The translations under genes and the position numbers were made by a program. A stretch of 64,000 nt of DNA from Muribaculaceae bacterium (GTDB lineage Bacteria; Bacteroidota; Bacteroidia; Bacteroidales; Muribaculaceae), in the NCBI GenBank assembly GCA_017427945.1, contig JAFRRT010000024.1:1-64000 (forward strand). The letters are read 5' to 3'. The notes beneath the pieces are model-generated. The model was not told the origin of the DNA. It was given only the letters and a program-made list of their open reading frames with translations, and ran no database searches. Shown here piece by piece: positions 1 through 64,000 of the stretch; positions within the stretch are counted from its first letter, which is position 1, and each line of letters begins with the position of its first letter.

Positions 1-286
1 AGTGATCGAACGCGCCGTAGCCGATGGAAGTGACGGAGTAGGTCGTGCCGTGGTAGGTGACGGTAGCGGGAATGGTCACCGAGCCAGAGTAATCATTGGA
101 ATACGGGGAATATGATGTTATTTTGTTGGTGACTTCAACTTTATTGCTATCGATTTTGTTGTAGTTGATGCCGTTGACCTCGAACGTGGAGTCTGAATTT
201 GGCACACTCTGATTGCCAGAGCATGATATCATGGTCAGCAATAGTAGGGCCAGCAGTAGGAGGGTGGCTTTGATGAGATGTTTCAT
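1..286 (-). CDS. BspA-like leucine-rich repeat lipoprotein (5' end only)
   Basis: Reading the minus strand from the ATG at 286-284 gives an open frame to the window edge, about 95 codons. It starts with a short charged N-terminus and a leucine-rich signal sequence ending in a lipobox-like ISCSG, so it is probably a lipidated, surface-exposed or periplasmic lipoprotein. After it comes the pattern FEVNGINYN...SGSVTIPATVTYHGTTYSV followed by TSIGYGAF, which is the typical entry into LRR_5 (BspA-type) repeats in Bacteroidales. Those proteins are thought to act in adhesion or binding. The rest of the gene lies outside the window, so its length and C-terminal sorting signal are unknown. Confidence 0.75.
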   Translation of the reverse strand, partial: MKHLIKATLLLLALLLLTMISCSGNQSVPNSDSTFEVNGINYNKIDSNKVEVTNKITSYSPYSNDYSGSVTIPATVTYHGTTYSVTSIGYGAFDH

Positions 287-422
287 GATGAGGTATTGTT
301 TAGTTGTTCTTTTCCAGGTCTTGTTACACGATGTTGCGGATCGCTTGCAATCCAATGGCAAAGGTAGGGCTTTCCCATGGAAAGTGCAAATAATAGGGGC
401 CAGCCATTTTTATCATAAAAAA

Positions 423-485
423 ACAACTGGAACAACTTAGACAACTATCTTTTTGATTGACAGTTGTTGGAGTTGTTCTAGTTGT
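423..485. terminator. Long imperfect hairpin, possible bidirectional terminator
   Basis: The 24-nt arms at 423-446 and 462-485 are reverse complements at 20 of 24 positions and are separated by a 15-nt loop. Each arm is built from three spaced copies of ACAACT (or its complement AGTTGT). T-rich DNA follows on the plus side and A-rich DNA precedes it. It lies between the minus-strand lipoprotein gene and the next minus-strand frame, so it could end transcription, or it could be a protein-binding element. Confidence 0.5.
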
Positions 486-487
486 CT

Positions 488-760
488 TTATTGTTTTCTT
501 GTGAAGAAACCGATGTGCTGCTTGGCATAGTTGCGCATGATGTTGAACTGGTCGGTAATTGAGAGAAATCAGTCTCGACCCTTTTCCTGATTATGCCCTT
601 GTAATGGTTCCAGCAGTACAAACAGATAGTTTTCGTTGTCAATGCTCATTCCCTCCTCATCGGCAGAATCTGTTGGCCCGATTTTTTCTGAACTTTCTCC
701 CATCGAATTGGTTGCCGCATTTACATTTCTCAGGAGGTCCCCCCTTTTGTGAGATTCCAT
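488..760 (-). pseudogene. Possible decayed small gene with an in-frame TGA
   Basis: On the minus strand an ATG at 760 opens a 63-codon frame that stops at TGA (571-569). The same frame then continues for 26 more codons to a TAA at 490-488. The downstream part (LSITDQFNIMRNYAKQHI...) reads like an ordinary protein C-terminus. This suggests a small gene broken by a nonsense mutation, or a chance reading frame. No family was recognised and no promoter was found, so confidence is low. Nothing else coding was seen between 287 and 932. Confidence 0.22.
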
Positions 761-932
761 AAGATTTAACTTGTCAAATTGAGACTTTAAGAGCTCTAAT
801 TACCTGAAATTTAACTATTTGTCATATCGGACAGTTTCATAGGGTATCATGTGTAACTTCTCGGTCACTCCGCAAGAGGACAGGTATTTTCACAATGCCT
901 GTCTTTTTTTGTTTAATTACCGGTTTGGTGAT

Positions 933-2123
933 TTATTTCTCGACGATGGCGGCAGGGGCGATGTGGTCGCTGCCCTTGACGAAGGCGCCCATCGAGAAGA
1001 CGCTGCGCAGGTTGATGTCGTTGTCAAAAATCATGATGTCGGCATCCTTGCCACGCTGTATCGAACCCTTGCGGTCATAGATGCCCATGATTCTTGCGGG
1101 TGTCTCGCTCGCCATGCGCACGGCATCCTGCAGTGGCACGTCAACGACGCGTGCCATGGTCTTGATAAGGCGGTCCATCGTGGCGATGCTTCCTGCCAGT
1201 GCGCTGCGGTCCGAGAGCTTGCACACGCCGTCCTCAATGATGACGCGGGGGTCGAAGGCGTGCTCGCTGTCACTGTCGGTCACGGCGAGTGCATCGGTGC
1301 ACAAGGCGGTACGCTCCACGCCTTTCATGTGATAGACGAGGTTGAGCAGCGTTGAGGGCACGTGGATGCCATCGGCGATTACCTCCACCGCCATGTCTTC
1401 GAGCAGATAGACGCTCTCGACGGTTCCCGCATGCTTGAACTCGCGCACGTTGTGGAAGCCGGGCATGCCGTTATAGAAATGGGTGGCCAGCGTGTATCCT
1501 GCGTCCCATGCTGCCTTGACATCGGGGTACTCGGCGGCGGTGTGGCCAATGGCGGCGACGATGCCCTTGCCGGTGATGTATTTGCCCATCTCCAGCGCTC
1601 CAGGCAGCTCGGGCGCACTCGACCAGCGACGCATGCAGTCAAAGTCCTCGACGATGTGGGTGTATTCGTTGGGGTCGGGAATGCGGATGACCTCAGGCAT
1701 CTGGGCGCCAGCTTTGCTAGGGTTGAAGTATGGTCCCTCCAAGTGCATACCCATGATGGTGGTGTTGCCTTCGCGCATCAGCTCGTCACACGTTTGGCAC
1801 GCGTGCTCAATCATGTCGAGAGGCGAGGACGACAGCGTGGCATAGATGGCTGTCGTGCCGTGACGCAGATGGGTGTTGGCGGCATTTTCAAATGCCTCGC
1901 GGGTACATTCCTGGAAATCGCTGCCGCCACCGCCGTGGCAATGCAGATCGATGCCGCCTGGCACAACGTGCATGCCATGGGCGTCGATTGTCTTGTCCAT
2001 GCCTTCCATTATGCGGCTGCTCTTGCTCACCTCCTTGATGCGGCTGTCCTCGATAATCACTGAACCGCCGTTGACCCATCCCTCGGGGGTAAGGACATGA
2101 CCATTATATATCTGCGTCAACAT
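933..2123 (-). CDS. nagA: N-acetylglucosamine-6-phosphate deacetylase
   Basis: About 396 residues, the usual length for NagA. The enzyme removes acetate from GlcNAc-6-phosphate in the cytosol, feeding amino sugars into glucosamine-6-phosphate for glycolysis or wall synthesis. Amidohydrolase landmarks are visible in order: the metal motif DLHCHGGGG, MHLEGPYF, AIGHTAAEY, THFYNGM and the CTDAL catalytic aspartate region. An in-frame ATG at 2156 exists, but a TATATTTG promoter element (2146-2153, minus strand) overlaps it. The ATG at 2123 giving MLTQIYNG is therefore the better start and leaves a leader of roughly 15 nt. It fits with the GH20 hexosaminidase 4 kb away, which would release GlcNAc. 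Confidence 0.93.
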   Translation of the reverse strand: MLTQIYNGHVLTPEGWVNGGSVIIEDSRIKEVSKSSRIMEGMDKTIDAHGMHVVPGGIDLHCHGGGGSDFQECTREAFENAANTHLRHGTTAIYATLSSSPLDMIEHACQTCDELMREGNTTIMGMHLEGPYFNPSKAGAQMPEVIRIPDPNEYTHIVEDFDCMRRWSSAPELPGALEMGKYITGKGIVAAIGHTAAEYPDVKAAWDAGYTLATHFYNGMPGFHNVREFKHAGTVESVYLLEDMAVEVIADGIHVPSTLLNLVYHMKGVERTALCTDALAVTDSDSEHAFDPRVIIEDGVCKLSDRSALAGSIATMDRLIKTMARVVDVPLQDAVRMASETPARIMGIYDRKGSIQRGKDADIMIFDNDINLRSVFSMGAFVKGSDHIAPAAIVEK

Positions 2124-2145
2124 TCCAGGTATTCTTATAGATGTG

Positions 2146-2153
2146 CAAATATA
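2146..2153 (-). promoter_or_regulatory. Putative -7 element of nagA
   Basis: The minus strand reads TATATTTG followed by C, matching the Bacteroidetes -7 consensus TAnnTTTG. Transcription would begin around 2139, 16 nt before the chosen nagA start. No convincing -33 TTG was seen. Confidence 0.5.
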
Positions 2154-2372
2154 CATCGTTTTTCATTACGTTGTTCATTTTGTATACATTTTTTTTAATT
2201 TCTTGACATAAATTTGGGGTAATTGTCAGATGTGGCTCTTTGGGTGGCAATTTCAGGGTTTGTCTTTGTCTTGCTTTTTAGGCCGTTTGTCAACATGATT
2301 GGTTAATTGGTCATAAAGTGGCGTTTGGGCATTTTTTTGTTCCAATGATTATGTTTTACTTTGCCACCGAAA

Positions 2373-2380
2373 TATTTTTG
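2373..2380 (+). promoter_or_regulatory. Putative -7 element of the Spy-like gene
   Basis: TATTTTTG followed by C matches TAnnTTTG and lies 44 nt before the ATG at 2425. The rest of 2157-2424 is AT-rich and shows no coding potential. A second TAAATTTG at 2209-2216 has no obvious gene behind it. Confidence 0.5.
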
Positions 2381-2424
2381 CACATAGTTAGTTAGTATTA
2401 ATTCAATTTATTGTTTAGAAGAAA

Positions 2425-2907
2425 ATGAAAAAGATTGTTTTTGCTTTGACGATTGCCCTGATGGGCACTATCGTGATGAACGCGCAACCGCCCCGTCGTC
2501 CCAACATGGATCCGGAGCGTATGGTGGCCAACCAAGTTGAACGCTTGGACAAGAACCTGTCGTTGACCGACGAGCAGAAGGCCGAGATCACCAAGATCTA
2601 TACCGAGGAGATGAAAACCATGCACAAGGACAAGCCTGCCAAGATGGAGAAAGGCTCGACTCCTGACCGTGCTGAGATGAAGGCCTATGCCGACAAGATG
2701 AAGGCTCAGCGCGACGCTGTGGACGCCAAGGTCGAGGCTGTACTTACTCCTGAGCAGTTGGCTAAGTATGCCGAGATGAAGGAGAAAGAAGGCGACCGTA
2801 AAGGACACCGCAATTTCCACAAGAAACCGCATGGCGGTCCTGACATGGCACCTCCCTCAGAGGGCTGCTGCAAGGACTGCAAGTGCTGCGAGAAAAAAGA
2901 GCAGTAA
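2425..2907 (+). CDS. Spy/CpxP-like periplasmic protein (DUF4890-type)
   Basis: 160 residues. An N-terminal signal peptide (MKKIVFALTIALMGTIVMNA) is followed by a charged, helical body rich in Lys, Glu and Met. LSLTDEQKAEITKIY and LTPEQLAKYAEM segments are typical of the Spy/CpxP and DUF4890 families of periplasmic stress chaperones. The C-terminus is unusual: it ends in CCKDCKCCEKKEQ, five cysteines in six to seven positions, after a His/Pro/Gly-rich linker. This could bind metal or be redox-active, but that is inference. The gene is monocistronic: it has its own promoter element and a strong terminator at 2936-2975. Confidence 0.7.
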   Translation: MKKIVFALTIALMGTIVMNAQPPRRPNMDPERMVANQVERLDKNLSLTDEQKAEITKIYTEEMKTMHKDKPAKMEKGSTPDRAEMKAYADKMKAQRDAVDAKVEAVLTPEQLAKYAEMKEKEGDRKGHRNFHKKPHGGPDMAPPSEGCCKDCKCCEKKEQ

Positions 2908-2935
2908 CCAGGACGGTTAATCATTGAATGAAAAT

Positions 2936-2975
2936 CAGGGCGCTTCCCGACAAAGGAAACGCCCTGTTTCTTGTT
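2936..2975 (+). terminator. Rho-independent terminator
   Basis: CAGGGCGcTTCC pairs with GGAAaCGCCCTG (2936-2966) around a short loop and is followed by TTTCTTG. It sits 28 nt after the Spy-like gene and just downstream of convergent aroB, so it may serve both. Confidence 0.8.
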
Positions 2976-2987
2976 TGTGTGGCGTGC

Positions 2988-4073
2988 TTACACGCCCAGC
3001 AAGTCGCGCAGGATGTCAAGGGCGGCGGTCACGTCATCGTCGGTGAGCGTCTGGTCGATGCGGTAGTCGCCGATGTCGGCGAGCAGCGAGCAGGTGACTT
3101 CGCCGTCACGGCTTTTCTTGTCGTGGCGCATCAGCGCCAATAGCTCGTCATAGTCATCACAGGTGAAGGGGAATCCGCGGTAATTGTCCCGGACGAAGTT
3201 GCCCAGGCGGTGAACGTCCTCGCTGGGGAACTGCAGCCTGATGTGCGAGAGCACCGCCTCGGTGACCAAACCCCAAGCGATGGCAAAGCCGTGCGGTACG
3301 GGTTTGCCGCGTTGCATCGCCAGACTCTCAAAGGCGTGGCCCACGGTATGCCCCAGGTTCAGCGCTTTGCGCTCGCCCTGTTCGTTGGGGTCGCGGGCGA
3401 CGATATCCACCTTGATTTGTACCGAGCGGCGCAGCCTTTCCAGCATGTCGTCGTGGTCGATGGGCCGTGAAAAATCATGGTCCAGCAGACGCAGGAACTC
3501 GTCACGGTCGCTCAGCATCGCATGCTTTAGCACCTCGGCAAAACCCGATTTCATCTCCTCTACAGGCAACGTGTCAAAGAAGCAGGTCGAGATGATGACA
3601 TCACTGGCAGGGGCGAAGGCACCGACCTCGTTTTTCAGGCCATTGTAGTTGAAGCCCGTCTTGCCGCCCACGGCAGCATCGACGGCGCCCAGTAGGGTAG
3701 TAGGTACATTGATGAACCTCACGCCGCGCTTGAACGTCGCTGCGGCAAATCCTCCCAGGTCGGTCACCATGCCGCCACCCAGGTTTACCACCAGCGAGTG
3801 GCGCGTCGCCCCCAAGCGCTCCATGCCGTCCCACACGCGTGTGACGGTATCCAGCGTCTTGTTGTCGTCGCCGTCGGGGATAGTGATGAGGCGGGGTGGG
3901 GCAGGCGTGATGAGCCGCGCAGTGTTGGTGTCGGCAATCCACACCGTCATGTTGTGGTTGCCGCTGTTCTCCAGCCGCTCAATCGCCCCAGCAACGTCGT
4001 TGGTGAATATGAGGTTCTGCTCCATAAAACTATGGGATAGTATTCCCTGAGGGCTCTGAGCGCTCAGAGTCAT
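2988..4073 (-). CDS. aroB: 3-dehydroquinate synthase
   Basis: About 345-361 residues, the normal size for AroB. It converts DAHP to 3-dehydroquinate, the second step of the shikimate pathway, in the cytosol using NAD and a divalent metal. The hallmark block is seen: GGGMVTDLGGFAA, then the NVPTTLLGAVDAAVGGKTG motif, the metal-ligand helix KSGFAEVLKHAML, and LGHTVGHAFES. Two starts are possible: ATG at 4073, only 10 nt after the upstream HAD gene, or the internal ATG at 4025 (MEQNLIFTND), which fits the start of the conserved fold better. It is probably cotranscribed with the HAD phosphatase. Confidence 0.93.
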   Translation of the reverse strand: MTLSAQSPQGILSHSFMEQNLIFTNDVAGAIERLENSGNHNMTVWIADTNTARLITPAPPRLITIPDGDDNKTLDTVTRVWDGMERLGATRHSLVVNLGGGMVTDLGGFAAATFKRGVRFINVPTTLLGAVDAAVGGKTGFNYNGLKNEVGAFAPASDVIISTCFFDTLPVEEMKSGFAEVLKHAMLSDRDEFLRLLDHDFSRPIDHDDMLERLRRSVQIKVDIVARDPNEQGERKALNLGHTVGHAFESLAMQRGKPVPHGFAIAWGLVTEAVLSHIRLQFPSEDVHRLGNFVRDNYRGFPFTCDDYDELLALMRHDKKSRDGEVTCSLLADIGDYRIDQTLTDDDVTAALDILRDLLGV

Positions 4074-4083
4074 GCTGCGGGTA

Positions 4084-4824
4084 TCAGGCCTTGATCATGC
4101 TCAGTGCCACGAGCAGGGCGGGCAGTGCGGCAGCCAGTTCGTCCATGTTCTTATAGACGATGTCGGCACCTGCCTTGTAGAGGTCTTTCTCGGGGATGGG
4201 ACCGGTGGTCACACCGATGGTGAAACAGCCTGATGCATGTCCTGCCTGTACACCGAGTGGGGCATTCTCAATCACGATGCACTGGTTGGACTTTTTCTCG
4301 GCCTTGTTCATTCCTTTCAGGTAAGGCTCAGGGTTGGGCTTGCCGTGGCGCACGTCGTGGCCGGTCACCTTGACGTCGCTGAACAAGCCGGGGAAATCCT
4401 CATCGATGCGTTGCAGCAGGGCGTCCTGCTGTGAGCCGGTAACCAGGATGCGGTCAACGCCGGCTTCTTTGAGGGTTTGCAGTACCCGCACGGCGCCAGG
4501 CATCACGGGAGCCTCGCCCAGCTCCTTGAAATAACGCGTCTTCACACCGTAGAGAGCGCGTGCCTCGTCGTCGGTGATGTTCTTGCCGGCACCGCTCTTG
4601 AACTTCGTCTTGATGATCTCGCTACCGGTCATGCCCTCCATGGCATAGAACTCGTCGCGGGTACACTTGATGCCGTTTTTCTTCATGAGTTTCACCCAAG
4701 CCTGGGTGTGATACTTCATTGAGTCGTAAAGCACTCCGTCGCAGTCGATGAGTGCGGCTCTGATGTCGAAGCCTTTGTGACCTGTATATTGCAGGTAATC
4801 GGCTATAGTTTGTTGTAAGGTCAT
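4084..4824 (-). CDS. HAD-family sugar phosphatase / beta-phosphoglucomutase-like
   Basis: About 246 residues from the ATG at 4824 (MTLQQTIADYLQ). An earlier in-frame ATG at 4854 would add an Ile/Tyr-rich stretch that looks untranslated. The HAD motif I is DCDGVLYDS (Asp27 and Asp29), motif II VTGSQQ, then a Lys in the HGKPNPEPYL loop, and motif IV IENAPLGVQAG. A helical cap lies between motifs I and II, as in subfamily IA enzymes such as beta-phosphoglucomutase or GPH-like phosphatases. The substrate cannot be told from sequence. It lies upstream of aroB on the same strand with a 10-nt gap. Confidence 0.8.
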   Translation of the reverse strand: MTLQQTIADYLQYTGHKGFDIRAALIDCDGVLYDSMKYHTQAWVKLMKKNGIKCTRDEFYAMEGMTGSEIIKTKFKSGAGKNITDDEARALYGVKTRYFKELGEAPVMPGAVRVLQTLKEAGVDRILVTGSQQDALLQRIDEDFPGLFSDVKVTGHDVRHGKPNPEPYLKGMNKAEKKSNQCIVIENAPLGVQAGHASGCFTIGVTTGPIPEKDLYKAGADIVYKNMDELAAALPALLVALSMIKA

Positions 4825-4860
4825 TGTGTAATATATTATTATAATGTATGACAATAATTC

Positions 4861-5622
4861 TTATCTCACAGTAATGTGCAGGCAGCCCGCCCTGCGTTCA
4901 AAAATGGCGTAGCAGCGGCCTTGCCGCCTGAAGTCCAGCACCACCTCGGCAAGGATGTTTTTCAGGTCCTCCAGCGAGATAACCATGCTGGGGTCCAGAC
5001 AGTCAAACTTCACCCAGCTGATGTCAACCGTGGTGCCGAAACGGTGGCATGAATTCTCGGTGGCATTACGGTTGCGGCGACGCAGCTTGCCCACGCTGTA
5101 CTCGGTGCGTGTCACGCTGGTAACCTTGATGCGATAGGCCTTGCCGCCACGCTTGCGCACGCTGTCCTGGAAGGCATAGCCGATTTCCTTGAGCAGCTGT
5201 GCGGCTTTAGGCACCAGATAGGGTACTGATGCGGTAAGGTCATCGAGCATATAGGCATCGCAGGAGAAGATTCTGATGAGCGGCTTGTCGATACTGTAGG
5301 CATCGTGCAGCGAGGTGACTGGTTTGAATCCGTTGGCCTCGGCGGCAACCAGTTGAATGGCATTGCTGTCGTTGAAGATTTCCTTCAGCGGCCTTTGCTC
5401 GATATAGGACGGAATGCGGTGAATCTCGGCGCCGGTGATGAAGCCCATGCTGTCGCCGGTGATGCTGCGGTTAATGGGCATGGCTGGCGGTGCCTTGTAG
5501 TCCCATGCTGTGGTGTCCTGTTGCGGCCCTCGGCTGCAGCTTCCGCACGACAATGAGCCTGCCAGGGCAAGTCCCATCAGCAGCAGTAGTAGCAGCAGGC
5601 TCAAGATGTTCCGGTTCATCAT
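4861..5622 (-). CDS. DUF5715 family lipoprotein (peptidase M15-like fold)
   Basis: About 253 residues from the ATG at 5622. An upstream in-frame ATG at 5640 is also possible. A poly-leucine signal ends in a cysteine-rich lipobox region (AGSLSCGSCS), so it is probably lipidated. The C-terminal half carries SCHRFGTTVDISW and, at the very end, GCLHITVR. This His-x6-Asp plus terminal His arrangement resembles the zinc site of M15 D-Ala-D-Ala peptidases, and DUF5715 is known as such a family. A role in peptidoglycan trimming is plausible but inferred. It is divergent from the tyrosine phosphatase gene and has a TAACTTTGC promoter element at 5667-5675. Confidence 0.7.
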   Translation of the reverse strand: MMNRNILSLLLLLLLMGLALAGSLSCGSCSRGPQQDTTAWDYKAPPAMPINRSITGDSMGFITGAEIHRIPSYIEQRPLKEIFNDSNAIQLVAAEANGFKPVTSLHDAYSIDKPLIRIFSCDAYMLDDLTASVPYLVPKAAQLLKEIGYAFQDSVRKRGGKAYRIKVTSVTRTEYSVGKLRRRNRNATENSCHRFGTTVDISWVKFDCLDPSMVISLEDLKNILAEVVLDFRRQGRCYAIFERRAGCLHITVR

Positions 5623-5666
5623 TATAGAAACCACATTCAAGTGGCAGTCATTTCACGTTTGAGGTA

Positions 5667-5675
5667 GCAAAGTTA
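5667..5675 (-). promoter_or_regulatory. Putative -7 element of the DUF5715 gene
   Basis: The minus strand reads TAACTTTGC, a perfect TAnnTTTG match, 45-53 nt upstream of the chosen ATG at 5622. It lies in the divergent intergenic region shared with the tyrosine phosphatase gene. Confidence 0.5.
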
Positions 5676-5748
5676 CATATAATAAACGAAAAAACCATAC
5701 CTATACATATCATTATTGCCACATTTTTTGTAATATTGCACCTTCAAA

Positions 5749-6249
5749 ATGACAGAATCAGGTAAATACAGCATCCTTTTCATATGTCTGGGAAACATCT
5801 GCCGTTCGCCGGCGGCCCAGGCTGTAATGCAGGCGATGGTGGATGAGCGGGGCTTGACCGACCGTTTTGATATCGACTCGGCAGGCATCGGAGGCTGGCA
5901 CGTCGGCGACTTGCCCGACAAGCGCATGCGTGTCCATGCTCGTCCGCGCGGCTATGAGTTGACTCACCGTGCCCGCCGTGTGAGCCCTGCTGATTTTGAG
6001 GATTTTGACCTCATCGTCGGCATGGATGCCGGCAACATCGACGATTTGCGATACATGGCAGCGACGCCCGAGCAGCAAGACAAGGTGGTGATGATGGGTG
6101 ACTACATCCGCCGCTACCCGCACTACGACCATGTGCCCGACCCCTACTACGAGGGCAGCGAGGGCTTTGAGCTTGTGCTCGACTTGCTGGAGGATTCCTG
6201 TGACAACCTGTTGAACCAGATTATTGAACAAAACAACATATCAAAATGA
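5749..6249 (+). CDS. Low-molecular-weight protein-tyrosine phosphatase
   Basis: 166 residues, typical for the family. The P-loop CLGNICRS (Cys13 to Arg19) follows ILFI at the N-terminus, and the general-acid aspartate is in DPYYEG (Asp131). Family members dephosphorylate tyrosine kinases and substrates that control exopolysaccharide export and other processes in the cytosol. Its TGA stop overlaps the ATG of the GH20 gene (ATGA at 6246-6249), so the two are translationally coupled. This is an odd pairing of a cytosolic phosphatase with an exported glycosidase. Confidence 0.92.
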   Translation: MTESGKYSILFICLGNICRSPAAQAVMQAMVDERGLTDRFDIDSAGIGGWHVGDLPDKRMRVHARPRGYELTHRARRVSPADFEDFDLIVGMDAGNIDDLRYMAATPEQQDKVVMMGDYIRRYPHYDHVPDPYYEGSEGFELVLDLLEDSCDNLLNQIIEQNNISK

Positions 6250-8723
6250 AAAGATTCAAGTTTTTAGCGCTTTTCGTGTTTGCAATGACTGCTCTGGCCA
6301 TGAGTGCCCAGTCTCCTATCGCTGTGGACTGGCGCATGGGCCAGAACAACACTGCGTCAAACAATTACAATTCCCGCTTCATCATCAAGAACATCTCCAA
6401 GCAGCCCTTGGACAGCACCTGGCAGTTCTTCTTCAACCAGTTCTCGCGTTCGGTGACTCTGCCGGCTGGTTCGCCTGTCGATATAGAGGAAGTTTCGACG
6501 ACTTATTACCGCATGAAACCCAACGCCAATTATAAACCGCTGGCTGCGGGTGACTCCTTGGTTGTTGAAGTGGTGATGGCTGGAGCCGTCTTAGGCAAGA
6601 ACTATATGCCTGCCGGCGGTCATGTGGTGATGAAAGGCGACATGTCGCGCCCGTTCCCGGCTCCCATTCGCCGTGCCCCGCTCGACAGGCCCGGCCAGTG
6701 GCGTGACCATAAGGCTTACCCCGACGGCAACTACATGTATGCCTTTAATGAGGCCATCAACGGCTTTGGCGACGGTTACACTGGCAACGATTATGACATC
6801 TTCCCCACGCCCAAGCAGGTGGATATCGAGGACGGCTTCACTACTGTGGGCAGTCTTGTCTCTATCAAGACCGGCAAACTCTTCCAGTGGGGTGGTTACA
6901 GCCGTGCAAAGAAGCTGCTCACCAGTGAGTTGGAGAAGCGCGGCGTGTATGTTTCCAATGGTCAAAAAACCGAGATTCAGCTCTTGCTCGACAAGAAGAA
7001 CAAGTCCAACCGTGAGTATTATTCCCTGCGTGTGCATAACGGCAAAATCACGATTCTGGGCGCTTCACAGGCTGCCTTGATGAATGGCGTGATGACGCTT
7101 GTCGCCGCTCTGGACCACAGCAAGGGCCACCGTCTGCAGAATTGCTTTGTCATCGACTGGCCCGACTTTGGCTACCGCGGCGTTATGCTCGACATTGCCC
7201 GCAACTTTGTGACAAAGGGCAAAGACCTGTATCGTTTCATCGATTTGCTGGCTTACTATAAGATTAATTATCTGCAGTTCCACTTCGCCGATGATGAAGG
7301 CTGGAGGCTTGAGATTCCCGGATTACCCGAGTTGACGCAGGTGTCGGCACGCCGTGGCGCTACCCTTGACGAGAAAGTGTATCTCGCCCAGATCTTTGAC
7401 GGCAACGGCAACCCCGATGACCCCACTCAGTGCGCCAACGGCTATCTCACGCGTGCCGAATTTATCGATTTCTTGCGTTATGCCTGGTCACGCGGCGTGC
7501 GTGTCATCCCCGAGATTGAGACACCAGGCCATGCGCGTGCCGCCATCGTGGCTATGAAGAGCCGAGCCCAGAACAATCCCACTGCCGAACAGTTCCGCCT
7601 GTGGGACGATAAGAACACCTCAGCCTTTACCTCGGCCCAGAACTATCGCGACAATGTGCTCAACGTGGCCAGTGATGACGTGTACCGCTTTGTTGACCGC
7701 GTGGTTGAGGAGTTGCAAAAGATGTATAAAGAGGCTGGTCTTAAGCTCGAAGTTGTCCACCTGGGCGGTGACGAGGTGCCCGCAAACGCTTGGTCCAAGA
7801 GCCCCGATGTGCAGGCTTTGATGCAGCGCGAGGGCCTGAAGAACCAGCATGAGGTAAGTGAGTACTACATCAAGCGCATCAGCGCTATGCTCGAGGCCCG
7901 CAAGATTCGCATCGAGGGCTGGCAGGAAGTGGCGCTAGACCACAAGCCCGAGTTCAATGCTATGGTGGCTCCGCGTGTAGCTGCTGTGAATGCATGGAGC
8001 ACCATAGGCTCACGTGCCGATGTGCCCTACCGCCTCGCCAACGATGGTTATCCCGTCATCTTGTCGAACGTGACCAACTTCTATATGGATATGGCCTACA
8101 GCTGGCACCAGAATGAACAGGGATTGCACTGGGGCGGCAAAGTCGATGAGTTTGACGCCTGGAGCGCTCTGCCCGCCAACATCTACGCCACTGCGCGCAC
8201 TGCCGTTGACGGCACACCCATCGACATCACCACTGCTGGCGCAGGCAAGGTGGCGCTTGAGAAACCGCAGAATGTAATCGGTGTCCAGGCCCAGTTGTGG
8301 GGCGAGACGTTGCGCAGCTTCGACGAGGTGCAGTATATGCTCCTGCCCAAGATGATGGGCGTGAGCGAGAGGGCATGGAACGCTATTCCCGGATGGAGCA
8401 AGAACCTTGCCGATGCCACTGCCTATAACGAGGCACGTCACCAGTACAATCTCAAAATCGGTACCCGCGAACTGCCGCTCCTGCGTGGCAAGGGCTACAA
8501 CTTCCGTGTGGGTCCTCCGGGCATTAAGTTGATTGACGGCAAACTGCACATCAACACGCAGTACCCCGACGAGATGGTGACCTATACCCTCGATGGTTCA
8601 GAGCCCACCATCGACTCACCCCGCTGGACGGCTCCCGTTGCCATCAAGTCGCAGCCCCAGGTCATCAAGGCTAAGGCCTTCTACTTGGGCCGCGAGAGCG
8701 TGACGACCTACTTATTCAAGTAA
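6246..8723 (+). CDS. Beta-N-acetylhexosaminidase, GH20, exported
   Basis: 825 residues. A signal peptide (MKRFKFLALFVFAMTALAMSAQ) is followed by an N-terminal chitobiase-like beta domain (about 25-150), a GH20b domain, and the catalytic barrel. The barrel holds the catalytic pair Asp509-Glu510 in VVHLGGDEVP, with the expected FHFADDEGWRLEI and IPEIETPGHARA motifs. A chitobiase C-terminal Ig-like domain (TYTLDGSEPTIDSP) closes the protein. It releases terminal GlcNAc or GalNAc from glycans, chitooligosaccharides or wall fragments in the periplasm or outside. It is followed by a strong terminator. Confidence 0.93.
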   Translation: MKRFKFLALFVFAMTALAMSAQSPIAVDWRMGQNNTASNNYNSRFIIKNISKQPLDSTWQFFFNQFSRSVTLPAGSPVDIEEVSTTYYRMKPNANYKPLAAGDSLVVEVVMAGAVLGKNYMPAGGHVVMKGDMSRPFPAPIRRAPLDRPGQWRDHKAYPDGNYMYAFNEAINGFGDGYTGNDYDIFPTPKQVDIEDGFTTVGSLVSIKTGKLFQWGGYSRAKKLLTSELEKRGVYVSNGQKTEIQLLLDKKNKSNREYYSLRVHNGKITILGASQAALMNGVMTLVAALDHSKGHRLQNCFVIDWPDFGYRGVMLDIARNFVTKGKDLYRFIDLLAYYKINYLQFHFADDEGWRLEIPGLPELTQVSARRGATLDEKVYLAQIFDGNGNPDDPTQCANGYLTRAEFIDFLRYAWSRGVRVIPEIETPGHARAAIVAMKSRAQNNPTAEQFRLWDDKNTSAFTSAQNYRDNVLNVASDDVYRFVDRVVEELQKMYKEAGLKLEVVHLGGDEVPANAWSKSPDVQALMQREGLKNQHEVSEYYIKRISAMLEARKIRIEGWQEVALDHKPEFNAMVAPRVAAVNAWSTIGSRADVPYRLANDGYPVILSNVTNFYMDMAYSWHQNEQGLHWGGKVDEFDAWSALPANIYATARTAVDGTPIDITTAGAGKVALEKPQNVIGVQAQLWGETLRSFDEVQYMLLPKMMGVSERAWNAIPGWSKNLADATAYNEARHQYNLKIGTRELPLLRGKGYNFRVGPPGIKLIDGKLHINTQYPDEMVTYTLDGSEPTIDSPRWTAPVAIKSQPQVIKAKAFYLGRESVTTYLFK

Positions 8724-8748
8724 AAGAACGGACCATTTTTAGAGTTCT

Positions 8749-8786
8749 CAGAGTTCTCGGTTTACACTGAGAACTCTGATTTTTTT
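8749..8786 (+). terminator. Rho-independent terminator after the GH20 gene
   Basis: CAGAGTTCTC (8749-8758) pairs perfectly with GAGAACTCTG (8769-8778) around a 10-nt loop and is followed by ATTTTTTTG. It separates the phosphatase-GH20 pair from the SusC operon. Confidence 0.85.
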
Positions 8787-8893
8787 GTTGTGGTTTTATG
8801 TAAAAATACTTAAAAAAGTGTTGTTAAATCAAAAAGTTTAGGGATTTGAGTGTTAAAAACGTTGCAGAGTTTTAATGGAAAAAAAATAATGTG

Positions 8894-8901
8894 TAAGTTT
8901 G
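8894..8901 (+). promoter_or_regulatory. Putative -7 element of the SusC operon
   Basis: TAAGTTTG matches TAnnTTTG and lies 61 nt before the SusC start in an AT-rich leader. Confidence 0.45.
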
Positions 8902-8962
8902 TAGTTTGAATGCAGAATCACTTTTGACATTATCATTACCTAATCAATAAACCAATTTTAAA

Positions 8963-11900
8963 ATGAGAAAACAGTTACTATTGCTACTGCTGTTGAGCCT
9001 CTTGTCCCTGCCGGCTTTGGCCCGTGTGGTGACAGGCGTGGTCACGCAGTCGAGCGACGGTGAGCCGATTATCGGCGCATCGGTCAAGGTGCAGGGCACA
9101 TCGCGCGGCACGGCGACCGACTTTGACGGCCGTTTCTCGATTGAGGCCAACGACGGCGACGTGCTCGAAGTGAGCTACGTGGGCATGAATCCCAAGAGCG
9201 TGAAGATTGGCGCCGGGCAATCGGTGGTCAATATCGCCCTTGACGAGAACGCTCAAGTGCTGGGCGAGGTCGTGGTGACCGCTATGGGCCAGACCCAGGA
9301 GAAGAAGAAACTGAACTTTGCCGTTCAGACCCTTGACGAGGAGGCGGTGACCGCTGGTGGTTCCACCAACTTTGCCAACTCGTTGCAAGGCAAGATTGCC
9401 GGTCTGCAGGTAAGTACCGGCGGTAGTTCGCCTAACTCCTCGACACAGGTTATCATCCGTGCCATCTCGTCGATGAATAACTCGCAGAGCAACGAGCCGC
9501 TGATGATTGTTGACGGTATGGCCATTCGTGGCGGTGCCTCGACGCTGGCCGACATGAACCCCAACGACATCGAGAACATCACGGTGCTGAAGGGTGCAGC
9601 CGCATCGGCGCTCTACGGTCAGGAAGGTGCCAACGGTGTCATCATGATTACCACTAAGAATGGTGGCAGGAATGGCGAGGTCACCGTCACTGCAGCGGCA
9701 ACGCTGGAGCTGAACGTGCCTGCACGACTGCCCAAAATCCAGAGTACCTTCATTCCCGGTGCCAAGGGTATGTACAAGGAGAACATGGGCAGCGGCGGCT
9801 GGGGCCCCTACATGAGCGAGGATGACGTCTATTACGATAACTTGCGCAATTTCTTGAAGACGGGCATCATGCAAAAGTATGATGTGAGCGTGAGCGGCGG
9901 AACCGAGAAGTTCTCTTCTTATGCCTCGGTATCCTACACCGACAACCAGGGTATCGTGCCCAAGGATTACCGTAAGCAGATCAACCTCTTGATTAAGGGA
10001 ACCTATAAGCCCAGCGACAAGGTGACCGTGCAGTTGAGTGCCAACTTCATGAACCGCACCAGCCGTGGTTTCGGTAACTCGATGTCCACCATCTATAACT
10101 GGGGTATCAACAAGGACATGAGCGATTATCGCACCCTTGAGGGACATGTGAACTGGTGGGCCTATTACGACCACTGGGAGAACCTGCTTGACACCGAGCG
10201 TATCAACGGTGCCGTGTCGCCTTACTTCGGCCGCTACATGGACTGGAGCCAGACCGAGGGCAACCGCTTTATTGTCAATGGTCAAATCAGCTACGAACCC
10301 ATCAAAAACCTGGTGTTCACCGGCAAGATGGGTTATGACAAGAGTTATTCGATGTATGACTCCTACACCGTTCCCCGCCTTTATGACGGCGACCTGGTGG
10401 ATCCCACGGCCGAGGACGTGCAGACCAAGCTGTCTGACATGCAGGATCGTTACGGTTCCTACAGCTTCCAGCCTTCGCGTGGCGCCTTGCTGAACATGCA
10501 GTTCCTTGCAACCTATCAGCATACATTCGCCGAGGACTACACGGTGAGCGCCCTTTATGGTTTGGAATTTAAGGAGGTGAAGGGCCTTGAGTCCTCGATT
10601 TATAATGAGCATTTCCAGTTGGGCGGTGAGTTCTACAGCTTCAACAACACCGACTTTACCAACGGAGACCTGCTCATCAGCAACCATCCCACGCTGTATC
10701 ACAGCAAGTATAACAAGTATGGCCACTTCGGTGAGTTGAGGTTTGACTACAAGGGTATGGCGCAGCTGTCGGTTACGGGCCGTATGGACGGTTCGTCGGC
10801 CTTCAAGCAGGCGTCCAAGACCAACTACTTCTATCCCTCAATCACTGCAGGTGTCATCTTCAGCGAGTTGTTCAACCTGAGCAACGACTGGTTCAGCTAC
10901 GGTAAGTTGCGTGGCAACTGGGCAAAGGTTGGTAAGGACAGCCCCCGCTACTTGTTCACCGATACTTACAAGCAGTGGACCCTCTTCCCCGATGGCGGTT
11001 ACGGTGTGGATCCCACCACGTCACGCGCCATCGACCTGGAGCCTGAGATGACCAAATCGTGGGAGATTGGCGCCGACCTGCGCTTCTTCCACAACTGGAC
11101 ACGACTTGACATTGCCTACTACTCGACCACGGTTGACAACCAGATCGTGAGCGTGCGCGTATCGCCCGCATCGGGTACTATCCTCCAGACCCGTAACGAG
11201 GGTAGCCTGGAGAACCATGGTATGGAGATTTCGTTGAACCAGGACATCATCAAGGCCACCGACTTCTCGTGGAGTGCGTTTGCCAACTTCTCGTTCAACC
11301 GCAGCAAGGTGCTCTACCTTCCCAATGACATCACCGAGATTCAGGGTACACAGTACGGCGACATCTTCCCCGTTGCCCGCTTGGGTGAGTCCTCGACGGG
11401 TATATCGGGTAAGGACTATGTGCGTGACCCGGATGGTCACATTGTCTGCGACGAGAATGGTTATCCCATCATCAACGCTGCCAAGGGCCTTTACATCGGT
11501 AACCGTGAGCCCGACTGGCTGTTGGGTGTCGGCAGCACACTGCGCTTCAAGAACGCTACGCTGTCGTTCCTGTTCGACGGCCGCAAGGGCGGTGACGTGG
11601 TTAACGTCACGGGCCGTAGCCAGATTACCAACGGTATGAGCAGCCTGTATGACAAATATCGCAACCGCGAGTACATCATCGACGGTGTACAGGCCGTGAC
11701 CGGCGCCGATGGTGCGGTGACCTACATCAAGAACACCACGCCCATCGTGCTCGACTCCTATTTCATCAATACCTACTATTCGACTGTATCGTCCAACTTC
11801 ATCGAGGACGGTTCCTACATCCGCTTGAGCTATGTGACGCTGAGCTATGACTTCGGTAAGCACTTCAAGCGCACTTGGCCCGTTAAGGGCTTGTCGCTGA

Positions 11901-12058
11901 CCGCCACAGGCCGCAACCTGTTCTTGTTGACCAAGTATCGCGGCAATGACCCCGCTGTTCTGGCATCCACGTCAGGTGGTACGGGTGGCGCTGGTATCGA
12001 CAATTACAATGTGCCCAGCACACGCAGTTTCAATTTCACGCTTAAAGCAACATTCTAA
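8963..12058 (+). CDS. SusC/RagA-type TonB-linked outer-membrane transporter
   Basis: 1031 residues. A signal peptide (MRKQLLLLLLLSLLSLPALA) is followed by a CarboxypepD_reg-like domain (about 20-100, VVTGVVTQSSDGEPIIGASV, DFDGRFSI), a plug domain with LQGKIAGLQVSTGG and IVDGMAI, then VLKGAAASALYGQEGANGVI, and a long 22-strand-type barrel ending in a terminal Phe. It imports oligosaccharides (or peptides) across the outer membrane with the SusD lid encoded 14 nt downstream. It is the first gene of an apparent operon reaching to the terminator at 20.9 kb. The substrate is not readable from sequence. Confidence 0.95.
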   Translation: MRKQLLLLLLLSLLSLPALARVVTGVVTQSSDGEPIIGASVKVQGTSRGTATDFDGRFSIEANDGDVLEVSYVGMNPKSVKIGAGQSVVNIALDENAQVLGEVVVTAMGQTQEKKKLNFAVQTLDEEAVTAGGSTNFANSLQGKIAGLQVSTGGSSPNSSTQVIIRAISSMNNSQSNEPLMIVDGMAIRGGASTLADMNPNDIENITVLKGAAASALYGQEGANGVIMITTKNGGRNGEVTVTAAATLELNVPARLPKIQSTFIPGAKGMYKENMGSGGWGPYMSEDDVYYDNLRNFLKTGIMQKYDVSVSGGTEKFSSYASVSYTDNQGIVPKDYRKQINLLIKGTYKPSDKVTVQLSANFMNRTSRGFGNSMSTIYNWGINKDMSDYRTLEGHVNWWAYYDHWENLLDTERINGAVSPYFGRYMDWSQTEGNRFIVNGQISYEPIKNLVFTGKMGYDKSYSMYDSYTVPRLYDGDLVDPTAEDVQTKLSDMQDRYGSYSFQPSRGALLNMQFLATYQHTFAEDYTVSALYGLEFKEVKGLESSIYNEHFQLGGEFYSFNNTDFTNGDLLISNHPTLYHSKYNKYGHFGELRFDYKGMAQLSVTGRMDGSSAFKQASKTNYFYPSITAGVIFSELFNLSNDWFSYGKLRGNWAKVGKDSPRYLFTDTYKQWTLFPDGGYGVDPTTSRAIDLEPEMTKSWEIGADLRFFHNWTRLDIAYYSTTVDNQIVSVRVSPASGTILQTRNEGSLENHGMEISLNQDIIKATDFSWSAFANFSFNRSKVLYLPNDITEIQGTQYGDIFPVARLGESSTGISGKDYVRDPDGHIVCDENGYPIINAAKGLYIGNREPDWLLGVGSTLRFKNATLSFLFDGRKGGDVVNVTGRSQITNGMSSLYDKYRNREYIIDGVQAVTGADGAVTYIKNTTPIVLDSYFINTYYSTVSSNFIEDGSYIRLSYVTLSYDFGKHFKRTWPVKGLSLTATGRNLFLLTKYRGNDPAVLASTSGGTGGAGIDNYNVPSTRSFNFTLKATF

Positions 12059-12072
12059 AGGCCGACTGAACT

Positions 12073-13989
12073 ATGAAAAAGATTAAATTTTTAGCATTGT
12101 TAATGCTGGTTGGCCTGGTGTCGGTGAGCTGCAACGATATCCTTGATGATAACGTCAACCCCGATAGGGCCCATGCGATTGAAGCCAAGAACGGTCTGCC
12201 AGTCATCATCTATTATGCCCAGCAGATTGTCTATGACCACAGTGAATATTATGCCTACTTCTCGCAAATGCTCACCACGGGCGGCAAGAGCTCGGTGGGC
12301 GCCTACAGTTACAAGTGCGAGTGGGAGATGCTGACGATGAACCGTCACCCGATGTGGCGTCGCCACTTCTATGACATCGGTAAGAACACGCTCAACCTGG
12401 TGAACAACTCCAAGGCCATCAACTCGCCCAACTATGAACTCATAGGGCGCACCATCCAGTTGATGTCTACCCAGTTGACGACCGATGCCTTCGGTGACAT
12501 TCCCCGCAGCGAGTCCTATCAGAGCATCGCTCCCACCTACGACACCCAGGCGTCAGTATATGCCTGGATGATGCAGGAGTGTGATGACCTCATCGCCATG
12601 TATGAGGACCCTGAAATCATCAATAATCCTGATAATCAGGAATTGACTCCCAAGGAGGACCGCGTCTATGGCGGTGACCTGGAGAAGTGGAAAGGTCTGG
12701 TTTATGCCGTGAAGGCGCGCCTGTTGTTGCGCAACATCCCCAATGTGGACCGCTCGCCAGCCAAGTGCCAGAAGATTATCGACGCTGCCGATGCTGCCAT
12801 CAACCAGTGGCGCAAGGGTGACGTGTTTGACTATCAGGGCGGCCGCGATGCCTGGTTCGGCAACGAGCCCCGCTACTACTGGGACGGCGGAACGGGAACG
12901 CAGAACGCTGTTTGGAGCGTTGCACAGCCCGTCATCAACTCATGGGAGTCGCGCGGTAACCTCTTGGGTAGCGCCATCCCCAGCAAGTTCTTCATGGTGG
13001 ACCTGATGGGTATCAGTAAGCCCGACAATGAGATGACCTGCGGTATGTTCAACGCCGAGGGTGCCCATGACGGCTTTGCCAATGACCCGCGCTGCGGTCT
13101 GCTGATGATTGCCCGCACGGGACCTGCCAGCCCCTCGGTGACCAGTGAGCGCATCAAGATGCGTTACCTGGAGAACAACATCGGTATGGGTACATCCTAC
13201 AAGATTGCCAACTATCCGAACCTGTACATGGGTGCTTACGCCGGTGCAGCCGACGCTTACAATCCCATCTTCACGATGGAGGAGCTCTACTTCATCAAGG
13301 CCGAGGCTCTGTACTGGATGGGCAAGAAGACCGAGGCATGCGCCCTGGCCAAGGAAGCCACCGAGTGGAACATTCAGCGCCACCTTGCCGCATTCCTGCG
13401 TCTCTATCCCAACGAAAACTACAATGCCAATACCGACAACAAGTATCCCGGCAACTCGGTTTCAGGCGGTAAGCCCGGTTTCCAGCCTGCCGAATACTGG
13501 TTTGGCCAGATTGCAGCCTTCCTCGACAATGAGGACTACTACCGTGGCAATAACGTGGCTGTCCACAAAGTGACCGACCGCGGTAACAAGCACTGGTACT
13601 TCAACCCCAGCGAGTTCTCGTTGAGCGACCTGATGCAGCAGAAGTACATCGCCATGTATCTGCAGCCCGAGCAGTGGACCGACATGCGCCGTTACCACTA
13701 CAGTAACAACCGCAACCACTACGGCATTGGTGACAATCAGGAAATCGTCTATCCGACCCTGCGCAGGCCCTATAACCTGTATGCCGCTTACTGGATTGAC
13801 GGCTTGACCGAGGAACAGAAGGAGAACACCTGGATTCAGCGCATCAACTACGACCCCGAGACCGAGGAGAAGTACAACCGCCAAGAACTCGAGCGTCTGG
13901 GTGCCTACAAGAATTACAAGTGGCTCCAGGAACCCATGATTTGGGCTCATAACTATGGTGAAGTAACATCTTTGACAGAGGAGAACTAA
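12073..13989 (+). CDS. SusD/RagB-family substrate-binding lipoprotein
   Basis: 638 residues, longer than most SusD proteins (about 500-580). A lipobox with Cys20 (LVSVSCNDILDDNVNP) marks it as a surface lipoprotein. The first third has the helical SusD pattern (YYAYFSQMLTTGG, TQLTTDAFGDIPRSES, followed by KWKGLVYAVKARLLL) and the C-terminal part has FTMEELYFIKAEALYWMGK and YIAMYLQPEQWTDMRRY, characteristic of the SusD-like_2 group. It should sit as a lid on the SusC barrel and bind the glycan or peptide. Confidence 0.93.
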   Translation: MKKIKFLALLMLVGLVSVSCNDILDDNVNPDRAHAIEAKNGLPVIIYYAQQIVYDHSEYYAYFSQMLTTGGKSSVGAYSYKCEWEMLTMNRHPMWRRHFYDIGKNTLNLVNNSKAINSPNYELIGRTIQLMSTQLTTDAFGDIPRSESYQSIAPTYDTQASVYAWMMQECDDLIAMYEDPEIINNPDNQELTPKEDRVYGGDLEKWKGLVYAVKARLLLRNIPNVDRSPAKCQKIIDAADAAINQWRKGDVFDYQGGRDAWFGNEPRYYWDGGTGTQNAVWSVAQPVINSWESRGNLLGSAIPSKFFMVDLMGISKPDNEMTCGMFNAEGAHDGFANDPRCGLLMIARTGPASPSVTSERIKMRYLENNIGMGTSYKIANYPNLYMGAYAGAADAYNPIFTMEELYFIKAEALYWMGKKTEACALAKEATEWNIQRHLAAFLRLYPNENYNANTDNKYPGNSVSGGKPGFQPAEYWFGQIAAFLDNEDYYRGNNVAVHKVTDRGNKHWYFNPSEFSLSDLMQQKYIAMYLQPEQWTDMRRYHYSNNRNHYGIGDNQEIVYPTLRRPYNLYAAYWIDGLTEEQKENTWIQRINYDPETEEKYNRQELERLGAYKNYKWLQEPMIWAHNYGEVTSLTEEN

Positions 13990-14025
13990 GAATTAGGGAC
14001 AAGAAACTAAAAACTGATAAAGAAT

Positions 14026-15072
14026 ATGAAACGACACAAGATATTTGGCCTCTTGGCCCTGATGGTCCTGCTCACGACTTCGTGCGCGATACATGACCCG
14101 TTTGCCGATAACGGCGAGCTCGGTCAGGTGCTGCCCACGGTGGACTGGGAGCAAGGTTCGACTGTGGTCAAGGCAGGACGCTATGCCACTTTCAAGGGCA
14201 AGTACTACACCACGGCCGAGAAAGCGATTGACCATAGCGAGGTGTGGTGCCTCATCAAGCGCCAGCAGACCGCTACGGCAACCAGCAAGTTGACGACCTC
14301 GCTCGCTTATACCAAGAACTACTCACTGACCGACACGGTGCGCTCCAGCCAGATGGTGGCCACCTATCCCCACAGCAAGGCTGAGTGGGACGGCTATGAG
14401 TATGTCTTGACCGACAGCTTCCCCACCTCGCGCACCCTGGCTCCTGTGGCATGGGTGAATCCCGAGGAGTGGGACCAGGAGAAGTTTGACAACTACTATC
14501 CCTCGACATTTGAGCAGGAATTCATGGACTACATGGTCAATGCCTTAACCAAGGACAGCACCTACTACAACGACCTGCGCAATGTCTATATCAAGTACAA
14601 CTTCCCCATTGAGTTGTTCGAGCAGTTGAATGCCCAGTACGGCATCGACTTCCCGACCGACACGACCACTGCCGACAAGTCCAACGCATGGTACACCACC
14701 GATGAGGTGGACCACTACTATTACACGACGGTGGGCGATGACGGAAAAGCCATTTTCCATGAAATCGCCAGCGAGAGCGATGCACCGTCAGGTGTTAATG
14801 TGCAGCCGGTTTACGAGTCGGCCTTCTGGCTCTTCTCGCGTTACAGCGATGACACGGGTGGCAAGATTACCACGGTGCGCCGTCAATACATGCCCTACTT
14901 CAAGAGTATGCTCGAGACGATACCCTTTACACAGTGGATTTACAACACTGCCGACAAGGCCTACACCGTGAGCTTCAACCGCACCTATTACCTGGAGCCC
15001 GAGTTCCGTGTGTATGACACCGACGGCAAGGTGGGTGTGACTACCGATAACAAAGAAGTGACGCTGAATTAA
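14026..15072 (+). CDS. Surface lipoprotein of the Sus operon (SusE position), function unknown
   Basis: 348 residues with a clear lipobox at Cys20 (VLLTTSCAIHDPF). The mature part is rich in Tyr, Thr and Asp and has no recognised enzymatic motif. In Sus-type operons the gene after susD usually encodes a surface glycan-binding lipoprotein, so a binding role is inferred from position only. It is 36 nt after susD and 18 nt before the PKD lipoprotein gene. Confidence 0.65.
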   Translation: MKRHKIFGLLALMVLLTTSCAIHDPFADNGELGQVLPTVDWEQGSTVVKAGRYATFKGKYYTTAEKAIDHSEVWCLIKRQQTATATSKLTTSLAYTKNYSLTDTVRSSQMVATYPHSKAEWDGYEYVLTDSFPTSRTLAPVAWVNPEEWDQEKFDNYYPSTFEQEFMDYMVNALTKDSTYYNDLRNVYIKYNFPIELFEQLNAQYGIDFPTDTTTADKSNAWYTTDEVDHYYYTTVGDDGKAIFHEIASESDAPSGVNVQPVYESAFWLFSRYSDDTGGKITTVRRQYMPYFKSMLETIPFTQWIYNTADKAYTVSFNRTYYLEPEFRVYDTDGKVGVTTDNKEVTLN

Positions 15073-15090
15073 CCCTTTAATGAAGAAGAA

Positions 15091-16824
15091 ATGATGAAGA
15101 CTTTCAATAAAATAGCATTTCTGATCCTGACGGTGATGACGGTCGTGTCGTGTGTTGACAAAACGCCCGACTACGGCAACTTCGCCACCAAGGATGTGGA
15201 CTTCACCTATAGGGTGGATGACGACCGTTACGGTTTGGACTTCTATGTGGTATCGACCGTCGAGTTCACCAACACCTCGTCCAAGTCGGGCGCGGTGTCC
15301 TGGGACTTTGGCGACGGCACCTCATCGACCGATTTGAACCCCTCGCACAAGTATGCCAAGGCAGGCGTTTATCAGGTGACTTTGACGGTTGAAGGTGTGG
15401 GAAGCCGCACTTATCCGCTGCTCATCTACGACATCGCTCCTGTGTTGAGCGTTGCCGAGCAGAGCGCCACTCCCGTGGTTATCAACGATGTGGATGTGCT
15501 TCTGGATATCGAATTGCCCAACCCCGAGAATCTGACCTGCAAATATGTGTGGACCTTCCCCGACGGCACCCGCGACAAGGACGGAAACATCATCTCGACC
15601 TTCGAGGGCTACAGCCATCAGGACGGTACCATCGACAACCCCGGCAAGTTGACCTTCAGCAACATCGGTTCGCAGAAGATTATCCTTCAGACCTGGTTTG
15701 ACATCAATGGCGAGAACCGCCGTCTGGAGGACAGCTATGTCAATGTTCAGGTAGGCTCATCGATACCTGCTCCCACGTTGTATTATGCAACCCAGGGAGG
15801 AAATATCATGGCTGTGAAACTCGTGGACCTCTCCCAACTGCCCGCAGGCACCAAGAACCTGCCGTTTGACATGGGCGTGAACTCAGGCAATATGCCTACC
15901 ACGCTGGTGTTTGCCTGCGAGAAGATGGTGACCGACAGCGCCACCATCGAGCAGGACAACGTCTATATCCTGGACTGCGGTAAGCAGTACTATTACATCA
16001 ACGATGAGGCCGGCAACTTGGGTGACGGCAAGATTACCGTCATGAGTGCCGACGGTTTGACGACCAATGTGATGATTACCAATGTGGGCGGTCCCGCCTT
16101 CAATGACCCCTTCCAGGGTTGCACCGACGGGACGAACCTGTACTATACCGACCGTAACACAGGTATTCGCCGCATCCCGCTCACCACGCGTGGCGAGACC
16201 GAGCAGACCAACTACACCAGCACGGCTGGCTATTTCGTGATCAACAACCAGTTGAGCTACTACGGACAGGGTATTGCCTATGGTGCAATCCATACTGGAC
16301 TTTACCTTGACCGTACAGGCAAGTTCTGGTGGGGTAAGAATTACTCGGGTAACGGTATCTATCGCTTCAAAGCCAGTGACATCGGCAAGACAGGTACCGG
16401 TGTGCCCATTCCTTATCCCATCGTGCTCGAGACAACTCAGCCGCGTGGCTTCACGCTCGATGAGGATCTGGGTTACCTGTATGTGTGGATGACTAAGGGC
16501 ACCACGCCTGGTGTGGGCTTCACCCAGTATGAGATTCCCGCCGACAATGCCACGGTGACCTATGACAAGTATGTTCACTTCATCACTATGGAGGCCGATC
16601 CCATCAACACGACCGATGCCGAGGGCGTTTATACCACTCAGATGGCGGTTGATGCTCAGACGCACTATGTCTATTTCGGTTTCCGTGCCGCCACGACCGA
16701 GAAGACCTATACCACCGGCTTGTATTACTTCAATCCCGATGACGGTAAGGTCTATAACTTCAACGGCAACAAGGACAAGATTCTGGGCGTGTGCATCAAC
16801 CCGCGCAAGACCAATTTGTTCTAA
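15091..16824 (+). CDS. PKD-domain surface lipoprotein
   Basis: 577 residues, lipobox at Cys21 (MTVVSCVDKTPDYG). Residues of about 45-110 form a PKD domain with the hallmark VSWDFGDGTSSTDLNPSHKY followed by AGVYQVTLTV. The second half (about 230-577) has repeated strand patterns such as GNNLYYTDRN-like and YVWMTKGTTPG segments and may form a propeller. PKD-like lipoproteins in this position are usually surface glycan-binding or scaffold components. No catalytic motif was recognised. Confidence 0.75.
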   Translation: MMKTFNKIAFLILTVMTVVSCVDKTPDYGNFATKDVDFTYRVDDDRYGLDFYVVSTVEFTNTSSKSGAVSWDFGDGTSSTDLNPSHKYAKAGVYQVTLTVEGVGSRTYPLLIYDIAPVLSVAEQSATPVVINDVDVLLDIELPNPENLTCKYVWTFPDGTRDKDGNIISTFEGYSHQDGTIDNPGKLTFSNIGSQKIILQTWFDINGENRRLEDSYVNVQVGSSIPAPTLYYATQGGNIMAVKLVDLSQLPAGTKNLPFDMGVNSGNMPTTLVFACEKMVTDSATIEQDNVYILDCGKQYYYINDEAGNLGDGKITVMSADGLTTNVMITNVGGPAFNDPFQGCTDGTNLYYTDRNTGIRRIPLTTRGETEQTNYTSTAGYFVINNQLSYYGQGIAYGAIHTGLYLDRTGKFWWGKNYSGNGIYRFKASDIGKTGTGVPIPYPIVLETTQPRGFTLDEDLGYLYVWMTKGTTPGVGFTQYEIPADNATVTYDKYVHFITMEADPINTTDAEGVYTTQMAVDAQTHYVYFGFRAATTEKTYTTGLYYFNPDDGKVYNFNGNKDKILGVCINPRKTNLF

Positions 16825-16874
16825 GAAGTTGTAGGTTTTAGGCTTTAGGTTTCGACTAACAATTTGAAACTGAA

Positions 16875-19448
16875 ATGAAGAAGAGATTAATCCTGATAGC
16901 ATTACTGGCGGCGTTTGCCGCCAGTTTTGTAATCGCTGTCGATGCGCCGCCCAAGCGTGAGCAGCGAGGCATGTGGATCACATCTTACCTGAATGACTGG
17001 CCCAGTGGCGCCATCACGCAAAGTAACACGCCGATCATGCAGAATGCTTGCCGCAAGATGCTTGACACGCTGCGCGTGAACCACATCAATGCGATTTATT
17101 ACCACGTCAGGGCGATGTGTGATGCGATGTACAACTCGGCTTACGAGCCGTGGTCCAGTTATGTCTCGGGCACACGAGGTGTGGCTCCTGCGTTCGACCC
17201 CTTTGAGTATCTTGTGGAGGAGGCGCACAAGCGGGGCATCGAGGTGTATGCCTGGGTCAATCCCTACCGCTATGGCCACGGTGACAACATGTGGGGACAG
17301 AGTGAGCTGGATTATGTCTATACCCATCCCGACTGGCTGCTGACAACCAGTTATGAGACGGTGCTCAACCCTGGTATTCCCGAGGTGCGTCAGCGCGTTG
17401 TTGACGTGTGTAAGGACATTCTGGTCAAGTATGATATCGATGGACTGGTGTTTGACGACTATTTCTATAATCAGGACAATCCGTCGTTTTCGCTCGATGC
17501 CAACCTGTACAACGCATACAGGGATGCTGGTGGCACGATGTCGCAGGGCGACTGGCGCCGCGAGAACGTCAACCAAATGGTCAAGGACGTCAACGACATG
17601 GTCAAAGCCACCAAACCGTGGGTACGCTTTGGCATCGGCCCTGCCGGTGTAGCGTGTACCTCACAGGCCGTAGCAAACCAGTATGGCGTGGAGCCTTGTC
17701 CAGTGGGCAGCGACTGGCAGTATAACCAGATTTACAGCGACCCGATGGCATGGGTGACACGCGGCACCATCGACTTCCTGGCGCCCCAGGTATATTGGAA
17801 AACAACGGGTACTTTCACCGGTGTCACCACCTGGTGGGGCAAGATGGCGGCAAGGTTTAACCGCCACATCTTCATCAGCCAGTGGGTACCCGACGAGGAG
17901 GGCTGGACGCTTGCCGAGTTCGTTAAGCAAGGTCATGTCATGCGTGATGCGATGGCTGCCGGCGGTAATCCCGGTATGGTCTATTTCCGCTATGGAACGT
18001 GGCGCAACAAGAAGGAGGTCATCGATGGCAAGGTGCGCCAGCTGCGCACATGGCTCAAGGACAGCCTCTACTCGACTATTGCCCTGAATCCTGCTCCCGC
18101 ATGGATCAAGCCGGCACAGACCTATACCACTGTCACGAACCTTACCTATAGCGACGGCACGCTCATGTGGGACAGTATTCCCAATGTGCGCTATGTAATT
18201 TATACCATTCCTGATGGGGTGGAGGACAAGGATTTCCGAAGTCAGGCCGAATATATCGACGGAGTGTCCTATTGGGCTTCTTACAGTTTGCCTGCCGCCA
18301 AGCGCGAGGGCTATCGCTATGCCGTGTCGATTCTCGACCGTTGGGAGAACGAGTACACACCGGTCATGCCGGGCGTGATACCTGTACAGGCCGACAAGCC
18401 AGTGCTGATTTACCCTGAGAACGGTACACAGGTGACTGAAATGTCGGTTCTGCAGTGGAGCAGCACCGCTACCAACTTTGTGGTGCAGGTATTTGCCGAT
18501 GCCCAGATGGAGTCACTGATTACCCAAATAGATGTGGACTCACCCCGTTGCCCGCTATCCAAGATTCCTTTCCTCAATGAGGGTAACTACTGGTGGCGCG
18601 TGGTGGCACGAGGGCTCAACCAGATAGACAACGTGAGCGACTTGTGGCAATTCTCATTTGGACCCATGTGCATAGTCTCACCCGGTCAAGGAGAGGGCGG
18701 CGTTCCATTGATGCCGACCATCACGTGGACGGCAGGTGGCCCGGGCACCAACTATTTGCTGGAGTTGTCCACCACTTCCAACATGAACAATCCTGATACG
18801 GTGTACTTGACCGAACCCTTATGGCAGGTACCCAGATACAAGTTGGCGGGTGCAACGAACTACTTTGTCCGTGTCACTGCCACGGCCGATAACGGCACAT
18901 CGGTGGTGACGCCAGTCAGTCAATTCACTACTGTGGAGGTAATACCTCCCGTGCCAGTGTATGTGATGCCGTTGCGTGATGGCATGGACTTGTATTATGG
19001 TGATGTGGTGCGCTTCGAGCCCGTTGAAGGCCCCGGCTCATTAAGGGTGCAGATCAGCACTTCGGAGACGTTCCCGACACGCACGTCATATAATGGAACT
19101 ATTGAGGATGCCTTCGAGACACCCCAGCTGGGAACCATCCGCGGTGCGGGCAAGTTGGAAGACGGCAAGACGTACTACACCCGTGCCCGTTATGCTTATC
19201 GCACACTTGCCACCGGTACAACGGCGCAGTATACCGACTATTGCGACATCCGTACGTTTGTCTATCACGAAACCCTCAGGGGCGACGTGAATGCCGACTA
19301 CGAAATCAACATCGCTGACATCAATGCCATCATCGACGTGATTTTGGGCAGTGGTGCGCAAGCGGGTTCGCTATCGGATGTGAATGGTGACGGCGAGGTC
19401 AATATCGCCGACATCAATATAATCATTGACCTTATCCTCAATAATTGA
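16875..19448 (+). CDS. GH10-like (GHL10/DUF187) glycosidase with C-terminal dockerin
   Basis: 857 residues. Signal peptide, then a (beta/alpha)8-type domain at about 28-400 that begins REQRGMWITSYLNDWPS and includes HKRGIEVYAWVNPYR and the acidic motif DGLVFDDYFYN (Asp194, Asp195). This is characteristic of the family that includes E. coli DigH/YddW, which cleaves denuded peptidoglycan glycan strands. Several Ig/FN3-like beta domains fill about 410-795. The C-terminus (DNA 19281-19445) is a two-repeat dockerin. Its first loop is divergent (DVNADYEINIAD, Tyr in place of the usual Gly) and the second is canonical (DVNGDGEVNIAD). Substrate could be wall glycan or another polysaccharide. Confidence 0.85.
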   Translation: MKKRLILIALLAAFAASFVIAVDAPPKREQRGMWITSYLNDWPSGAITQSNTPIMQNACRKMLDTLRVNHINAIYYHVRAMCDAMYNSAYEPWSSYVSGTRGVAPAFDPFEYLVEEAHKRGIEVYAWVNPYRYGHGDNMWGQSELDYVYTHPDWLLTTSYETVLNPGIPEVRQRVVDVCKDILVKYDIDGLVFDDYFYNQDNPSFSLDANLYNAYRDAGGTMSQGDWRRENVNQMVKDVNDMVKATKPWVRFGIGPAGVACTSQAVANQYGVEPCPVGSDWQYNQIYSDPMAWVTRGTIDFLAPQVYWKTTGTFTGVTTWWGKMAARFNRHIFISQWVPDEEGWTLAEFVKQGHVMRDAMAAGGNPGMVYFRYGTWRNKKEVIDGKVRQLRTWLKDSLYSTIALNPAPAWIKPAQTYTTVTNLTYSDGTLMWDSIPNVRYVIYTIPDGVEDKDFRSQAEYIDGVSYWASYSLPAAKREGYRYAVSILDRWENEYTPVMPGVIPVQADKPVLIYPENGTQVTEMSVLQWSSTATNFVVQVFADAQMESLITQIDVDSPRCPLSKIPFLNEGNYWWRVVARGLNQIDNVSDLWQFSFGPMCIVSPGQGEGGVPLMPTITWTAGGPGTNYLLELSTTSNMNNPDTVYLTEPLWQVPRYKLAGATNYFVRVTATADNGTSVVTPVSQFTTVEVIPPVPVYVMPLRDGMDLYYGDVVRFEPVEGPGSLRVQISTSETFPTRTSYNGTIEDAFETPQLGTIRGAGKLEDGKTYYTRARYAYRTLATGTTAQYTDYCDIRTFVYHETLRGDVNADYEINIADINAIIDVILGSGAQAGSLSDVNGDGEVNIADINIIIDLILNN
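19281..19445 (+). other. Dockerin module 1
   Basis: Two calcium-binding F-hand-like loops, DVNADYEINIAD and DVNGDGEVNIAD, each followed by an INxIIDxIL helix. It forms the C-terminus of the GH10-like protein. Confidence 0.85.
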
Positions 19449-19473
19449 CGTAATCAATTTCAGTGTTCTGCAG

Positions 19474-20889
19474 ATGATAAAGAAAATGATTTTCATGGCG
19501 GTGTTGTTGACGGTGGCAGTTGCATGCAACCGCCACCCTGTGAATTACCCGCCCGATGACCCGCATGTAACGCTCACCTCGACCAATTTGCCCATCGTTT
19601 GGATTGAGGTGGGCGGCGACTCTATCAGCCGTTATGAGCGCACCGGGGCACACATGAAAATCATCCATAACGGCGAGGGCCAGCTCAACTATGCCGACAC
19701 TGTGGCACACAAGGGTCAGCGCATCGACTATGAGGGCGAGATAGCCCTGCGTTATCGCGGCAATTCCTCGTTCAACGTCAGCAAGAAAAAGCCTTATTCG
19801 TTCCGCACGCTTAAGCATCCCTACAGCAAGAGTTCCAAGAAGGATAAGGTGAAAATCCTGGGCATGGGCAAGGACAACAACTGGGCGTTGCTGGCCCCCT
19901 ACAGCGACAAGAGCATGATACGCGACATGCTGGCCTTTGAGGTGTCACGCCCATGGATGGAATATACGCCCCAGGGACGTTTTTGCGAGGTGATTCTTGA
20001 CGGTACCTACTATGGCGTGTACATTCTGTGTGAGGTGGTTTCCAAGGGCAGGCATCGTTTGGACTTACAGAAGCCGGGCAGGGGTGGCGATGCCATCACC
20101 GGTGACTACTTAATGGAGGTGGACTATGATGACGACGTGAACTATGTCTCCAAGTTTCATCCTGTGAGCGCTTCGGGCGTTCCCTATAAGGACAAATTCA
20201 TTCATTTCCAGTACAAGTCACCCGATTTTGATAATCTGGACGATGCACAAGTCCAGTACATCAACGGCCGCATTGATGAGATGGAGCAGGTGCTGGCGTC
20301 GGCTCAGTTTGCCGACCCTGTGAACGGCTATAGCAAGTACATCGATGTGATGTCTTTTATCGATTACCAGATTGCCATGGAGCTGAGTCATAACATCGAC
20401 GCTTACCGCAAAAGCGCCAAGTTCTACAAGCGGCGCGACAGTGTGGACGGGCGATTCAAGTTGGTTGTTTGGGACAATGATCTGTCTTACGGTAACTGCC
20501 GCATCAGGCAGGCTTGGCGCACCGATACGTGGGCCTATATGAATAACGACACCCTCTACAGGAATAATGAGGACTTTCTTGTGCCTTTCTGGTGGTATCG
20601 GCTGAACAGTGATGAGGCCTTTACTGCACAATTCCGGGCGCGGTGGGCGCAGTACCGCCAGAGCAACCTGCGTGAGGACCGCTTGATGGCTGTGATTGAC
20701 TCGATGACCACCGTGCTGACCTCTCACGGCGCCGTGCAGCGCGACAGCCAAGCATGGCCGCATTGGGGCATTTATGTATGGCCCATCTATTACATCGCCA
20801 GCGATTATGAGGACGAAATCGCTTATCTCAAGGAATGGATTCACCGTCGCATAGAATGGATGGACAGCCAGTTGGGATATGCTCCTTGA
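19474..20889 (+). CDS. CotH-family lipoprotein (kinase-like)
   Basis: About 471 residues from the ATG at 19474. An in-frame ATG at 19426 lies inside the upstream gene, and only the later start gives a signal and lipobox (MIFMAVLLTVAVACNRHP). CotH signatures are present: ALRYRGNSSFNVSKKKPYSF, NWALLAPYSDKSMIRDMLAF, GVYILCEVVSKGRHRLDL, and a C-terminal VVWDNDLSYG metal-site motif. CotH domains are atypical secreted kinases and are common in Bacteroidetes surface loci. It lacks a dockerin, unlike its relative at 29981. It is the last gene of the Sus operon, followed by a terminator. Confidence 0.85.
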   Translation: MIKKMIFMAVLLTVAVACNRHPVNYPPDDPHVTLTSTNLPIVWIEVGGDSISRYERTGAHMKIIHNGEGQLNYADTVAHKGQRIDYEGEIALRYRGNSSFNVSKKKPYSFRTLKHPYSKSSKKDKVKILGMGKDNNWALLAPYSDKSMIRDMLAFEVSRPWMEYTPQGRFCEVILDGTYYGVYILCEVVSKGRHRLDLQKPGRGGDAITGDYLMEVDYDDDVNYVSKFHPVSASGVPYKDKFIHFQYKSPDFDNLDDAQVQYINGRIDEMEQVLASAQFADPVNGYSKYIDVMSFIDYQIAMELSHNIDAYRKSAKFYKRRDSVDGRFKLVVWDNDLSYGNCRIRQAWRTDTWAYMNNDTLYRNNEDFLVPFWWYRLNSDEAFTAQFRARWAQYRQSNLREDRLMAVIDSMTTVLTSHGAVQRDSQAWPHWGIYVWPIYYIASDYEDEIAYLKEWIHRRIEWMDSQLGYAP

Positions 20890-20896
20890 CATGATT

Positions 20897-20934
20897 CACC
20901 TTCTCACCTCGCCGTGAGGAGGTGTCTTGTTTTT
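20897..20934 (+). terminator. Terminator ending the Sus operon
   Basis: CACCTTCTCAC (20897-20907) pairs with GTGAGGAGGTG (20914-20924) at 10 of 11 positions around a 6-nt loop, followed by TCTTGTTTTTG. Confidence 0.75.
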
Positions 20935-21075
20935 GTATCAAAAACAAAAGATTGATTTTTTTTGGAATAAAACCCTCATTATCGTTTTGAAAATACCTAA
21001 ATTTTTTGTTATTTTGCTAAGTTAAAACAAAATAGAAAAAATAATTACATAAAAATATTTAATAAACTACTGATT

Positions 21076-22461
21076 ATGAAGAAATTATTACTTTTTGCAT
21101 TGTTTATGGCTTCGACTGTTGCGTCGGCGTGGGCTGTTACCGACGGCGTGACGTATGAACCCGTCAATGGTATCTCAATCAAGAACATGTGGATTCAGGA
21201 CCGCGCCCACACTCCCGACGTTTGGTCCAATCAACCCTATTGCAACACCAGTGCCCGTACCGCAGTGATGAAGGACGGTTACATCTACATTGCCCGTTCC
21301 AACGCCAACACGGTGATTCAAGGTACCGATACCTTGTCACAGAGTGTCATCTACAAGGTAAATGCTGCCAACGGTGAACTGGTCAAGGAATTGGCTTTGA
21401 CGCTGGACGGCAATATCTATGGTGGTGCCACATTGAGCAGCAACACTGTGGGCATGGACAACTTCGGCCACCTGTATATGGCTCCGTTCTCCAGCAACCT
21501 GGCAACCACCCAGCCAGTTTACTTGGTGGATAAGGAGACGGGTGAGCTTACCCTTATCGACGAGCTTGACAAGGGCGATGCGTTGCAGCGCTGCGACTAT
21601 ATCGACGTAATGGGTGACATCACACGTGAAGAGGCCGAGTGCAACATCATGACCGTGGGCGCCAGCTCTGAGTACATCTATCGCTGGCATGCCGACCAGG
21701 GCAGTGACTTTGAGGGTGGCTTTGACGGCGACCCCTATCTCGCTATCCTTGATTTCTATCCCGAGACTGTGACTCAGTGGGGCTATGCTCCTGTTGTGAA
21801 GATGGTGCTGAATGACGAGGAAGACTACAGTGCAGAACTATTCTATGTTGATGGTTTCTCCAGCTCTCCCATTCTCTATGACGTAACGGGTACGATGGTG
21901 GACAACTTCGAGGAGGTTGACCCTGCTTTCTGGCCCATGGACGTTGGTGCCAACGGTGTTTGCGAGTTCCATCTCGAGGGCCGCAACTTCATCGTTTTCG
22001 TGGCAGCCCAGTACACGGGTGTTGACGAGACTACCATGGTGAACAAGGCCTGCCAGGTTTACATTTGTGAGCTCGGCGAGGGTATGACCTTGGGTGGAAT
22101 GCAGCGCTACTGGATGGTGCCCGACGAGCTGGGTGCTGTCAGCGACGGTGGTACACGCGTTCAGAGCATGAACGTTGAGTATGGAACCGATGCTGAGGGT
22201 AATGAGGAAATCACCCTGTTCATCTTCAAGTGCTACAACGGTATGGCCGTCTATAAGATCGGTACCAATGTCGGTGGCGAGGATCCTAATCCTGGTGTGA
22301 AGGGTGACGTTAACGGCGACGGCGAGGTGAACATTGCCGACGTGAATGCAGTGATTGACCTCATCCTTACGGGCCGTGTAAGCGCTTCGGGCGATGTGAA
22401 CGGCGACGGCGAGGTGAATATTGCCGACATCAACTCCATCATCGACATCATCCTGAATTGA
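21076..22461 (+). CDS. Secreted dockerin protein of unknown function (paralog A)
   Basis: 461 residues. Signal peptide MKKLLLFALFMASTVASAWA, then a body of about 380 residues in which short beta-like repeats (GYIYIARSNANTVIQGTD, YLVDKETGELTLIDELDKG) suggest a propeller. It ends in a two-loop dockerin (DNA 22303-22458). No enzyme motif was recognised. The next gene is a full-length paralog with the same opening (TYEPVNGI) and the same domain order, so the pair arose by tandem duplication. It is preceded by an AT-rich leader after the Sus operon terminator. Confidence 0.75.
   Translation: MKKLLLFALFMASTVASAWAVTDGVTYEPVNGISIKNMWIQDRAHTPDVWSNQPYCNTSARTAVMKDGYIYIARSNANTVIQGTDTLSQSVIYKVNAANGELVKELALTLDGNIYGGATLSSNTVGMDNFGHLYMAPFSSNLATTQPVYLVDKETGELTLIDELDKGDALQRCDYIDVMGDITREEAECNIMTVGASSEYIYRWHADQGSDFEGGFDGDPYLAILDFYPETVTQWGYAPVVKMVLNDEEDYSAELFYVDGFSSSPILYDVTGTMVDNFEEVDPAFWPMDVGANGVCEFHLEGRNFIVFVAAQYTGVDETTMVNKACQVYICELGEGMTLGGMQRYWMVPDELGAVSDGGTRVQSMNVEYGTDAEGNEEITLFIFKCYNGMAVYKIGTNVGGEDPNPGVKGDVNGDGEVNIADVNAVIDLILTGRVSASGDVNGDGEVNIADINSIIDIILN
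22303..22458 (+). repeat. Dockerin module 2, near-identical to the one at 28853-29008
   Basis: Encodes DVNGDGEVNIAD, VNAVIDLILTG, RVSASG, DVNGDGEVNIAD. At DNA level it matches the C10 protease dockerin closely (roughly 17-19 differences over about 153 bases by eye) including the identical RVSASG linker. Confidence 0.85.
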
Positions 22462-22499
22462 TGATGCCTACTTGAAAGGAGTAACGATATAATATCCAT

Positions 22500-22553
22500 G
22501 GTTGCGGATTCTACGGAGTGAACACACATCCGCGTCAATCCGCAACCTTTTTT
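22500..22553 (+). terminator. Terminator between the two paralogs
   Basis: GGTTGCGGATT (22500-22510) pairs perfectly with AATCCGCAACC (22537-22547) around a 26-nt loop, followed by TTTTTTA. Confidence 0.8.
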
Positions 22554-22580
22554 ATTACAAATAACTAAAACTCAACTTCG

Positions 22581-23969
22581 ATGAAAAAAACATTTCTTCT
22601 TCTCTTTACCCTGTTCACGGCATCGTTTGCCGCGATGGCAATTACCGACGGACAGACCTATGAGCCTGTCAACGGCATTAAGATTGTGAACCAGTGGATA
22701 TTTGACCGCGTGCATAGCGGCACAAATTATACAAACAATGACATCTGCAACCAGCGCGCCCGTACGGCGACGATGGACCAGGGCATCATCTACGTGGCCC
22801 GCAGCGAGGAACGTGCTGTTATCATCGGCACCGATACCATTTCGCAATCAATCATCCATCGCTTCTCGGCAGCCGACGGCAGCCAGCTTGAGGACTTGCC
22901 CCTGTACCTTGACGGCGCTCCTTACGGACGTTTCCTGGGTGTAGCAAGCATCGGTAAGGACAGTTTCCACCACATTTGGGTGGCTCCCATGACCAGCACC
23001 GTGCAGCAGTATGTCCCCGTCTATCTGGTGGATACCGAGACCGGTGAACTCACGCTTGTCGTGGAACTTGACAAGGGCGATGCTCCTCAGCGCACCGACT
23101 ATCTGGATGTCATCGGTGACATTACCCTCGAGCAGGCCGAGTGCAACATCATGACCGTCTCGGGCTCGACTGCCGACCCCGGTTTCCCGACCCTTTACCG
23201 CATGCATGCCGACCAGGGCGGCGATTGGGAAGGCGGCTTTGACGGCGACCCCTATATGGATGTCATCAACTTCTATCCCGAGACTAAGACCGGTTTCTCG
23301 CTGGCTCCTGTCATCAAGATGATTGAGGGTCCCGATGAGGAATCCCGCTACAGTGGCGAGATGTTCTACATCGACTGCTTTGATACTGCGCCCGTGATTT
23401 ATGACTTCTCTGGTTCTGTCATTGACAGTTTTGAGGACACCGATCCCGAGCTCTGGCCTAAAGCTGCACCCAATGGTTGCATTGAGTTCAAACTGGAAGA
23501 CCGGGACTTCCTTGTGTATGTCACTTCCGACATGAACGGCAACGGACACGGTTGCCAGGCAAACATCTGTGAACTGGGCGAAGGTCAGTCCTTGGGTGGC
23601 ATGACCAAGTATTGGAAGATTCCCGCCGACAGTATGGGTAAGGTGAACGACAGCGGCTTGCGCGTGCACTGCTTCGCTGTGGAATACGGTGTTGACGACG
23701 AGGGCTTTGAGGAAGTGACCCTGCTCACTTTCAAGGCCTACAACGGTATGGCCGTCTATAAGATTGGCCGCAACGTGGGCGGTGTTGAGCCCCAGCCCGT
23801 TGTAAAGGGTGATGTGAACGGCGACGGCGAGGTGAACATCGCTGACGTGAATGCCATCATCGACCTCATCTTGACAGGTAAGAGCACTGCAGCAGGCGAC
23901 CTGAATGGCGATGGGGAAGTAAATATCGCCGATATCAATACGGTGATAGACTTGATATTGAAAGGATGA
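22581..23969 (+). CDS. Secreted dockerin protein of unknown function (paralog B)
   Basis: 462 residues, the same architecture as the preceding gene: signal peptide (MKKTFLLLFTLFTASFAAMA), TYEPVNGI start, shared blocks such as YLVDTETGELTLVVELDKG, AECNIMTV, then HADQGGDWEGGFDGDPY, KAYNGMAVYKIG, and a two-loop dockerin (DNA 23808-23966). Function unknown. Its stop overlaps the ATG of the phosphodiester glycosidase gene (ATGA at 23966-23969), so the two are translationally coupled. Confidence 0.75.
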   Translation: MKKTFLLLFTLFTASFAAMAITDGQTYEPVNGIKIVNQWIFDRVHSGTNYTNNDICNQRARTATMDQGIIYVARSEERAVIIGTDTISQSIIHRFSAADGSQLEDLPLYLDGAPYGRFLGVASIGKDSFHHIWVAPMTSTVQQYVPVYLVDTETGELTLVVELDKGDAPQRTDYLDVIGDITLEQAECNIMTVSGSTADPGFPTLYRMHADQGGDWEGGFDGDPYMDVINFYPETKTGFSLAPVIKMIEGPDEESRYSGEMFYIDCFDTAPVIYDFSGSVIDSFEDTDPELWPKAAPNGCIEFKLEDRDFLVYVTSDMNGNGHGCQANICELGEGQSLGGMTKYWKIPADSMGKVNDSGLRVHCFAVEYGVDDEGFEEVTLLTFKAYNGMAVYKIGRNVGGVEPQPVVKGDVNGDGEVNIADVNAIIDLILTGKSTAAGDLNGDGEVNIADINTVIDLILKG

Positions 23970-26344
23970 GAAAGTTTTGTCTTGTCCTGTCGGTCATTGT
24001 CCTGACTGTGTTGTGCGCGAGACCTGGGTTCGCGCGCGACCAGTGGGTCATTGGCGATAAGGCCTACGATGTCGATACGCTCATTTTCCCGCATCTGGCG
24101 GGACCGGGCGTCATCGCCGCCAAGTATGACATCCCGGCTTTGCCGCTCAAGGTGAGTGTGGTTGAGATGGACTTGACCAATCCCTACATGGTGATGGAGA
24201 CTTGCCTGGGCGCCGAGAAATCGGTGGGAACTGAGACCCCCGTCAACATGGCGACACGCAACACGCGCCCCGGCCACGAGGTGGTGGGCGCTGTCAACGG
24301 CGACTTTTTCATGACCTCGCCCACCAACGAGGTGGGCCTGCCTGTAAGCGGTCAGGTGCGCGACGATGAATTGGTGCTCAGTAGTCACAACAGGGCCTGT
24401 TTGGTCCTGGATGAGGCTAACCGTCCCTATATCGACCGACTGTCTTTCTCGGGACGTGTAACCAGCGGCGAGACGTCGTTTGCCTTGAATTTGGTGAACC
24501 GCATGCGTTACGCCTACGAGAATATCGCCACCAACCAGTCTTTCCTGTTCACCCGCAGCTACGGACCTACCACTTATGACGCCTCCAACTCGGGCAAAAT
24601 GCTGTTGCTACGTCCGGCGGGCGATCCTTTCAAGTGGAACGCCAACGGTGTGGAGCAGTGCATCATCGAGGACATTTTTGATGCCCACGGCTCGACAACG
24701 ATACCCGACGGCAAAGCCATCCTGTGGCTGAAAGGCACTTATGCCAACTATGTCGAGTCACTGAATGTGGGCGACGAACTGTCTATCTCCTTTAGGCTTA
24801 CTCTTAATAACGAGTCTCAGGATATCAACATCCATCAGCTCGTTGGTGGCAGCAACCACATCATCATGAAGAACGGCCAGTTCATGGAGGACTGGGCCGA
24901 GCGGCATCCCCGTACGGCTATCGGCTTCAATGCCGACAGCACCCGTCTCTACTTTGTTGTGGTGGATGGCCGTCATTTGACTTCGGTGGGTGTGACGCTG
25001 CTTGAGATGAAAGGTATCTTTGATGCGCTTGGTGCTGTCAATGCGGTGAACCTTGATGGTGGCGGCTCGTCATGCATCCTGGTCAATGGAGAGGTGATGA
25101 ACCATCCCAGCGACGGAACGGTACGCGCCGTGGGCAACGGCTGCCTGTTCGTATCAACCGCACCGCAAGACGATGAGATAGGCATCATAAGCTTTGAACC
25201 CAGGTGCTATAACCTGTCGATTTCGGCAACTACCTCGTTTGCCGTGTGGGGCTATAACCAGTATGGTGTGCTCAAGACGCGCGACTTGCAGGGTTGCACC
25301 TTCTCGTGCGACCCGCAAGTGGGATTTTTTGACGATCAGGGCTATTTCCATGCCACCTCCACACCCTCGTCAGGCAATCTCTACGTGAACTACAACGGCG
25401 TTACCGCCTCCCAGCATGTGACTATCATGGAGGCGCAGTGGCAACTCGTGAGTGATAGCGTCGTCGTCGATCAGTTTCACCCTTATTCCATCAACATCAA
25501 CGGTATCAGCGGTTATGGCTTGGATAAGGTGGACCCTTCGGTAGTTGAGTGGACCTCGGCCGATGAGAGTGTGTGCACTGTGGACGCCAGCGGTATCATT
25601 ACCGCTGTTGCCGACGGACAGACATTTGTCGGATCCACTCATCCACTGCTTGCCGACTCATTGCTCGTGAGGGTGGAAAATCCCAAAGGCCGTGTGACCA
25701 CGGTGGAGAATGCCCCCATCGACCCCGACACCTGGACTATCACCCAGAGCGGTGGAAATAACCGCACGGTGGTAGCCCTGGATCATGGTATGCAGATAGA
25801 CTTCACAGGTGCCTCGTCACGCAATCCCTACATCAAGATCGCCAAGGCGGTGCAGATGTGGGGACTGCCCGACACGTTGCGCTTTCGCATGCTGCCTGGC
25901 GATATCCAGCTCAAATCGTTGAAGATGCTTCTCGAGACAGCTTACGGTGAACGTGTCACCGTCGAGTACCCCCTTGACGGCATTACAAGCAGCGAGATTG
26001 TCATCGATGCTCCTATGACCGACATCTGTGATGCAGCCGACCTGGGCAATTTCCCCTTGCATCTGGTCTATTATTACATCACCTACAACTCACTTGTTGT
26101 GGGGCAGCAATACAGCCTCAAGATTCCCGGCATGGAACTGGTTTATGACAGCATGCCGCCCGATGAGCATCAGCCCATCTACGGTGACGTGAACTGTGAC
26201 GGCGAGATCAACATTGCCGATATCAACTCTATCATCGACATTATATTGTCGGGTGCTGCAGGCATCTCCACTGCCGATGTGAATGGTGACGGCGAAGTCA
26301 ACATCGCCGACATCAATGCGATTATCGACCTGATTCTATCATAA
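23966..26344 (+). CDS. NAGPA-type phosphodiester glycosidase with dockerin
   Basis: 792 residues. Signal peptide, then a phosphodiester glycosidase (NAGPA/DUF2233) domain at about 60-400 with VVGAVNGDFF, RTAIGFNADSTRLYFVVVDG and the signature AVNLDGGGSSCILVNG (Asp364). The family removes GlcNAc-type sugars linked through phosphodiesters. It is followed by an Ig-like (Big_2-type) stretch, a further beta domain and a two-loop dockerin (DNA 26183-26341), whose first loop is DVNCDGEINIAD. The likely site is the cell surface or outside. GlcNAc-phosphodiester substrates (wall or capsule polymers) fit the nearby GH20 and NagA, but this is inference. Confidence 0.87.
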   Translation: MRKFCLVLSVIVLTVLCARPGFARDQWVIGDKAYDVDTLIFPHLAGPGVIAAKYDIPALPLKVSVVEMDLTNPYMVMETCLGAEKSVGTETPVNMATRNTRPGHEVVGAVNGDFFMTSPTNEVGLPVSGQVRDDELVLSSHNRACLVLDEANRPYIDRLSFSGRVTSGETSFALNLVNRMRYAYENIATNQSFLFTRSYGPTTYDASNSGKMLLLRPAGDPFKWNANGVEQCIIEDIFDAHGSTTIPDGKAILWLKGTYANYVESLNVGDELSISFRLTLNNESQDINIHQLVGGSNHIIMKNGQFMEDWAERHPRTAIGFNADSTRLYFVVVDGRHLTSVGVTLLEMKGIFDALGAVNAVNLDGGGSSCILVNGEVMNHPSDGTVRAVGNGCLFVSTAPQDDEIGIISFEPRCYNLSISATTSFAVWGYNQYGVLKTRDLQGCTFSCDPQVGFFDDQGYFHATSTPSSGNLYVNYNGVTASQHVTIMEAQWQLVSDSVVVDQFHPYSININGISGYGLDKVDPSVVEWTSADESVCTVDASGIITAVADGQTFVGSTHPLLADSLLVRVENPKGRVTTVENAPIDPDTWTITQSGGNNRTVVALDHGMQIDFTGASSRNPYIKIAKAVQMWGLPDTLRFRMLPGDIQLKSLKMLLETAYGERVTVEYPLDGITSSEIVIDAPMTDICDAADLGNFPLHLVYYYITYNSLVVGQQYSLKIPGMELVYDSMPPDEHQPIYGDVNCDGEINIADINSIIDIILSGAAGISTADVNGDGEVNIADINAIIDLILS

Positions 26345-26461
26345 AATGACCTATATGACACTTGCGTGTCACGTGTAACAGTATAACCTTATAACATGAA
26401 TATGATGCTTAGTTATGAAAACCCCTAATTATTTAATTCTAAGCATTTTAAATTATTAATT

Positions 26462-29011
26462 ATGAAACGAATACTATTTGTAGTAGCCATTGCGATGGCA
26501 ACGTTTTGCAGCCTTCAAGCCGCTCAGGTGGGTGAGGCGGCTGCACGTCAAGTGGCCGATAAGTTCTTTTCGGCTCACTCTTCCCAGTTAAGGGCATCGG
26601 CAGCTCAATCATCAATGCGGCTTGCCTATACAGCACAGGATAACCGATTCTATGTCTTTGACCGTGGCAGTCGCGGCGGTTTTGTGGTCGTGGCTGGTGA
26701 TGACCGCCTGCCTCAGGTGTTGGGCTACGGCGCCGAGGGTGATTTCACGGCAAACACTCTGCCCCCGTCAGTGAAATACTGGCTGGATGAGATGGACAGG
26801 CAGATTGCTTATTTGCAATCCCACAGTGGCGTATCGGCACATCAGCCTGCCAAGCAGGCGACAGTAGTAGAGCCTCTTGTGACAACCCAGTGGGACCAAG
26901 GTGCCCCCTATAACAACTACTGTCCCACTTACGGCGGCGGCACTCGCTCTGCTGCAGGATGTGTGGCTACAGCCATGTCCCAGATGATGAACTACCATCA
27001 GTGGCCGGCTGTCGGTCGTGGAAGCCATTCCTACTCCTGCAATGTGGACAATAACCCTGATAATCATGTTGATCTCGGTGTGGACTTCAGCCAGTCGGTC
27101 TATCGTTGGGACCAGATGCTTGACATCTATACTGACAGTAGCAGTGAAGAATCATGTGACGCTGTTGCCAAGCTGATGTTTGATGTGGGCGTCTCGTTGG
27201 ATATGCGCTACGGTAGCAGCAGCGCAACATCGGGCTATTTGGTTTCGGTGGCATTGGAACGTTATTTCGGCTACAGTAACAGGAGCTATTGGCTTCACCG
27301 CGACTGCTATGCTGCCGATGACTGGGACCAATTCCTGATCAATGAGATTACCAAGAACCGCCCTGTGTTGTATATCGGAACTACTATCGACACTGGCCAC
27401 GCCTTTATTCTTGACGGCATTGACGAAGACGGTTATTTCCATGTTAACTGGGGTTGGAGCGGATATTACGACGGCTATTTTCTCGTATCGCTGCTTGCTC
27501 CCATGTCAAACCTGAATTTTAGGTATAACCAGAGCGGTCTTTTCGGTCTGGTTCCCGAGACGCAGTCCGATGCTATCGATGATGTCTTCTACGTTCACAG
27601 CCAGTTGTGGGCACTCAGCCCTTCGGCACCATTGGGTTCTCAAGCCGACTTAGAGTTTGATTTCCTGACCGAGACCAACATGCTCGACACAGTAGGTTAC
27701 GAAGACTGGAATGGCGGACAGATATCCTATGCTCTGATTCCCATGAAGATGGGTTTGTATGACCAGAATGGCACCGAGATTCAGAGTCATTTGTTCACTG
27801 TTCGTAATTATATGGAATGGAATATCATTTCATCGAGTGATTCGCTTGTTTTGGATTTGCCCCAGTCGCTTGAGGATGGTGAATACCAAATCAAGGTGTT
27901 CTATTCGGTTGATGATGGTGCGACCTATGACCACCAGGTGCAGTCTTACGATGGCGGAAAAGACCTTTATCTCAAGATGATTGTGAGCAACGACACGGCT
28001 TATTTCAAGGATTGTTTCTTGCGCAAAGCCTATAGCGTGAAATCGATTGACGTGCCCAGGAACGTAAAGATTAACAAACCTTTCAACGTTGGCGTGGACC
28101 TGTCTTTCAATGCTTCATGGTTTGAAGGGGACGGGCCTATCGGCAACGTCTATCTGTCTATGCTGAAAGATGGAGTTGAGGTAGCCACCAGTCCATTGTA
28201 TGAGGTGATGGTGCCCAACAACGAGGTGAGGACTTATGTGATGCAGATTATGGCGCCATCGGAGTGGGGCCCATATACACTGGTGCTCAAAGATGAGAGC
28301 GGCAACCCCATGATGGAGCTGGATGAATGGCTTGATGCGATTGAAGAAGTTACTGCCCCTGTGTTTGTCTTGCCTATATGCCAAGAGCTTTTTGAGGACT
28401 TTGAGACCATGACGGCAAACAACAGCACAAGTGATAAAAACGTGCAGGGACGTTTCACCACATGGAATTTCAGCAAGAGTGGTGTGCGTTCTCCGGGCGA
28501 GGACCGTTGCAACGGCACAAATGCCGTCTTGATGAAGAAACCCTGTTCTTTATCTACGGCTCAACCTCTAAGCCACAACTTCATCTTGGCCCAGGCAACG
28601 TTCTTCAATCCCACTTCAACGCTGTCTAAATTCAAACTGGAGTATTCGCTGGACGGTGGCTCCTCGTGGGAGAGGGCTTATACCATCGACAGCCTTGATG
28701 TCGCTGAAGTGCCTGAGAAGAGCAAGTATCTGGCAACCTGGAATTTGAATCTGACTTCTGCCCAACCTGCCATCTTCCGCATTTCAATGATTGGCGGCGG
28801 CTCTGGAAATAACTATATCGATGATATTGCCCTGTATTACAACGATCCGTCGGGTGACGTGAACGGCGACGGTGAGGTGAACATCGCCGACGTGAATGCA
28901 GTGATTGACCTCATTCTCACGGGTCGAGTAAGCGCTTCGGGCGACGTGAACGGTGACGGCGAAGTCAACATCGCCGACATCAACGCCATCATCGACATGA
29001 TTTTGTCTTGA
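26462..29011 (+). CDS. C10 family (streptopain-like) cysteine protease with dockerin
   Basis: 849 residues. Signal peptide, then a propeptide (about 20-125, including GGFVVVAGDDRLPQVLGYG), then the C10 catalytic domain. The nucleophile is Cys167 in SAAGCVATAMSQMMNYHQWP and the catalytic His313 is in GHAFILDGIDE, followed by YFHVNWGWSGYYDGYF. Beta-rich domains occupy about 370-790, and a dockerin ends the protein (DNA 28853-29008). The dockerin DNA and its RVSASG linker are almost the same as in the unrelated protein at 21076, which points to recent module copying. Streptopain relatives degrade host proteins or act in competition. Confidence 0.92.
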   Translation: MKRILFVVAIAMATFCSLQAAQVGEAAARQVADKFFSAHSSQLRASAAQSSMRLAYTAQDNRFYVFDRGSRGGFVVVAGDDRLPQVLGYGAEGDFTANTLPPSVKYWLDEMDRQIAYLQSHSGVSAHQPAKQATVVEPLVTTQWDQGAPYNNYCPTYGGGTRSAAGCVATAMSQMMNYHQWPAVGRGSHSYSCNVDNNPDNHVDLGVDFSQSVYRWDQMLDIYTDSSSEESCDAVAKLMFDVGVSLDMRYGSSSATSGYLVSVALERYFGYSNRSYWLHRDCYAADDWDQFLINEITKNRPVLYIGTTIDTGHAFILDGIDEDGYFHVNWGWSGYYDGYFLVSLLAPMSNLNFRYNQSGLFGLVPETQSDAIDDVFYVHSQLWALSPSAPLGSQADLEFDFLTETNMLDTVGYEDWNGGQISYALIPMKMGLYDQNGTEIQSHLFTVRNYMEWNIISSSDSLVLDLPQSLEDGEYQIKVFYSVDDGATYDHQVQSYDGGKDLYLKMIVSNDTAYFKDCFLRKAYSVKSIDVPRNVKINKPFNVGVDLSFNASWFEGDGPIGNVYLSMLKDGVEVATSPLYEVMVPNNEVRTYVMQIMAPSEWGPYTLVLKDESGNPMMELDEWLDAIEEVTAPVFVLPICQELFEDFETMTANNSTSDKNVQGRFTTWNFSKSGVRSPGEDRCNGTNAVLMKKPCSLSTAQPLSHNFILAQATFFNPTSTLSKFKLEYSLDGGSSWERAYTIDSLDVAEVPEKSKYLATWNLNLTSAQPAIFRISMIGGGSGNNYIDDIALYYNDPSGDVNGDGEVNIADVNAVIDLILTGRVSASGDVNGDGEVNIADINAIIDMILS
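28853..29008 (+). repeat. Dockerin module 5, near-identical to the one at 22303-22458
   Basis: Same loop-linker-loop protein sequence up to INAIIDMIL, with largely synonymous DNA differences relative to the first copy. Confidence 0.85.
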
Positions 29012-29023
29012 TGACTTTTTAGG

Positions 29024-29064
29024 ACTGCGGATTACGTCAATTGTTCATTGGCGTGATCCGTAGT
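29024..29064 (+). terminator. Weak hairpin after the C10 protease gene
   Basis: ACTGCGGATTACG (29024-29036) pairs imperfectly (11 of 13) with CGTGATCCGTAGT (29052-29064), followed by TTAATATTTG. It is possibly a terminator or leader structure of cutC. Confidence 0.4.
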
Positions 29065-29084
29065 TTAATATTTGTAGTTTAAGA

Positions 29085-29837
29085 ATGAAACGAGAAGATT
29101 TTATGGTCGAAGTGTGCGCCAATGGGGTAGAGTCCTGCATTGCGGCACAAGAGGGTGGGACCGACCGCGTGGAGCTGTGCGCCAGTATCCCTGAGGGCGG
29201 CACGACGCCCAGTTATGGCGAAATCAAGGTGGCACGGTGTGTGCTCACCACAACCCGCCTACATGTCATCATCCGTCCGCGTGGCGGCGACTTCCTGTAC
29301 ACCGACCTGGAGGTGGAGCGCATGGCGGCCGACATTGCCGTGTGCCGTGACTTGGGAGTTGATGGCGTAGTGTTTGGTTGCCTGAATGCCGACGGCACCT
29401 TCGACATCGAGAAGAACCGCTACTTGATGGAGTGCAGCCGTGGCATGAGTGTGACGTGTCATCGTGCCTTTGACCGTGCGGCTAACCCCGAACAGGCGCT
29501 TGAGGATGTTATCAGCCTAGGCTTTAACCGCATCCTCACCTCGGGCCAGCAGCCCAAGGCCATTCAGGGTGTGGACCTGCTGGCGCGTCTTCACCGTCAG
29601 GCAGCAGGCCGTATCATCTTGATGGCGGGTAGCGGCGTGACCGAACAGAACATACGCCAAATACGCGAGGCAACGGGCTTGAACGAGTTCCACTTCTCGG
29701 CCCGTGAGCCGCAGCCCAGTGCCATGCAGTATGTCAACCCCGACCTCTACATGGGCCGTCCCGGCGCCAACGAGGCCGCCCTTGACTACACCACTGCCGC
29801 CCGCGTTTCGGCTACCATAGCCCAGTTGCTTGACTGA
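29085..29837 (+). CDS. cutC: CutC-family copper homeostasis protein
   Basis: 250 residues, the normal length for CutC. The N-terminal MVEVCANGVESCIAAQEGG, RVELCASIPEGGTTPS, VIIRPRGGDFLYTDLE, VDGVVFGCLNADGTFD and the late GSGVTEQNI/FHFSAR motifs are family hallmarks of the TIM-barrel fold. The true biochemical role is unresolved, and the copper link is only by family name. It lies among the dockerin genes without an obvious connection to them. Confidence 0.92.
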   Translation: MKREDFMVEVCANGVESCIAAQEGGTDRVELCASIPEGGTTPSYGEIKVARCVLTTTRLHVIIRPRGGDFLYTDLEVERMAADIAVCRDLGVDGVVFGCLNADGTFDIEKNRYLMECSRGMSVTCHRAFDRAANPEQALEDVISLGFNRILTSGQQPKAIQGVDLLARLHRQAAGRIILMAGSGVTEQNIRQIREATGLNEFHFSAREPQPSAMQYVNPDLYMGRPGANEAALDYTTAARVSATIAQLLD

Positions 29838-29956
29838 AGCTGTCGCGTTGCAGTACCATGATTCACCTGCGGTTTCAAGTGGGCGATGAGGCCGATGGCG
29901 ATTGCGCAAACGTCAAATATGTTGCCGATTATGCCGCATCTGCACGGATTTTGTTG

Positions 29957-29965
29957 TAATTTTGC
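29957..29965 (+). promoter_or_regulatory. Putative -7 element of the second CotH gene
   Basis: TAATTTTGC is a perfect TAnnTTTG match ending 15 nt before the ATG at 29981. This closeness makes the later in-frame ATGs (29990, 30002) possible starts. Confidence 0.5.
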
Positions 29966-29980
29966 GCCCAAAATCAAATC

Positions 29981-31933
29981 ATGTTAATTATGGATAATCA
30001 CATGCATTTTTCTGCTCCTTGGTTCAGGAGGCTGAAAGTATTGGCAATGGTGCTCTTGACGACTTTCTTGTGTGCTCAAGCCGATGTCTTTTTGACCTTC
30101 ACCAACGGGCACGTTTATGTCTTCCCCAATGACTGCATCTCGGGAATGGTGACAAAGAATGGAAAGCTTACCATCACCGACCTCAGCGGGAAGGAGTACT
30201 CTTATTCCATTTCTAACCTCAACTCAGTTGACTACCAACTCAACAAGACCTTGCCAGACCTCACGTCTTTCAAATTCAACAACGAGTATAATTACCAAAT
30301 GGTGGATGATGTCGAGGCAACCATTTCCGACAATGAGGTGAACGTCGAGGTTGCCGGTATCGGCAAATGGCTGACGGCGACATATCTGCTGTCGGACGAA
30401 GAGGCGAGGGCCTATGCCGACGGCAAGGAGATGGAAAGCAAGGTGAGTCGTATGTCCTATGCTGCCCCGAGGGTGATTACCGTGGGTTATCCTGGTGACC
30501 TTATCTTGACTTTGATGGAGGGGGGACAATATGGCTTCATGCCTTTTGGCAAGGATTATGTCGTCAATGTCGATTTCTTGACCGATCATGCCACTACGGT
30601 GCCGCGCATCGACATCAATACAGTGGGTGGCGTGAACATCACCAGTAAGGAATATTATCTGGATGCCGAAATCATAATTGACGGAGCCGGTGTGTTCCCG
30701 TCGATGACCGACTCGGTTCAGATCAAGGGCCGTGGCAACAGTTCCTGGTCTTCCAACCCCAGGGCCAAAAATCCTTACCGTCTCAAGTTTGCTACTAAAA
30801 AGAAGCCACTGGGTCTGCACAAGGGCAAGAATTGGGTGCTCATTGCCAACAAAATCTATGGCTCGATGCTCACCAATGCCTATGGCATGAAGGCAAGCAG
30901 CCTGATAGGTACACCTGCTGTCAACCATATCATTCCCGTTGATCTGTATATTAACGGCACCTACAAGGGTAATTATAATTTCACCGAGAAAGTGGGATTC
31001 TCCGACAACAGTGTTGACCTTGCCGACGAGACAGTGGCAACCTTGCTGGAGCTCGACAAATACTTTGATGAGGACGAGGGCCAGAAGTTCAGGACAACGT
31101 CCTATGACCTGCCGGTCAACATCAAGAGCCCCGACTTTGCCGAGGATGTCACGTTCCTCACGTTCGACATGATTGAGTCACGCTTCAACGATATGATTAC
31201 AACTGTTGAGAATGGAGGTGACATCAGTGAGCATGCCGATATGGATGCTCTTGCGCGTTACATGCTGGCCAACGAGCTGATTGGCAACAAGGAGATATTC
31301 CACCCCAAGAGCACTTTCTGTTACCACGAGAACATGTTGGCCGACAGCTGCAAATTCATCTTCGGCCCGATGTGGGACCTCGACTGGGCGTGCGGCTATT
31401 TCGCCAATACCGCCTCCAGCTACTTCGTCAAGCTGATTGACATGGACTTCTTCAACATTGACTATGATGACGGACTCATGTATGTGTTCTTCAACCTCCT
31501 TAATCAGGATAGAAAGGTGTTGCGTCAATTGTATGAAGTGTGGAAACCGTTCATGGAAGAGGGCCGTATTGACGAGTTGTGCGACTTCTGTACAGAATAT
31601 GTCAATTATACCAACCCTTCGTTGGTGAAGAGCAGAACGGCCTATGCCGATAATACCGACTATATTGAACAATCCAATAAAGCCGTCAACTGGCTCAGGT
31701 CAAGGGCTAATCTGATTTATGACCGCCTGAGGGCCTTCATGCAGTCGGTGGGCGACGTGAACAACGATGGCACGGTATCAATCGCCGATGTCACTGCACT
31801 TATCGATTATTTGCTGAGTGGCAATGCCCAATCGATTAGTCCGGACAATGCCGATGTTGACGGTGATGGCCATGTCACCATCAGTGATGTGACTGCATTG
31901 ATCGACTTGCTGTTGACCTCGACGAACGCTTGA
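29981..31933 (+). CDS. CotH-family secreted protein with dockerin
   Basis: 650 residues from the first ATG. Starts at 29990 or 30002 are possible. A signal segment (VLAMVLLTTFLCAQA) is followed by a short beta domain (about 35-90), a spacer, and a CotH domain with IKGRGNSSWSSNPRAKNPY, NWVLIANKIYGSMLTNAYG, GNYNFTEKVGF and the metal-site motif FGPMWDLDWACGY. It ends in a dockerin (31751-31930) of a different subtype from the others: SIADVTALIDYLL and TISDVTALIDLLL instead of NIADxNxIIDLIL. This may imply a different binding partner. It is related to the dockerin-less CotH lipoprotein at 19474. Confidence 0.87.
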   Translation: MLIMDNHMHFSAPWFRRLKVLAMVLLTTFLCAQADVFLTFTNGHVYVFPNDCISGMVTKNGKLTITDLSGKEYSYSISNLNSVDYQLNKTLPDLTSFKFNNEYNYQMVDDVEATISDNEVNVEVAGIGKWLTATYLLSDEEARAYADGKEMESKVSRMSYAAPRVITVGYPGDLILTLMEGGQYGFMPFGKDYVVNVDFLTDHATTVPRIDINTVGGVNITSKEYYLDAEIIIDGAGVFPSMTDSVQIKGRGNSSWSSNPRAKNPYRLKFATKKKPLGLHKGKNWVLIANKIYGSMLTNAYGMKASSLIGTPAVNHIIPVDLYINGTYKGNYNFTEKVGFSDNSVDLADETVATLLELDKYFDEDEGQKFRTTSYDLPVNIKSPDFAEDVTFLTFDMIESRFNDMITTVENGGDISEHADMDALARYMLANELIGNKEIFHPKSTFCYHENMLADSCKFIFGPMWDLDWACGYFANTASSYFVKLIDMDFFNIDYDDGLMYVFFNLLNQDRKVLRQLYEVWKPFMEEGRIDELCDFCTEYVNYTNPSLVKSRTAYADNTDYIEQSNKAVNWLRSRANLIYDRLRAFMQSVGDVNNDGTVSIADVTALIDYLLSGNAQSISPDNADVDGDGHVTISDVTALIDLLLTSTNA

Positions 31934-31994
31934 GAGCCAGCTCTGTCGTGCGATGTTTTAGAATAAAAATCTTGCGGTTTTACAATACTTGTTT

Positions 31995-32002
31995 TATTTT
32001 TG
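31995..32002 (+). promoter_or_regulatory. Putative -7 element of the cohesin-like gene
   Basis: TATTTTTG matches TAnnTTTG and lies 31 nt before the ATG at 32034. Confidence 0.5.
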
Positions 32003-32033
32003 TGGCCGTAAAAGAAATACAATTTAATTGGAT

Positions 32034-32663
32034 ATGAAGCACTTTTTTGTGACGTTGTTGGCCGTGACATCGGCTTTGATAGGTATGGCAGGTAATAACC
32101 GTGTCATCGTCGAGGATTTTGAGATAATGGGTGATTCGGCCTTGTCGGTGCCTGTAATTCTCGTCAATGAGGATCCGACGCGAGGTTTTCAGTTCAATAT
32201 CACGTTGCCTGATGGACTTGATCTGGAGGATTGCTCCATTCCTAAGGATGTCATGGATGATTTTGACATGAGGTTTGTCTGCAATTATATCTCTCAGGAT
32301 TCTTGCTACCAGATCATCATTTATCCGGGATTCCGCATTTGCATCGAACCCGGCACCTTGTTGGCGTTTTATCTCCACTTCATAGCTGATTCCGACTTCA
32401 AGGGTGGGAAAATCAAGATATGGAAATGCTTGGGCTCGACGATTGACAATGAAACCTACCCGATGGATGGCTGCACGGTGAATGTGACGGTGCCTACCAG
32501 TTCACTTATCAAGGTTCCTGTGGATACTCAGCCTAGCGACGAACGCTACTTCAACCTTATGGGGCAGCCCCTGTCGTCGCCTGCCAGTGCTCCCGTTGCC
32601 ATTCTTGTCACGACAACGCCTGATGGACAGCACAGCAGCCGTAAGGTGTCGGTAAGACATTGA
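32034..32663 (+). CDS. Secreted cohesin-like single-domain protein
   Basis: 209 residues from the ATG at 32034 (an ATG two codons earlier is also in frame). After the signal peptide (MKHFFVTLLAVTSALIGMAG) there is one domain of about 140 residues whose pattern matches a cohesin: ALSVPVILVNEDPTRGFQFN, ITLPDGLDLEDC, then IEPGTLLAFYLHFIAD, GGKIKIW, and a closing CTVNVTV strand. The C-terminus (RYFNLMGQPLSSPASAPV ... SVRH) resembles short Bacteroidales surface-sorting tails. It is the last gene of a 16-kb stretch with six dockerin proteins, so it is a candidate receptor for them. The cohesin assignment is by pattern only. Confidence 0.6.
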   Translation: MKHFFVTLLAVTSALIGMAGNNRVIVEDFEIMGDSALSVPVILVNEDPTRGFQFNITLPDGLDLEDCSIPKDVMDDFDMRFVCNYISQDSCYQIIIYPGFRICIEPGTLLAFYLHFIADSDFKGGKIKIWKCLGSTIDNETYPMDGCTVNVTVPTSSLIKVPVDTQPSDERYFNLMGQPLSSPASAPVAILVTTTPDGQHSSRKVSVRH

Positions 32664-32759
32664 AACGAAGACGTGTAAGACTTTGATGAAGATTCCTGGG
32701 GAGGGTTAAACTTCCTGCAGGAATTTTTGTCTAAATGGGGAAATAAATTGTTACAAGCG

Positions 32760-33506
32760 ATGAAAAGATTGTTTACAACCGCATTATTGCTGATTGCGAT
32801 ATTGCTGCCGCAACAGGCACCGGCAAAGGATTTCGGTAACGAGACGCTCAATTATGACGTCGTGTATCACTGGGGCATGATTTGGAAGCATGCCGCCGAT
32901 GCCACATTGACCCTGCGCAAGACCAAGGACGGTTATTACTCCCAGCTGACGGGCAAGACGCGTTCGTGGGCCGACAAGATATACCCCGTGCGCGACACCC
33001 TCAAGTGCACCATGAACAATGACCTCAAGCCCTTGCGCTATGAGAAGTTGACGCATGAAAAGGACTACTATGCCCGTGATGTCATCAAGTTCTCCTATAA
33101 CTATAGCCACACCAATGCCCACTGCACCCGCTACCGCAAGAGCGGCACATCAACCATTGACCTGAGCGCCAAGGCCCAGGCCTACGATATGGTGAGTGTC
33201 TTCTACATGCTGCGCAATCTGGACTATGACGAGTTAAGCCGCAACAAGAACTACACCACCATTATCTTCTCGGGCAAGCAAAAGGAGTACCTTACCATCA
33301 ACTACAAGGGCGTGGAGACTATCAAGATGCGCGACGGCAGCAAGCGCAAGGCCCACCGCATTGACTTCAAGTTCACGCAGGAAGGCGGCAAGAAGTCCAG
33401 CGACAACCTCAGCGCCTGGATGTCTACCGAGGCCGACCGCATCCCACTGCTGCTTGTTGGCAAGCTCCCCGTCGGCGAGGTCAAGTGCTACTATAACGGG
33501 AAATAA
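32760..33506 (+). CDS. DUF3108 family exported protein
   Basis: About 248 residues from the ATG at 32760 (MKRLFTTALLLIAILLPQQAPA). An in-frame ATG at 32727 would precede the signal peptide with a non-typical extension. The mature part shows the beta-rich DUF3108 pattern: ETLNYDVVYHWGMIWKHAADA, YPVRDTLKC, LSAKAQAYDMVSVFYMLRNL, and a closing LPVGEVKCYY. The family is exported and of unknown function. The gene stands alone and ends in a strong terminator. Confidence 0.78.
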   Translation: MKRLFTTALLLIAILLPQQAPAKDFGNETLNYDVVYHWGMIWKHAADATLTLRKTKDGYYSQLTGKTRSWADKIYPVRDTLKCTMNNDLKPLRYEKLTHEKDYYARDVIKFSYNYSHTNAHCTRYRKSGTSTIDLSAKAQAYDMVSVFYMLRNLDYDELSRNKNYTTIIFSGKQKEYLTINYKGVETIKMRDGSKRKAHRIDFKFTQEGGKKSSDNLSAWMSTEADRIPLLLVGKLPVGEVKCYYNGK

Positions 33507-33529
33507 AGTTTTTACACATGACAGCAAAG

Positions 33530-33566
33530 GGTTGGGGCGTTTCGCAATACCCCAACCTTTTTTTTT
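33530..33566 (+). terminator. Terminator after the DUF3108 gene
   Basis: GGTTGGGG (33530-33537) pairs perfectly with CCCCAACC (33550-33557), followed by a run of nine T. Confidence 0.88.
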
Positions 33567-33693
33567 GACGACACGGTATCTCGCGACATGCGATGCCGTC
33601 CCTAAGAAATAATAAACATCACTATTTTAAAGCAGGTGTTACCTCTCTCGAAATCTTGGCTATTGGATTAAGCCTTGCAATGGATGATTTGGG

Positions 33694-35904
33694 CTACTTG
33701 CCGCGAGTGATACCGCCCTGGAGGTCATCGTTCTCGATAGTGGTATCAGTCTTCTTCACGCTGCTCTTGAGTGAACCGAAGCGGAAGGACACACTGAGTT
33801 TGAGATACCGTCCGTTTTGGGCGTTGACGACATCTTCCTGGCACAAGACATCGCCCTGGGTGGTGCGTGTCTTGTAGTGCATGTCCTTGTGGAACGGAGC
33901 GCATGCCAATAGGCTCACGGTGAGGCGGTCCTCGCTCAAGAAGGAGCGTTGTAGCGTGAACGCATAGCGGTTCCACGGTTCGCTATAAGAATAAAGGTCC
34001 ACACTGCTGTGTCCGATTTGGCCAAAGACGTAGCCCGACAGCTGTAGTTTCCACGGCAACTTTTGTGCCGCATACAAGTAACAAAACATGGAATTGCAAC
34101 GCTGATGGAGTTGCTGCTCGCGACTCTCATTGTAGTTGCTTGAGAAGTTGAGGTTGGCAATGAACGTTGTGTTGTCAAAAGGTTTCCACTGGATGTAACC
34201 CTCGACTTGCCACCGGCGCTGACGCAGGACGTTGCCCCAGGTATGATAGCGGACATCCCCATCGGCATAGACGATGTCACCCAAGGCGTTGTTGGTCCAT
34301 CTATACTGCGGGAAAATTTGAAGCGTGAGATGCTGCCCGACGTACATATAAGGCAGGCCGACGGATTGACTGCGGGTGCTGCCTAACTGTGCATTGCCGT
34401 ACTGTACCGATGAGGGATAAGTGCTGACAGCGGGATTGAGATACATAATGCCTGGGCGGTTGATGCTGGTGGTATAGACCAGCTTCAGTGATTGGCGGTC
34501 ATCAATCTGGTATTTCAGGCTGGCTTGCGGTACCCAGTCGTTGAGGTGCTTGTTAAAATCGGCGGATTTGCCGTCGGGGAAATGCCCCCGCATGTAACTG
34601 TGCTCGTAGCGTAACCCTGCACGCGCCGACCATTTGTCGCTGCTCCACATGTAGTCGGCATAGGCTGCCGCAATCTGCATCTTGTGGTCAAATGCATCGC
34701 TGGTAGTCGTGAGCGCGTCATCATAGAAACGTTGCGAGTTCTCGCTATTATTGCGGCGGTCAATGTACTTGATGCCCAATTCCAGTTTGTGCCCTTCCCA
34801 AAGAGGACGGGCGTAATCAAATTGAAAAGTGTGCTCGGTAAAGCGTTCCTTCACGTTTAGCAGGGATCCGTCGTAACTGAATGGAAAATTCACCATATCG
34901 GTGTAATTGGTTTCCTGTTCGGTGTGCTGTCGTGTCAAGGCGAGCATGTAGGACAGGGTGAACCGCTCTCCAGCGCGCCTCATCTTGTGTTCATAGTCCA
35001 TGCGCCCGTTCCACGAGTGGTGGCTATAGCTGGGCATCCAGTACTGCTCGACACAGTGGTACAGTTCGTTGTCGGCAGCATCCAGCGTCGTTCTCAATCC
35101 ACCCCCCTGCACATCCATCTTGTAGAAATAGCCGCCAAATGAGGCCGACAACAGGTTGAGAGAGTCGATGTCATAACTGGCATTGAGGTCGGCAAAGTGG
35201 ATGTTTCCCGGATTGCTGCCCTCGTTATCCGAGATTTCTCGGTTACCAGTGTTAACATAGGTGCGCTCCTTGTGGAGGGTGTTCATCGTGCTCTTTTTGC
35301 TCATGTTGCTGTAGCCATAATCCACGCTGACGATGGCCTTGCCCAGTTGGGCGGCAAGATAGGTCCCCAACGAGGTATAGTTTGTCGTTTGGTGCGAAGC
35401 CCTGAGTGTGCCGGTCACCCCGTCCATGCGCTTGTTGTCCATCATCACAATGTTCAGGATGGCGTTCACGCCTTCGGCATCCTCACGGGCACCAGGATCG
35501 GTGATTACCTCAATGCGCTTGACGGTCGATGCCGGCATGGCCTTCAGCACGTCCTTCGCATTCTTGGAGAGCATCGGGTCATAGTGGCCGTTCTTGTAGA
35601 TTTTGTAACTCTGATTGCCTCGCACAAGGATATTGTCCTCGCCGTCAACGGTCACCATGGGCACTTTGCGCAGCATCTCCATCACGTTATTCGTCTTGGA
35701 GTCCTGGTCGGCCTGCACGTCATAGCCGATGCGGTCCACTTCCTGCTTAATTAACTGCTGTTGCGCCTTGACGGTCACGCCGTCGAGCGTGACGCTCCAA
35801 GCAGCAGTGTCGGCTTCCTCAACATTTGTCGAATCGGCAGGCGTTTGGGCATGACACGTGAGGCTCAAAACAAAAACCGTAAACGCAGCAATGAAATGTT
35901 TCAT
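33694..35904 (-). CDS. Outer-membrane beta-barrel receptor (TonB-dependent-like)
   Basis: About 736 residues from the ATG at 35904 (MKHFIAAFTVFVLSLTCHAQ). ATGs at 35907 and 35913 also exist. After the signal peptide comes a plug-like region (LDGVTVKAQQQLIKQEVDRI, NVMEMLRKVPMVTVDGEDNI, IEVITDPGAREDAEGVNAILN) and a long barrel of aromatic-rich strands. This is the OMP_b-brl_3 type of TonB-dependent-like receptor that lacks the N-terminal carboxypeptidase-like domain of SusC. No SusD partner is adjacent. The substrate is unknown. Confidence 0.85.
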   Translation of the reverse strand: MKHFIAAFTVFVLSLTCHAQTPADSTNVEEADTAAWSVTLDGVTVKAQQQLIKQEVDRIGYDVQADQDSKTNNVMEMLRKVPMVTVDGEDNILVRGNQSYKIYKNGHYDPMLSKNAKDVLKAMPASTVKRIEVITDPGAREDAEGVNAILNIVMMDNKRMDGVTGTLRASHQTTNYTSLGTYLAAQLGKAIVSVDYGYSNMSKKSTMNTLHKERTYVNTGNREISDNEGSNPGNIHFADLNASYDIDSLNLLSASFGGYFYKMDVQGGGLRTTLDAADNELYHCVEQYWMPSYSHHSWNGRMDYEHKMRRAGERFTLSYMLALTRQHTEQETNYTDMVNFPFSYDGSLLNVKERFTEHTFQFDYARPLWEGHKLELGIKYIDRRNNSENSQRFYDDALTTTSDAFDHKMQIAAAYADYMWSSDKWSARAGLRYEHSYMRGHFPDGKSADFNKHLNDWVPQASLKYQIDDRQSLKLVYTTSINRPGIMYLNPAVSTYPSSVQYGNAQLGSTRSQSVGLPYMYVGQHLTLQIFPQYRWTNNALGDIVYADGDVRYHTWGNVLRQRRWQVEGYIQWKPFDNTTFIANLNFSSNYNESREQQLHQRCNSMFCYLYAAQKLPWKLQLSGYVFGQIGHSSVDLYSYSEPWNRYAFTLQRSFLSEDRLTVSLLACAPFHKDMHYKTRTTQGDVLCQEDVVNAQNGRYLKLSVSFRFGSLKSSVKKTDTTIENDDLQGGITRGK

Positions 35905-35966
35905 CATACTCATATTGTAGGTTATTATTGGTTAGTATCTGTGATTGTCAAAGATGTGAGAGGGCC

Positions 35967-35994
35967 GGGAACGTGGGTTTTAATCCACGGTCCC
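35967..35994 (-). terminator. Hairpin between two minus-strand genes
   Basis: GGGaaCGTGG pairs with CCACGgtCCC around an 8-nt loop. It lies upstream of the receptor gene and downstream of the gene at 36089. It is followed (35998-36032) by an 11-bp direct repeat TGCGGCGCAGC spaced 12 bases apart. It could be a terminator or a leader structure. Confidence 0.4.
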
Positions 35995-36088
35995 CTATGC
36001 GGCGCAGCACTATCGTGATGTGCGGCGCAGCTAAGAATTAGAAAAGATTACTATTGGTCAGAAATTGTACCCTCTCGCTGAATCTAAG

Positions 36089-37069
36089 CTATTGGATTTT
36101 GGACTCGAGCAAATCTCCCATGTTTTGGAGGAACAGTAGTTCGTTCTCTGTGAGTCGTTTCTTGGATTTCATTTGTTTATAGCAGGTGCCCACCTGTTGC
36201 AGGGCAATCTTGAGGTCCATCTGGTCAAGGCATTCGGTGTTCTTGCACAGTTCGTAGAGTTTGGAGAGGTAGATGTAGCGTGAATCTTTGCCGTCGCGCT
36301 GAATCTTGTCCAGATAAAACAGCAATTTTTTCATCCAGTCTTTCGCATCGCCCGCGCCTGTTGATGAAGTGATGACAATGGAGCCTGTTGACGATTTCAG
36401 TCGTTCCATTCCTTCGTTGAAACGTGCCATCCCGGCCTGCAACTTCTCCATCTGGGCATTGAAGGCATCGGTGTCGATGTCATAGTCATCAAGAGTCCAG
36501 GTGCCTGAAGTGCTGACAGACATGGAATGAGCCTTTGATGCAATGGGACCAAAGGTGGTGATTACACGCCCCATGACACTGTCACCATTGGTGTCGCTCC
36601 ACTCCAGGGTATAGGTGTTGCGATAATCGGTGTTCTCTGACAGGAAAAAGCCTACCGTGTAGCAATTGTCGGCATCAGCGCCCACAAGGATACTGTTCTC
36701 AGGGCTATAATAGAGCCGAACGCCCGAGTAGGGTTTGTCATCATTGGCGGTGTTCCACCACATGGTGTACAAGTAAGGAACCCGTTCTTTTTTCGAATCC
36801 TCATTTATTTGTTGATAGATTGATATGGCTCGGTCTATCAAGTAAGCATCTTGGCCACCAATCTTAAACTTGACGATCTGGAGTTCACCGTCCTTTTGAT
36901 TTGTCTCAGGATCATCGTGAGTGCAATAAGTGAGCCCAAGACTGCTACAGTTGGCATTCTGAGTGATACCCTCAAGCGCCTCCTTGATTCTGCTCTCGTA
37001 GATGTTGGCATTAGCCACAATGGGCATCAAGATGGCGACCAATGCGATGATATAGCGATAAGTCTTCAT
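36089..37069 (-). CDS. Exported protein of unknown function in the sigma/anti-sigma operon
   Basis: 326 residues. Signal peptide MKTYRYIIALVAILMPIVANA. The middle is beta-rich (GVRLYYSPENSILVGADAD, TYTLEWSDTNGDSVMGRVIT) and a helical stretch follows (FNAQMEKLQAGMARFNEGMERL), which could form a coiled coil. No family was recognised. Its start overlaps the end of the anti-sigma gene by 4 nt (37066-37069), so it is part of the same operon and may be a signal sensor or output of the sigma system. Confidence 0.65.
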   Translation of the reverse strand: MKTYRYIIALVAILMPIVANANIYESRIKEALEGITQNANCSSLGLTYCTHDDPETNQKDGELQIVKFKIGGQDAYLIDRAISIYQQINEDSKKERVPYLYTMWWNTANDDKPYSGVRLYYSPENSILVGADADNCYTVGFFLSENTDYRNTYTLEWSDTNGDSVMGRVITTFGPIASKAHSMSVSTSGTWTLDDYDIDTDAFNAQMEKLQAGMARFNEGMERLKSSTGSIVITSSTGAGDAKDWMKKLLFYLDKIQRDGKDSRYIYLSKLYELCKNTECLDQMDLKIALQQVGTCYKQMKSKKRLTENELLFLQNMGDLLESKIQ

Positions 37070-37746
37070 ATTTCAGGTATGTTGTTAGTGGGTTGCTGAT
37101 TGAATTCGTTTTCTATCTCTTGTTCCATGTCTATCAGGACGATGCGGCCGTCCTCGTTGAGTACCGTTTTGTATCCGTTGGCCTCCATGTCGATGATGAA
37201 AGCGCGTCGCTTCAGGTCGGCGAGTTCGCGTTGCAGACGCTCGGTCTCGGCGCGCAGGCTGTCGTTCTGGTTTTGCAATCGGCGTGTCCTCGATGAGGTC
37301 ACTTTAGCATGACTGCGGGATGCCGATTTAGAAGGTGCTGGCGATTCAAATGCCAATTGCTGCATCTCTACCTCGGGCACCACATCAACGGGGGTGTCAA
37401 TCGGCTGCGTCTTCACGATGGCAGGAGGTTGGGAGATGGTGGACTCTGGATTGTGCAGCACTGTGAGTGAGGCGATGACTGCAGTGATGGCAGCAGCGGC
37501 TGCGATGCCCCACCAGTGGCGCTTCGTGAGAAGCGGCAACGGTTTGCCAGGCTCAGATGCCGGAATCAAGTCTCCTTCCATCCCTCGGTCGAAATACGTG
37601 AACATCAGGCAGTAGTCCTCCCACTCCTGAGGCACCTCTTGGGTGCGGAAGTAGTCGGCCAGCAGGGTTTCTTCTTCCACGCTGGTCTGTCCGTTCATGA
37701 ACTTGTCGAGCAAGCCTTCTATTTGCTGATGTGAGTAGCGTTTCAT
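37066..37746 (-). CDS. Membrane-anchored anti-sigma-factor-like protein
   Basis: About 226 residues from the ATG at 37746 (MKRYSHQQIEGLLDKFMNGQ). An ATG at 37761 would overlap the sigma gene by 11 nt. The N-terminal cytosolic part (SVEEETLLADYFRTQEVPQE) resembles the start of Bacteroidetes anti-sigma proteins. A single membrane segment follows (WGIAAAAAITAVIASLTVL), then a Pro-rich linker and a coiled coil (NQNDSLRAETERLQRELADL). It has no obvious zinc-finger motif. It directly follows the ECF sigma gene, so it should hold that sigma factor at the membrane. Confidence 0.72.
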   Translation of the reverse strand: MKRYSHQQIEGLLDKFMNGQTSVEEETLLADYFRTQEVPQEWEDYCLMFTYFDRGMEGDLIPASEPGKPLPLLTKRHWWGIAAAAAITAVIASLTVLHNPESTISQPPAIVKTQPIDTPVDVVPEVEMQQLAFESPAPSKSASRSHAKVTSSRTRRLQNQNDSLRAETERLQRELADLKRRAFIIDMEANGYKTVLNEDGRIVLIDMEQEIENEFNQQPTNNIPEI

Positions 37747-37750
37747 CGTT

Positions 37751-38245
37751 TTATCGTTCACGTTGTTGGCGAATTTGTTCTAACAGTTGCCGCCGCGCTT
37801 TACTTAGCAAGGTGCTCACGCTTGTCTCCTTGATGCCGAGAAAAGCGGCGATTTGAGCATTGGTGCGGAGCTCGACCTGCCGCATGTGCAGGATGGTGTG
37901 CTGCGTGGGTGGCAAATCCCTGATGCGCTGCCGGAGCCACTGTTCCTCCTCGCTCTGCACCATGATGTCGAGTGGTGAGGGAGATGTCTGAGCTGATGTG
38001 TGGCGCTCGTCGATGTGAATCGGCTGCTTGCGGCGCAAGTGATTCAGGGTCAAGTGGCGTGCAATTGTAGCGGCATAGCCGTCGGGGTTGCACAACCGTG
38101 GGTCGTCACGCATTTGCCACAAGCGAATCATCGTCTCTTGAGCGATGTCCTGGGCTGTGTCGGCATCGGCACCTGCTTGGGCCGAAGCTTTCAGGGCAAG
38201 AGCCCTGAGTCGTGATGCTTGTTGTTCAAATGCGTCAGTATTCAT
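37751..38245 (-). CDS. ECF-type RNA polymerase sigma factor
   Basis: 164 residues, typical for ECF factors. Region 2 contains DIAQETMIRLWQM and DGYAATIARHLTLNHLRRK. Region 4 contains LPPTQHTILHMRQVELRTNA and an HTH AAFLGIKETSVSTLLSKARR. It heads a three-gene minus-strand set with the membrane anti-sigma-like protein and an exported unknown. It is divergent from the export operon at 38561, with a 315-nt gap between them. Confidence 0.88.
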   Translation of the reverse strand: MNTDAFEQQASRLRALALKASAQAGADADTAQDIAQETMIRLWQMRDDPRLCNPDGYAATIARHLTLNHLRRKQPIHIDERHTSAQTSPSPLDIMVQSEEEQWLRQRIRDLPPTQHTILHMRQVELRTNAQIAAFLGIKETSVSTLLSKARRQLLEQIRQQRER

Positions 38246-38449
38246 TAATTTTTATCAACGTGTTGACATCTATATAACACATGACACCGCGTTTTTCAAA
38301 CTCGAAAAGCGAAAAAATTTCAATGGGTTAGAACCGGTGATGTCATTGGGCAAAGTTAACTTCATCTTTTGATGAGACAATATTAAAAATATTAAAGATG
38401 TATATTTAATATTTATTGGTCTTAATCATTGGTGATATTTTCCAAATAC

Positions 38450-38477
38450 TGTCCCAAATTTCCTTAATTGTGGGACA
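38450..38477. promoter_or_regulatory. Operator-like inverted repeat upstream of the export operon
   Basis: TGTCCCA (38450-38456) and TGGGACA (38471-38477) form a perfect 7-bp inverted repeat with AT-rich, partly symmetric inner bases. It ends 39 nt before the -7 element of the TolC gene. The rest of the 38246-38560 gap is AT-rich and holds no gene. Confidence 0.45.
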
Positions 38478-38516
38478 ATTTGTATTGTTTGTTTTTCAGT
38501 CTTAAAAAATAAGAAG

Positions 38517-38524
38517 TACATTTG
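38517..38524 (+). promoter_or_regulatory. Putative -7 element of the export operon
   Basis: TACATTTG matches TAnnTTTG, 36 nt before the ATG at 38561. Confidence 0.55.
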
Positions 38525-38560
38525 TACCGTTAAAACAGACCTAATCAGACAAGAAGAACA

Positions 38561-39988
38561 ATGAGAAATATCGTGCTCATAGCCTTGTGCGCCCTTTCAA
38601 TGGCCACTTCGGCACAAGTGGTGACGCTTGACTCGTGCCGCAATATGGCACTGCGCAATAACAAGGAAATACAGCAAGCTGCCCTGGGAATTGAGAAAGC
38701 GGGCTACCAACGCAAGGAAGCTGCCGCAGCCTATCTGCCGCAGTTCGACTTCATGGCGGGATATGTTTATAATTCCCGCAAAATGTCGCTCATCAAGGAG
38801 GACCAGATGCTGCCCACCAAGTCATTCAATCCGCAGACGGGTCAATATGACTATAATCTGGTTATCGACCCTTCTACTAGTTACCCCGTTCAAGTCAATG
38901 GTCAATATGTCCCCTCGACAGTGGCCCTGTTGCCCAAGAGCGGACTCACCTACAACATCCACAACCTGATGGGTGGTGCCTTGACAGTGACGCAGCCCAT
39001 CTACATGGGCGGCAAAATTACCGCGATGAACCAGATTACTGAGTATGCCCAACAGCTCGCCCAGGAGATGCGCGAAAGCAAGGTCGAGGATGTCATCTAT
39101 AACGTGGATGCCGCTTATTGGCAGGTTGTTTCATTGTGTGCCAAGCAGAAGCTGGCTCGCAGCTACGTCAATTTGGTGCAGACACTCGATAATGATGTCA
39201 AGGCGATGGTCAACGAGGGTGTGGCCACCCGTGCCAACCAGTTGGCTGTAGATGTGAAACTGAACGAGGCCAACGTCGATTTGACCAAGGTGGATAACGG
39301 TGTTACCCTGTCGCGCATGCTCCTTGCTCAACTGTGCGGCCTGCCCGTAAACACCATGATGACTCTTGCCGACGAGGGCCGTGACGATCTGGACCTCTCT
39401 CTTGCGCCGTCGGTCTATAATCTGGATGAGGTTTATGACAAGCGCCATGACGTGCGCTCGCTTGAACTGGCTACCAAGATTTATGACCAGCAGGTGAAAG
39501 TTGCCCGCAGCGAGATGATGCCCAAGTTGGCCGCCGTTGCCGCGCTTCATACTACCAACCCCAACAGCTATGACGGCTTCGAGAACAGGTTCGGTACTGC
39601 CTTCAGTATAGGCGCAACCCTAAAGATGCCCTTGTGGCACTGGGGTGGGCTGAGCAACAAGGTCAAGGCTGCAAAGGTCGAGGCCGATGTCAAGCGACTG
39701 GAACTTGATGATGCCAAGGAGAAGATTGCTCTGCAAATCAGTCAGGCCGCTTTCAGCTATCAGGAAGCGTTCAAGACCTATGAGGTCACGAAGACCAATC
39801 TGGCACAGGCTGACGAGAACCTGCGCATTGCGGGCCTTGCCTTTAAAGAGGGCATGGGCACCATCGATGAAGTGCTTGCCGCTCAGACGGCTTGGCTGAA
39901 GGCCAACAGTGAGAAAATCGATGCCGAAATCAACGTGCAGCTAACACATGAATACCTCAACAAGGTGATGGGTACCATGAGTTATTAG
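38561..39988 (+). CDS. TolC-family outer-membrane efflux channel
   Basis: 475 residues, usual for TolC-like proteins. Signal peptide MRNIVLIALCALSMATSAQ, then two related alpha-hairpin halves. The first has VVTLDSCRNMALRNNKEIQQ and the second has LELATKIYDQQVKVARSEMM and LRIAGLAFKEGMGTIDEVLAAQ, as in OEP-family proteins. It is the channel of a tripartite exporter whose adaptor and two permeases are encoded just downstream. Confidence 0.93.
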   Translation: MRNIVLIALCALSMATSAQVVTLDSCRNMALRNNKEIQQAALGIEKAGYQRKEAAAAYLPQFDFMAGYVYNSRKMSLIKEDQMLPTKSFNPQTGQYDYNLVIDPSTSYPVQVNGQYVPSTVALLPKSGLTYNIHNLMGGALTVTQPIYMGGKITAMNQITEYAQQLAQEMRESKVEDVIYNVDAAYWQVVSLCAKQKLARSYVNLVQTLDNDVKAMVNEGVATRANQLAVDVKLNEANVDLTKVDNGVTLSRMLLAQLCGLPVNTMMTLADEGRDDLDLSLAPSVYNLDEVYDKRHDVRSLELATKIYDQQVKVARSEMMPKLAAVAALHTTNPNSYDGFENRFGTAFSIGATLKMPLWHWGGLSNKVKAAKVEADVKRLELDDAKEKIALQISQAAFSYQEAFKTYEVTKTNLAQADENLRIAGLAFKEGMGTIDEVLAAQTAWLKANSEKIDAEINVQLTHEYLNKVMGTMSY

Positions 39989-40036
39989 CACTCAATTTAG
40001 GAGAATCAGACAACTAAAAAACTAAACTATATAATA

Positions 40037-41047
40037 ATGGAAAAAGACGAACAAAGAACAGTGGTCCGCAAGAAGGACAAAGCGTTGCTGGCAGCACTGG
40101 CTGTGTTTGCGCTGGTTATGGCTTGTATCGCCATTGTGGGCATCCTGCTCATCCATCCCGCCGACGCCACTATCCAGGGACAAGCCGATTGTGATGCAGT
40201 GCGCGTCAGCGGCAAACTGCCCGGCCGCATTGTCCGCTTCTACGTGCATGAGGGCGACACGGTACACAAGGGCGATAAACTCGTGAGCATCTATTCCAGC
40301 ACGGTCGATGCCAAGTATTATCAGGCCAAGCAGATGCAGGAAGCAGCCGCTTCACAGAACCAGAAGGCCGAAAAAGGTACCCGCGAGGAATTGAAACAGA
40401 GCGCTTACAACATGTGGCAACAGGCCATCGCAGCCCAGACCATCGCCGAGAAAACCTATCAGCGCGTGGAGAACCTCTTCAAGCAGGGAGTGGCCACCCA
40501 GCAGAAGCGTGACGAGGCCAAAGCCGCCTATGATGCCGCGACAGCTCAGGTCAAGGCTGCTAAGGCCCAGTATGACATGGCTGTGAAGGGCGCTCAGCAA
40601 GAGGACAAGAACGCTGCCAAGAGTATGGCCAACGCCGCTCGTGGTACCGTTATGGAGGTCGAGAGTCTGCTCGAGGATCAGGTGCTTGTGGCACCGTGCG
40701 ACGGTGAGGTGAGCGAGATTTATCCGCAGGAGGGTGAACTCGTTGCCATGGGAACTCCCATCATGTCGATAGCCAAATTGGATAACATGTGGGTAAGTTT
40801 CAGCGTGCGTGAGGAAGTGCTCAACGACCTGCCTATGGGCAAGGAAGTGAACGTGCACATCCCCGCGCTGAACAACATGCAGACCAAGATGTCGGTCTAT
40901 TATATCCATGACATGGGCAGCTATGCCGTTTGGCAGGCAGCCAAGGCCCAGGGCCAGTACGACAGCAAGACGTTCGAGGTGAGGATGCGTCCCGATAGCA
41001 AGGTTCCCAACCTGCGCCCGGGTATGTCAGTTATCCTTGAGAAATAG
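40037..41047 (+). CDS. HlyD-family membrane-fusion (adaptor) protein
   Basis: 336 residues. A cytosolic N-terminus is followed by one membrane segment (about 15-38, LLAALAVFALVMACIAIVGI) and a periplasmic part. The lipoyl-like halves (RVSGKLPGRIVRFYVHEGDTV; VLVAPCDGEVSEIYPQEGEL) flank an alanine-rich coiled-coil hairpin (about 95-200), and a beta-barrel follows. It links the inner-membrane permeases to the TolC-like channel. Confidence 0.92.
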   Translation: MEKDEQRTVVRKKDKALLAALAVFALVMACIAIVGILLIHPADATIQGQADCDAVRVSGKLPGRIVRFYVHEGDTVHKGDKLVSIYSSTVDAKYYQAKQMQEAAASQNQKAEKGTREELKQSAYNMWQQAIAAQTIAEKTYQRVENLFKQGVATQQKRDEAKAAYDAATAQVKAAKAQYDMAVKGAQQEDKNAAKSMANAARGTVMEVESLLEDQVLVAPCDGEVSEIYPQEGELVAMGTPIMSIAKLDNMWVSFSVREEVLNDLPMGKEVNVHIPALNNMQTKMSVYYIHDMGSYAVWQAAKAQGQYDSKTFEVRMRPDSKVPNLRPGMSVILEK

Positions 41048-41110
41048 TTGCAGTTTAGAAAAAAGTGGCTCAGTGCGTCGTAGCATTGCCACTACCTCAA
41101 AGAAACAAAA

Positions 41111-42283
41111 ATGAAAATGATAAGGAAGTATATCGGGCGTTCTTTTAAGCGCGGGTGTATCCAGCTCGTGCGGCGTCCCATGTATTTCCTGTTGATGGTG
41201 ATTATGCCCATCCTGTGCTGCTGGTTCTTGATGGACCTCATCAAGGACGGCACGGTACAACTTGTGCCTGTGGGTATCGTGGACCAGGACAACAGCGACA
41301 TGTCACGGCGCATTTCGCGCAATCTGAACGGTTTCCAGCAGGTTAACATCAGCCATCGTTACAACAATTTTGCCGAGGCGCGCGATGCCGTGCAGCGCGG
41401 CGAAGTGCTCGGTTTCTTCTTTATCCCCGATAATCTGGAGGAACTGGCACTGGGTGGACGTCAGCCCGTTGTGAGTTTCTATGTGAACTACGCCTACTAT
41501 GCCCCTGGATCGATGCAGTACAAGGGATTCAAGACCATCTCGCTGCTCGTTAACGGCGGTATCGTGCAGACGGCGTTGCGCACAGTGGGTCTCACCAACG
41601 AAAGAATTGAGTCGGCACTGGTGCCTTACCAGAGTCATGTCCACATGATAGGAAATCCCTTCATCAACTACAATTACTATCTGAACAGCACGTTCATTCC
41701 TTGTTTCCTGTCGCTGTTCATCCTGTTAGTGACGGCGTTTTCGTTGGGCATTGAGTTGAAGTCGGGCTTGAGCCGTCAATGGCTCAAGACTTCGGGTGAC
41801 AGCATGTTCCTTGCGCTTGTTGGCAAACTCGTGCCGCAGACCATCTTGTTCACTGCAGTGGGCTGGTTCATTCAATGGATGATGTTCCGCTGCTATGATT
41901 TCCCGTTGAACTGCAATCCGTGGAACATGCTCATTGCGATGTTCCTTCTTGTGGTCGCTAATCAGAGCTTTGCCGTGTTGATGTTCTGCTTCGTGCCCAA
42001 CTTCCGCTATGGTACGATGTTGTGTACGCTGCTGGGTATGGTATCGTTCTCGTTCACGGGTTTCTCCTTGCCTCAGGAAGCGATGTATCCTTGGGTCGAA
42101 GCCTTGGGATTTACCGTACCCATCAAGTATTACTTCCTCATCATGGTCGATCAGGCGCTCAATGGTATCGACCTGTATTATTCAAGAGTGTATTATGCGG
42201 CACTTATCGGCTTCACCATCCTGCCCATGCTGTTGTCATGGCGATTGAAGAAGGAGTGTATGAACCCCATATATGTGCCTTGA
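41111..42283 (+). CDS. ABC-2 type permease subunit 1
   Basis: 390 residues. The ABC-2 (ABC2_membrane_3) layout is seen: a first membrane segment (YFLLMVIMPILCCWFLMDLI), a large periplasmic domain beginning VPVGIVDQDNSDMSRRISR, and five or so membrane segments in the C-terminal half, such as FIPCFLSLFILLVTAFSLGI and LCTLLGMVSFSFTGFSLPQE. No ATP-binding motif is present in this gene or in any neighbour in the window. Confidence 0.87.
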   Translation: MKMIRKYIGRSFKRGCIQLVRRPMYFLLMVIMPILCCWFLMDLIKDGTVQLVPVGIVDQDNSDMSRRISRNLNGFQQVNISHRYNNFAEARDAVQRGEVLGFFFIPDNLEELALGGRQPVVSFYVNYAYYAPGSMQYKGFKTISLLVNGGIVQTALRTVGLTNERIESALVPYQSHVHMIGNPFINYNYYLNSTFIPCFLSLFILLVTAFSLGIELKSGLSRQWLKTSGDSMFLALVGKLVPQTILFTAVGWFIQWMMFRCYDFPLNCNPWNMLIAMFLLVVANQSFAVLMFCFVPNFRYGTMLCTLLGMVSFSFTGFSLPQEAMYPWVEALGFTVPIKYYFLIMVDQALNGIDLYYSRVYYAALIGFTILPMLLSWRLKKECMNPIYVP

Positions 42284-42287
42284 CGAT

Positions 42288-43544
42288 ATGACTGAAAAAG
42301 CAAAACATAGCAGGCTGTTCCTGTGGTTCATACAGGTGTTGAGGGTGTGCGGACGCGAGTTGCTGCTCGTGTTCCGCGATTCGGGCGTGGTCATCTTCTT
42401 TTTGGTACTCAACGCTGCCTATCCTGTGCTCTATGCTCTCATTTATAATCCCGAGGTAGTGCGCAACGAGCGTGTCGTTGTCGTCGATGATAACCGCACC
42501 GCCTTGAGCCGTGACTTTATCCGCCGCATGGATGCTACCCAGGAGGTCGCCATTGCGGGTTATGCCGCCAATATGCAGGAGGCCCAAGAGGCGATGCACA
42601 CCAAGGCTTGTTACGGCATTTTGCATATACCTCGTGACTTTGCCCAGTGTGCAGGTCGAGGCGAGCAGGCACATGTGTCGCTTTACTGTGATATGAGCGT
42701 AATGATGCGCTATAAGGCGATGTTTACCGCGCTTTCCAATGTCACTCAAGCGATGGGCAACGAGAAGATGGCGGCTGTTGTCGAACCCGTGCTGAACATG
42801 AGCGGCTCCATTGTCGAGAACCGTCAGGTACCTGTGGGCAATCCGGCTATGGGTATTGCCAGTGCTGTGCTGTTGTTCATCCTGCCGCTTGTGCTGCAAC
42901 AGAGTATGATTTTGGGTATCGCTATGCTGCATGGCGGCAGCATCGAGCGCCGACGCCGCAACGGCGGTCGTGACCCGATGGCCGTCGAGGCCAGTCCTGG
43001 TGCTACAATTATCGGCAAGATGATGTGTCACCAGATTATCTACACGTTACCCGTGATCTATGTATTGCACTATGTGCCGTTGATGTTCGGATTCCCGCAG
43101 TATGGCAACCTGTTGCACATCATCTGTCTGGCGGTGCCTTTTATCATCGTCGTGTCGTTGATGGGTCAGACGCTGTCGGCCGTAGTAAATGAGCGCGAAA
43201 GCGTGTTTCTGCTGTTTGTGTTCTCATCGGTAGTGTTCGTGTTCTTGTCTGGTGTATCATGGCCACGCTACCTGATGTCAAGGTTGTGGTGGCTCGTAGG
43301 TGACTGTGTGCCAGGAACTTGGATGGTTAACGGTTACGTTCTCATGCAGACTAACGGAGCCACACTTTATCAGGTGTCACATCAGTACTGGATGCTGTGG
43401 CTGCAAGTGCCTGTGATGTTTATCCTTGCCTATCTGGTCGAGCGTTACATCAACCGCCGCCGTTACCGCTCCTGGATTGCTGCCAGCGAGGACAACCCCA
43501 ATGTCCTCACCCGCATCGAACTTGCCAAAAACGGCGTCGGCTAA
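42288..43544 (+). CDS. ABC-2 type permease subunit 2
   Basis: About 418 residues from the ATG at 42288, 4 nt after the stop of the first permease. An earlier in-frame ATG at 42273 overlaps that gene. Same layout as its neighbour: membrane segment VVIFFLVLNAAYPVLYALIY, periplasmic domain starting VVVVDDNRTALSRDFIRRMD, then a C-terminal cluster of segments (ASAVLLFILPLVLQQSMILG and VFLLFVFSSVVFVFLSGVSW). It is likely to form a heterodimer with subunit 1. The energy source is not encoded here. Confidence 0.87.
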   Translation: MTEKAKHSRLFLWFIQVLRVCGRELLLVFRDSGVVIFFLVLNAAYPVLYALIYNPEVVRNERVVVVDDNRTALSRDFIRRMDATQEVAIAGYAANMQEAQEAMHTKACYGILHIPRDFAQCAGRGEQAHVSLYCDMSVMMRYKAMFTALSNVTQAMGNEKMAAVVEPVLNMSGSIVENRQVPVGNPAMGIASAVLLFILPLVLQQSMILGIAMLHGGSIERRRRNGGRDPMAVEASPGATIIGKMMCHQIIYTLPVIYVLHYVPLMFGFPQYGNLLHIICLAVPFIIVVSLMGQTLSAVVNERESVFLLFVFSSVVFVFLSGVSWPRYLMSRLWWLVGDCVPGTWMVNGYVLMQTNGATLYQVSHQYWMLWLQVPVMFILAYLVERYINRRRYRSWIAASEDNPNVLTRIELAKNGVG

Positions 43545-43581
43545 TCATTGAAAATAAATCCAGATTATCACTTCCTCTCCA

Positions 43582-44208
43582 TTGTTACTTAACGAATTGA
43601 AATATCCGGCTGGCACCAGAGTGCTGATGTGGCGACTCGACGAGGACGTGCCGCAATTGATGGGGTTGTGCCGTGAGGCGGGTATTTCTTGTGATGAGTT
43701 GGAGAAATTGCCAATGAAACGTCAGCGCGAGAAGGTGGCAGAGCGATTGCTGCTGTTTCATGCCTTCGGGCGAACTATTACTCTGGAGTACACCGAGCAG
43801 GGAGCTCCCTACATCAATGGGCTGGATGTGAATATCAGTATTTCACACACACCGCGACTGGTGGCACTGGCCTTGAGCGAGGAACACGTTATCGGCATTG
43901 ATGCTGAGCAAATGGACCGTGAACAGGTGCTGCGCGTGCGTGACAAGTTCTTGAACGACAAGGAAAAACAATTCATTGCGCCTGAGGATCGCGCTGCCCA
44001 CATCATTGCCTGGACTGCCAAGGAAGCCATCATCAAGGCCGAACGCAACAGTGCGCTGGATTGGACCGAGGGAATTGGCCTGGAACCCTTTACCGTGAAA
44101 GACGAAGAGGTCACTTTTGCCGCACGGTGTGGTGACAACCGCTATTGCTTGACTACACGTTGTGTCGAGGGCCACTACTTGACACTGGCGACACCCACTT
44201 GCCGTTGA
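43582..44208 (+). CDS. 4'-phosphopantetheinyl transferase superfamily protein
   Basis: About 208 residues. It transfers 4'-phosphopantetheine from CoA to a carrier-protein serine. Motifs: NISISHTPRLVALAL, IGIDAEQMDREQV, and WTAKEAIIKAE, including the magnesium-binding acidic residues. No in-frame ATG precedes the conserved N-terminal part (PLLLNELKYPAGTRVLMWRL). The frame opens after a TAA at 43555-43557, so translation must use TTG at 43582 or ATT at 43564, or else begin late at ATG 43627. It starts 37 nt after the export operon and may be cotranscribed with it. The carrier protein served is unknown. Confidence 0.85.
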   Translation: MLLNELKYPAGTRVLMWRLDEDVPQLMGLCREAGISCDELEKLPMKRQREKVAERLLLFHAFGRTITLEYTEQGAPYINGLDVNISISHTPRLVALALSEEHVIGIDAEQMDREQVLRVRDKFLNDKEKQFIAPEDRAAHIIAWTAKEAIIKAERNSALDWTEGIGLEPFTVKDEEVTFAARCGDNRYCLTTRCVEGHYLTLATPTCR

Positions 44209-44268
44209 ATGTTATCGCACAGGGCAATAAAGCCCGAGAAAAATCGTTTATAGGATAAATAATCAACG

Positions 44269-47200
44269 ATGAAAAAGATGATGAAATATATCGTCCGTAT
44301 AGCCGTGTCCGTTCTGGTAATGGCTTGCTTTACTTTTCCTGGTTATGCGCTGGACAAGAGTTTCTATGCCGATTCCAGCCGTCTTGCTACCGGTAAATGG
44401 GTGAAGGTGGCAGTCACCGAGAGTGGCATTTACCAAATTACAGCCGATGACATCCGCAGTTGGGGACTGGGCACTGACCTGTCACAGATCCATGTCTTCG
44501 GTTACGGTGGCGCGCCGTTGAGCGAGATAATGTCAGGCGACAATTATGCCGACGATCTGCCTCAAATGCCCATTGTAAGGACTGGTGACCGCATCCTGTT
44601 CTATGGACAGGGAAACCTCAAATGGACTGCGCTGGACAATGAATTTCAACAAGTGCAGGAACAGCATCCGTATGCCAAAGCAGGTACTTACCTGATTACC
44701 AACGACAGCCGTTACAGCGATGTTGAAATCAATAAGGCCACCAACGACGTAGCCGGAGATGTGGTGACCACTTACATCGAGCGCCTCTATCATGAACAGG
44801 ACATCATCAATCCTGGTGAGACCGGCAGGACTTTTCTCGGCGAAAGTTTTTTGACCAATAAGTCACAGACGTTCAAGTTCACGCTCGATGGACTCGTGAA
44901 TGGCAGCACTGTAAAAGTCTATACTGTATTTGCCGCACAAACGACAGGTGACTTCAGGAGTACTGTCAGCACAGCCTACAATAACACTCCGCTGACCGAC
45001 ACCGGCTCTGATATGATTGATCCCGTGTCGTCCCTGTCTCATGACCACTACTATTTATCTCGTTCATGGAAGCCTTTCAAACTTGAAGGCACCAATGAAC
45101 TCAACTACACTGTGAGCTTTAAGGGACAAGGTACAATTTATCTCGCGCGCCTTGACTTTATCACGGTGAACTATGAACGCAATCTGGCGTTGAAGAGTGG
45201 TAGCCTTGTGTTCGGCTTGAATAATGCAAGTACGGCCTCGATCTACCGAATTTCGAGTGCAGGTGCCTCTACCCGCGTATGGGACGTGACACAGCCTTTT
45301 GCTCCAGTGCAAATGAGTGTAAAGAGTGGCGACGGTACGGTGGAATTCACTCCAGGAATCAGTGGCAGAAGGGAGTTTGTGGCCTTTGACGAATCAGGGA
45401 CTTATCTCCACCCCGAGTCGTTGGGAGAGGTTTCCAATCAGAACATACATGGCGAGCCAACCCCCGACATGATTATCATTGCCCCGAGTGCCTATCTTGA
45501 GCAAGCAAGGCGTGTGGCAACCCTGCATGAGAAATTAGACAACTTCAGGGTTCTTGTTATCGACCATGAGAAAGTTTTCAATGAGTTCTCAAGTGGTACG
45601 CGAGATGCTATGGCCTACCGCCGCATGTGCAAGATGTTCTATGACCGTGGTAAAGACAATGAGGGACATGCCTTGGGCTATCTGTTGCTCATGGGTGCTG
45701 GCAGTTATGACAACCGCCTGATCGGCACCAGTGCCGATGCCTTGAAATATCCAAGCTTGCTCACGTGGCAGACCGTAAGAGGTGATATGGAGAATTATTC
45801 TATCACCACCGACGACTTCTTTGGTATACTTGGCGACGGCAGCGACATCTCCAATATGGGAATAATGAATATCTCGGTGGGACGTATGCCGGTCAAGAGC
45901 GTGTCCGATGCCCGTACGGCAGTCAACAAACTCGAGAAATACATGACCAAACCATCTTATGGGTCATGGAAGAATCAGTTGATGTTTGTAGCCGATGATG
46001 AAAACGATGGTGATCACATGACACAATCCAAGGACATGATTGCCGCTATTCGTCAAAATGGTGGTAACGATATGGTCGTTAACTATGTTTTCATCGATGC
46101 CTTCAATCATGTTAGCCAGGGTGGCGCACGCAATTATCCTGATGCCCGCAACAAGATGTTCACCACCCTCAACGAGGGTGTTCTATGGTGGAATTATATA
46201 GGACATGCCAGCACACAGAACTGGACCGGTGAGGGTTTGATGATGCGCTCTGATGTCGAGACAAATCTTTATTACCGTCATCTGCCGGTACTGTATGCCG
46301 CTACCTGTGAATTCATCCGTTTTGACGGTTCTGTTATATCAAGTGGCGAACGCATCTTCTTGAACGCCAATGGCGGTGCCATTGCAGTGGTGTGCCCTGC
46401 ACGATTGGCATTCATCGACTTGAATGGCCCATTCAGCGAGAGGGTGGGACGGTATGTGCTCTTGCCCGACGAGAATGGACGTCAGCGTCGCCTGGGTGAT
46501 ATCATCCGTACGGTGAAGAATGACCCAGGACCTTCGTCTAACAATCACAGGCGCTTCTTTGTCATGGGTGACCCTGCGATGAGGATAGCGTGGGCTCCTT
46601 ATTCGGTACAGGTCGAAACCATCAACGGAAAGCCAGTAGATAGCGAGGATATGCCTGTATTCAAAGCGAGGGAACAACTGGAGTTCAGCGGTAAGATTGT
46701 AGACCGTAACGGTGAATTGGCGACCAACTTTGACGGCAACGTCATCTCAACGCTTTTTGGCCCCGAGCAGTCAGTGACTACCCACGGCAATGGCAATGGT
46801 GTGCCTGTGACATATCTGGACCGCCCCAACCGCTTGGCAATTAATGTTGATACTGTTTCTAACGGCCGTTTCACGGTGCGTGTCATTATCCCCAGCGAGG
46901 TGAATAATGAGTATGATGATTTCAGCCCGTCACTTATCAACCTGTATGCCTATGACAGTCGCGATACCCTTGAGGCCAAAGGCTCTAACAGTTCCTTCTG
47001 TATTTACGGTTATGAAGATGATGCGGTGACTGATACCATTGGTCCTCGAATCATCACTCTTGGCCTCAACGACGAAATGTTTGTCGATGGCAGTGATGTC
47101 AACGAGTCGCCGTTGATGCTTGCTACTGTGAGCGACGAGAGCGGTGTGAACTTTTCTTCGGCTGGCATCGGTCACAGCATGACGTTGACCCTGGATGGCA

Positions 47201-47700
47201 ACAACAGCTATAATGACCTGGTAAGCTATTATACCCCGCAATTTGCCGATGTAGGCACGTTGGGCTCCATCAACTACCAGCTGAGAGACTTGACTCCTGG
47301 CCCGCACACGTTGCGTCTGCGCGTGTGGGATGTATATAACAACATGAGTGAGAAGACCATCTCTTTCAATGTTGTCAATGGCTTGGCGCCTGAGATTTCG
47401 GATGTCTATTGTGCCAATAATCCAGCCTCGGTAGAAACTTCTTTCTACGTGAAGCATAACCGTCCCGATGCCGTGGTAAGCGTGACCATCGAGGTCTATG
47501 ACCTCATGGGCCGCATGGTATGGAGCACCACACAGGCAGGTCGTAGCGATATGTATACCTCTGTTCCCATTACTTGGGATCTCAACGATGCGGCAGGCCG
47601 CCGTGTGCCCCGAGGCATATATGTCTATCGCGCCACGATTTCGACTGATGGCGTTAAGGAAGCCACTAAGGCCAAAAAACTCGCTGTAACAGGGGAATAA
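44269..47700 (+). CDS. porU: PorU-like C25 family cysteine protease / T9SS sortase
   Basis: 1143 residues. After the signal peptide (VRIAVSVLVMACFTFPGYA) comes the PorU-type start (SSRLATGKWVKVAVTESGIY) and beta domains. The C25 catalytic domain follows, with MIIIAPSAYLEQARRVATLH, the catalytic His646 in YIGHAST and Cys680 in AATCEF. The C-terminal third has Ig-like domains and a FlgD-like end (ITWDLNDAAGRRVPRGIYVY). PorU cleaves the sorting domain of type IX cargo and attaches it to the surface. A second PorU-like gene lies at 49237, so which of the two is the true sortase is uncertain. Confidence 0.78.
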   Translation: MKKMMKYIVRIAVSVLVMACFTFPGYALDKSFYADSSRLATGKWVKVAVTESGIYQITADDIRSWGLGTDLSQIHVFGYGGAPLSEIMSGDNYADDLPQMPIVRTGDRILFYGQGNLKWTALDNEFQQVQEQHPYAKAGTYLITNDSRYSDVEINKATNDVAGDVVTTYIERLYHEQDIINPGETGRTFLGESFLTNKSQTFKFTLDGLVNGSTVKVYTVFAAQTTGDFRSTVSTAYNNTPLTDTGSDMIDPVSSLSHDHYYLSRSWKPFKLEGTNELNYTVSFKGQGTIYLARLDFITVNYERNLALKSGSLVFGLNNASTASIYRISSAGASTRVWDVTQPFAPVQMSVKSGDGTVEFTPGISGRREFVAFDESGTYLHPESLGEVSNQNIHGEPTPDMIIIAPSAYLEQARRVATLHEKLDNFRVLVIDHEKVFNEFSSGTRDAMAYRRMCKMFYDRGKDNEGHALGYLLLMGAGSYDNRLIGTSADALKYPSLLTWQTVRGDMENYSITTDDFFGILGDGSDISNMGIMNISVGRMPVKSVSDARTAVNKLEKYMTKPSYGSWKNQLMFVADDENDGDHMTQSKDMIAAIRQNGGNDMVVNYVFIDAFNHVSQGGARNYPDARNKMFTTLNEGVLWWNYIGHASTQNWTGEGLMMRSDVETNLYYRHLPVLYAATCEFIRFDGSVISSGERIFLNANGGAIAVVCPARLAFIDLNGPFSERVGRYVLLPDENGRQRRLGDIIRTVKNDPGPSSNNHRRFFVMGDPAMRIAWAPYSVQVETINGKPVDSEDMPVFKAREQLEFSGKIVDRNGELATNFDGNVISTLFGPEQSVTTHGNGNGVPVTYLDRPNRLAINVDTVSNGRFTVRVIIPSEVNNEYDDFSPSLINLYAYDSRDTLEAKGSNSSFCIYGYEDDAVTDTIGPRIITLGLNDEMFVDGSDVNESPLMLATVSDESGVNFSSAGIGHSMTLTLDGNNSYNDLVSYYTPQFADVGTLGSINYQLRDLTPGPHTLRLRVWDVYNNMSEKTISFNVVNGLAPEISDVYCANNPASVETSFYVKHNRPDAVVSVTIEVYDLMGRMVWSTTQAGRSDMYTSVPITWDLNDAAGRRVPRGIYVYRATISTDGVKEATKAKKLAVTGE

Positions 47701-47722
47701 TCCTTTTGATGATAGTGCTTTC

Positions 47723-47770
47723 CATTGCCCATTGTTGTGTTTGTTGCATAACAAAGGGCAATGTGGTTTT
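47723..47770 (+). terminator. Possible terminator after the first PorU-like gene
   Basis: CATTGCCC (47723-47730) pairs with GGGCAATG (47757-47764), followed by TGGTTTTG. The loop contains the palindrome TTTGTTGCATAACAAA. Confidence 0.5.
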
Positions 47771-47867
47771 GACGTGTCATTTTGGACAAATGGTTTCAGA
47801 ACAGACCGCTAAGGCATAACAAAAGTTAAAAAATCCCCCATTTTTTATAAAATAGCCTCTATATTGC

Positions 47868-47896
47868 TTGACGTTCAAAAAATTGAGGTAAATTTG
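47868..47896 (+). promoter_or_regulatory. rex promoter
   Basis: TTG (47868-47870), an 18-nt spacer and TAAATTTG (47889-47896) make a good Bacteroidetes -33/-7 pair. It ends 24 nt before the ATG at 47921 and rules out the upstream in-frame ATG at 47864. Confidence 0.62.
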
Positions 47897-47920
47897 TCGG
47901 TTAATTGCATCTTCAACAAT

Positions 47921-48586
47921 ATGAGTGAGGCTAAAAAAAGCGAGAGCAGGGCAATCCTGCCCGAACCCAGCATCAGGCGGTTACCGTGGTATCTGTCTTA
48001 TGCTCGCAGACTCGACAACCTGAATGTCGAGTATGTGTCGTCCACTCAAATATCCAAGGAGCTGAATGTGCGCTCGTCACAGATTGCCAAGGACTTATCG
48101 TTCCTGAACATCCGTGGCAAGACGCGCATCGGTTATGAGGTTCATAGTCTGGTGACGGAACTTGAGGAATTCCTCGGGTTCAACCGTCATCACGATGCGG
48201 TGGTCATTGGTACCGGTAGCTTGGGTACAGCTTTGATGCAGGACCATGGTCTGGAATACTACGGACTGAACATCGTTGCGGGCTTTGATGTCCGCAGCGA
48301 GGTGATAGGTAAGCGTCTTGGAGGCTTGCCCGTCCACGACATTAAGGACCTTCCTGCATGGCAGCGGGAACATGGTGTGTCGATTGCTATCCTGACCGTT
48401 CCTGTTGATCATGCCCAAGAGGCTGCCGACCTGGCGATTGCCAGTGGTGTGCCTGCTTTGTGGAACTTCACGCCATGCCGCATCAAGGCGCCTAACGATG
48501 TGGTGATTACCAACACATCGATTTATGCCCACTTGGCCATCATTTATAACAAGATGCATACGCTCATTGACAATAAGCAAGGATAA
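47921..48586 (+). CDS. rex: Redox-sensing transcriptional repressor Rex
   Basis: About 221 residues from the ATG at 47921 (MSEAKKSESR). The N-terminal winged helix has RLPWYLSYARRLDNLNVEYV followed by SSTQISKELNVRSSQIAKDLS. The Rossmann domain has VVIGTGSLGTALMQ and the AGFDVRSEVIGKRLGGLPVH segment, and closes with IYAHLAIIYNKM. Rex represses fermentative and respiratory genes and is released by a high NADH/NAD ratio. The gene has its own promoter, so it is not part of the PorU transcript. Confidence 0.95.
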   Translation: MSEAKKSESRAILPEPSIRRLPWYLSYARRLDNLNVEYVSSTQISKELNVRSSQIAKDLSFLNIRGKTRIGYEVHSLVTELEEFLGFNRHHDAVVIGTGSLGTALMQDHGLEYYGLNIVAGFDVRSEVIGKRLGGLPVHDIKDLPAWQREHGVSIAILTVPVDHAQEAADLAIASGVPALWNFTPCRIKAPNDVVITNTSIYAHLAIIYNKMHTLIDNKQG

Positions 48587-48616
48587 TACCTGATCCTGAT
48601 AGCGGTTACAGAAGAA

Positions 48617-49192
48617 ATGAAAGTTATCGGCTTCACTGGGAATTATGGCATTGGCAAAAGCGCCCTGCAGTGTTATCTCATGGCCGACTCATCAATCCTG
48701 TATTCGGGAAGACCTTTCTTTCTGCCTGACTTTGCACAGCGTTTTGTGGCAACGCCCACAATCATCGTGCGTATGGGTCGCCTTGGCAAGTGCATCGCAC
48801 CCAAGTTCGCTCATCGTTATTGGGATGCGTTCACCGCAGGCTTCACCGTGCAGGCTCTCCAGAGTGACAACGTGAGTCTGACGGCACTCGACAGGGCTTT
48901 TGACGGAGCCGCTATCGTAGGAGAGTGGGTTTCGGTATCCGACGTTGACAACGCTTGTGATACCGTGGCTGAAGTGATGTTGGACGGAAACGTCCTGTCA
49001 CAATGCCGCCTTGCCGACATGAAGTCTTCACTTGATGACCTGCTGGCTGCCGTGAGCACGCGATGCAGCATCAAGATGGGTGACATGATATTTACCGGCG
49101 ACACTGCCGTTGGCACTGTCCTCAAACCCGGTAACCGCTTGACTGCCTCCATCGGCGGCAGACAAGTCCTTGACGTTAAAGTAAGATTGTAA
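48617..49192 (+). CDS. Degenerate fumarylacetoacetate-hydrolase-like protein
   Basis: 191 residues, slightly shorter than Bacteroidetes FAH-family proteins (about 200-205). PFFLPDF, RLGKCIAPKFAHRYWDAFTA, GFTVQAL, and the C-terminal MGDMIFTGDTAVGTVLKPGN match the family order. The acidic metal-ligand segment expected after PFFLPDF (usually HYE.E..) reads RFVATPTIIVRM here, so the acidic ligands seem to be lost. The N-terminus carries a GNYGIGKSA stretch that looks like a P-loop but probably is not one. It may be a pseudoenzyme. It is 30 nt after rex. Confidence 0.65.
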   Translation: MKVIGFTGNYGIGKSALQCYLMADSSILYSGRPFFLPDFAQRFVATPTIIVRMGRLGKCIAPKFAHRYWDAFTAGFTVQALQSDNVSLTALDRAFDGAAIVGEWVSVSDVDNACDTVAEVMLDGNVLSQCRLADMKSSLDDLLAAVSTRCSIKMGDMIFTGDTAVGTVLKPGNRLTASIGGRQVLDVKVRL

Positions 49193-49236
49193 GAGATAAT
49201 GAAACAAGTTTGATATAAACTAAATGATTCATAGAT

Positions 49237-52200
49237 ATGTTTAAACTGAGTAAAATTCAACTTGCATGTACCGCATTCCTGGCGATATTCTGCGCCAGCT
49301 ATGCCAGCGCGTTCAGTTCAACGTCTTATGCGACTTCATCAAAGCTTGCTACAGGCAAGTGGGTGAAGATCTCAATACCCGAGGATGGTATGTACGAGAT
49401 CACCTATAACGAGCTTCGTAGCATGGGTTTCAACAACCCTGCTCAGGTGAAGGTGTATGGCTGTGGCGGACACCGCATCAACGAGGTGCTTGACGGCTCG
49501 GCCCCCAATGACCTTGTTGCTGTCCCCATCCTGCGTGCAAACAATAAAATCTGCTTCTATGGTAATGGCCCTGTGGCATTCTCCATCAGCAATTTTAACA
49601 CGATGCCGCATTTCACGCGCAACTTTAACTCCTTCTCTCAGGTGGGATGCTATTTCCTTACCGAGGAAAGCGGGGCGGATACCACCCCTGCCAACAAACC
49701 CACGGTAACCGTCTATCAGTATGTAAATACACCCACCAGCCTTAATTATGTCATTCACGAGAATGAGTTGGCCACCATCAGCCGTTCGGGTAAGGACATG
49801 CTGGGTGAGCAGTTCTCTAATGGTGAGTTGTTTATTGATTGCACTCTCCCTGGACTTGCAGACAGTACAATCGTGGTGCAGACTTCAATTGCCGCAGCTG
49901 TCAGTAAGTTGAGTTATGCCAATGCCGTTATTCATAGTGGTGGCGCATCTGACAGTACGGTATATCCTGTCAACTCATCACGCATCTATGCGCCAAGTTC
50001 CGCAGTATATTATAACAGCGCTTCTCCCTATGGCGAGGTGAAGTTGACTCATCCGACTGAGCAAATACAGTTTGAGCCGATGCTCACTTTCTCAACGACC
50101 ACCGATTTGGAAATCACGATGTCTCGCCTGGACTACTTCATCTTGACCTACAAGCAGCAGAATATCATCCGTCCTAGTGCCGACAATCAGCTTCTTATGG
50201 GATATGCAATGACCAGCGGTACCGAGCGTTTCCAGCTGCCTAACGCTTCAAGCAACACTGTGGTATGGAGCATCGATAATAGCAATGCTCCCAAAGTGGT
50301 AACGACCAAGTCCTATAGCGATGAAAGTGGCGAAGGCCTTTGCTTCTTTGCTTCAGGTACCAGCATGTCGTTGTATGTCGCATTCGATCCGACCAAGACC
50401 TTGAAGAAAATCATCAAATTTGAAGACGTTCCCAACCAGAACCTTCATGCCATGCCTATTCCTGACATGCTCATTATCACATGCAAGGACTTTATGGAGC
50501 AGGCTCAGCGTCTTGCCGATATGCATGCTGCTATTGACGGCATCGATGTCGCAGTGGTTGACCATGAGCAGATTTTCAATGAGTTCTCGAGCGGTACCCG
50601 CGATGGTATGGCCTATCGCATGATGTGTAAGATGTTCTATGATCGTGATACCGATCACAACAAGTTCAAGAATCTCCTCATCTTTGGACCAGGTTCGTTC
50701 GACAACCGTGAACTCTTGGGTGAGCATCCCAAAAATCTGCTTACCTACCAGAGTGATAACAGTAACTATCAGGACTTCTCTTACACCACCGATGACTTCT
50801 ATGGATTCCTTGATGACCAATCAGGTTCTAACATCGCTAACGAAAAGCTGAGAATCGGTGTCGGTCGCATTACCTGCGCTGATGCTGATGAGGCTAAGAG
50901 CGATGTGGATAAAATCATAGAGTATTACACCAATCCCGACTATGGTGTATGGCGTAACAATACTCTGGTATTCTCAGATGGACATGATGATCACAAGTAC
51001 TTGTTCCAGGGTGACCGTTTCAAGGGAATGATTGACAATGAACTTTCGACTGGAATGCATGTCAATACGGTTCACAATACCATGTATCCCCGTTCGACTA
51101 CCGAGACGGCCTATGACGTGTCACGCAGGACTGCTACAGTTGCCAAGCAGCAATTGGGTGATTTCTTTAAGGACGGTATGTATTTTGGTACCTATGTGGG
51201 TCACGCAGGTCCTTTTGTGTTCACCAAGACCAATAACATGTGGAATATTTCAGATGTGGCAAGCAACTCCTACCCTCATCTGCCCATTATGACCACTGCT
51301 TGCTGTGATGTGGCACACTATGACAATGATACCCGTGGTATTGCTGAGTATATGTTCCACAAGCCTGATGGTGGTGCTATAGCCTTGTTTACCACTTCAC
51401 GAATGGTGTATGCCGATTACAATTATCAGTTGAACAAATATTTCATCAATGAGCTGTTCAGTTATCACAAGAACGGTGTTATGCCCACTCTTGGTGAAGC
51501 TTATATGAGAGCAAAACACGGCTTCACGGTTTCCAATATGAACAAACTGTCGTTCTTCCTGTTGGGAGACCCTGCCATGAAGTTCAATTATCCCATTTCG
51601 CGCTTCAATGTCACCATGGTGAATGGTACCAATGTGACCGACTCAGCCGCTATGGCTACTATCTCACCGTTGTCACAATTCGAAATCAAAGCCCAGGTGG
51701 TTGATGCCGATGGTAATCTCGACAGGAGCTTCAATGGAGATGCTACCGTGACGTTGTATGACAAAGAAGAGTTCTTCGCAACAGTCACTGGTTCAGATAA
51801 TAACATGACGGTTGACCGTGATGTCTATTTCAACCGTGCCAAACTGACCGAACTTACAGGCCGCGTGACCAATGGTGTGTTCACAGGCACGATGATTGCT
51901 CCTAAATCGGTTCTGGCAAAGAATGAGACGGTCTTGCTTCGCGTTTATGCTCACAAGGATAATACCGACTATATGGTGAACGGTTCGACCCAGCAGGTAA
52001 CCATGCTTCCCTTTGATGAAACTCAGGCCATTACTGACAACATAGCTCCTGTAGTTACCTCAATGTATATCAATGACGAGGCATCCTTCAATAACGGTGC
52101 TGCTGTTGGCTCTTCGGCGATGCTCTATATCACAGCAACCGACGATCAGGCAATCAGTGTCCAGTCCAACTCTATTGAGTATGGTATGTCGCTCATTCTT

Positions 52201-52692
52201 GACAACGGAAAAGTCTCTTACGGCGATGTAATGAGCTATGCAACCTTGTCCGATGGTACCAAGGTGGTCAACATCGAGTATCCCTTGAGCAACCTTGCAA
52301 ATGGCTTGCACACGTTGGCCTATACCGTCTTTGACGTTGTGGGTAACTGCACCACTCGCACCATCTCCTTCATCGTCGGTGAAGGCGGTAATGTTTCGCT
52401 TATTGCCGATAAGCTGCCCGCATTCAAGGGACAGGAAGTGAACTTCGACATCGATTCTGACTTGGCTCGCACTCCCGAGGTGATTGTACGCGTGACCGAT
52501 GCTACTGGCAATCTGGTATGGATGACAACAACCAGCAACTTCCCTGTTGCATGGGATTTGAAGGACATGAATGGCAACGCAGTTCCTGCTGGCCTCTACC
52601 GCTACTTCGGTACCTATAATGATGGCACCAATTATGGTGGAACGCCCATCAACAAGCTCATCGTGCTCGATGCCTTGAAGACGGCGAACTGA
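49237..52692 (+). CDS. Second PorU-like C25 family cysteine protease
   Basis: 1151 residues, the same architecture as the protein at 44269. The start SSKLATGKWVKISIPEDGMY aligns with the first, and the C25 core has MLIITCKDFMEQAQRLADMH, FNEFSSGTRDGMAYRMMCKM, His656 in VGHAG and a Cys pair 689/690 in TACCDV. The Cys at 690 aligns with Cys680 of the first copy. The His-to-Cys spacing (34 residues) is the same in both. It ends in a FlgD-like domain (VAWDLKDMNGNAVPAGLYRY). It may be a second sortase or a surface protease. A strong terminator follows. Confidence 0.8.
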   Translation: MFKLSKIQLACTAFLAIFCASYASAFSSTSYATSSKLATGKWVKISIPEDGMYEITYNELRSMGFNNPAQVKVYGCGGHRINEVLDGSAPNDLVAVPILRANNKICFYGNGPVAFSISNFNTMPHFTRNFNSFSQVGCYFLTEESGADTTPANKPTVTVYQYVNTPTSLNYVIHENELATISRSGKDMLGEQFSNGELFIDCTLPGLADSTIVVQTSIAAAVSKLSYANAVIHSGGASDSTVYPVNSSRIYAPSSAVYYNSASPYGEVKLTHPTEQIQFEPMLTFSTTTDLEITMSRLDYFILTYKQQNIIRPSADNQLLMGYAMTSGTERFQLPNASSNTVVWSIDNSNAPKVVTTKSYSDESGEGLCFFASGTSMSLYVAFDPTKTLKKIIKFEDVPNQNLHAMPIPDMLIITCKDFMEQAQRLADMHAAIDGIDVAVVDHEQIFNEFSSGTRDGMAYRMMCKMFYDRDTDHNKFKNLLIFGPGSFDNRELLGEHPKNLLTYQSDNSNYQDFSYTTDDFYGFLDDQSGSNIANEKLRIGVGRITCADADEAKSDVDKIIEYYTNPDYGVWRNNTLVFSDGHDDHKYLFQGDRFKGMIDNELSTGMHVNTVHNTMYPRSTTETAYDVSRRTATVAKQQLGDFFKDGMYFGTYVGHAGPFVFTKTNNMWNISDVASNSYPHLPIMTTACCDVAHYDNDTRGIAEYMFHKPDGGAIALFTTSRMVYADYNYQLNKYFINELFSYHKNGVMPTLGEAYMRAKHGFTVSNMNKLSFFLLGDPAMKFNYPISRFNVTMVNGTNVTDSAAMATISPLSQFEIKAQVVDADGNLDRSFNGDATVTLYDKEEFFATVTGSDNNMTVDRDVYFNRAKLTELTGRVTNGVFTGTMIAPKSVLAKNETVLLRVYAHKDNTDYMVNGSTQQVTMLPFDETQAITDNIAPVVTSMYINDEASFNNGAAVGSSAMLYITATDDQAISVQSNSIEYGMSLILDNGKVSYGDVMSYATLSDGTKVVNIEYPLSNLANGLHTLAYTVFDVVGNCTTRTISFIVGEGGNVSLIADKLPAFKGQEVNFDIDSDLARTPEVIVRVTDATGNLVWMTTTSNFPVAWDLKDMNGNAVPAGLYRYFGTYNDGTNYGGTPINKLIVLDALKTAN

Positions 52693-52727
52693 TGACAATG
52701 CCTTGACATCAAGGCTTTATGATAACG

Positions 52728-52770
52728 CTTCGCGCGGGAAATCCAAACAGGATTCTCGCGCGAAGTTTTT
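52728..52770 (+). terminator. Terminator after the second PorU-like gene
   Basis: CTTCGCGCGGGAA (52728-52740) pairs with TTCTCGCGCGAAG (52753-52765) at 12 of 13 positions, followed by TTTTTG. Confidence 0.87.
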
Positions 52771-52784
52771 GTTAGTGGGGTATA

Positions 52785-52827
52785 AAAAGATATTGCGGCT
52801 GCATCACAACCGTGGTGCAACCGCAAT
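52785..52827 (-). terminator. Terminator of the ferredoxin gene
   Basis: On the minus strand ATTGCGG (52827-52821) pairs with CCGCAAT (52798-52792) with further internal pairing, followed by ATCTTTTTAT. It faces the convergent PorU-like gene terminator. Confidence 0.65.
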
Positions 52828-52851
52828 TCAGTTTTCTGTTTTCTTTGACGA

Positions 52852-53022
52852 TTATTCGCCGGGGGCAATTGCTCCAGTGGGGCAAGCGTCGGCGCAGGTG
52901 CCGCAATCCAGGCAGGTATCGGGATCAATCGTGTAGATGTCGCCCTCGTGGATTGCCTCGGCGGGACATACTGACTGGCAGGTACCACATGCCACGCAGC
53001 TATCAGAAATTACATAAGCCAT
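52852..53022 (-). CDS. 2x[4Fe-4S] ferredoxin
   Basis: 56 residues on the minus strand: MAYVISDSCVACGTCQSVCP at the N-terminus, then a second cluster motif CLDCGTCADACPTGAI. Both are complete CxxCxxCxxxCP motifs, as in clostridial-type bacterial ferredoxins. It is a small cytosolic electron carrier for low-potential redox enzymes. It has its own promoter element (TATTTTTG, 53083-53076) and terminator, so it is monocistronic. Confidence 0.95.
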   Translation of the reverse strand: MAYVISDSCVACGTCQSVCPAEAIHEGDIYTIDPDTCLDCGTCADACPTGAIAPGE

Positions 53023-53075
53023 AATTGTGAATGTTAAGTGAATTTGTTAATAATGTAATTAAGTAAACAGTGCGG

Positions 53076-53083
53076 CAAAAATA
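53076..53083 (-). promoter_or_regulatory. Putative -7 element of the ferredoxin gene
   Basis: The minus strand reads TATTTTTG followed by CCGC, a perfect TAnnTTTG match about 54 nt upstream of the ATG. Confidence 0.55.
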
Positions 53084-53178
53084 GTGCTTTTATTTGAATT
53101 GGTAGCATTTTTTGCCTTTTTTTCTTTCTCACAAGTTGATTTTTTGTTTTTGATAATCGCCTTTTCGTGATTTTTTTG

Positions 53179-53186
53179 TACCTTTG
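53179..53186 (+). promoter_or_regulatory. Putative -7 element of the SUI1 gene
   Basis: TACCTTTG matches TAnnTTTG, 52 nt before the ATG at 53239. It lies in the divergent region with the ferredoxin gene. Confidence 0.5.
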
Positions 53187-53238
53187 ATGTAAGATAGGCC
53201 GAAAGGTTTAATACTATTTTTGGAATTTCGAGAAAAAT

Positions 53239-53604
53239 ATGAATCCTATTGATTGGAAAGATGCACTGGGAAAGGCTTTCAACGTGCCCGTTCCCGAGAA
53301 TAATGATGAATTGACCGACGTTAATGATGGTTCCGCGCCCGCTGGAGATGCTATGCAGCAGCAGGGTGGGGCGCAACTCGACATATTGCTTGAACGCAAA
53401 GGACGCGCCGGCAAGCAGGCGACGATTGTCACCGGTTTTAATTGTGATGAAACAGCCCTCAAGCAGGTTGCATCGCAGCTCAAGAGGGCGTTGGGAGTAG
53501 GAGGTAGTGCCCGTGGTGGAGAAATCTTGATACAGGGCGACTTCCGTCAGCGTGTGCTCGACGAGCTCAAGAACATGGGCTTCAAAAAGGTGCGCATCAT
53601 TTAA
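53239..53604 (+). CDS. SUI1/YciH-family translation factor
   Basis: 121 residues. A variable N-terminus of about 45 residues precedes the eIF1/SUI1 domain: LDILLERKGRAGKQATIVTG, then LGVGGSARGGEILIQGDFRQ and the ending FKKVRII. Bacterial SUI1-like proteins bind the 30S subunit and are thought to affect start-codon fidelity or stress translation. It lies 21 nt before the helicase-nuclease gene, so the two may be cotranscribed. Confidence 0.9.
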   Translation: MNPIDWKDALGKAFNVPVPENNDELTDVNDGSAPAGDAMQQQGGAQLDILLERKGRAGKQATIVTGFNCDETALKQVASQLKRALGVGGSARGGEILIQGDFRQRVLDELKNMGFKKVRII

Positions 53605-53625
53605 CGACAGTTCATTAACTTTCCC

Positions 53626-56600
53626 ATGATGGCAGACATGAGCAACGACAATTCGCGCAATCTCCTTGTTATCAAGGCCTCGGCAGGGTCAGGAAAAACC
53701 TATAATCTGGCGCTGCAGTACATCAAGCACCTGTTGTTTACAAAAAGTCCTGATGGCGATAAACTGATACCTCGCAGGTCGCCAAACGACGACCGCCTGT
53801 TTAATGCCCACCGTCTGCTACTTGCCATCACCTTCACCAACAAGGCCACCGATGAGATGAAGTCCCGCATCGTGGGTGAACTCTATAAACTGTCACTGCC
53901 GGATACCGATAGCGATTATCTCGAGGAATTCATGAACGAGTCTGCCCTTGACGAGACTTCGGTGCGTGAACTGGCACGCTTGGCGTTGAATGAGCTGTTA
54001 TTCGATTACAGCAACTTCAACGTGAGCACGATTGACTCGTTTTTCCAGTCAATCTTGCGTAACTTCGCCCGCGAACTCGACCGTGACTTTAACTATGACA
54101 TACAGCTGGAGGAGAAGTATGCCGTCGGTATGGCGGTTCATAAGTTCCTGTTGTCACTGGGCCACGAGAAGAAGCCCAATCAGGTGGACCAGTGGGTCAA
54201 GGAATACCAGCGCCACATGATTCGTGGTGAGGCCGACACCAAAAAGTGGAAATTCTTTGACGATGGCGGTGAATTGAACCAGTTTGCTCAGCAAATCAAT
54301 AGCGAGACCTTCAGGGAGCGCATGGCCGACGTCAGGGACTATCTGGGAAAAGTCGAGGATAATGGCGATTTCAAGAGCGATTTCACGCGCATAAGGGAAT
54401 TCAAGAAATATGTCCATGATGTTGTCGCTGACATTCAGCAGGAAATAGAGCAAGGATTGTCGCAGCTGATGGACACCTTGGCGCCCATGGCTGACGGCTT
54501 GAAGAACACATTCAAGAACTGGGTGGCCAAGGGGGAATTGGTGCCACTGTCAAGCTCCCTGGAATCGGCCGATGAAGATAAAATCCGCACCCAGTTCAAG
54601 AAAGGGTGTGTCCCCGAGGACGACACGGTCATCACTGCTTTGTGGCAGTTGGTAAACAATCACTTCAGCCTGTGCAGTGCCAAAGACTTTTTCAAGCACA
54701 TCGAGGATAACTTAGGTTTGTTGGGAATGCTCGCTATGATAGACCTGTATCTTGAGCGGTATCGCCACGAGACCAATTCCATTCTCATCGGTGATACTAA
54801 CGAACTCATCGGCACCGTCCTCGAGAGCGGCTCCGACTTTGTCTATGAACGAGTGGGAACCACGATTGCCCATTTCATGATCGACGAGTTCCAGGACACG
54901 AGCACCAAACAGTACGAGAACTTCCGCGGTTTGCTCAGCGAGAGCCTTGCCAGCGGCAATTTCAATATGCTCATCGGCGACGCTAAGCAGTCGATTTACC
55001 GTTTCCGCAATGCCGACCCCACCGTCTTCCGCGAGAAGGTGGATAACGACTTCAAGGACTATATCTTTCATAACACGTCTGGCGACGGTGACGATGAACC
55101 CAACTCGACCAATTACCGCAGTTCAAGGCATATCATCGAGTTCAACAATGACCTGTTTGAGTTCATGAGCAGTCAGTTCGCCGATTGCCCCACGGTGCAG
55201 GCCACTTATAGCGATGTACGTCAGGCTTTGCCCCCAAAAATCGATACGAAGAAGGTGCCGGGATATGTCAGGCTCTTCACCTGCGATTACAGGTCTCTCT
55301 TGAATGATGACTTCATCAGTGGAGCGATGCTGCCGACCGACATGCCTCAGGGTTTGGACGACGATCAGGATGTGGATGTCCTCACTGTCTTGCCCGCCTA
55401 TCTTCAGCAGTTGCACCTTCGCTATGACTGGGGCCGCATCGGCATCTTGGTCAATACCAACAATCAGGGTAACAAAGTGGTAGAGCGCATCCTGGAGTAT
55501 AATCAGCAGACCGATGCCGAGCCCATCAGCATCATCTCGGGCGAATCATTGCTGCTGAACAATTCGCCCATCATCAGGCGCGTTATCGCCATGCTGCGCT
55601 TTATCGACATCACTCAGTACGGCACTGGCGAGGACGATTCCGACGATACCGACCAGGAGGTAAGCGGCATGATGAACGCTATGGCGCGCAGGCGTTACAG
55701 TGACCAGCGGCTGTATAATGGGCTGAGCAAATTCATCAATGCCCTTGCAGAACATGTCGATGCCGATTCAATCGAGGCGGGCAAACTGCTGGCCGAGAGT
55801 TTGAGCAATGGCTCTACCAAGGCCGACATGGAAGAGGCGCAGCAGGCGTTTGCCCAAACGTTGGCTCGTCTGTTACCATCCGATGGCGAACTGACTACCC
55901 TTGTGAGCATTGTCGAGACCATCATTTCCCACTTCAAGAGCGATACGGCAACCAGCGATGATGTGGACCGCGAAACGGCATTCCTGTTTGCTTTCCAAGA
56001 TACGGTGATGCAGTTCTGCTCACAGCGCAATGGCGGCAGCATCAGGGAATTCCTCAAGTTCTGGGACGAAAAGAAGGACAAACTCGCGGTGAGCAGTGCC
56101 GGCAATGGCAACGCCGTCAACATTATGACGATTCATGCCGCCAAGGGCCTTGAGTTCGACTGTGTAATCCTGCCCTATGCCAATTGGGAACTGGATGGCA
56201 ACTCGCAGGAGAGGAATTACTGGATGCCCCGTGAAGCTTTCATCAGCCTTTTGCAGTCGATGCGGGCCGATGCTGGAGTATGCGATGCCGCAATAGTGCC
56301 TCCGTTGCTACATGTCGATAAGAAGTCGCTGGTGGCATTAGACAACAATGGAGCTCTCCAGGGGCTGGCACATGATTTTGTCGCCAAGCAGCAGGCCGAT
56401 GTCTTGATTGATAACCTCAACAAGACCTATGTGGCGATGACAAGACCACGCTCTGAGTTGCATATCTTTGCCAAGCCTGCAAGAAGGGCAGGCATTGACA
56501 AGCGCCGTGTCTCACATGATGATGAACGTTCATTGATGGCTATTCTTACGAGTTTCGGCAAGAACAACATGACGCCGATGGTGACACCCAACGGCACCCC

Positions 56601-57282
56601 CGACGGCTGGTTCGAGCTGGGAGAGATATCCACCCGCGAGGAACTTGATGCCAAGCGTCAGAGTGACGAGAGCGATGTTCCTGCCCCCACGCCTCTGCCG
56701 CTCAATCAGTACACCGTTAACCCCATTCCGCTCAAGGTCAAGGTAAGAGTGGACTATGCCTCCAGCACAAGCATTGATGCCGGACTGCGTCTGCATGGCG
56801 TGATGAGCCGCATCCACAACTGTGACGATGTAGATAATGTCATCAGTCAGGCCATCAAGCACGGAGTCATCACTGACGACCCTGACGATCCCTGTGGCAT
56901 CAACAGCGTCAATGCCCATGTTGTAGCACCCATCAAAGACCCCGACAGCCGTGTAGCTGCTTGGTTCGACCGCGCCAACAAGGTCTATAGCGAGCGCACC
57001 ATCACTACCGCCAGCGATAGCCTCTTTGCCAAAGACGGCATCGAAAACCTGCGCCCGGACCGCATCGTCCGCCGCCCAGACGGCACCATTCTCGTTATTG
57101 ACTATAAGAGCGGTGAGCGCCGTGACAAGCAGTACTGCCGACAGGTTCAGCGCTACATTGATAAACTGCGCCTCATCTTCCCCGATGCCCCCATCACTGG
57201 CCGCATCTGGTACGTTACCCACGACCTCATCCTCGATGAGACTGGGAAAAACCAACCCATGGCCATAGATCAAACATCATAA
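53626..57282 (+). CDS. RecB/AddA-like UvrD helicase-nuclease
   Basis: 1218 residues. Walker A ASAGSGKT (Lys24), motif Ia LLLAITFTNKATDEMKSRIV, motif II FMIDEFQDTSTKQYENF, motif III IGDAKQSIYRFRNADPTVF, motif V MTIHAAKGLEFDCVILPYAN and motif VI TYVAMTRPRSELHIF. The C-terminus has a RecB-type nuclease signature: DRIV, then ILVIDYKSG and Q-x3-Y. It processes double-strand breaks for recombination and degrades foreign linear DNA. The AddB/RexB-like partner usually found next to it is not adjacent; hsdM follows instead. Confidence 0.9.
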   Translation: MMADMSNDNSRNLLVIKASAGSGKTYNLALQYIKHLLFTKSPDGDKLIPRRSPNDDRLFNAHRLLLAITFTNKATDEMKSRIVGELYKLSLPDTDSDYLEEFMNESALDETSVRELARLALNELLFDYSNFNVSTIDSFFQSILRNFARELDRDFNYDIQLEEKYAVGMAVHKFLLSLGHEKKPNQVDQWVKEYQRHMIRGEADTKKWKFFDDGGELNQFAQQINSETFRERMADVRDYLGKVEDNGDFKSDFTRIREFKKYVHDVVADIQQEIEQGLSQLMDTLAPMADGLKNTFKNWVAKGELVPLSSSLESADEDKIRTQFKKGCVPEDDTVITALWQLVNNHFSLCSAKDFFKHIEDNLGLLGMLAMIDLYLERYRHETNSILIGDTNELIGTVLESGSDFVYERVGTTIAHFMIDEFQDTSTKQYENFRGLLSESLASGNFNMLIGDAKQSIYRFRNADPTVFREKVDNDFKDYIFHNTSGDGDDEPNSTNYRSSRHIIEFNNDLFEFMSSQFADCPTVQATYSDVRQALPPKIDTKKVPGYVRLFTCDYRSLLNDDFISGAMLPTDMPQGLDDDQDVDVLTVLPAYLQQLHLRYDWGRIGILVNTNNQGNKVVERILEYNQQTDAEPISIISGESLLLNNSPIIRRVIAMLRFIDITQYGTGEDDSDDTDQEVSGMMNAMARRRYSDQRLYNGLSKFINALAEHVDADSIEAGKLLAESLSNGSTKADMEEAQQAFAQTLARLLPSDGELTTLVSIVETIISHFKSDTATSDDVDRETAFLFAFQDTVMQFCSQRNGGSIREFLKFWDEKKDKLAVSSAGNGNAVNIMTIHAAKGLEFDCVILPYANWELDGNSQERNYWMPREAFISLLQSMRADAGVCDAAIVPPLLHVDKKSLVALDNNGALQGLAHDFVAKQQADVLIDNLNKTYVAMTRPRSELHIFAKPARRAGIDKRRVSHDDERSLMAILTSFGKNNMTPMVTPNGTPDGWFELGEISTREELDAKRQSDESDVPAPTPLPLNQYTVNPIPLKVKVRVDYASSTSIDAGLRLHGVMSRIHNCDDVDNVISQAIKHGVITDDPDDPCGINSVNAHVVAPIKDPDSRVAAWFDRANKVYSERTITTASDSLFAKDGIENLRPDRIVRRPDGTILVIDYKSGERRDKQYCRQVQRYIDKLRLIFPDAPITGRIWYVTHDLILDETGKNQPMAIDQTS

Positions 57283-57305
57283 AATTTAATAACTCTTACC
57301 ACAAT

Positions 57306-58868
57306 ATGGCAAAGAAACAAATCAAGGAAAAATCAATAGAGGAGGCCCTTTGGGAATCTGCCAACAAACTGCGCGGCTCGGTCGAACCCTCGGAGTACAA
57401 ACATGTGGTGTTGAGCCTCATCTTCCTCAAGTATGCCAACGACCGCTTCAACGAGCGGCGCGACGAACTCGTTGCCGATGGCAAGAAGGCCTTTGCCGAC
57501 AACCCCGTTTTCTATAATGCCAAGAACGTCTTCTATCTCGAGCCCGAGAGCCGTTGGGATTACTTGATTGAGAACGCCAAGCAAAACGACATCGCCATCA
57601 AGATAGACAAAGCGCTGGCGCGGCTGGAGCAGAGCAACCCCACGCTCAAGGGCGCCCTACCAAGCAACTACTACGCAGGCCTGTCGCTCGACCGCACCAA
57701 ACTTGCCGCCCTCCTCGACGAAATCAACAAGATAGACACCCTCAAGGACCCCGAGAACGATCTCATCGGCCGCGTCTATGAGTATTTCCTGGGCAAGTTC
57801 GCCATCGCCGAGGGTAAGGGCAAGGGAGAATATTACACCCCCAAGAGCATCGTCAACCTCATTGCTGAGATGATTGAGCCTTACCGTGGCAAGATTTATG
57901 ACCCCTGCTGCGGCTCGGGTGGTATGTTCGTGCAGAGCATGAAGTTTATCGAGGCACATCACGGCAACAAGCGCGACATCTCGGTCTATGGACAGGAATA
58001 TACCAATACCACCTACAAACTGGCGAAGATGAACCTCGCCATCCGTGGCATCGCCTGTAACCTGGGCGAGATGGCTGCCGACACTTTCCACAACGACCAG
58101 CATAAGGACCTGAAAGCCGACTTCATTATGGCAAATCCACCGTTTAACCAAAAGGCGTGGCGCGCCGAAAACGAACTCAAGGACGACCCGCGCTGGGTGG
58201 GCTACCAGACACCGCCCACAAGCAACGCCAACTACGGCTGGATTCTGAATATCGTTTCCAAACTCTCGGCCAATGGCACGGCGGGCTTCCTGCTCGCCAA
58301 CGGCGCGTTGAGTGGTGACGGCACCGAACTGGAAATCCGCAAGCAACTCCTGAAAAACCATCTGGTCGAGGCCATCGTCATCTTGCCGCGCAATATGTTC
58401 TATTCGACCGATATCAGTGTGACCCTATGGATTCTGAACAACAACAAGCGGGCGCGCACAGTGGAGCAGAACGGCAAAATCATAAAATACCGCGACCGTG
58501 AGGACGAGGTGCTCTTTATCGACCTGCGACAGTGGGGTGAGCCCTTCGAGAAGAAATACATCCAGTTCCCGCAGGAGCAAATCGAAAAGATTGCTCTCAA
58601 TTTCCACAACTGGCAGCGCGTGGGCCACGAGCAAACCTATCACAACGAGCCGGAATATTGCTACAGCGCCACCCTTGAGGAGATAGAACAGAAGGGATGG
58701 AGCCTTGTACCGAGCAAGTACATTGAATTCCGTAACCGCGATGAGCAGATTGACTTCGACACCCGCATGAAGCAACTTCAAGCCGAAATGCGCGACCTTC
58801 TCCAGCAGGAACAGCAGAGCCAAAAAGACCTTAAAGCCCTCTTCGACAAACTGGGCTTTCCCATATAA
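57306..58868 (+). CDS. hsdM: Type I restriction-modification methyltransferase subunit
   Basis: 520 residues, normal for HsdM. The N-terminal helical domain (SIEEALWESANKLRGSVEPS, YKHVVLSLIFLKYANDRF) is followed by the methyltransferase core. This has GEYYTPKSIVNLIAEMI, the SAM motif DPCCGSGG (from residue 199) and the catalytic NPPF (from residue 277, MANPPFNQKAW). It methylates adenine in the target recognised by HsdS. Codon use and GC content are host-like, unlike the AT-rich genes that follow. A hairpin after it suggests that the downstream genes have their own promoter. Confidence 0.96.
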   Translation: MAKKQIKEKSIEEALWESANKLRGSVEPSEYKHVVLSLIFLKYANDRFNERRDELVADGKKAFADNPVFYNAKNVFYLEPESRWDYLIENAKQNDIAIKIDKALARLEQSNPTLKGALPSNYYAGLSLDRTKLAALLDEINKIDTLKDPENDLIGRVYEYFLGKFAIAEGKGKGEYYTPKSIVNLIAEMIEPYRGKIYDPCCGSGGMFVQSMKFIEAHHGNKRDISVYGQEYTNTTYKLAKMNLAIRGIACNLGEMAADTFHNDQHKDLKADFIMANPPFNQKAWRAENELKDDPRWVGYQTPPTSNANYGWILNIVSKLSANGTAGFLLANGALSGDGTELEIRKQLLKNHLVEAIVILPRNMFYSTDISVTLWILNNNKRARTVEQNGKIIKYRDREDEVLFIDLRQWGEPFEKKYIQFPQEQIEKIALNFHNWQRVGHEQTYHNEPEYCYSATLEEIEQKGWSLVPSKYIEFRNRDEQIDFDTRMKQLQAEMRDLLQQEQQSQKDLKALFDKLGFPI

Positions 58869-58873
58869 AAACG

Positions 58874-58916
58874 TTCCAATCCTTTCCAATGTTTAAAGAA
58901 CTGGAAAGAATTGGAA
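58874..58916 (+). terminator. Terminator-like hairpin after hsdM
   Basis: TTCCAATCCTTTCCA (58874-58888) pairs with TGGAAAGAATTGGAA (58902-58916) at 14 of 15 positions around a 13-nt loop. No long T-run follows directly, so it may attenuate rather than fully stop transcription. Confidence 0.55.
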
Positions 58917-58941
58917 AACTAGCAAATTCTTGCTAATTTTG
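58911..58941 (+). promoter_or_regulatory. Promoter of the DUF2971-hsdS unit
   Basis: TTG (58911-58913), a 20-nt spacer and TAATTTTG (58934-58941) make a good Bacteroidetes-type promoter, 75 nt upstream of the DUF2971 ATG. Confidence 0.6.
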
Positions 58942-58964
58942 CAAAAACTTGCTAGAATTTGCAA
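58921..58964. promoter_or_regulatory. Operator-like repeats over the DUF2971 promoter
   Basis: AGCAAATTCTTGC (58921-58933) and GCTAGAATTTGCA (58951-58963) are inverted copies at 11 of 13 positions. CTTGCTA...TTTGCAA is also repeated directly (58929-58944 and 58948-58964). The repeats span the -7 element, as expected for a repressor site. Confidence 0.5.
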
Positions 58965-59016
58965 GAATTGATAACGTAATAAACAATTCTAAAATAATTA
59001 ATTAAGTAGGTTAGAT

Positions 59017-59859
59017 ATGCCATCCATCAAACTTACAGAAGAGCAATTACAAGAGTTACTGTCTTCACGATTAGTTAATTGCGACAGTTTTGTAAACACA
59101 TTATACAAGTATATGCCAGTAGGTCGTGTACTTGAACTTTTAGAGCATAAACGCCATAAAATAGGATTCGTTTCACCCGAAAAATGGCAAGACCCATATG
59201 AAATTAAATATCTAAATACAGATTTTACCGCATTTAACGGTTATAAACAACCCCAAATATTTTGCTTTTGTGCGAGAAAAGACAATCTTAATGAAGAAGC
59301 ATCATGGAAAATATATAAGAAAGAAAACGAACCGTTATTACGATTAGAGATTAATACTCTTCGTTTTCTACTGAGTATTATGAATTTTGCAAAGAGTAAT
59401 AAATGCGATATATTCTTTTCTCGAGTTGATTATAGGTTGAAAAAAGAAGAAATAGATAATTTATACCTTCCTTCAAGTCCTTATTATCCTGAATATTTTA
59501 ATGATTTCGATGACAAAAAATACGTGAAAACGATGTCGATAAAAAGAAAAGCATTTGAATATGAGAATGAATATCGGATTTTTATTATTCCAAGAGATAT
59601 GGAAAAAGTAAAGCGGTATATGAGAAAAGGCGTCTTATTAGTTCCCATTGACATCAATGCAATTATTAATTTTACTTATTATCCTTTAGAAAGAATTGAT
59701 GATAGTTTAATGGCTCAAATTAAAAAAGCTAAATATGATGCGGAATGCGATATCATCAGAAAACGTATAGAGGCTTCTTATCCTAACCCGCCGGACTCAC
59801 TCTTTATCAGGTCAACACTATACTCTGATGTAGATATAATTGAAAAAGTCGAAGTATGA
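59017..59859 (+). CDS. DUF2971-family protein in the restriction-modification locus
   Basis: 280 residues. The family pattern is visible: LYKYMPVGRVLELLEHKRHK, then IGFVSPEKWQDPYE, FCFCARKDNLNEEASWKIY, and IKRKAFEYENEYRIFII. DUF2971 genes are often found inside phage-defence islands, but their biochemistry is not settled. The gene is AT-rich compared with hsdM and has its own promoter with operator-like repeats. Its stop overlaps the hsdS start (ATGA at 59856-59859), so it is translated together with hsdS. Confidence 0.72.
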   Translation: MPSIKLTEEQLQELLSSRLVNCDSFVNTLYKYMPVGRVLELLEHKRHKIGFVSPEKWQDPYEIKYLNTDFTAFNGYKQPQIFCFCARKDNLNEEASWKIYKKENEPLLRLEINTLRFLLSIMNFAKSNKCDIFFSRVDYRLKKEEIDNLYLPSSPYYPEYFNDFDDKKYVKTMSIKRKAFEYENEYRIFIIPRDMEKVKRYMRKGVLLVPIDINAIINFTYYPLERIDDSLMAQIKKAKYDAECDIIRKRIEASYPNPPDSLFIRSTLYSDVDIIEKVEV

Positions 59860-60944
59860 CAAAGGGGTGTTTAGGAGAACATATCAGGGAAGTGAATGTC
59901 CGTAACCGTGATTTAACGGTGGCGCGGCTTGTCGGTCTCACGATAGACAAAGCTTTCATCCCTTCGGTAGCAAATGTCATCGGAACTGACCTCTCGAATT
60001 ATAAGGTAATTCGTCGTGAACAGTTCGCTTGCAGTCTCATGCAGGTAAGTCGTGATGGAAAAATACCTGTTGCCATGTTTGAGGAAGACGAGGCCATTAT
60101 GTCGCCAGCATATCCGATGTTTGAGGTCATCGATACTTCGGTACTGATGCCCCAATATTTAATGATGTGGTTTTCTCGCAGCGAATTTGACCGTGAAGCA
60201 AGCTATTATGCTGTTGGTGGTGTTAGAGGCAGTTTGACTTGGGATGATTTCTGTAATATGCGGTTGCCGGTGCCGTCAATTGAGCGCCAGCGCGAAATCG
60301 TCGCCGAATACAAGACCCTGACCCGCCGCATACGCCTCAACCAACAAATCATCCAAAAACTCGAAGACACAGCCCAAGCCCTCTACCGAAACACCTTCAT
60401 CGACAACATCGACAAACAAAACCTCCCCCCCGGCTGGCACCTCGCCACAATAGGGGAATTTTGTGATATCATTACAGGCAAAAAAGATGTAAATGAGTCA
60501 CTTAGTGAAGGGAAATTTAGGTTTTTTTCCTGTTCTCCAGATGCATACTTTTCAAATGAGTATATTGCAAAAGGCCCTGCTGTGTTGATAGCAGGGAATG
60601 GGTCTTATACGGGAAGGGTCACTTACTATGATAAGGAATTCGATCTATATCAACGAACTTATGCATGTATTCCTAAAAATACCAACATAGAATTAACCGC
60701 ATTTTTATATTGCATTCTTAGATTTGAATTCCAAGGACAATTTATGGGTGGATCAAGAGGGTCTTCAATACCGTATATCGTAAGAGGAGATATTGCCGAT
60801 TTTGAATTTGTGTATAATGAGAACCGTTGTCTACTGTTTTCAAATGTAGCACAAAAGATTCTATCATATGCGCAAGTAAAAATTGCAGAAAACGAGAAAC
60901 TAACCGAATTACAGTCTTTGCTCCTAGCAAAGATGGGTCAATAA
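59856..60944 (+). CDS. hsdS: Type I restriction-modification specificity subunit
   Basis: 362 residues. Two target-recognition domains (about 1-145 and 190-335) alternate with two conserved helical segments: ERQREIVAEYKTLTRRIRLN through LEDTAQALYRNTF, and the C-terminal ENEKLTELQSLLLAKMGQ. The helix segment at 60280-60450 is GC-rich and host-like, whereas the second recognition domain is very AT-rich, so the gene is a mosaic. Its last 49 bp are repeated downstream at 62282-62330. HsdS sets the DNA sequence recognised by the HsdM/HsdR complex; hsdR is not in the window. Confidence 0.93.
   Translation: MTKGCLGEHIREVNVRNRDLTVARLVGLTIDKAFIPSVANVIGTDLSNYKVIRREQFACSLMQVSRDGKIPVAMFEEDEAIMSPAYPMFEVIDTSVLMPQYLMMWFSRSEFDREASYYAVGGVRGSLTWDDFCNMRLPVPSIERQREIVAEYKTLTRRIRLNQQIIQKLEDTAQALYRNTFIDNIDKQNLPPGWHLATIGEFCDIITGKKDVNESLSEGKFRFFSCSPDAYFSNEYIAKGPAVLIAGNGSYTGRVTYYDKEFDLYQRTYACIPKNTNIELTAFLYCILRFEFQGQFMGGSRGSSIPYIVRGDIADFEFVYNENRCLLFSNVAQKILSYAQVKIAENEKLTELQSLLLAKMGQ
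60893..60941 (+). repeat. Direct repeat, copy 1 (hsdS 3' end)
   Basis: This 49-bp stretch encodes the final hsdS residues from EKLTELQSLLLAKMGQ. It matches copy 2 at 62282-62330 in 46 of 49 positions. Together they bracket the metallo-beta-lactamase-fold gene. Confidence 0.92.
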
Positions 60945-60958
60945 AAAACCACAGAACT

Positions 60959-62272
60959 ATGAGCACAAGATTTACAGCATTAGAAATAGGTTCAGGCGAT
61001 GCCTTTTTATTAGAAGATGAGGGCAAAACAATTCTTTTTGATTCTGGTGGCAGTAAGAATAGAATAAAAGATTTGTTAAAAGATAAAGGCATTACAAGAA
61101 TTGATATAGCGATCTGCTCCCATAATGACGGAGACCATGCAAATGGTTTTATAGGGTTATTAAAATCATATCAATTCATTATTGATGAAATATGGCTTCC
61201 TTATTGGTGGGCCAGCATACTACAATATGCAAATGAGCATGGCATCAACTGGGCAGAGGTCGAGATGACCTCTCATGAAATCAACGATAAAAAAGACTAT
61301 AATTCCAAGTTACTGTATTCAGATGAACATGAGCCAATATCTGACGAGGTTTTTGGTGAAGTGTTGTCAAACCTTGCAGAACGTATGGATAATAAGGACA
61401 TGTCACTATCTTCTGATAGATTATTTTACGATATTGCTTATGAAACAGCAAGAAATATGATTGATCGTTTAGCTTATGATACAAAACATAACATAGATAT
61501 TCTTCATGATCCTAATTTAGCCGATATAATAGCCTGTGATATTGCTTATCATTTTGTTCAATATATATCTAATAGAGCTCATCGTGATGAAGTCAAAGAT
61601 TTTTTTTACGGTCATATAGATGAATTCTTGCCACCTAATTCATTCGATCACCTTGTGACAGCTTACAGTGGCAGTAATATAAGGATAATGTTTAACAATA
61701 TAATGGAAATAGCAGTATGGGCTTATCAACGTGGTTGTAAAATCAAATGGTTTGAGCCGACTAAAAGTTTTACAAGAATTCCTATACCAAACTCTAATTT
61801 TATAGCCTTGAATTCAACCTTAAAACGTCAAGTTAAAAAACTCAAAGATTTATCGGCTTTTGCCTACGCTTTGTATTTGACAGTTGAAAATGAGTACTCA
61901 TTGGTATTCGAATATTGCAAAGGTAATATCCCAATCATACGATTCTCTGCAGATTCAGATTGCGAATTTCCTGGTCCTCAATCTTCGTATGAACATGAAA
62001 TCATTGTGACCGCTCCTCACCATGGATCTGAAGCAAACGCAAATGTTTATGACGCTATTGATCCTAAAAATCAGGATAATATAATATGGATAAGAAGTGA
62101 TGCCCTGAACAAAACTCAAGGACGGCCGTGTAGTGATTTTAAGTTAAGGAAAAATAAATACTGCCTTACCTGCAAAAATCGCATCCGAAACAAAAAAATA
62201 GAGGTTTGCTTTGAATACGACATCTTAATCCGACAATGGAAGTCAATTAGTGGATATCAGTGCATTCGTTAA
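60959..62272 (+). CDS. Metallo-beta-lactamase-fold hydrolase of a defence island
   Basis: 437 residues from the ATG at 60959. In-frame ATGs further upstream lie inside hsdS. The N-terminal part (LEIGSGDAFLLEDEGKTILF, DSGG) leads to the metal motif CSHNDGDHANG, and a later VTAPHHGSEANANVY gives the distal histidines, as in ComEC-type enzymes. A helical insert of about 200 residues separates them and has no recognised family. No signal peptide is seen, so it is probably cytosolic. It lies 14 nt after hsdS, ends at the second hsdS-tail repeat, and is AT-rich. A nuclease or phosphodiesterase effector in anti-phage defence is inferred. Confidence 0.75.
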   Translation: MSTRFTALEIGSGDAFLLEDEGKTILFDSGGSKNRIKDLLKDKGITRIDIAICSHNDGDHANGFIGLLKSYQFIIDEIWLPYWWASILQYANEHGINWAEVEMTSHEINDKKDYNSKLLYSDEHEPISDEVFGEVLSNLAERMDNKDMSLSSDRLFYDIAYETARNMIDRLAYDTKHNIDILHDPNLADIIACDIAYHFVQYISNRAHRDEVKDFFYGHIDEFLPPNSFDHLVTAYSGSNIRIMFNNIMEIAVWAYQRGCKIKWFEPTKSFTRIPIPNSNFIALNSTLKRQVKKLKDLSAFAYALYLTVENEYSLVFEYCKGNIPIIRFSADSDCEFPGPQSSYEHEIIVTAPHHGSEANANVYDAIDPKNQDNIIWIRSDALNKTQGRPCSDFKLRKNKYCLTCKNRIRNKKIEVCFEYDILIRQWKSISGYQCIR

Positions 62273-62273
62273 C

Positions 62274-62335
62274 AGAATAACCGAGAAACTAGCCGAATTA
62301 CAATCTTTGCTCCTAGCAAAGATGGGACAAATAAA
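62274..62335 (+). pseudogene. hsdS 3'-end remnant
   Basis: Directly after the stop of the metallo-beta-lactamase gene, one frame reads NRITEKLAELQSLLLAKMGQ without a start codon. It is nearly identical to the C-terminus of the intact HsdS. It is a leftover tail of an hsdS copy, so the cassette between the two tails was inserted by recombination or duplication. Confidence 0.8.
62282..62330 (+). repeat. Direct repeat, copy 2 (hsdS tail)
   Basis: Matches 60893-60941 in 46 of 49 positions. The three differences are substitutions with no gaps. The two copies start 1389 bp apart. Confidence 0.92.
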
Positions 62336-62347
62336 TATAAAAATAAT

Positions 62348-63265
62348 ATGGAATGGTTAAAGAGTTTTAGCGATAGTGCACAAACGGCAATTATAGCAGG
62401 TATAATAAGTGCGGTAGTAAGTATCACTATGTTTATTCTAAAAGGATGTTGGGACTGGTTCCAAGAGAAATACATGTTAAGATATAAATTGAAAAAGGAG
62501 TACACCTTTAATCAACGAATGCATATTAAAGAAAGTCTTGCAAAGAGCAAAACTCCTTTAATTCAGGCATCTGAAGAACTTAATAGTAGATTAAAGAATT
62601 TTTCAAAGAATATTGATAAAAATTGGCATGATATTTCTGAAGACATGTGGACCAAACCGGATGCGTACTATTTGGTGTCTTTCGTATATCGTTTACTTGC
62701 ATTTTTCTATTGGCTAGAAAAAGCTGAGAGCGATATCTATAGTTTTGATTTCTCCGTGGCAGCGAAGGAGGAAAAAGTATATTTAAAATATGTTCAGTCA
62801 TTACGAAATTTTTTCTACGATTGTGATTTGCTTAACCCAGAGTTCGGTATCGAATATTTTGAGAAAGATTATCCATTTTTCAAAAATTTCATAAATAAAT
62901 ATGTTAGTTACATGAAAAACCAAGATGGCAGCTTAATCTCCTATGAACAATTTGAGAAAAAGATAGCAGAGAATCATGAAATGATAAAGCCTGTGTTCGG
63001 GTATATTTCAAAGATTCGAAAAGAACGTTCAAATCAGAATTACAATATTATTATATCTTTTCATCTATTTTTAATGTTGTTTCTAAATAAATATGGCTTA
63101 GATTACCACTATACAAGACGGGAAAAATTTAGAAAATTAATTACTGATCGCTATAACGATTTGAGAATTAAAAAAGGGCTAATGAACTTCTTTGAACGAA
63201 ATAAAATTGTAGATGAAGTAGAATGGATTATAACAGATTTATCACTAAGAGATAATAGTAATTAA
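62348..63265 (+). CDS. Membrane-anchored protein of unknown function in the defence island
   Basis: 305 residues, very AT-rich. One N-terminal membrane segment is visible (about 13-32, TAIIAGIISAVVSITMFILK), followed by a basic stretch (RYKLKKEY) and a long Phe/Tyr-rich helical cytosolic domain with no recognised family. It lies immediately behind the hsdS-tail remnant, 75 nt after the metallo-beta-lactamase gene. The single-anchor layout is common in toxin effectors of defence systems, but no function can be read from the sequence. Confidence 0.65.
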   Translation: MEWLKSFSDSAQTAIIAGIISAVVSITMFILKGCWDWFQEKYMLRYKLKKEYTFNQRMHIKESLAKSKTPLIQASEELNSRLKNFSKNIDKNWHDISEDMWTKPDAYYLVSFVYRLLAFFYWLEKAESDIYSFDFSVAAKEEKVYLKYVQSLRNFFYDCDLLNPEFGIEYFEKDYPFFKNFINKYVSYMKNQDGSLISYEQFEKKIAENHEMIKPVFGYISKIRKERSNQNYNIIISFHLFLMLFLNKYGLDYHYTRREKFRKLITDRYNDLRIKKGLMNFFERNKIVDEVEWIITDLSLRDNSN

Positions 63266-63308
63266 TTATATTTGTTTTGAGGCAATAGCACAAATATCCA
63301 GCATCGAA

Positions 63309-63340
63309 TTGGATAATTAACAGAATTTTGTGTACATTTG
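63309..63340 (+). promoter_or_regulatory. Promoter of the AbiH-family gene
   Basis: TTG (63309-63311), a 21-nt spacer and TACATTTG (63333-63340) followed by C match the Bacteroidetes consensus, about 82 nt before the ATG at 63422. Confidence 0.6.
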
Positions 63341-63421
63341 CATCTGACTTCTATTAATAAAAAACATCAACCAGTCCCACTCTCTGTCATTGGCAATGTG
63401 TGGGCACATAATAGTTAAATT

Positions 63422-64000
63422 ATGAATGTATTATATATTTTGGGGAATGGCTTCGACTTGGCCATGGGTTTGAAGACAAGTTATCCAGACTTTTATAAGT
63501 ATCTTGAGACATTCACTGGGTCTGAACTCTTGGAGAGAATGAAGGATGAAATAAAAGCAGACAAAAAGAACTGGTCTGATATGGAAGAAGCTTTCGGGAA
63601 ATACACTCTCAATCTTAAGTCACAAAATGAACTTGGAGGTCTGTATAAAGATTTAAATCTTTGTCTACAAGATTATTTGATGTTACAGCAGAAACATTTT
63701 AATCCAACTTATGACCAAAAAAAATCATTCAACAATGAGTTTTCATCTCCTGTGGACTCTTTTATAGAAGGAACTGATATTCAGAAATTTAACAGCATGG
63801 TTTTAGAAAACCGGTATTGTCATTTTAATGTTGTATCTTTCAATTATACTGATACTCTTGAAAAACTGCTAGATTACGATGAAAATAAAAGGCCGAAGGC
63901 AACGTTAAAAAGTGGCACTATGGGTAGCATCGTTCATGTTCATGGTGTTCTCGGAGATTCAATAATATTTGGAGTGGATAACACAAGACAAATAGCAAAT
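63422..64000 (+). CDS. AbiH-family abortive-infection protein (5' part)
   Basis: The open frame of 193 codons runs off the window edge. The start MNVLYILGNGFDLAMGLKTS followed by YPDFYKYL is the hallmark of AbiH proteins (GNGFDL...T.Y.DF). Later VVSFNYTDTLEKLL and IVHVHGVLGDSIIFG match further family motifs. AbiH was first described as a phage abortive-infection protein in Lactococcus. It has its own promoter, so it is regulated separately from the hsdS unit. The C-terminus and anything downstream (for example hsdR) are outside the window. Confidence 0.85.
   Translation, partial: MNVLYILGNGFDLAMGLKTSYPDFYKYLETFTGSELLERMKDEIKADKKNWSDMEEAFGKYTLNLKSQNELGGLYKDLNLCLQDYLMLQQKHFNPTYDQKKSFNNEFSSPVDSFIEGTDIQKFNSMVLENRYCHFNVVSFNYTDTLEKLLDYDENKRPKATLKSGTMGSIVHVHGVLGDSIIFGVDNTRQIAN

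Follow-up and report, generated by a model that had tools for sequence, protein, structure and literature searches.

Dockerins in the place of type IX sorting tails in two protein families, and divergent cohesin-like domains, in a genus of Muribaculaceae

Results

Six dockerin genes and the surrounding genes in the window

The window, that is, the whole stretch of DNA analyzed here, spans 64,000 nucleotides (G000:C18:1-64000) of a Muribaculaceae genome, G000, that consists of 39 contigs (2.77 Mb in total) and is 96% complete. Six genes on the forward strand encode proteins with a C-terminal dockerin: a GHL10 glycosidase-like protein (16875..19448, dockerin 19281-19436), a secreted protein of no known family (21076..22461, dockerin 22300-22452) and its paralogue (22581..23969, dockerin 23805-23957), an NAGPA phosphodiester glycosidase (23966..26344, dockerin 26180-26335), a C10 peptidase with a Spi inhibitor domain (26462..29011, dockerin 28853-29005), and a CotH protein (29981..31933, dockerin 31751-31915), the last encoded directly upstream of a gene for a cohesin-like protein. 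In all six, Dockerin_1 (PF00404) is recognized above the curated cut-off of 22.9 bits, and the stop codon follows each dockerin within five residues. An earlier note on this DNA had described six proteins that end in dockerins and had named their partner domains, and Pfam confirms it on both counts. A second CotH protein of the window (19474-20889) has no dockerin.

The DNA of the dockerins at 22300-22452 and 28853-29005 and of a third one elsewhere in the genome (G000:C8:85762-85914) is 83-88% identical in pairwise comparisons, compared to only 46-49% for the 200 nt upstream of the same three dockerins, a contrast that points to exchange of the module or to gene conversion.

The dockerin cluster is preceded by a block of GH20, SusC, SusD and PKD genes. 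The GH20, SusC and SusD genes lie in the region 933-14000, where the ORF at 933-2156 presumably encodes an N-acetylglucosamine-6-phosphate-deacetylase-like protein; this region is possibly a locus for GlcNAc-containing glycans. Downstream of the cluster, also on the forward strand, the window encodes the type IX secretion sortase PorU (44269..47700; NF033707, 944.9 bits against a cut-off of 420) and a second sortase of the PorU family (49237..52692; NF033707, 702.8 bits, same cut-off), about 1.5 kb apart. It is suggestive that the sortase is doubled in a genome where sorting is altered. The two type IX components that we looked for in the genome, SprA and PorU, are both present, with an E-value of 1e-187 for SprA_N. 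Together with SusC/SusD, they mark the genome as one of Bacteroidota, and Bacteroidales is the likely order, as the earlier note had assumed. Besides the long SprA frame, there is a second SprA_N match that contains one internal TGA (G000:C22:85553-86131).

A small secreted protein with a divergent cohesin-like domain

About 100 nt after the stop codon of the dockerin-bearing CotH gene, the ORF at 32034..32663 (forward strand) encodes a predicted secreted protein of 209 aa that combines a signal-peptide-like start, one divergent cohesin-like domain and a type IX-like tail. Taken alone, this protein matches no Pfam family (cohesin, PF00963, included) and no NCBIfam family at E≤1; a phmmer search of the PDB with it found no cohesin, and a scan against genome contigs returned a sole match, to the tail, in RUG434. 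Residues 6-66 match a Cohesin-Cohesin-Dockerin protein encoded on contig C6 of the same genome (33% identity, E 0.0028), in which PF00963 finds both cohesins, the first one above the cut-off. A profile of three domains (that of the window protein and the two of the C6 protein) picks up the repeats in a 919-aa protein of a sister genome. A larger profile, A1, comprises 24 domains including that of the window protein and covers the window domain at 32094..32492 (profile positions 2-135; E 1.6e-34, a value reached by construction because A1 was built with this domain among its rows).

When compared to the PDB, A1 retrieves cohesins as its first five matches (5n5p, E 1.5e-6, followed by 6kgc, 6kg8, 2xdh and 4uyp, E 0.002 to 0.012). 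The first ten matches of A7, a profile of 53 domains, are cohesin entries as well (5n5p, E 9.8e-5; tenth match, E 0.013), where we count the NagJ entries as cohesins. All these matches are weak, with E-values from 1e-6 to about 0.01, and some of them are fragments. Presumably, 2jh2, 2ozn and 2vo8 are the cohesin domains of NagJ/NanJ from Clostridium perfringens; these cohesins, which are among the PDB matches of A7, are non-cellulosomal, and the NagJ/NanJ system, unlike the one analyzed here, has a small number of enzymes and is not known to use type IX secretion. Pfam cohesin (PF00963) recognizes 15 of the 53 A7 members at E≤0.01, and no other family matches more than two of them. A single-sequence AlphaFold2 model of the window domain consists mostly of strands, at a low pLDDT of 38. 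The identification of this domain as a divergent cohesin homologue is fairly well supported by the profile comparisons.

The tail of the window protein (32529..32660), which contains the motif YFNLMGQ, appears to be kin, at the level of profiles, to type IX type A sorting domains: hhalign aligns it to type IX sorting domains (91%, E 1.1e-6). Alone, the tail matches neither TIGR04183 nor any other NCBIfam family at E≤1, and NCBIfam likewise recognizes none of four tails taken from small cohesin proteins of other genera. In its own genome, the tail (approximately residues 165-209) shows weak similarity to six other places (E 0.009 to 0.3), and it is related to the tail of a 692-aa protein encoded on contig C28 and to others. 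The earlier note had read this protein as a cohesin with a sorting-like tail and had proposed a comparison to PF00963. This reading holds for the profiles, which retrieve PDB cohesins first and align the tail with sorting domains, but not for the single sequence, which goes unrecognized by both PF00963 and TIGR04183.

Dockerins and cohesin-like domains across the genome

With 150 of the 221 first-look candidates scored, the genome contains at least 136 PF00404 dockerin places in 135 ORFs. The start is signal-peptide-like, by a simple rule, in 128 of the 135, and PF00404 is found at E≤1e-5 in 121 of the 134 dockerin ORFs that were scanned. The A1 profile detects five clear cohesin-like domains in four proteins (that of the window protein, two on C6 and two on C28) and a sixth, partial match (E 1e-4). 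No protein of this genome has more than two A1 domains; in G060 and G135, from the same genus, a 919-aa frame combines six A1 domains with a dockerin. Beside the cohesin genes of C28 lies the gene for a 545-aa protein (9227-10861 of locus L073) that, by eye, starts with a cohesin-like region and ends in a tail of the window type, and is not reported by the A1 profile.

The earlier note envisaged a local mini-cellulosome and a single cohesin-like receptor, and proposed a search of the genome for additional genes of both kinds. The placement of a cohesin-like protein beside dockerin proteins stands, whereas the single receptor gives way to five cohesin-like domains in four proteins, and a local complex is too small a frame for a genome with so many dockerins. 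That the window cohesin holds only the six neighboring dockerin proteins is suggested by the gene neighborhood and is nevertheless highly improbable, given the 135 dockerin ORFs of a similar pattern genome-wide and the four further clear cohesin-like domains.

For the domains joined to dockerins, the ORFs were scanned at E≤1e-5 in sets of 63 and 71, some of the ORFs being cut, and the counts refer to the 25 commonest families listed for each set. LRR_5 was found 13 and 14 times, C10 peptidase 7 and 10 times, CotH 4 and 4 times, and M6 peptidase 4 and 2 times, respectively; alpha-amylase accounts for 5 of the 63 and GHL10 for 3 of the 71, and there are single cases such as peptidyl-arginine deiminase. 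The mixture of peptidases, glycosidases and CotH proteins that had been noticed in the window is supported.

Dockerins where sorting tails stand in other genera

We searched 149 genomes of the family to which the source genome belongs, 10 of these from its genus, with the C10 peptidase and the NAGPA protein of the window, each without its dockerin. For each query, the best match per genome was taken in 30 genomes; these are best matches rather than proven orthologues. For both queries, the outcome was the same: a dockerin at the end of the protein in 8 of 8 readable loci from the genus and in 0 of 20 from other genera, the remaining 2 of 30 being cut. Of the 40 tails from other genera, 36 were scanned, four near-duplicates having been omitted; TIGR04183 (type IX type A sorting) was detected at E≤0.01 in 33 of the 36, and PF18962 in 30. 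Hence, in these two cargo families, the dockerin of the genus stands where the sorting tail stands elsewhere, and this difference between genera is well supported. Its presence in every readable genome of the genus also speaks against a complex confined to the window.

All 10 genomes of the genus are rich in dockerins (39-40 of at most 40 scored), compared to 0-6 per genome in other genera, with the exception of G001, which has 30. By the number of Por_Secre_tail matches, the genus (3-12 per genome) cannot be told apart from many others. In G122, seven consecutive genes with near-identical dockerins occupy C3:28000-45000.

The sorting tail itself is found in the genus on cohesin proteins. Each of the 10 genomes encodes at least one Dockerin-Cohesin-tail protein, mostly of about 680 aa, with the dockerin identified by motif. 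Sixteen such proteins were picked out and the tails of 14 were taken; 13 of the 14 match TIGR04183 at E≤0.1 (best, 4.9e-7), and the profile of these tails aligns to the sorting tails of other genera with 97.5% probability. The copy in the source genome has an LRR-like N-terminal part. Another protein of this genome, at G000:C21:35746, contains both modules: a sorting-like tail of 73 aa comes after its dockerin.

The position of the dockerins bears on how they might function. In the frames as first read, at most 20 residues separate the dockerin from the frame end in 108 of the 136 places (two of them at contig ends), and more than 20 in the other 28. Twenty of the ORFs ran past the stretch first read; downstream DNA was added for 17 of these, 2 of which are still open. 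Among these 28, 18, including one doubtful partial match, start within 80 residues of the initial methionine; by eye, the domains that follow include sulfatase-modifying-factor-like and CotH-like ones. A C-terminal sorting signal cannot work in the N-terminal position, and a binding module can. Accordingly, it is quite unlikely that the secretion machinery directly reads the dockerin as a new kind of type IX sorting signal, with the cohesin-like domains being unrelated to it, even if many dockerins do occupy the C-terminal position of the absent sorting tail, as would be expected of such a signal. Besides the N-terminal dockerins, this explanation is at odds with the cohesin proteins with internal dockerins, which still have a sorting tail, and with the occurrence of cohesin-like domains near dockerins in other genera.

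Dockerins near cohesin-like domains outside the genus

Outside the genus, 29 genomes yielded a cohesin-like match, and the loci were examined in 21 of these. In 17 of the 21, a dockerin lies at the same locus and on the same strand as the cohesin-like domain, within 0.8 kb in 16 genomes and in the same reading frame in 12; in the other 4, there is no dockerin near the cohesin-like domain. Of the 31 cohesin loci, some of which overlap and which total 290 kb, 23 contain a dockerin, compared to 0 of 42 control loci from the family (193 kb), the control loci being shorter on average. The local dockerin profile was trained mainly on the source genome, with nine rows from other genomes including G042, G053 and G068, so that the pairing in these three is not an independent observation. 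In G068 and G099, each with one PF00404 dockerin, the gene for a cohesin with a tail directly follows the dockerin gene, as it does in the window. Genomes with a cohesin-like match but no PF00404 match seem at first sight to be counter-evidence; in several of them (G018, G046, G065, G128 and G139), the local profile finds dockerin-like repeats near the cohesin. With the same profile, no dockerin-like repeats were found near the cohesin in G027, G062, G110 and G113, the G062 locus being a short contig end.

The two modules also tend to occur together. Among all 149 genomes, cohesin-like domains are present in 39, dockerins in 41 and both in 25; among the 139 genomes outside the genus, the corresponding numbers are 29, 31 and 15 (Fisher p 7e-5, tree not controlled). 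This co-occurrence, the nearness in 17 genomes and the prevalence of cohesins among the best PDB matches make it unlikely that the dockerins bind another receptor or each other and that the cohesin-like domain, as a general beta-sandwich, has nothing but its ancestry in common with cohesins. Such an arrangement would nevertheless account for the four genomes where the pairing was not seen, and for G001, in which the 30 dockerins are accompanied by no cohesin-like match and the C10 protease retains its sorting tail. The same can be said of the disparity between five clear cohesin-like domains and 135 dockerin ORFs. All three points count against docking on cohesins as well.

Within one genome, the dockerins of different proteins are more alike (58% identity, n=6) than those of the same protein across genomes (41%, n=56) or those for which both protein and genome differ (40%, n=58). 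In the source genome, two sub-dialects, TALID and NAxID, are common; the motif with which the repeat units were cut out for this comparison requires I, V, L or M in position 10 and either D or N in position 12, so that the conservation seen in it is partly a matter of construction. Dialects specific to a genome fit one common receptor per genome; the same pattern would result if the dockerins had spread recently through duplication or gene conversion.

Discussion

What the sequences show directly is the tail difference in two protein families, SprA and PorU, the domain architectures, and dockerin genes near cohesin genes. We find it plausible, and on balance rather probable, that these observations reflect the docking of dockerin-bearing cargo on cohesin proteins that type IX secretion anchors at the cell. 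Under this docking model, many secreted enzymes, LRR proteins and peptidases of the genus would carry a dockerin in place of the sorting tail, as seen in the two families compared, and the dockerin would bind a divergent cohesin. Some of the cohesin proteins, namely the Dockerin-Cohesin-tail proteins and probably the 209-aa protein of the window, would retain the type IX tail, exit through SprA and be fixed to the surface by PorU, and the cargo would thereby be displayed on them. Cohesin-Cohesin-Dockerin proteins could be adaptors. We infer the binding and its specificity, the export route, the display at the surface and the matching of cohesins to cargo from the sequences.

A bolder extension of the docking model is piggy-back export, whereby tailed cohesin carriers would take their bound dockerin cargo, itself devoid of a sorting tail, with them through the type IX pore and across the outer membrane, and what began in the family as a module of one or two genes would have become a sorting code that spans the genome and differs in dialect between species. 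This is a speculative and rather doubtful scenario; if it were true, a handful of tailed carriers would serve a large part of the secretome.

The docking system has a close conceptual precedent in Cloacimonadota. The available part of the report on Ca. Stygibacter describes a cellulosome-like complex with dockerins on glycosidases and peptidases, so that mixed cargo has already been published, and a cohesin scaffoldin whose conserved C-terminal domain is proposed, with reference to type IX, to attach it to the surface of its own cell (PMC8542988). As in the genus analyzed here, the dockerins on these enzymes are C-terminal and a cohesin protein has an attachment domain at its C-terminus. Unlike in our case, that part of the report names few dockerin enzymes and a single 3,755-aa scaffoldin with tandem cohesins and CBMs; here, there are 135 dockerin ORFs and mostly proteins with one or two cohesins, together with the cross-genus comparison of dockerins to sorting tails. 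In Ruminococcus-type systems, too, many dockerins face few cohesins, and anchoring by a single cohesin is proposed for R. albus in the portion of PMC6118326 that was available. In contrast to these systems, we are dealing here with a Gram-negative cell with type IX secretion, and LRR proteins and C10 peptidases recur among the cargo.

Closer to the present genomes, in the available sections of PMC7260996, the role of dockerins in Bacteroidetes is called unclear, no recognizable cohesin is reported in the dockerin-bearing genomes of that study, and it is suggested that the cohesins of Bacteroidetes may be too distant to recognize. According to the corresponding sections of PMC6071333, Bacteroidetes bins have at most 11 dockerins each, and two of the bins contain cohesins: Bin129 has two, and Bin136 has one along with five dockerins. 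Compared to the genus studied here, these rumen Bacteroidetes have far fewer dockerins per genome, and the sections available from the two papers make no link to type IX sorting. In the excerpted text of PMC7480376, dockerins of undefined function are mentioned in two Prevotella genomes, and that of PMC5831590 reports neither cohesin nor dockerin in the type IX genome under study. Among the open-licence papers searched, we found no publication that describes a dockerin standing in for a sorting tail.

Divergent cohesins beside dockerins, together with dockerins that take the place of sorting tails in two protein families, make the role of the dockerins of Bacteroidetes testable. These findings suggest that, in this phylum, a plug-and-socket pair can take over surface attachment from the sorting tail.
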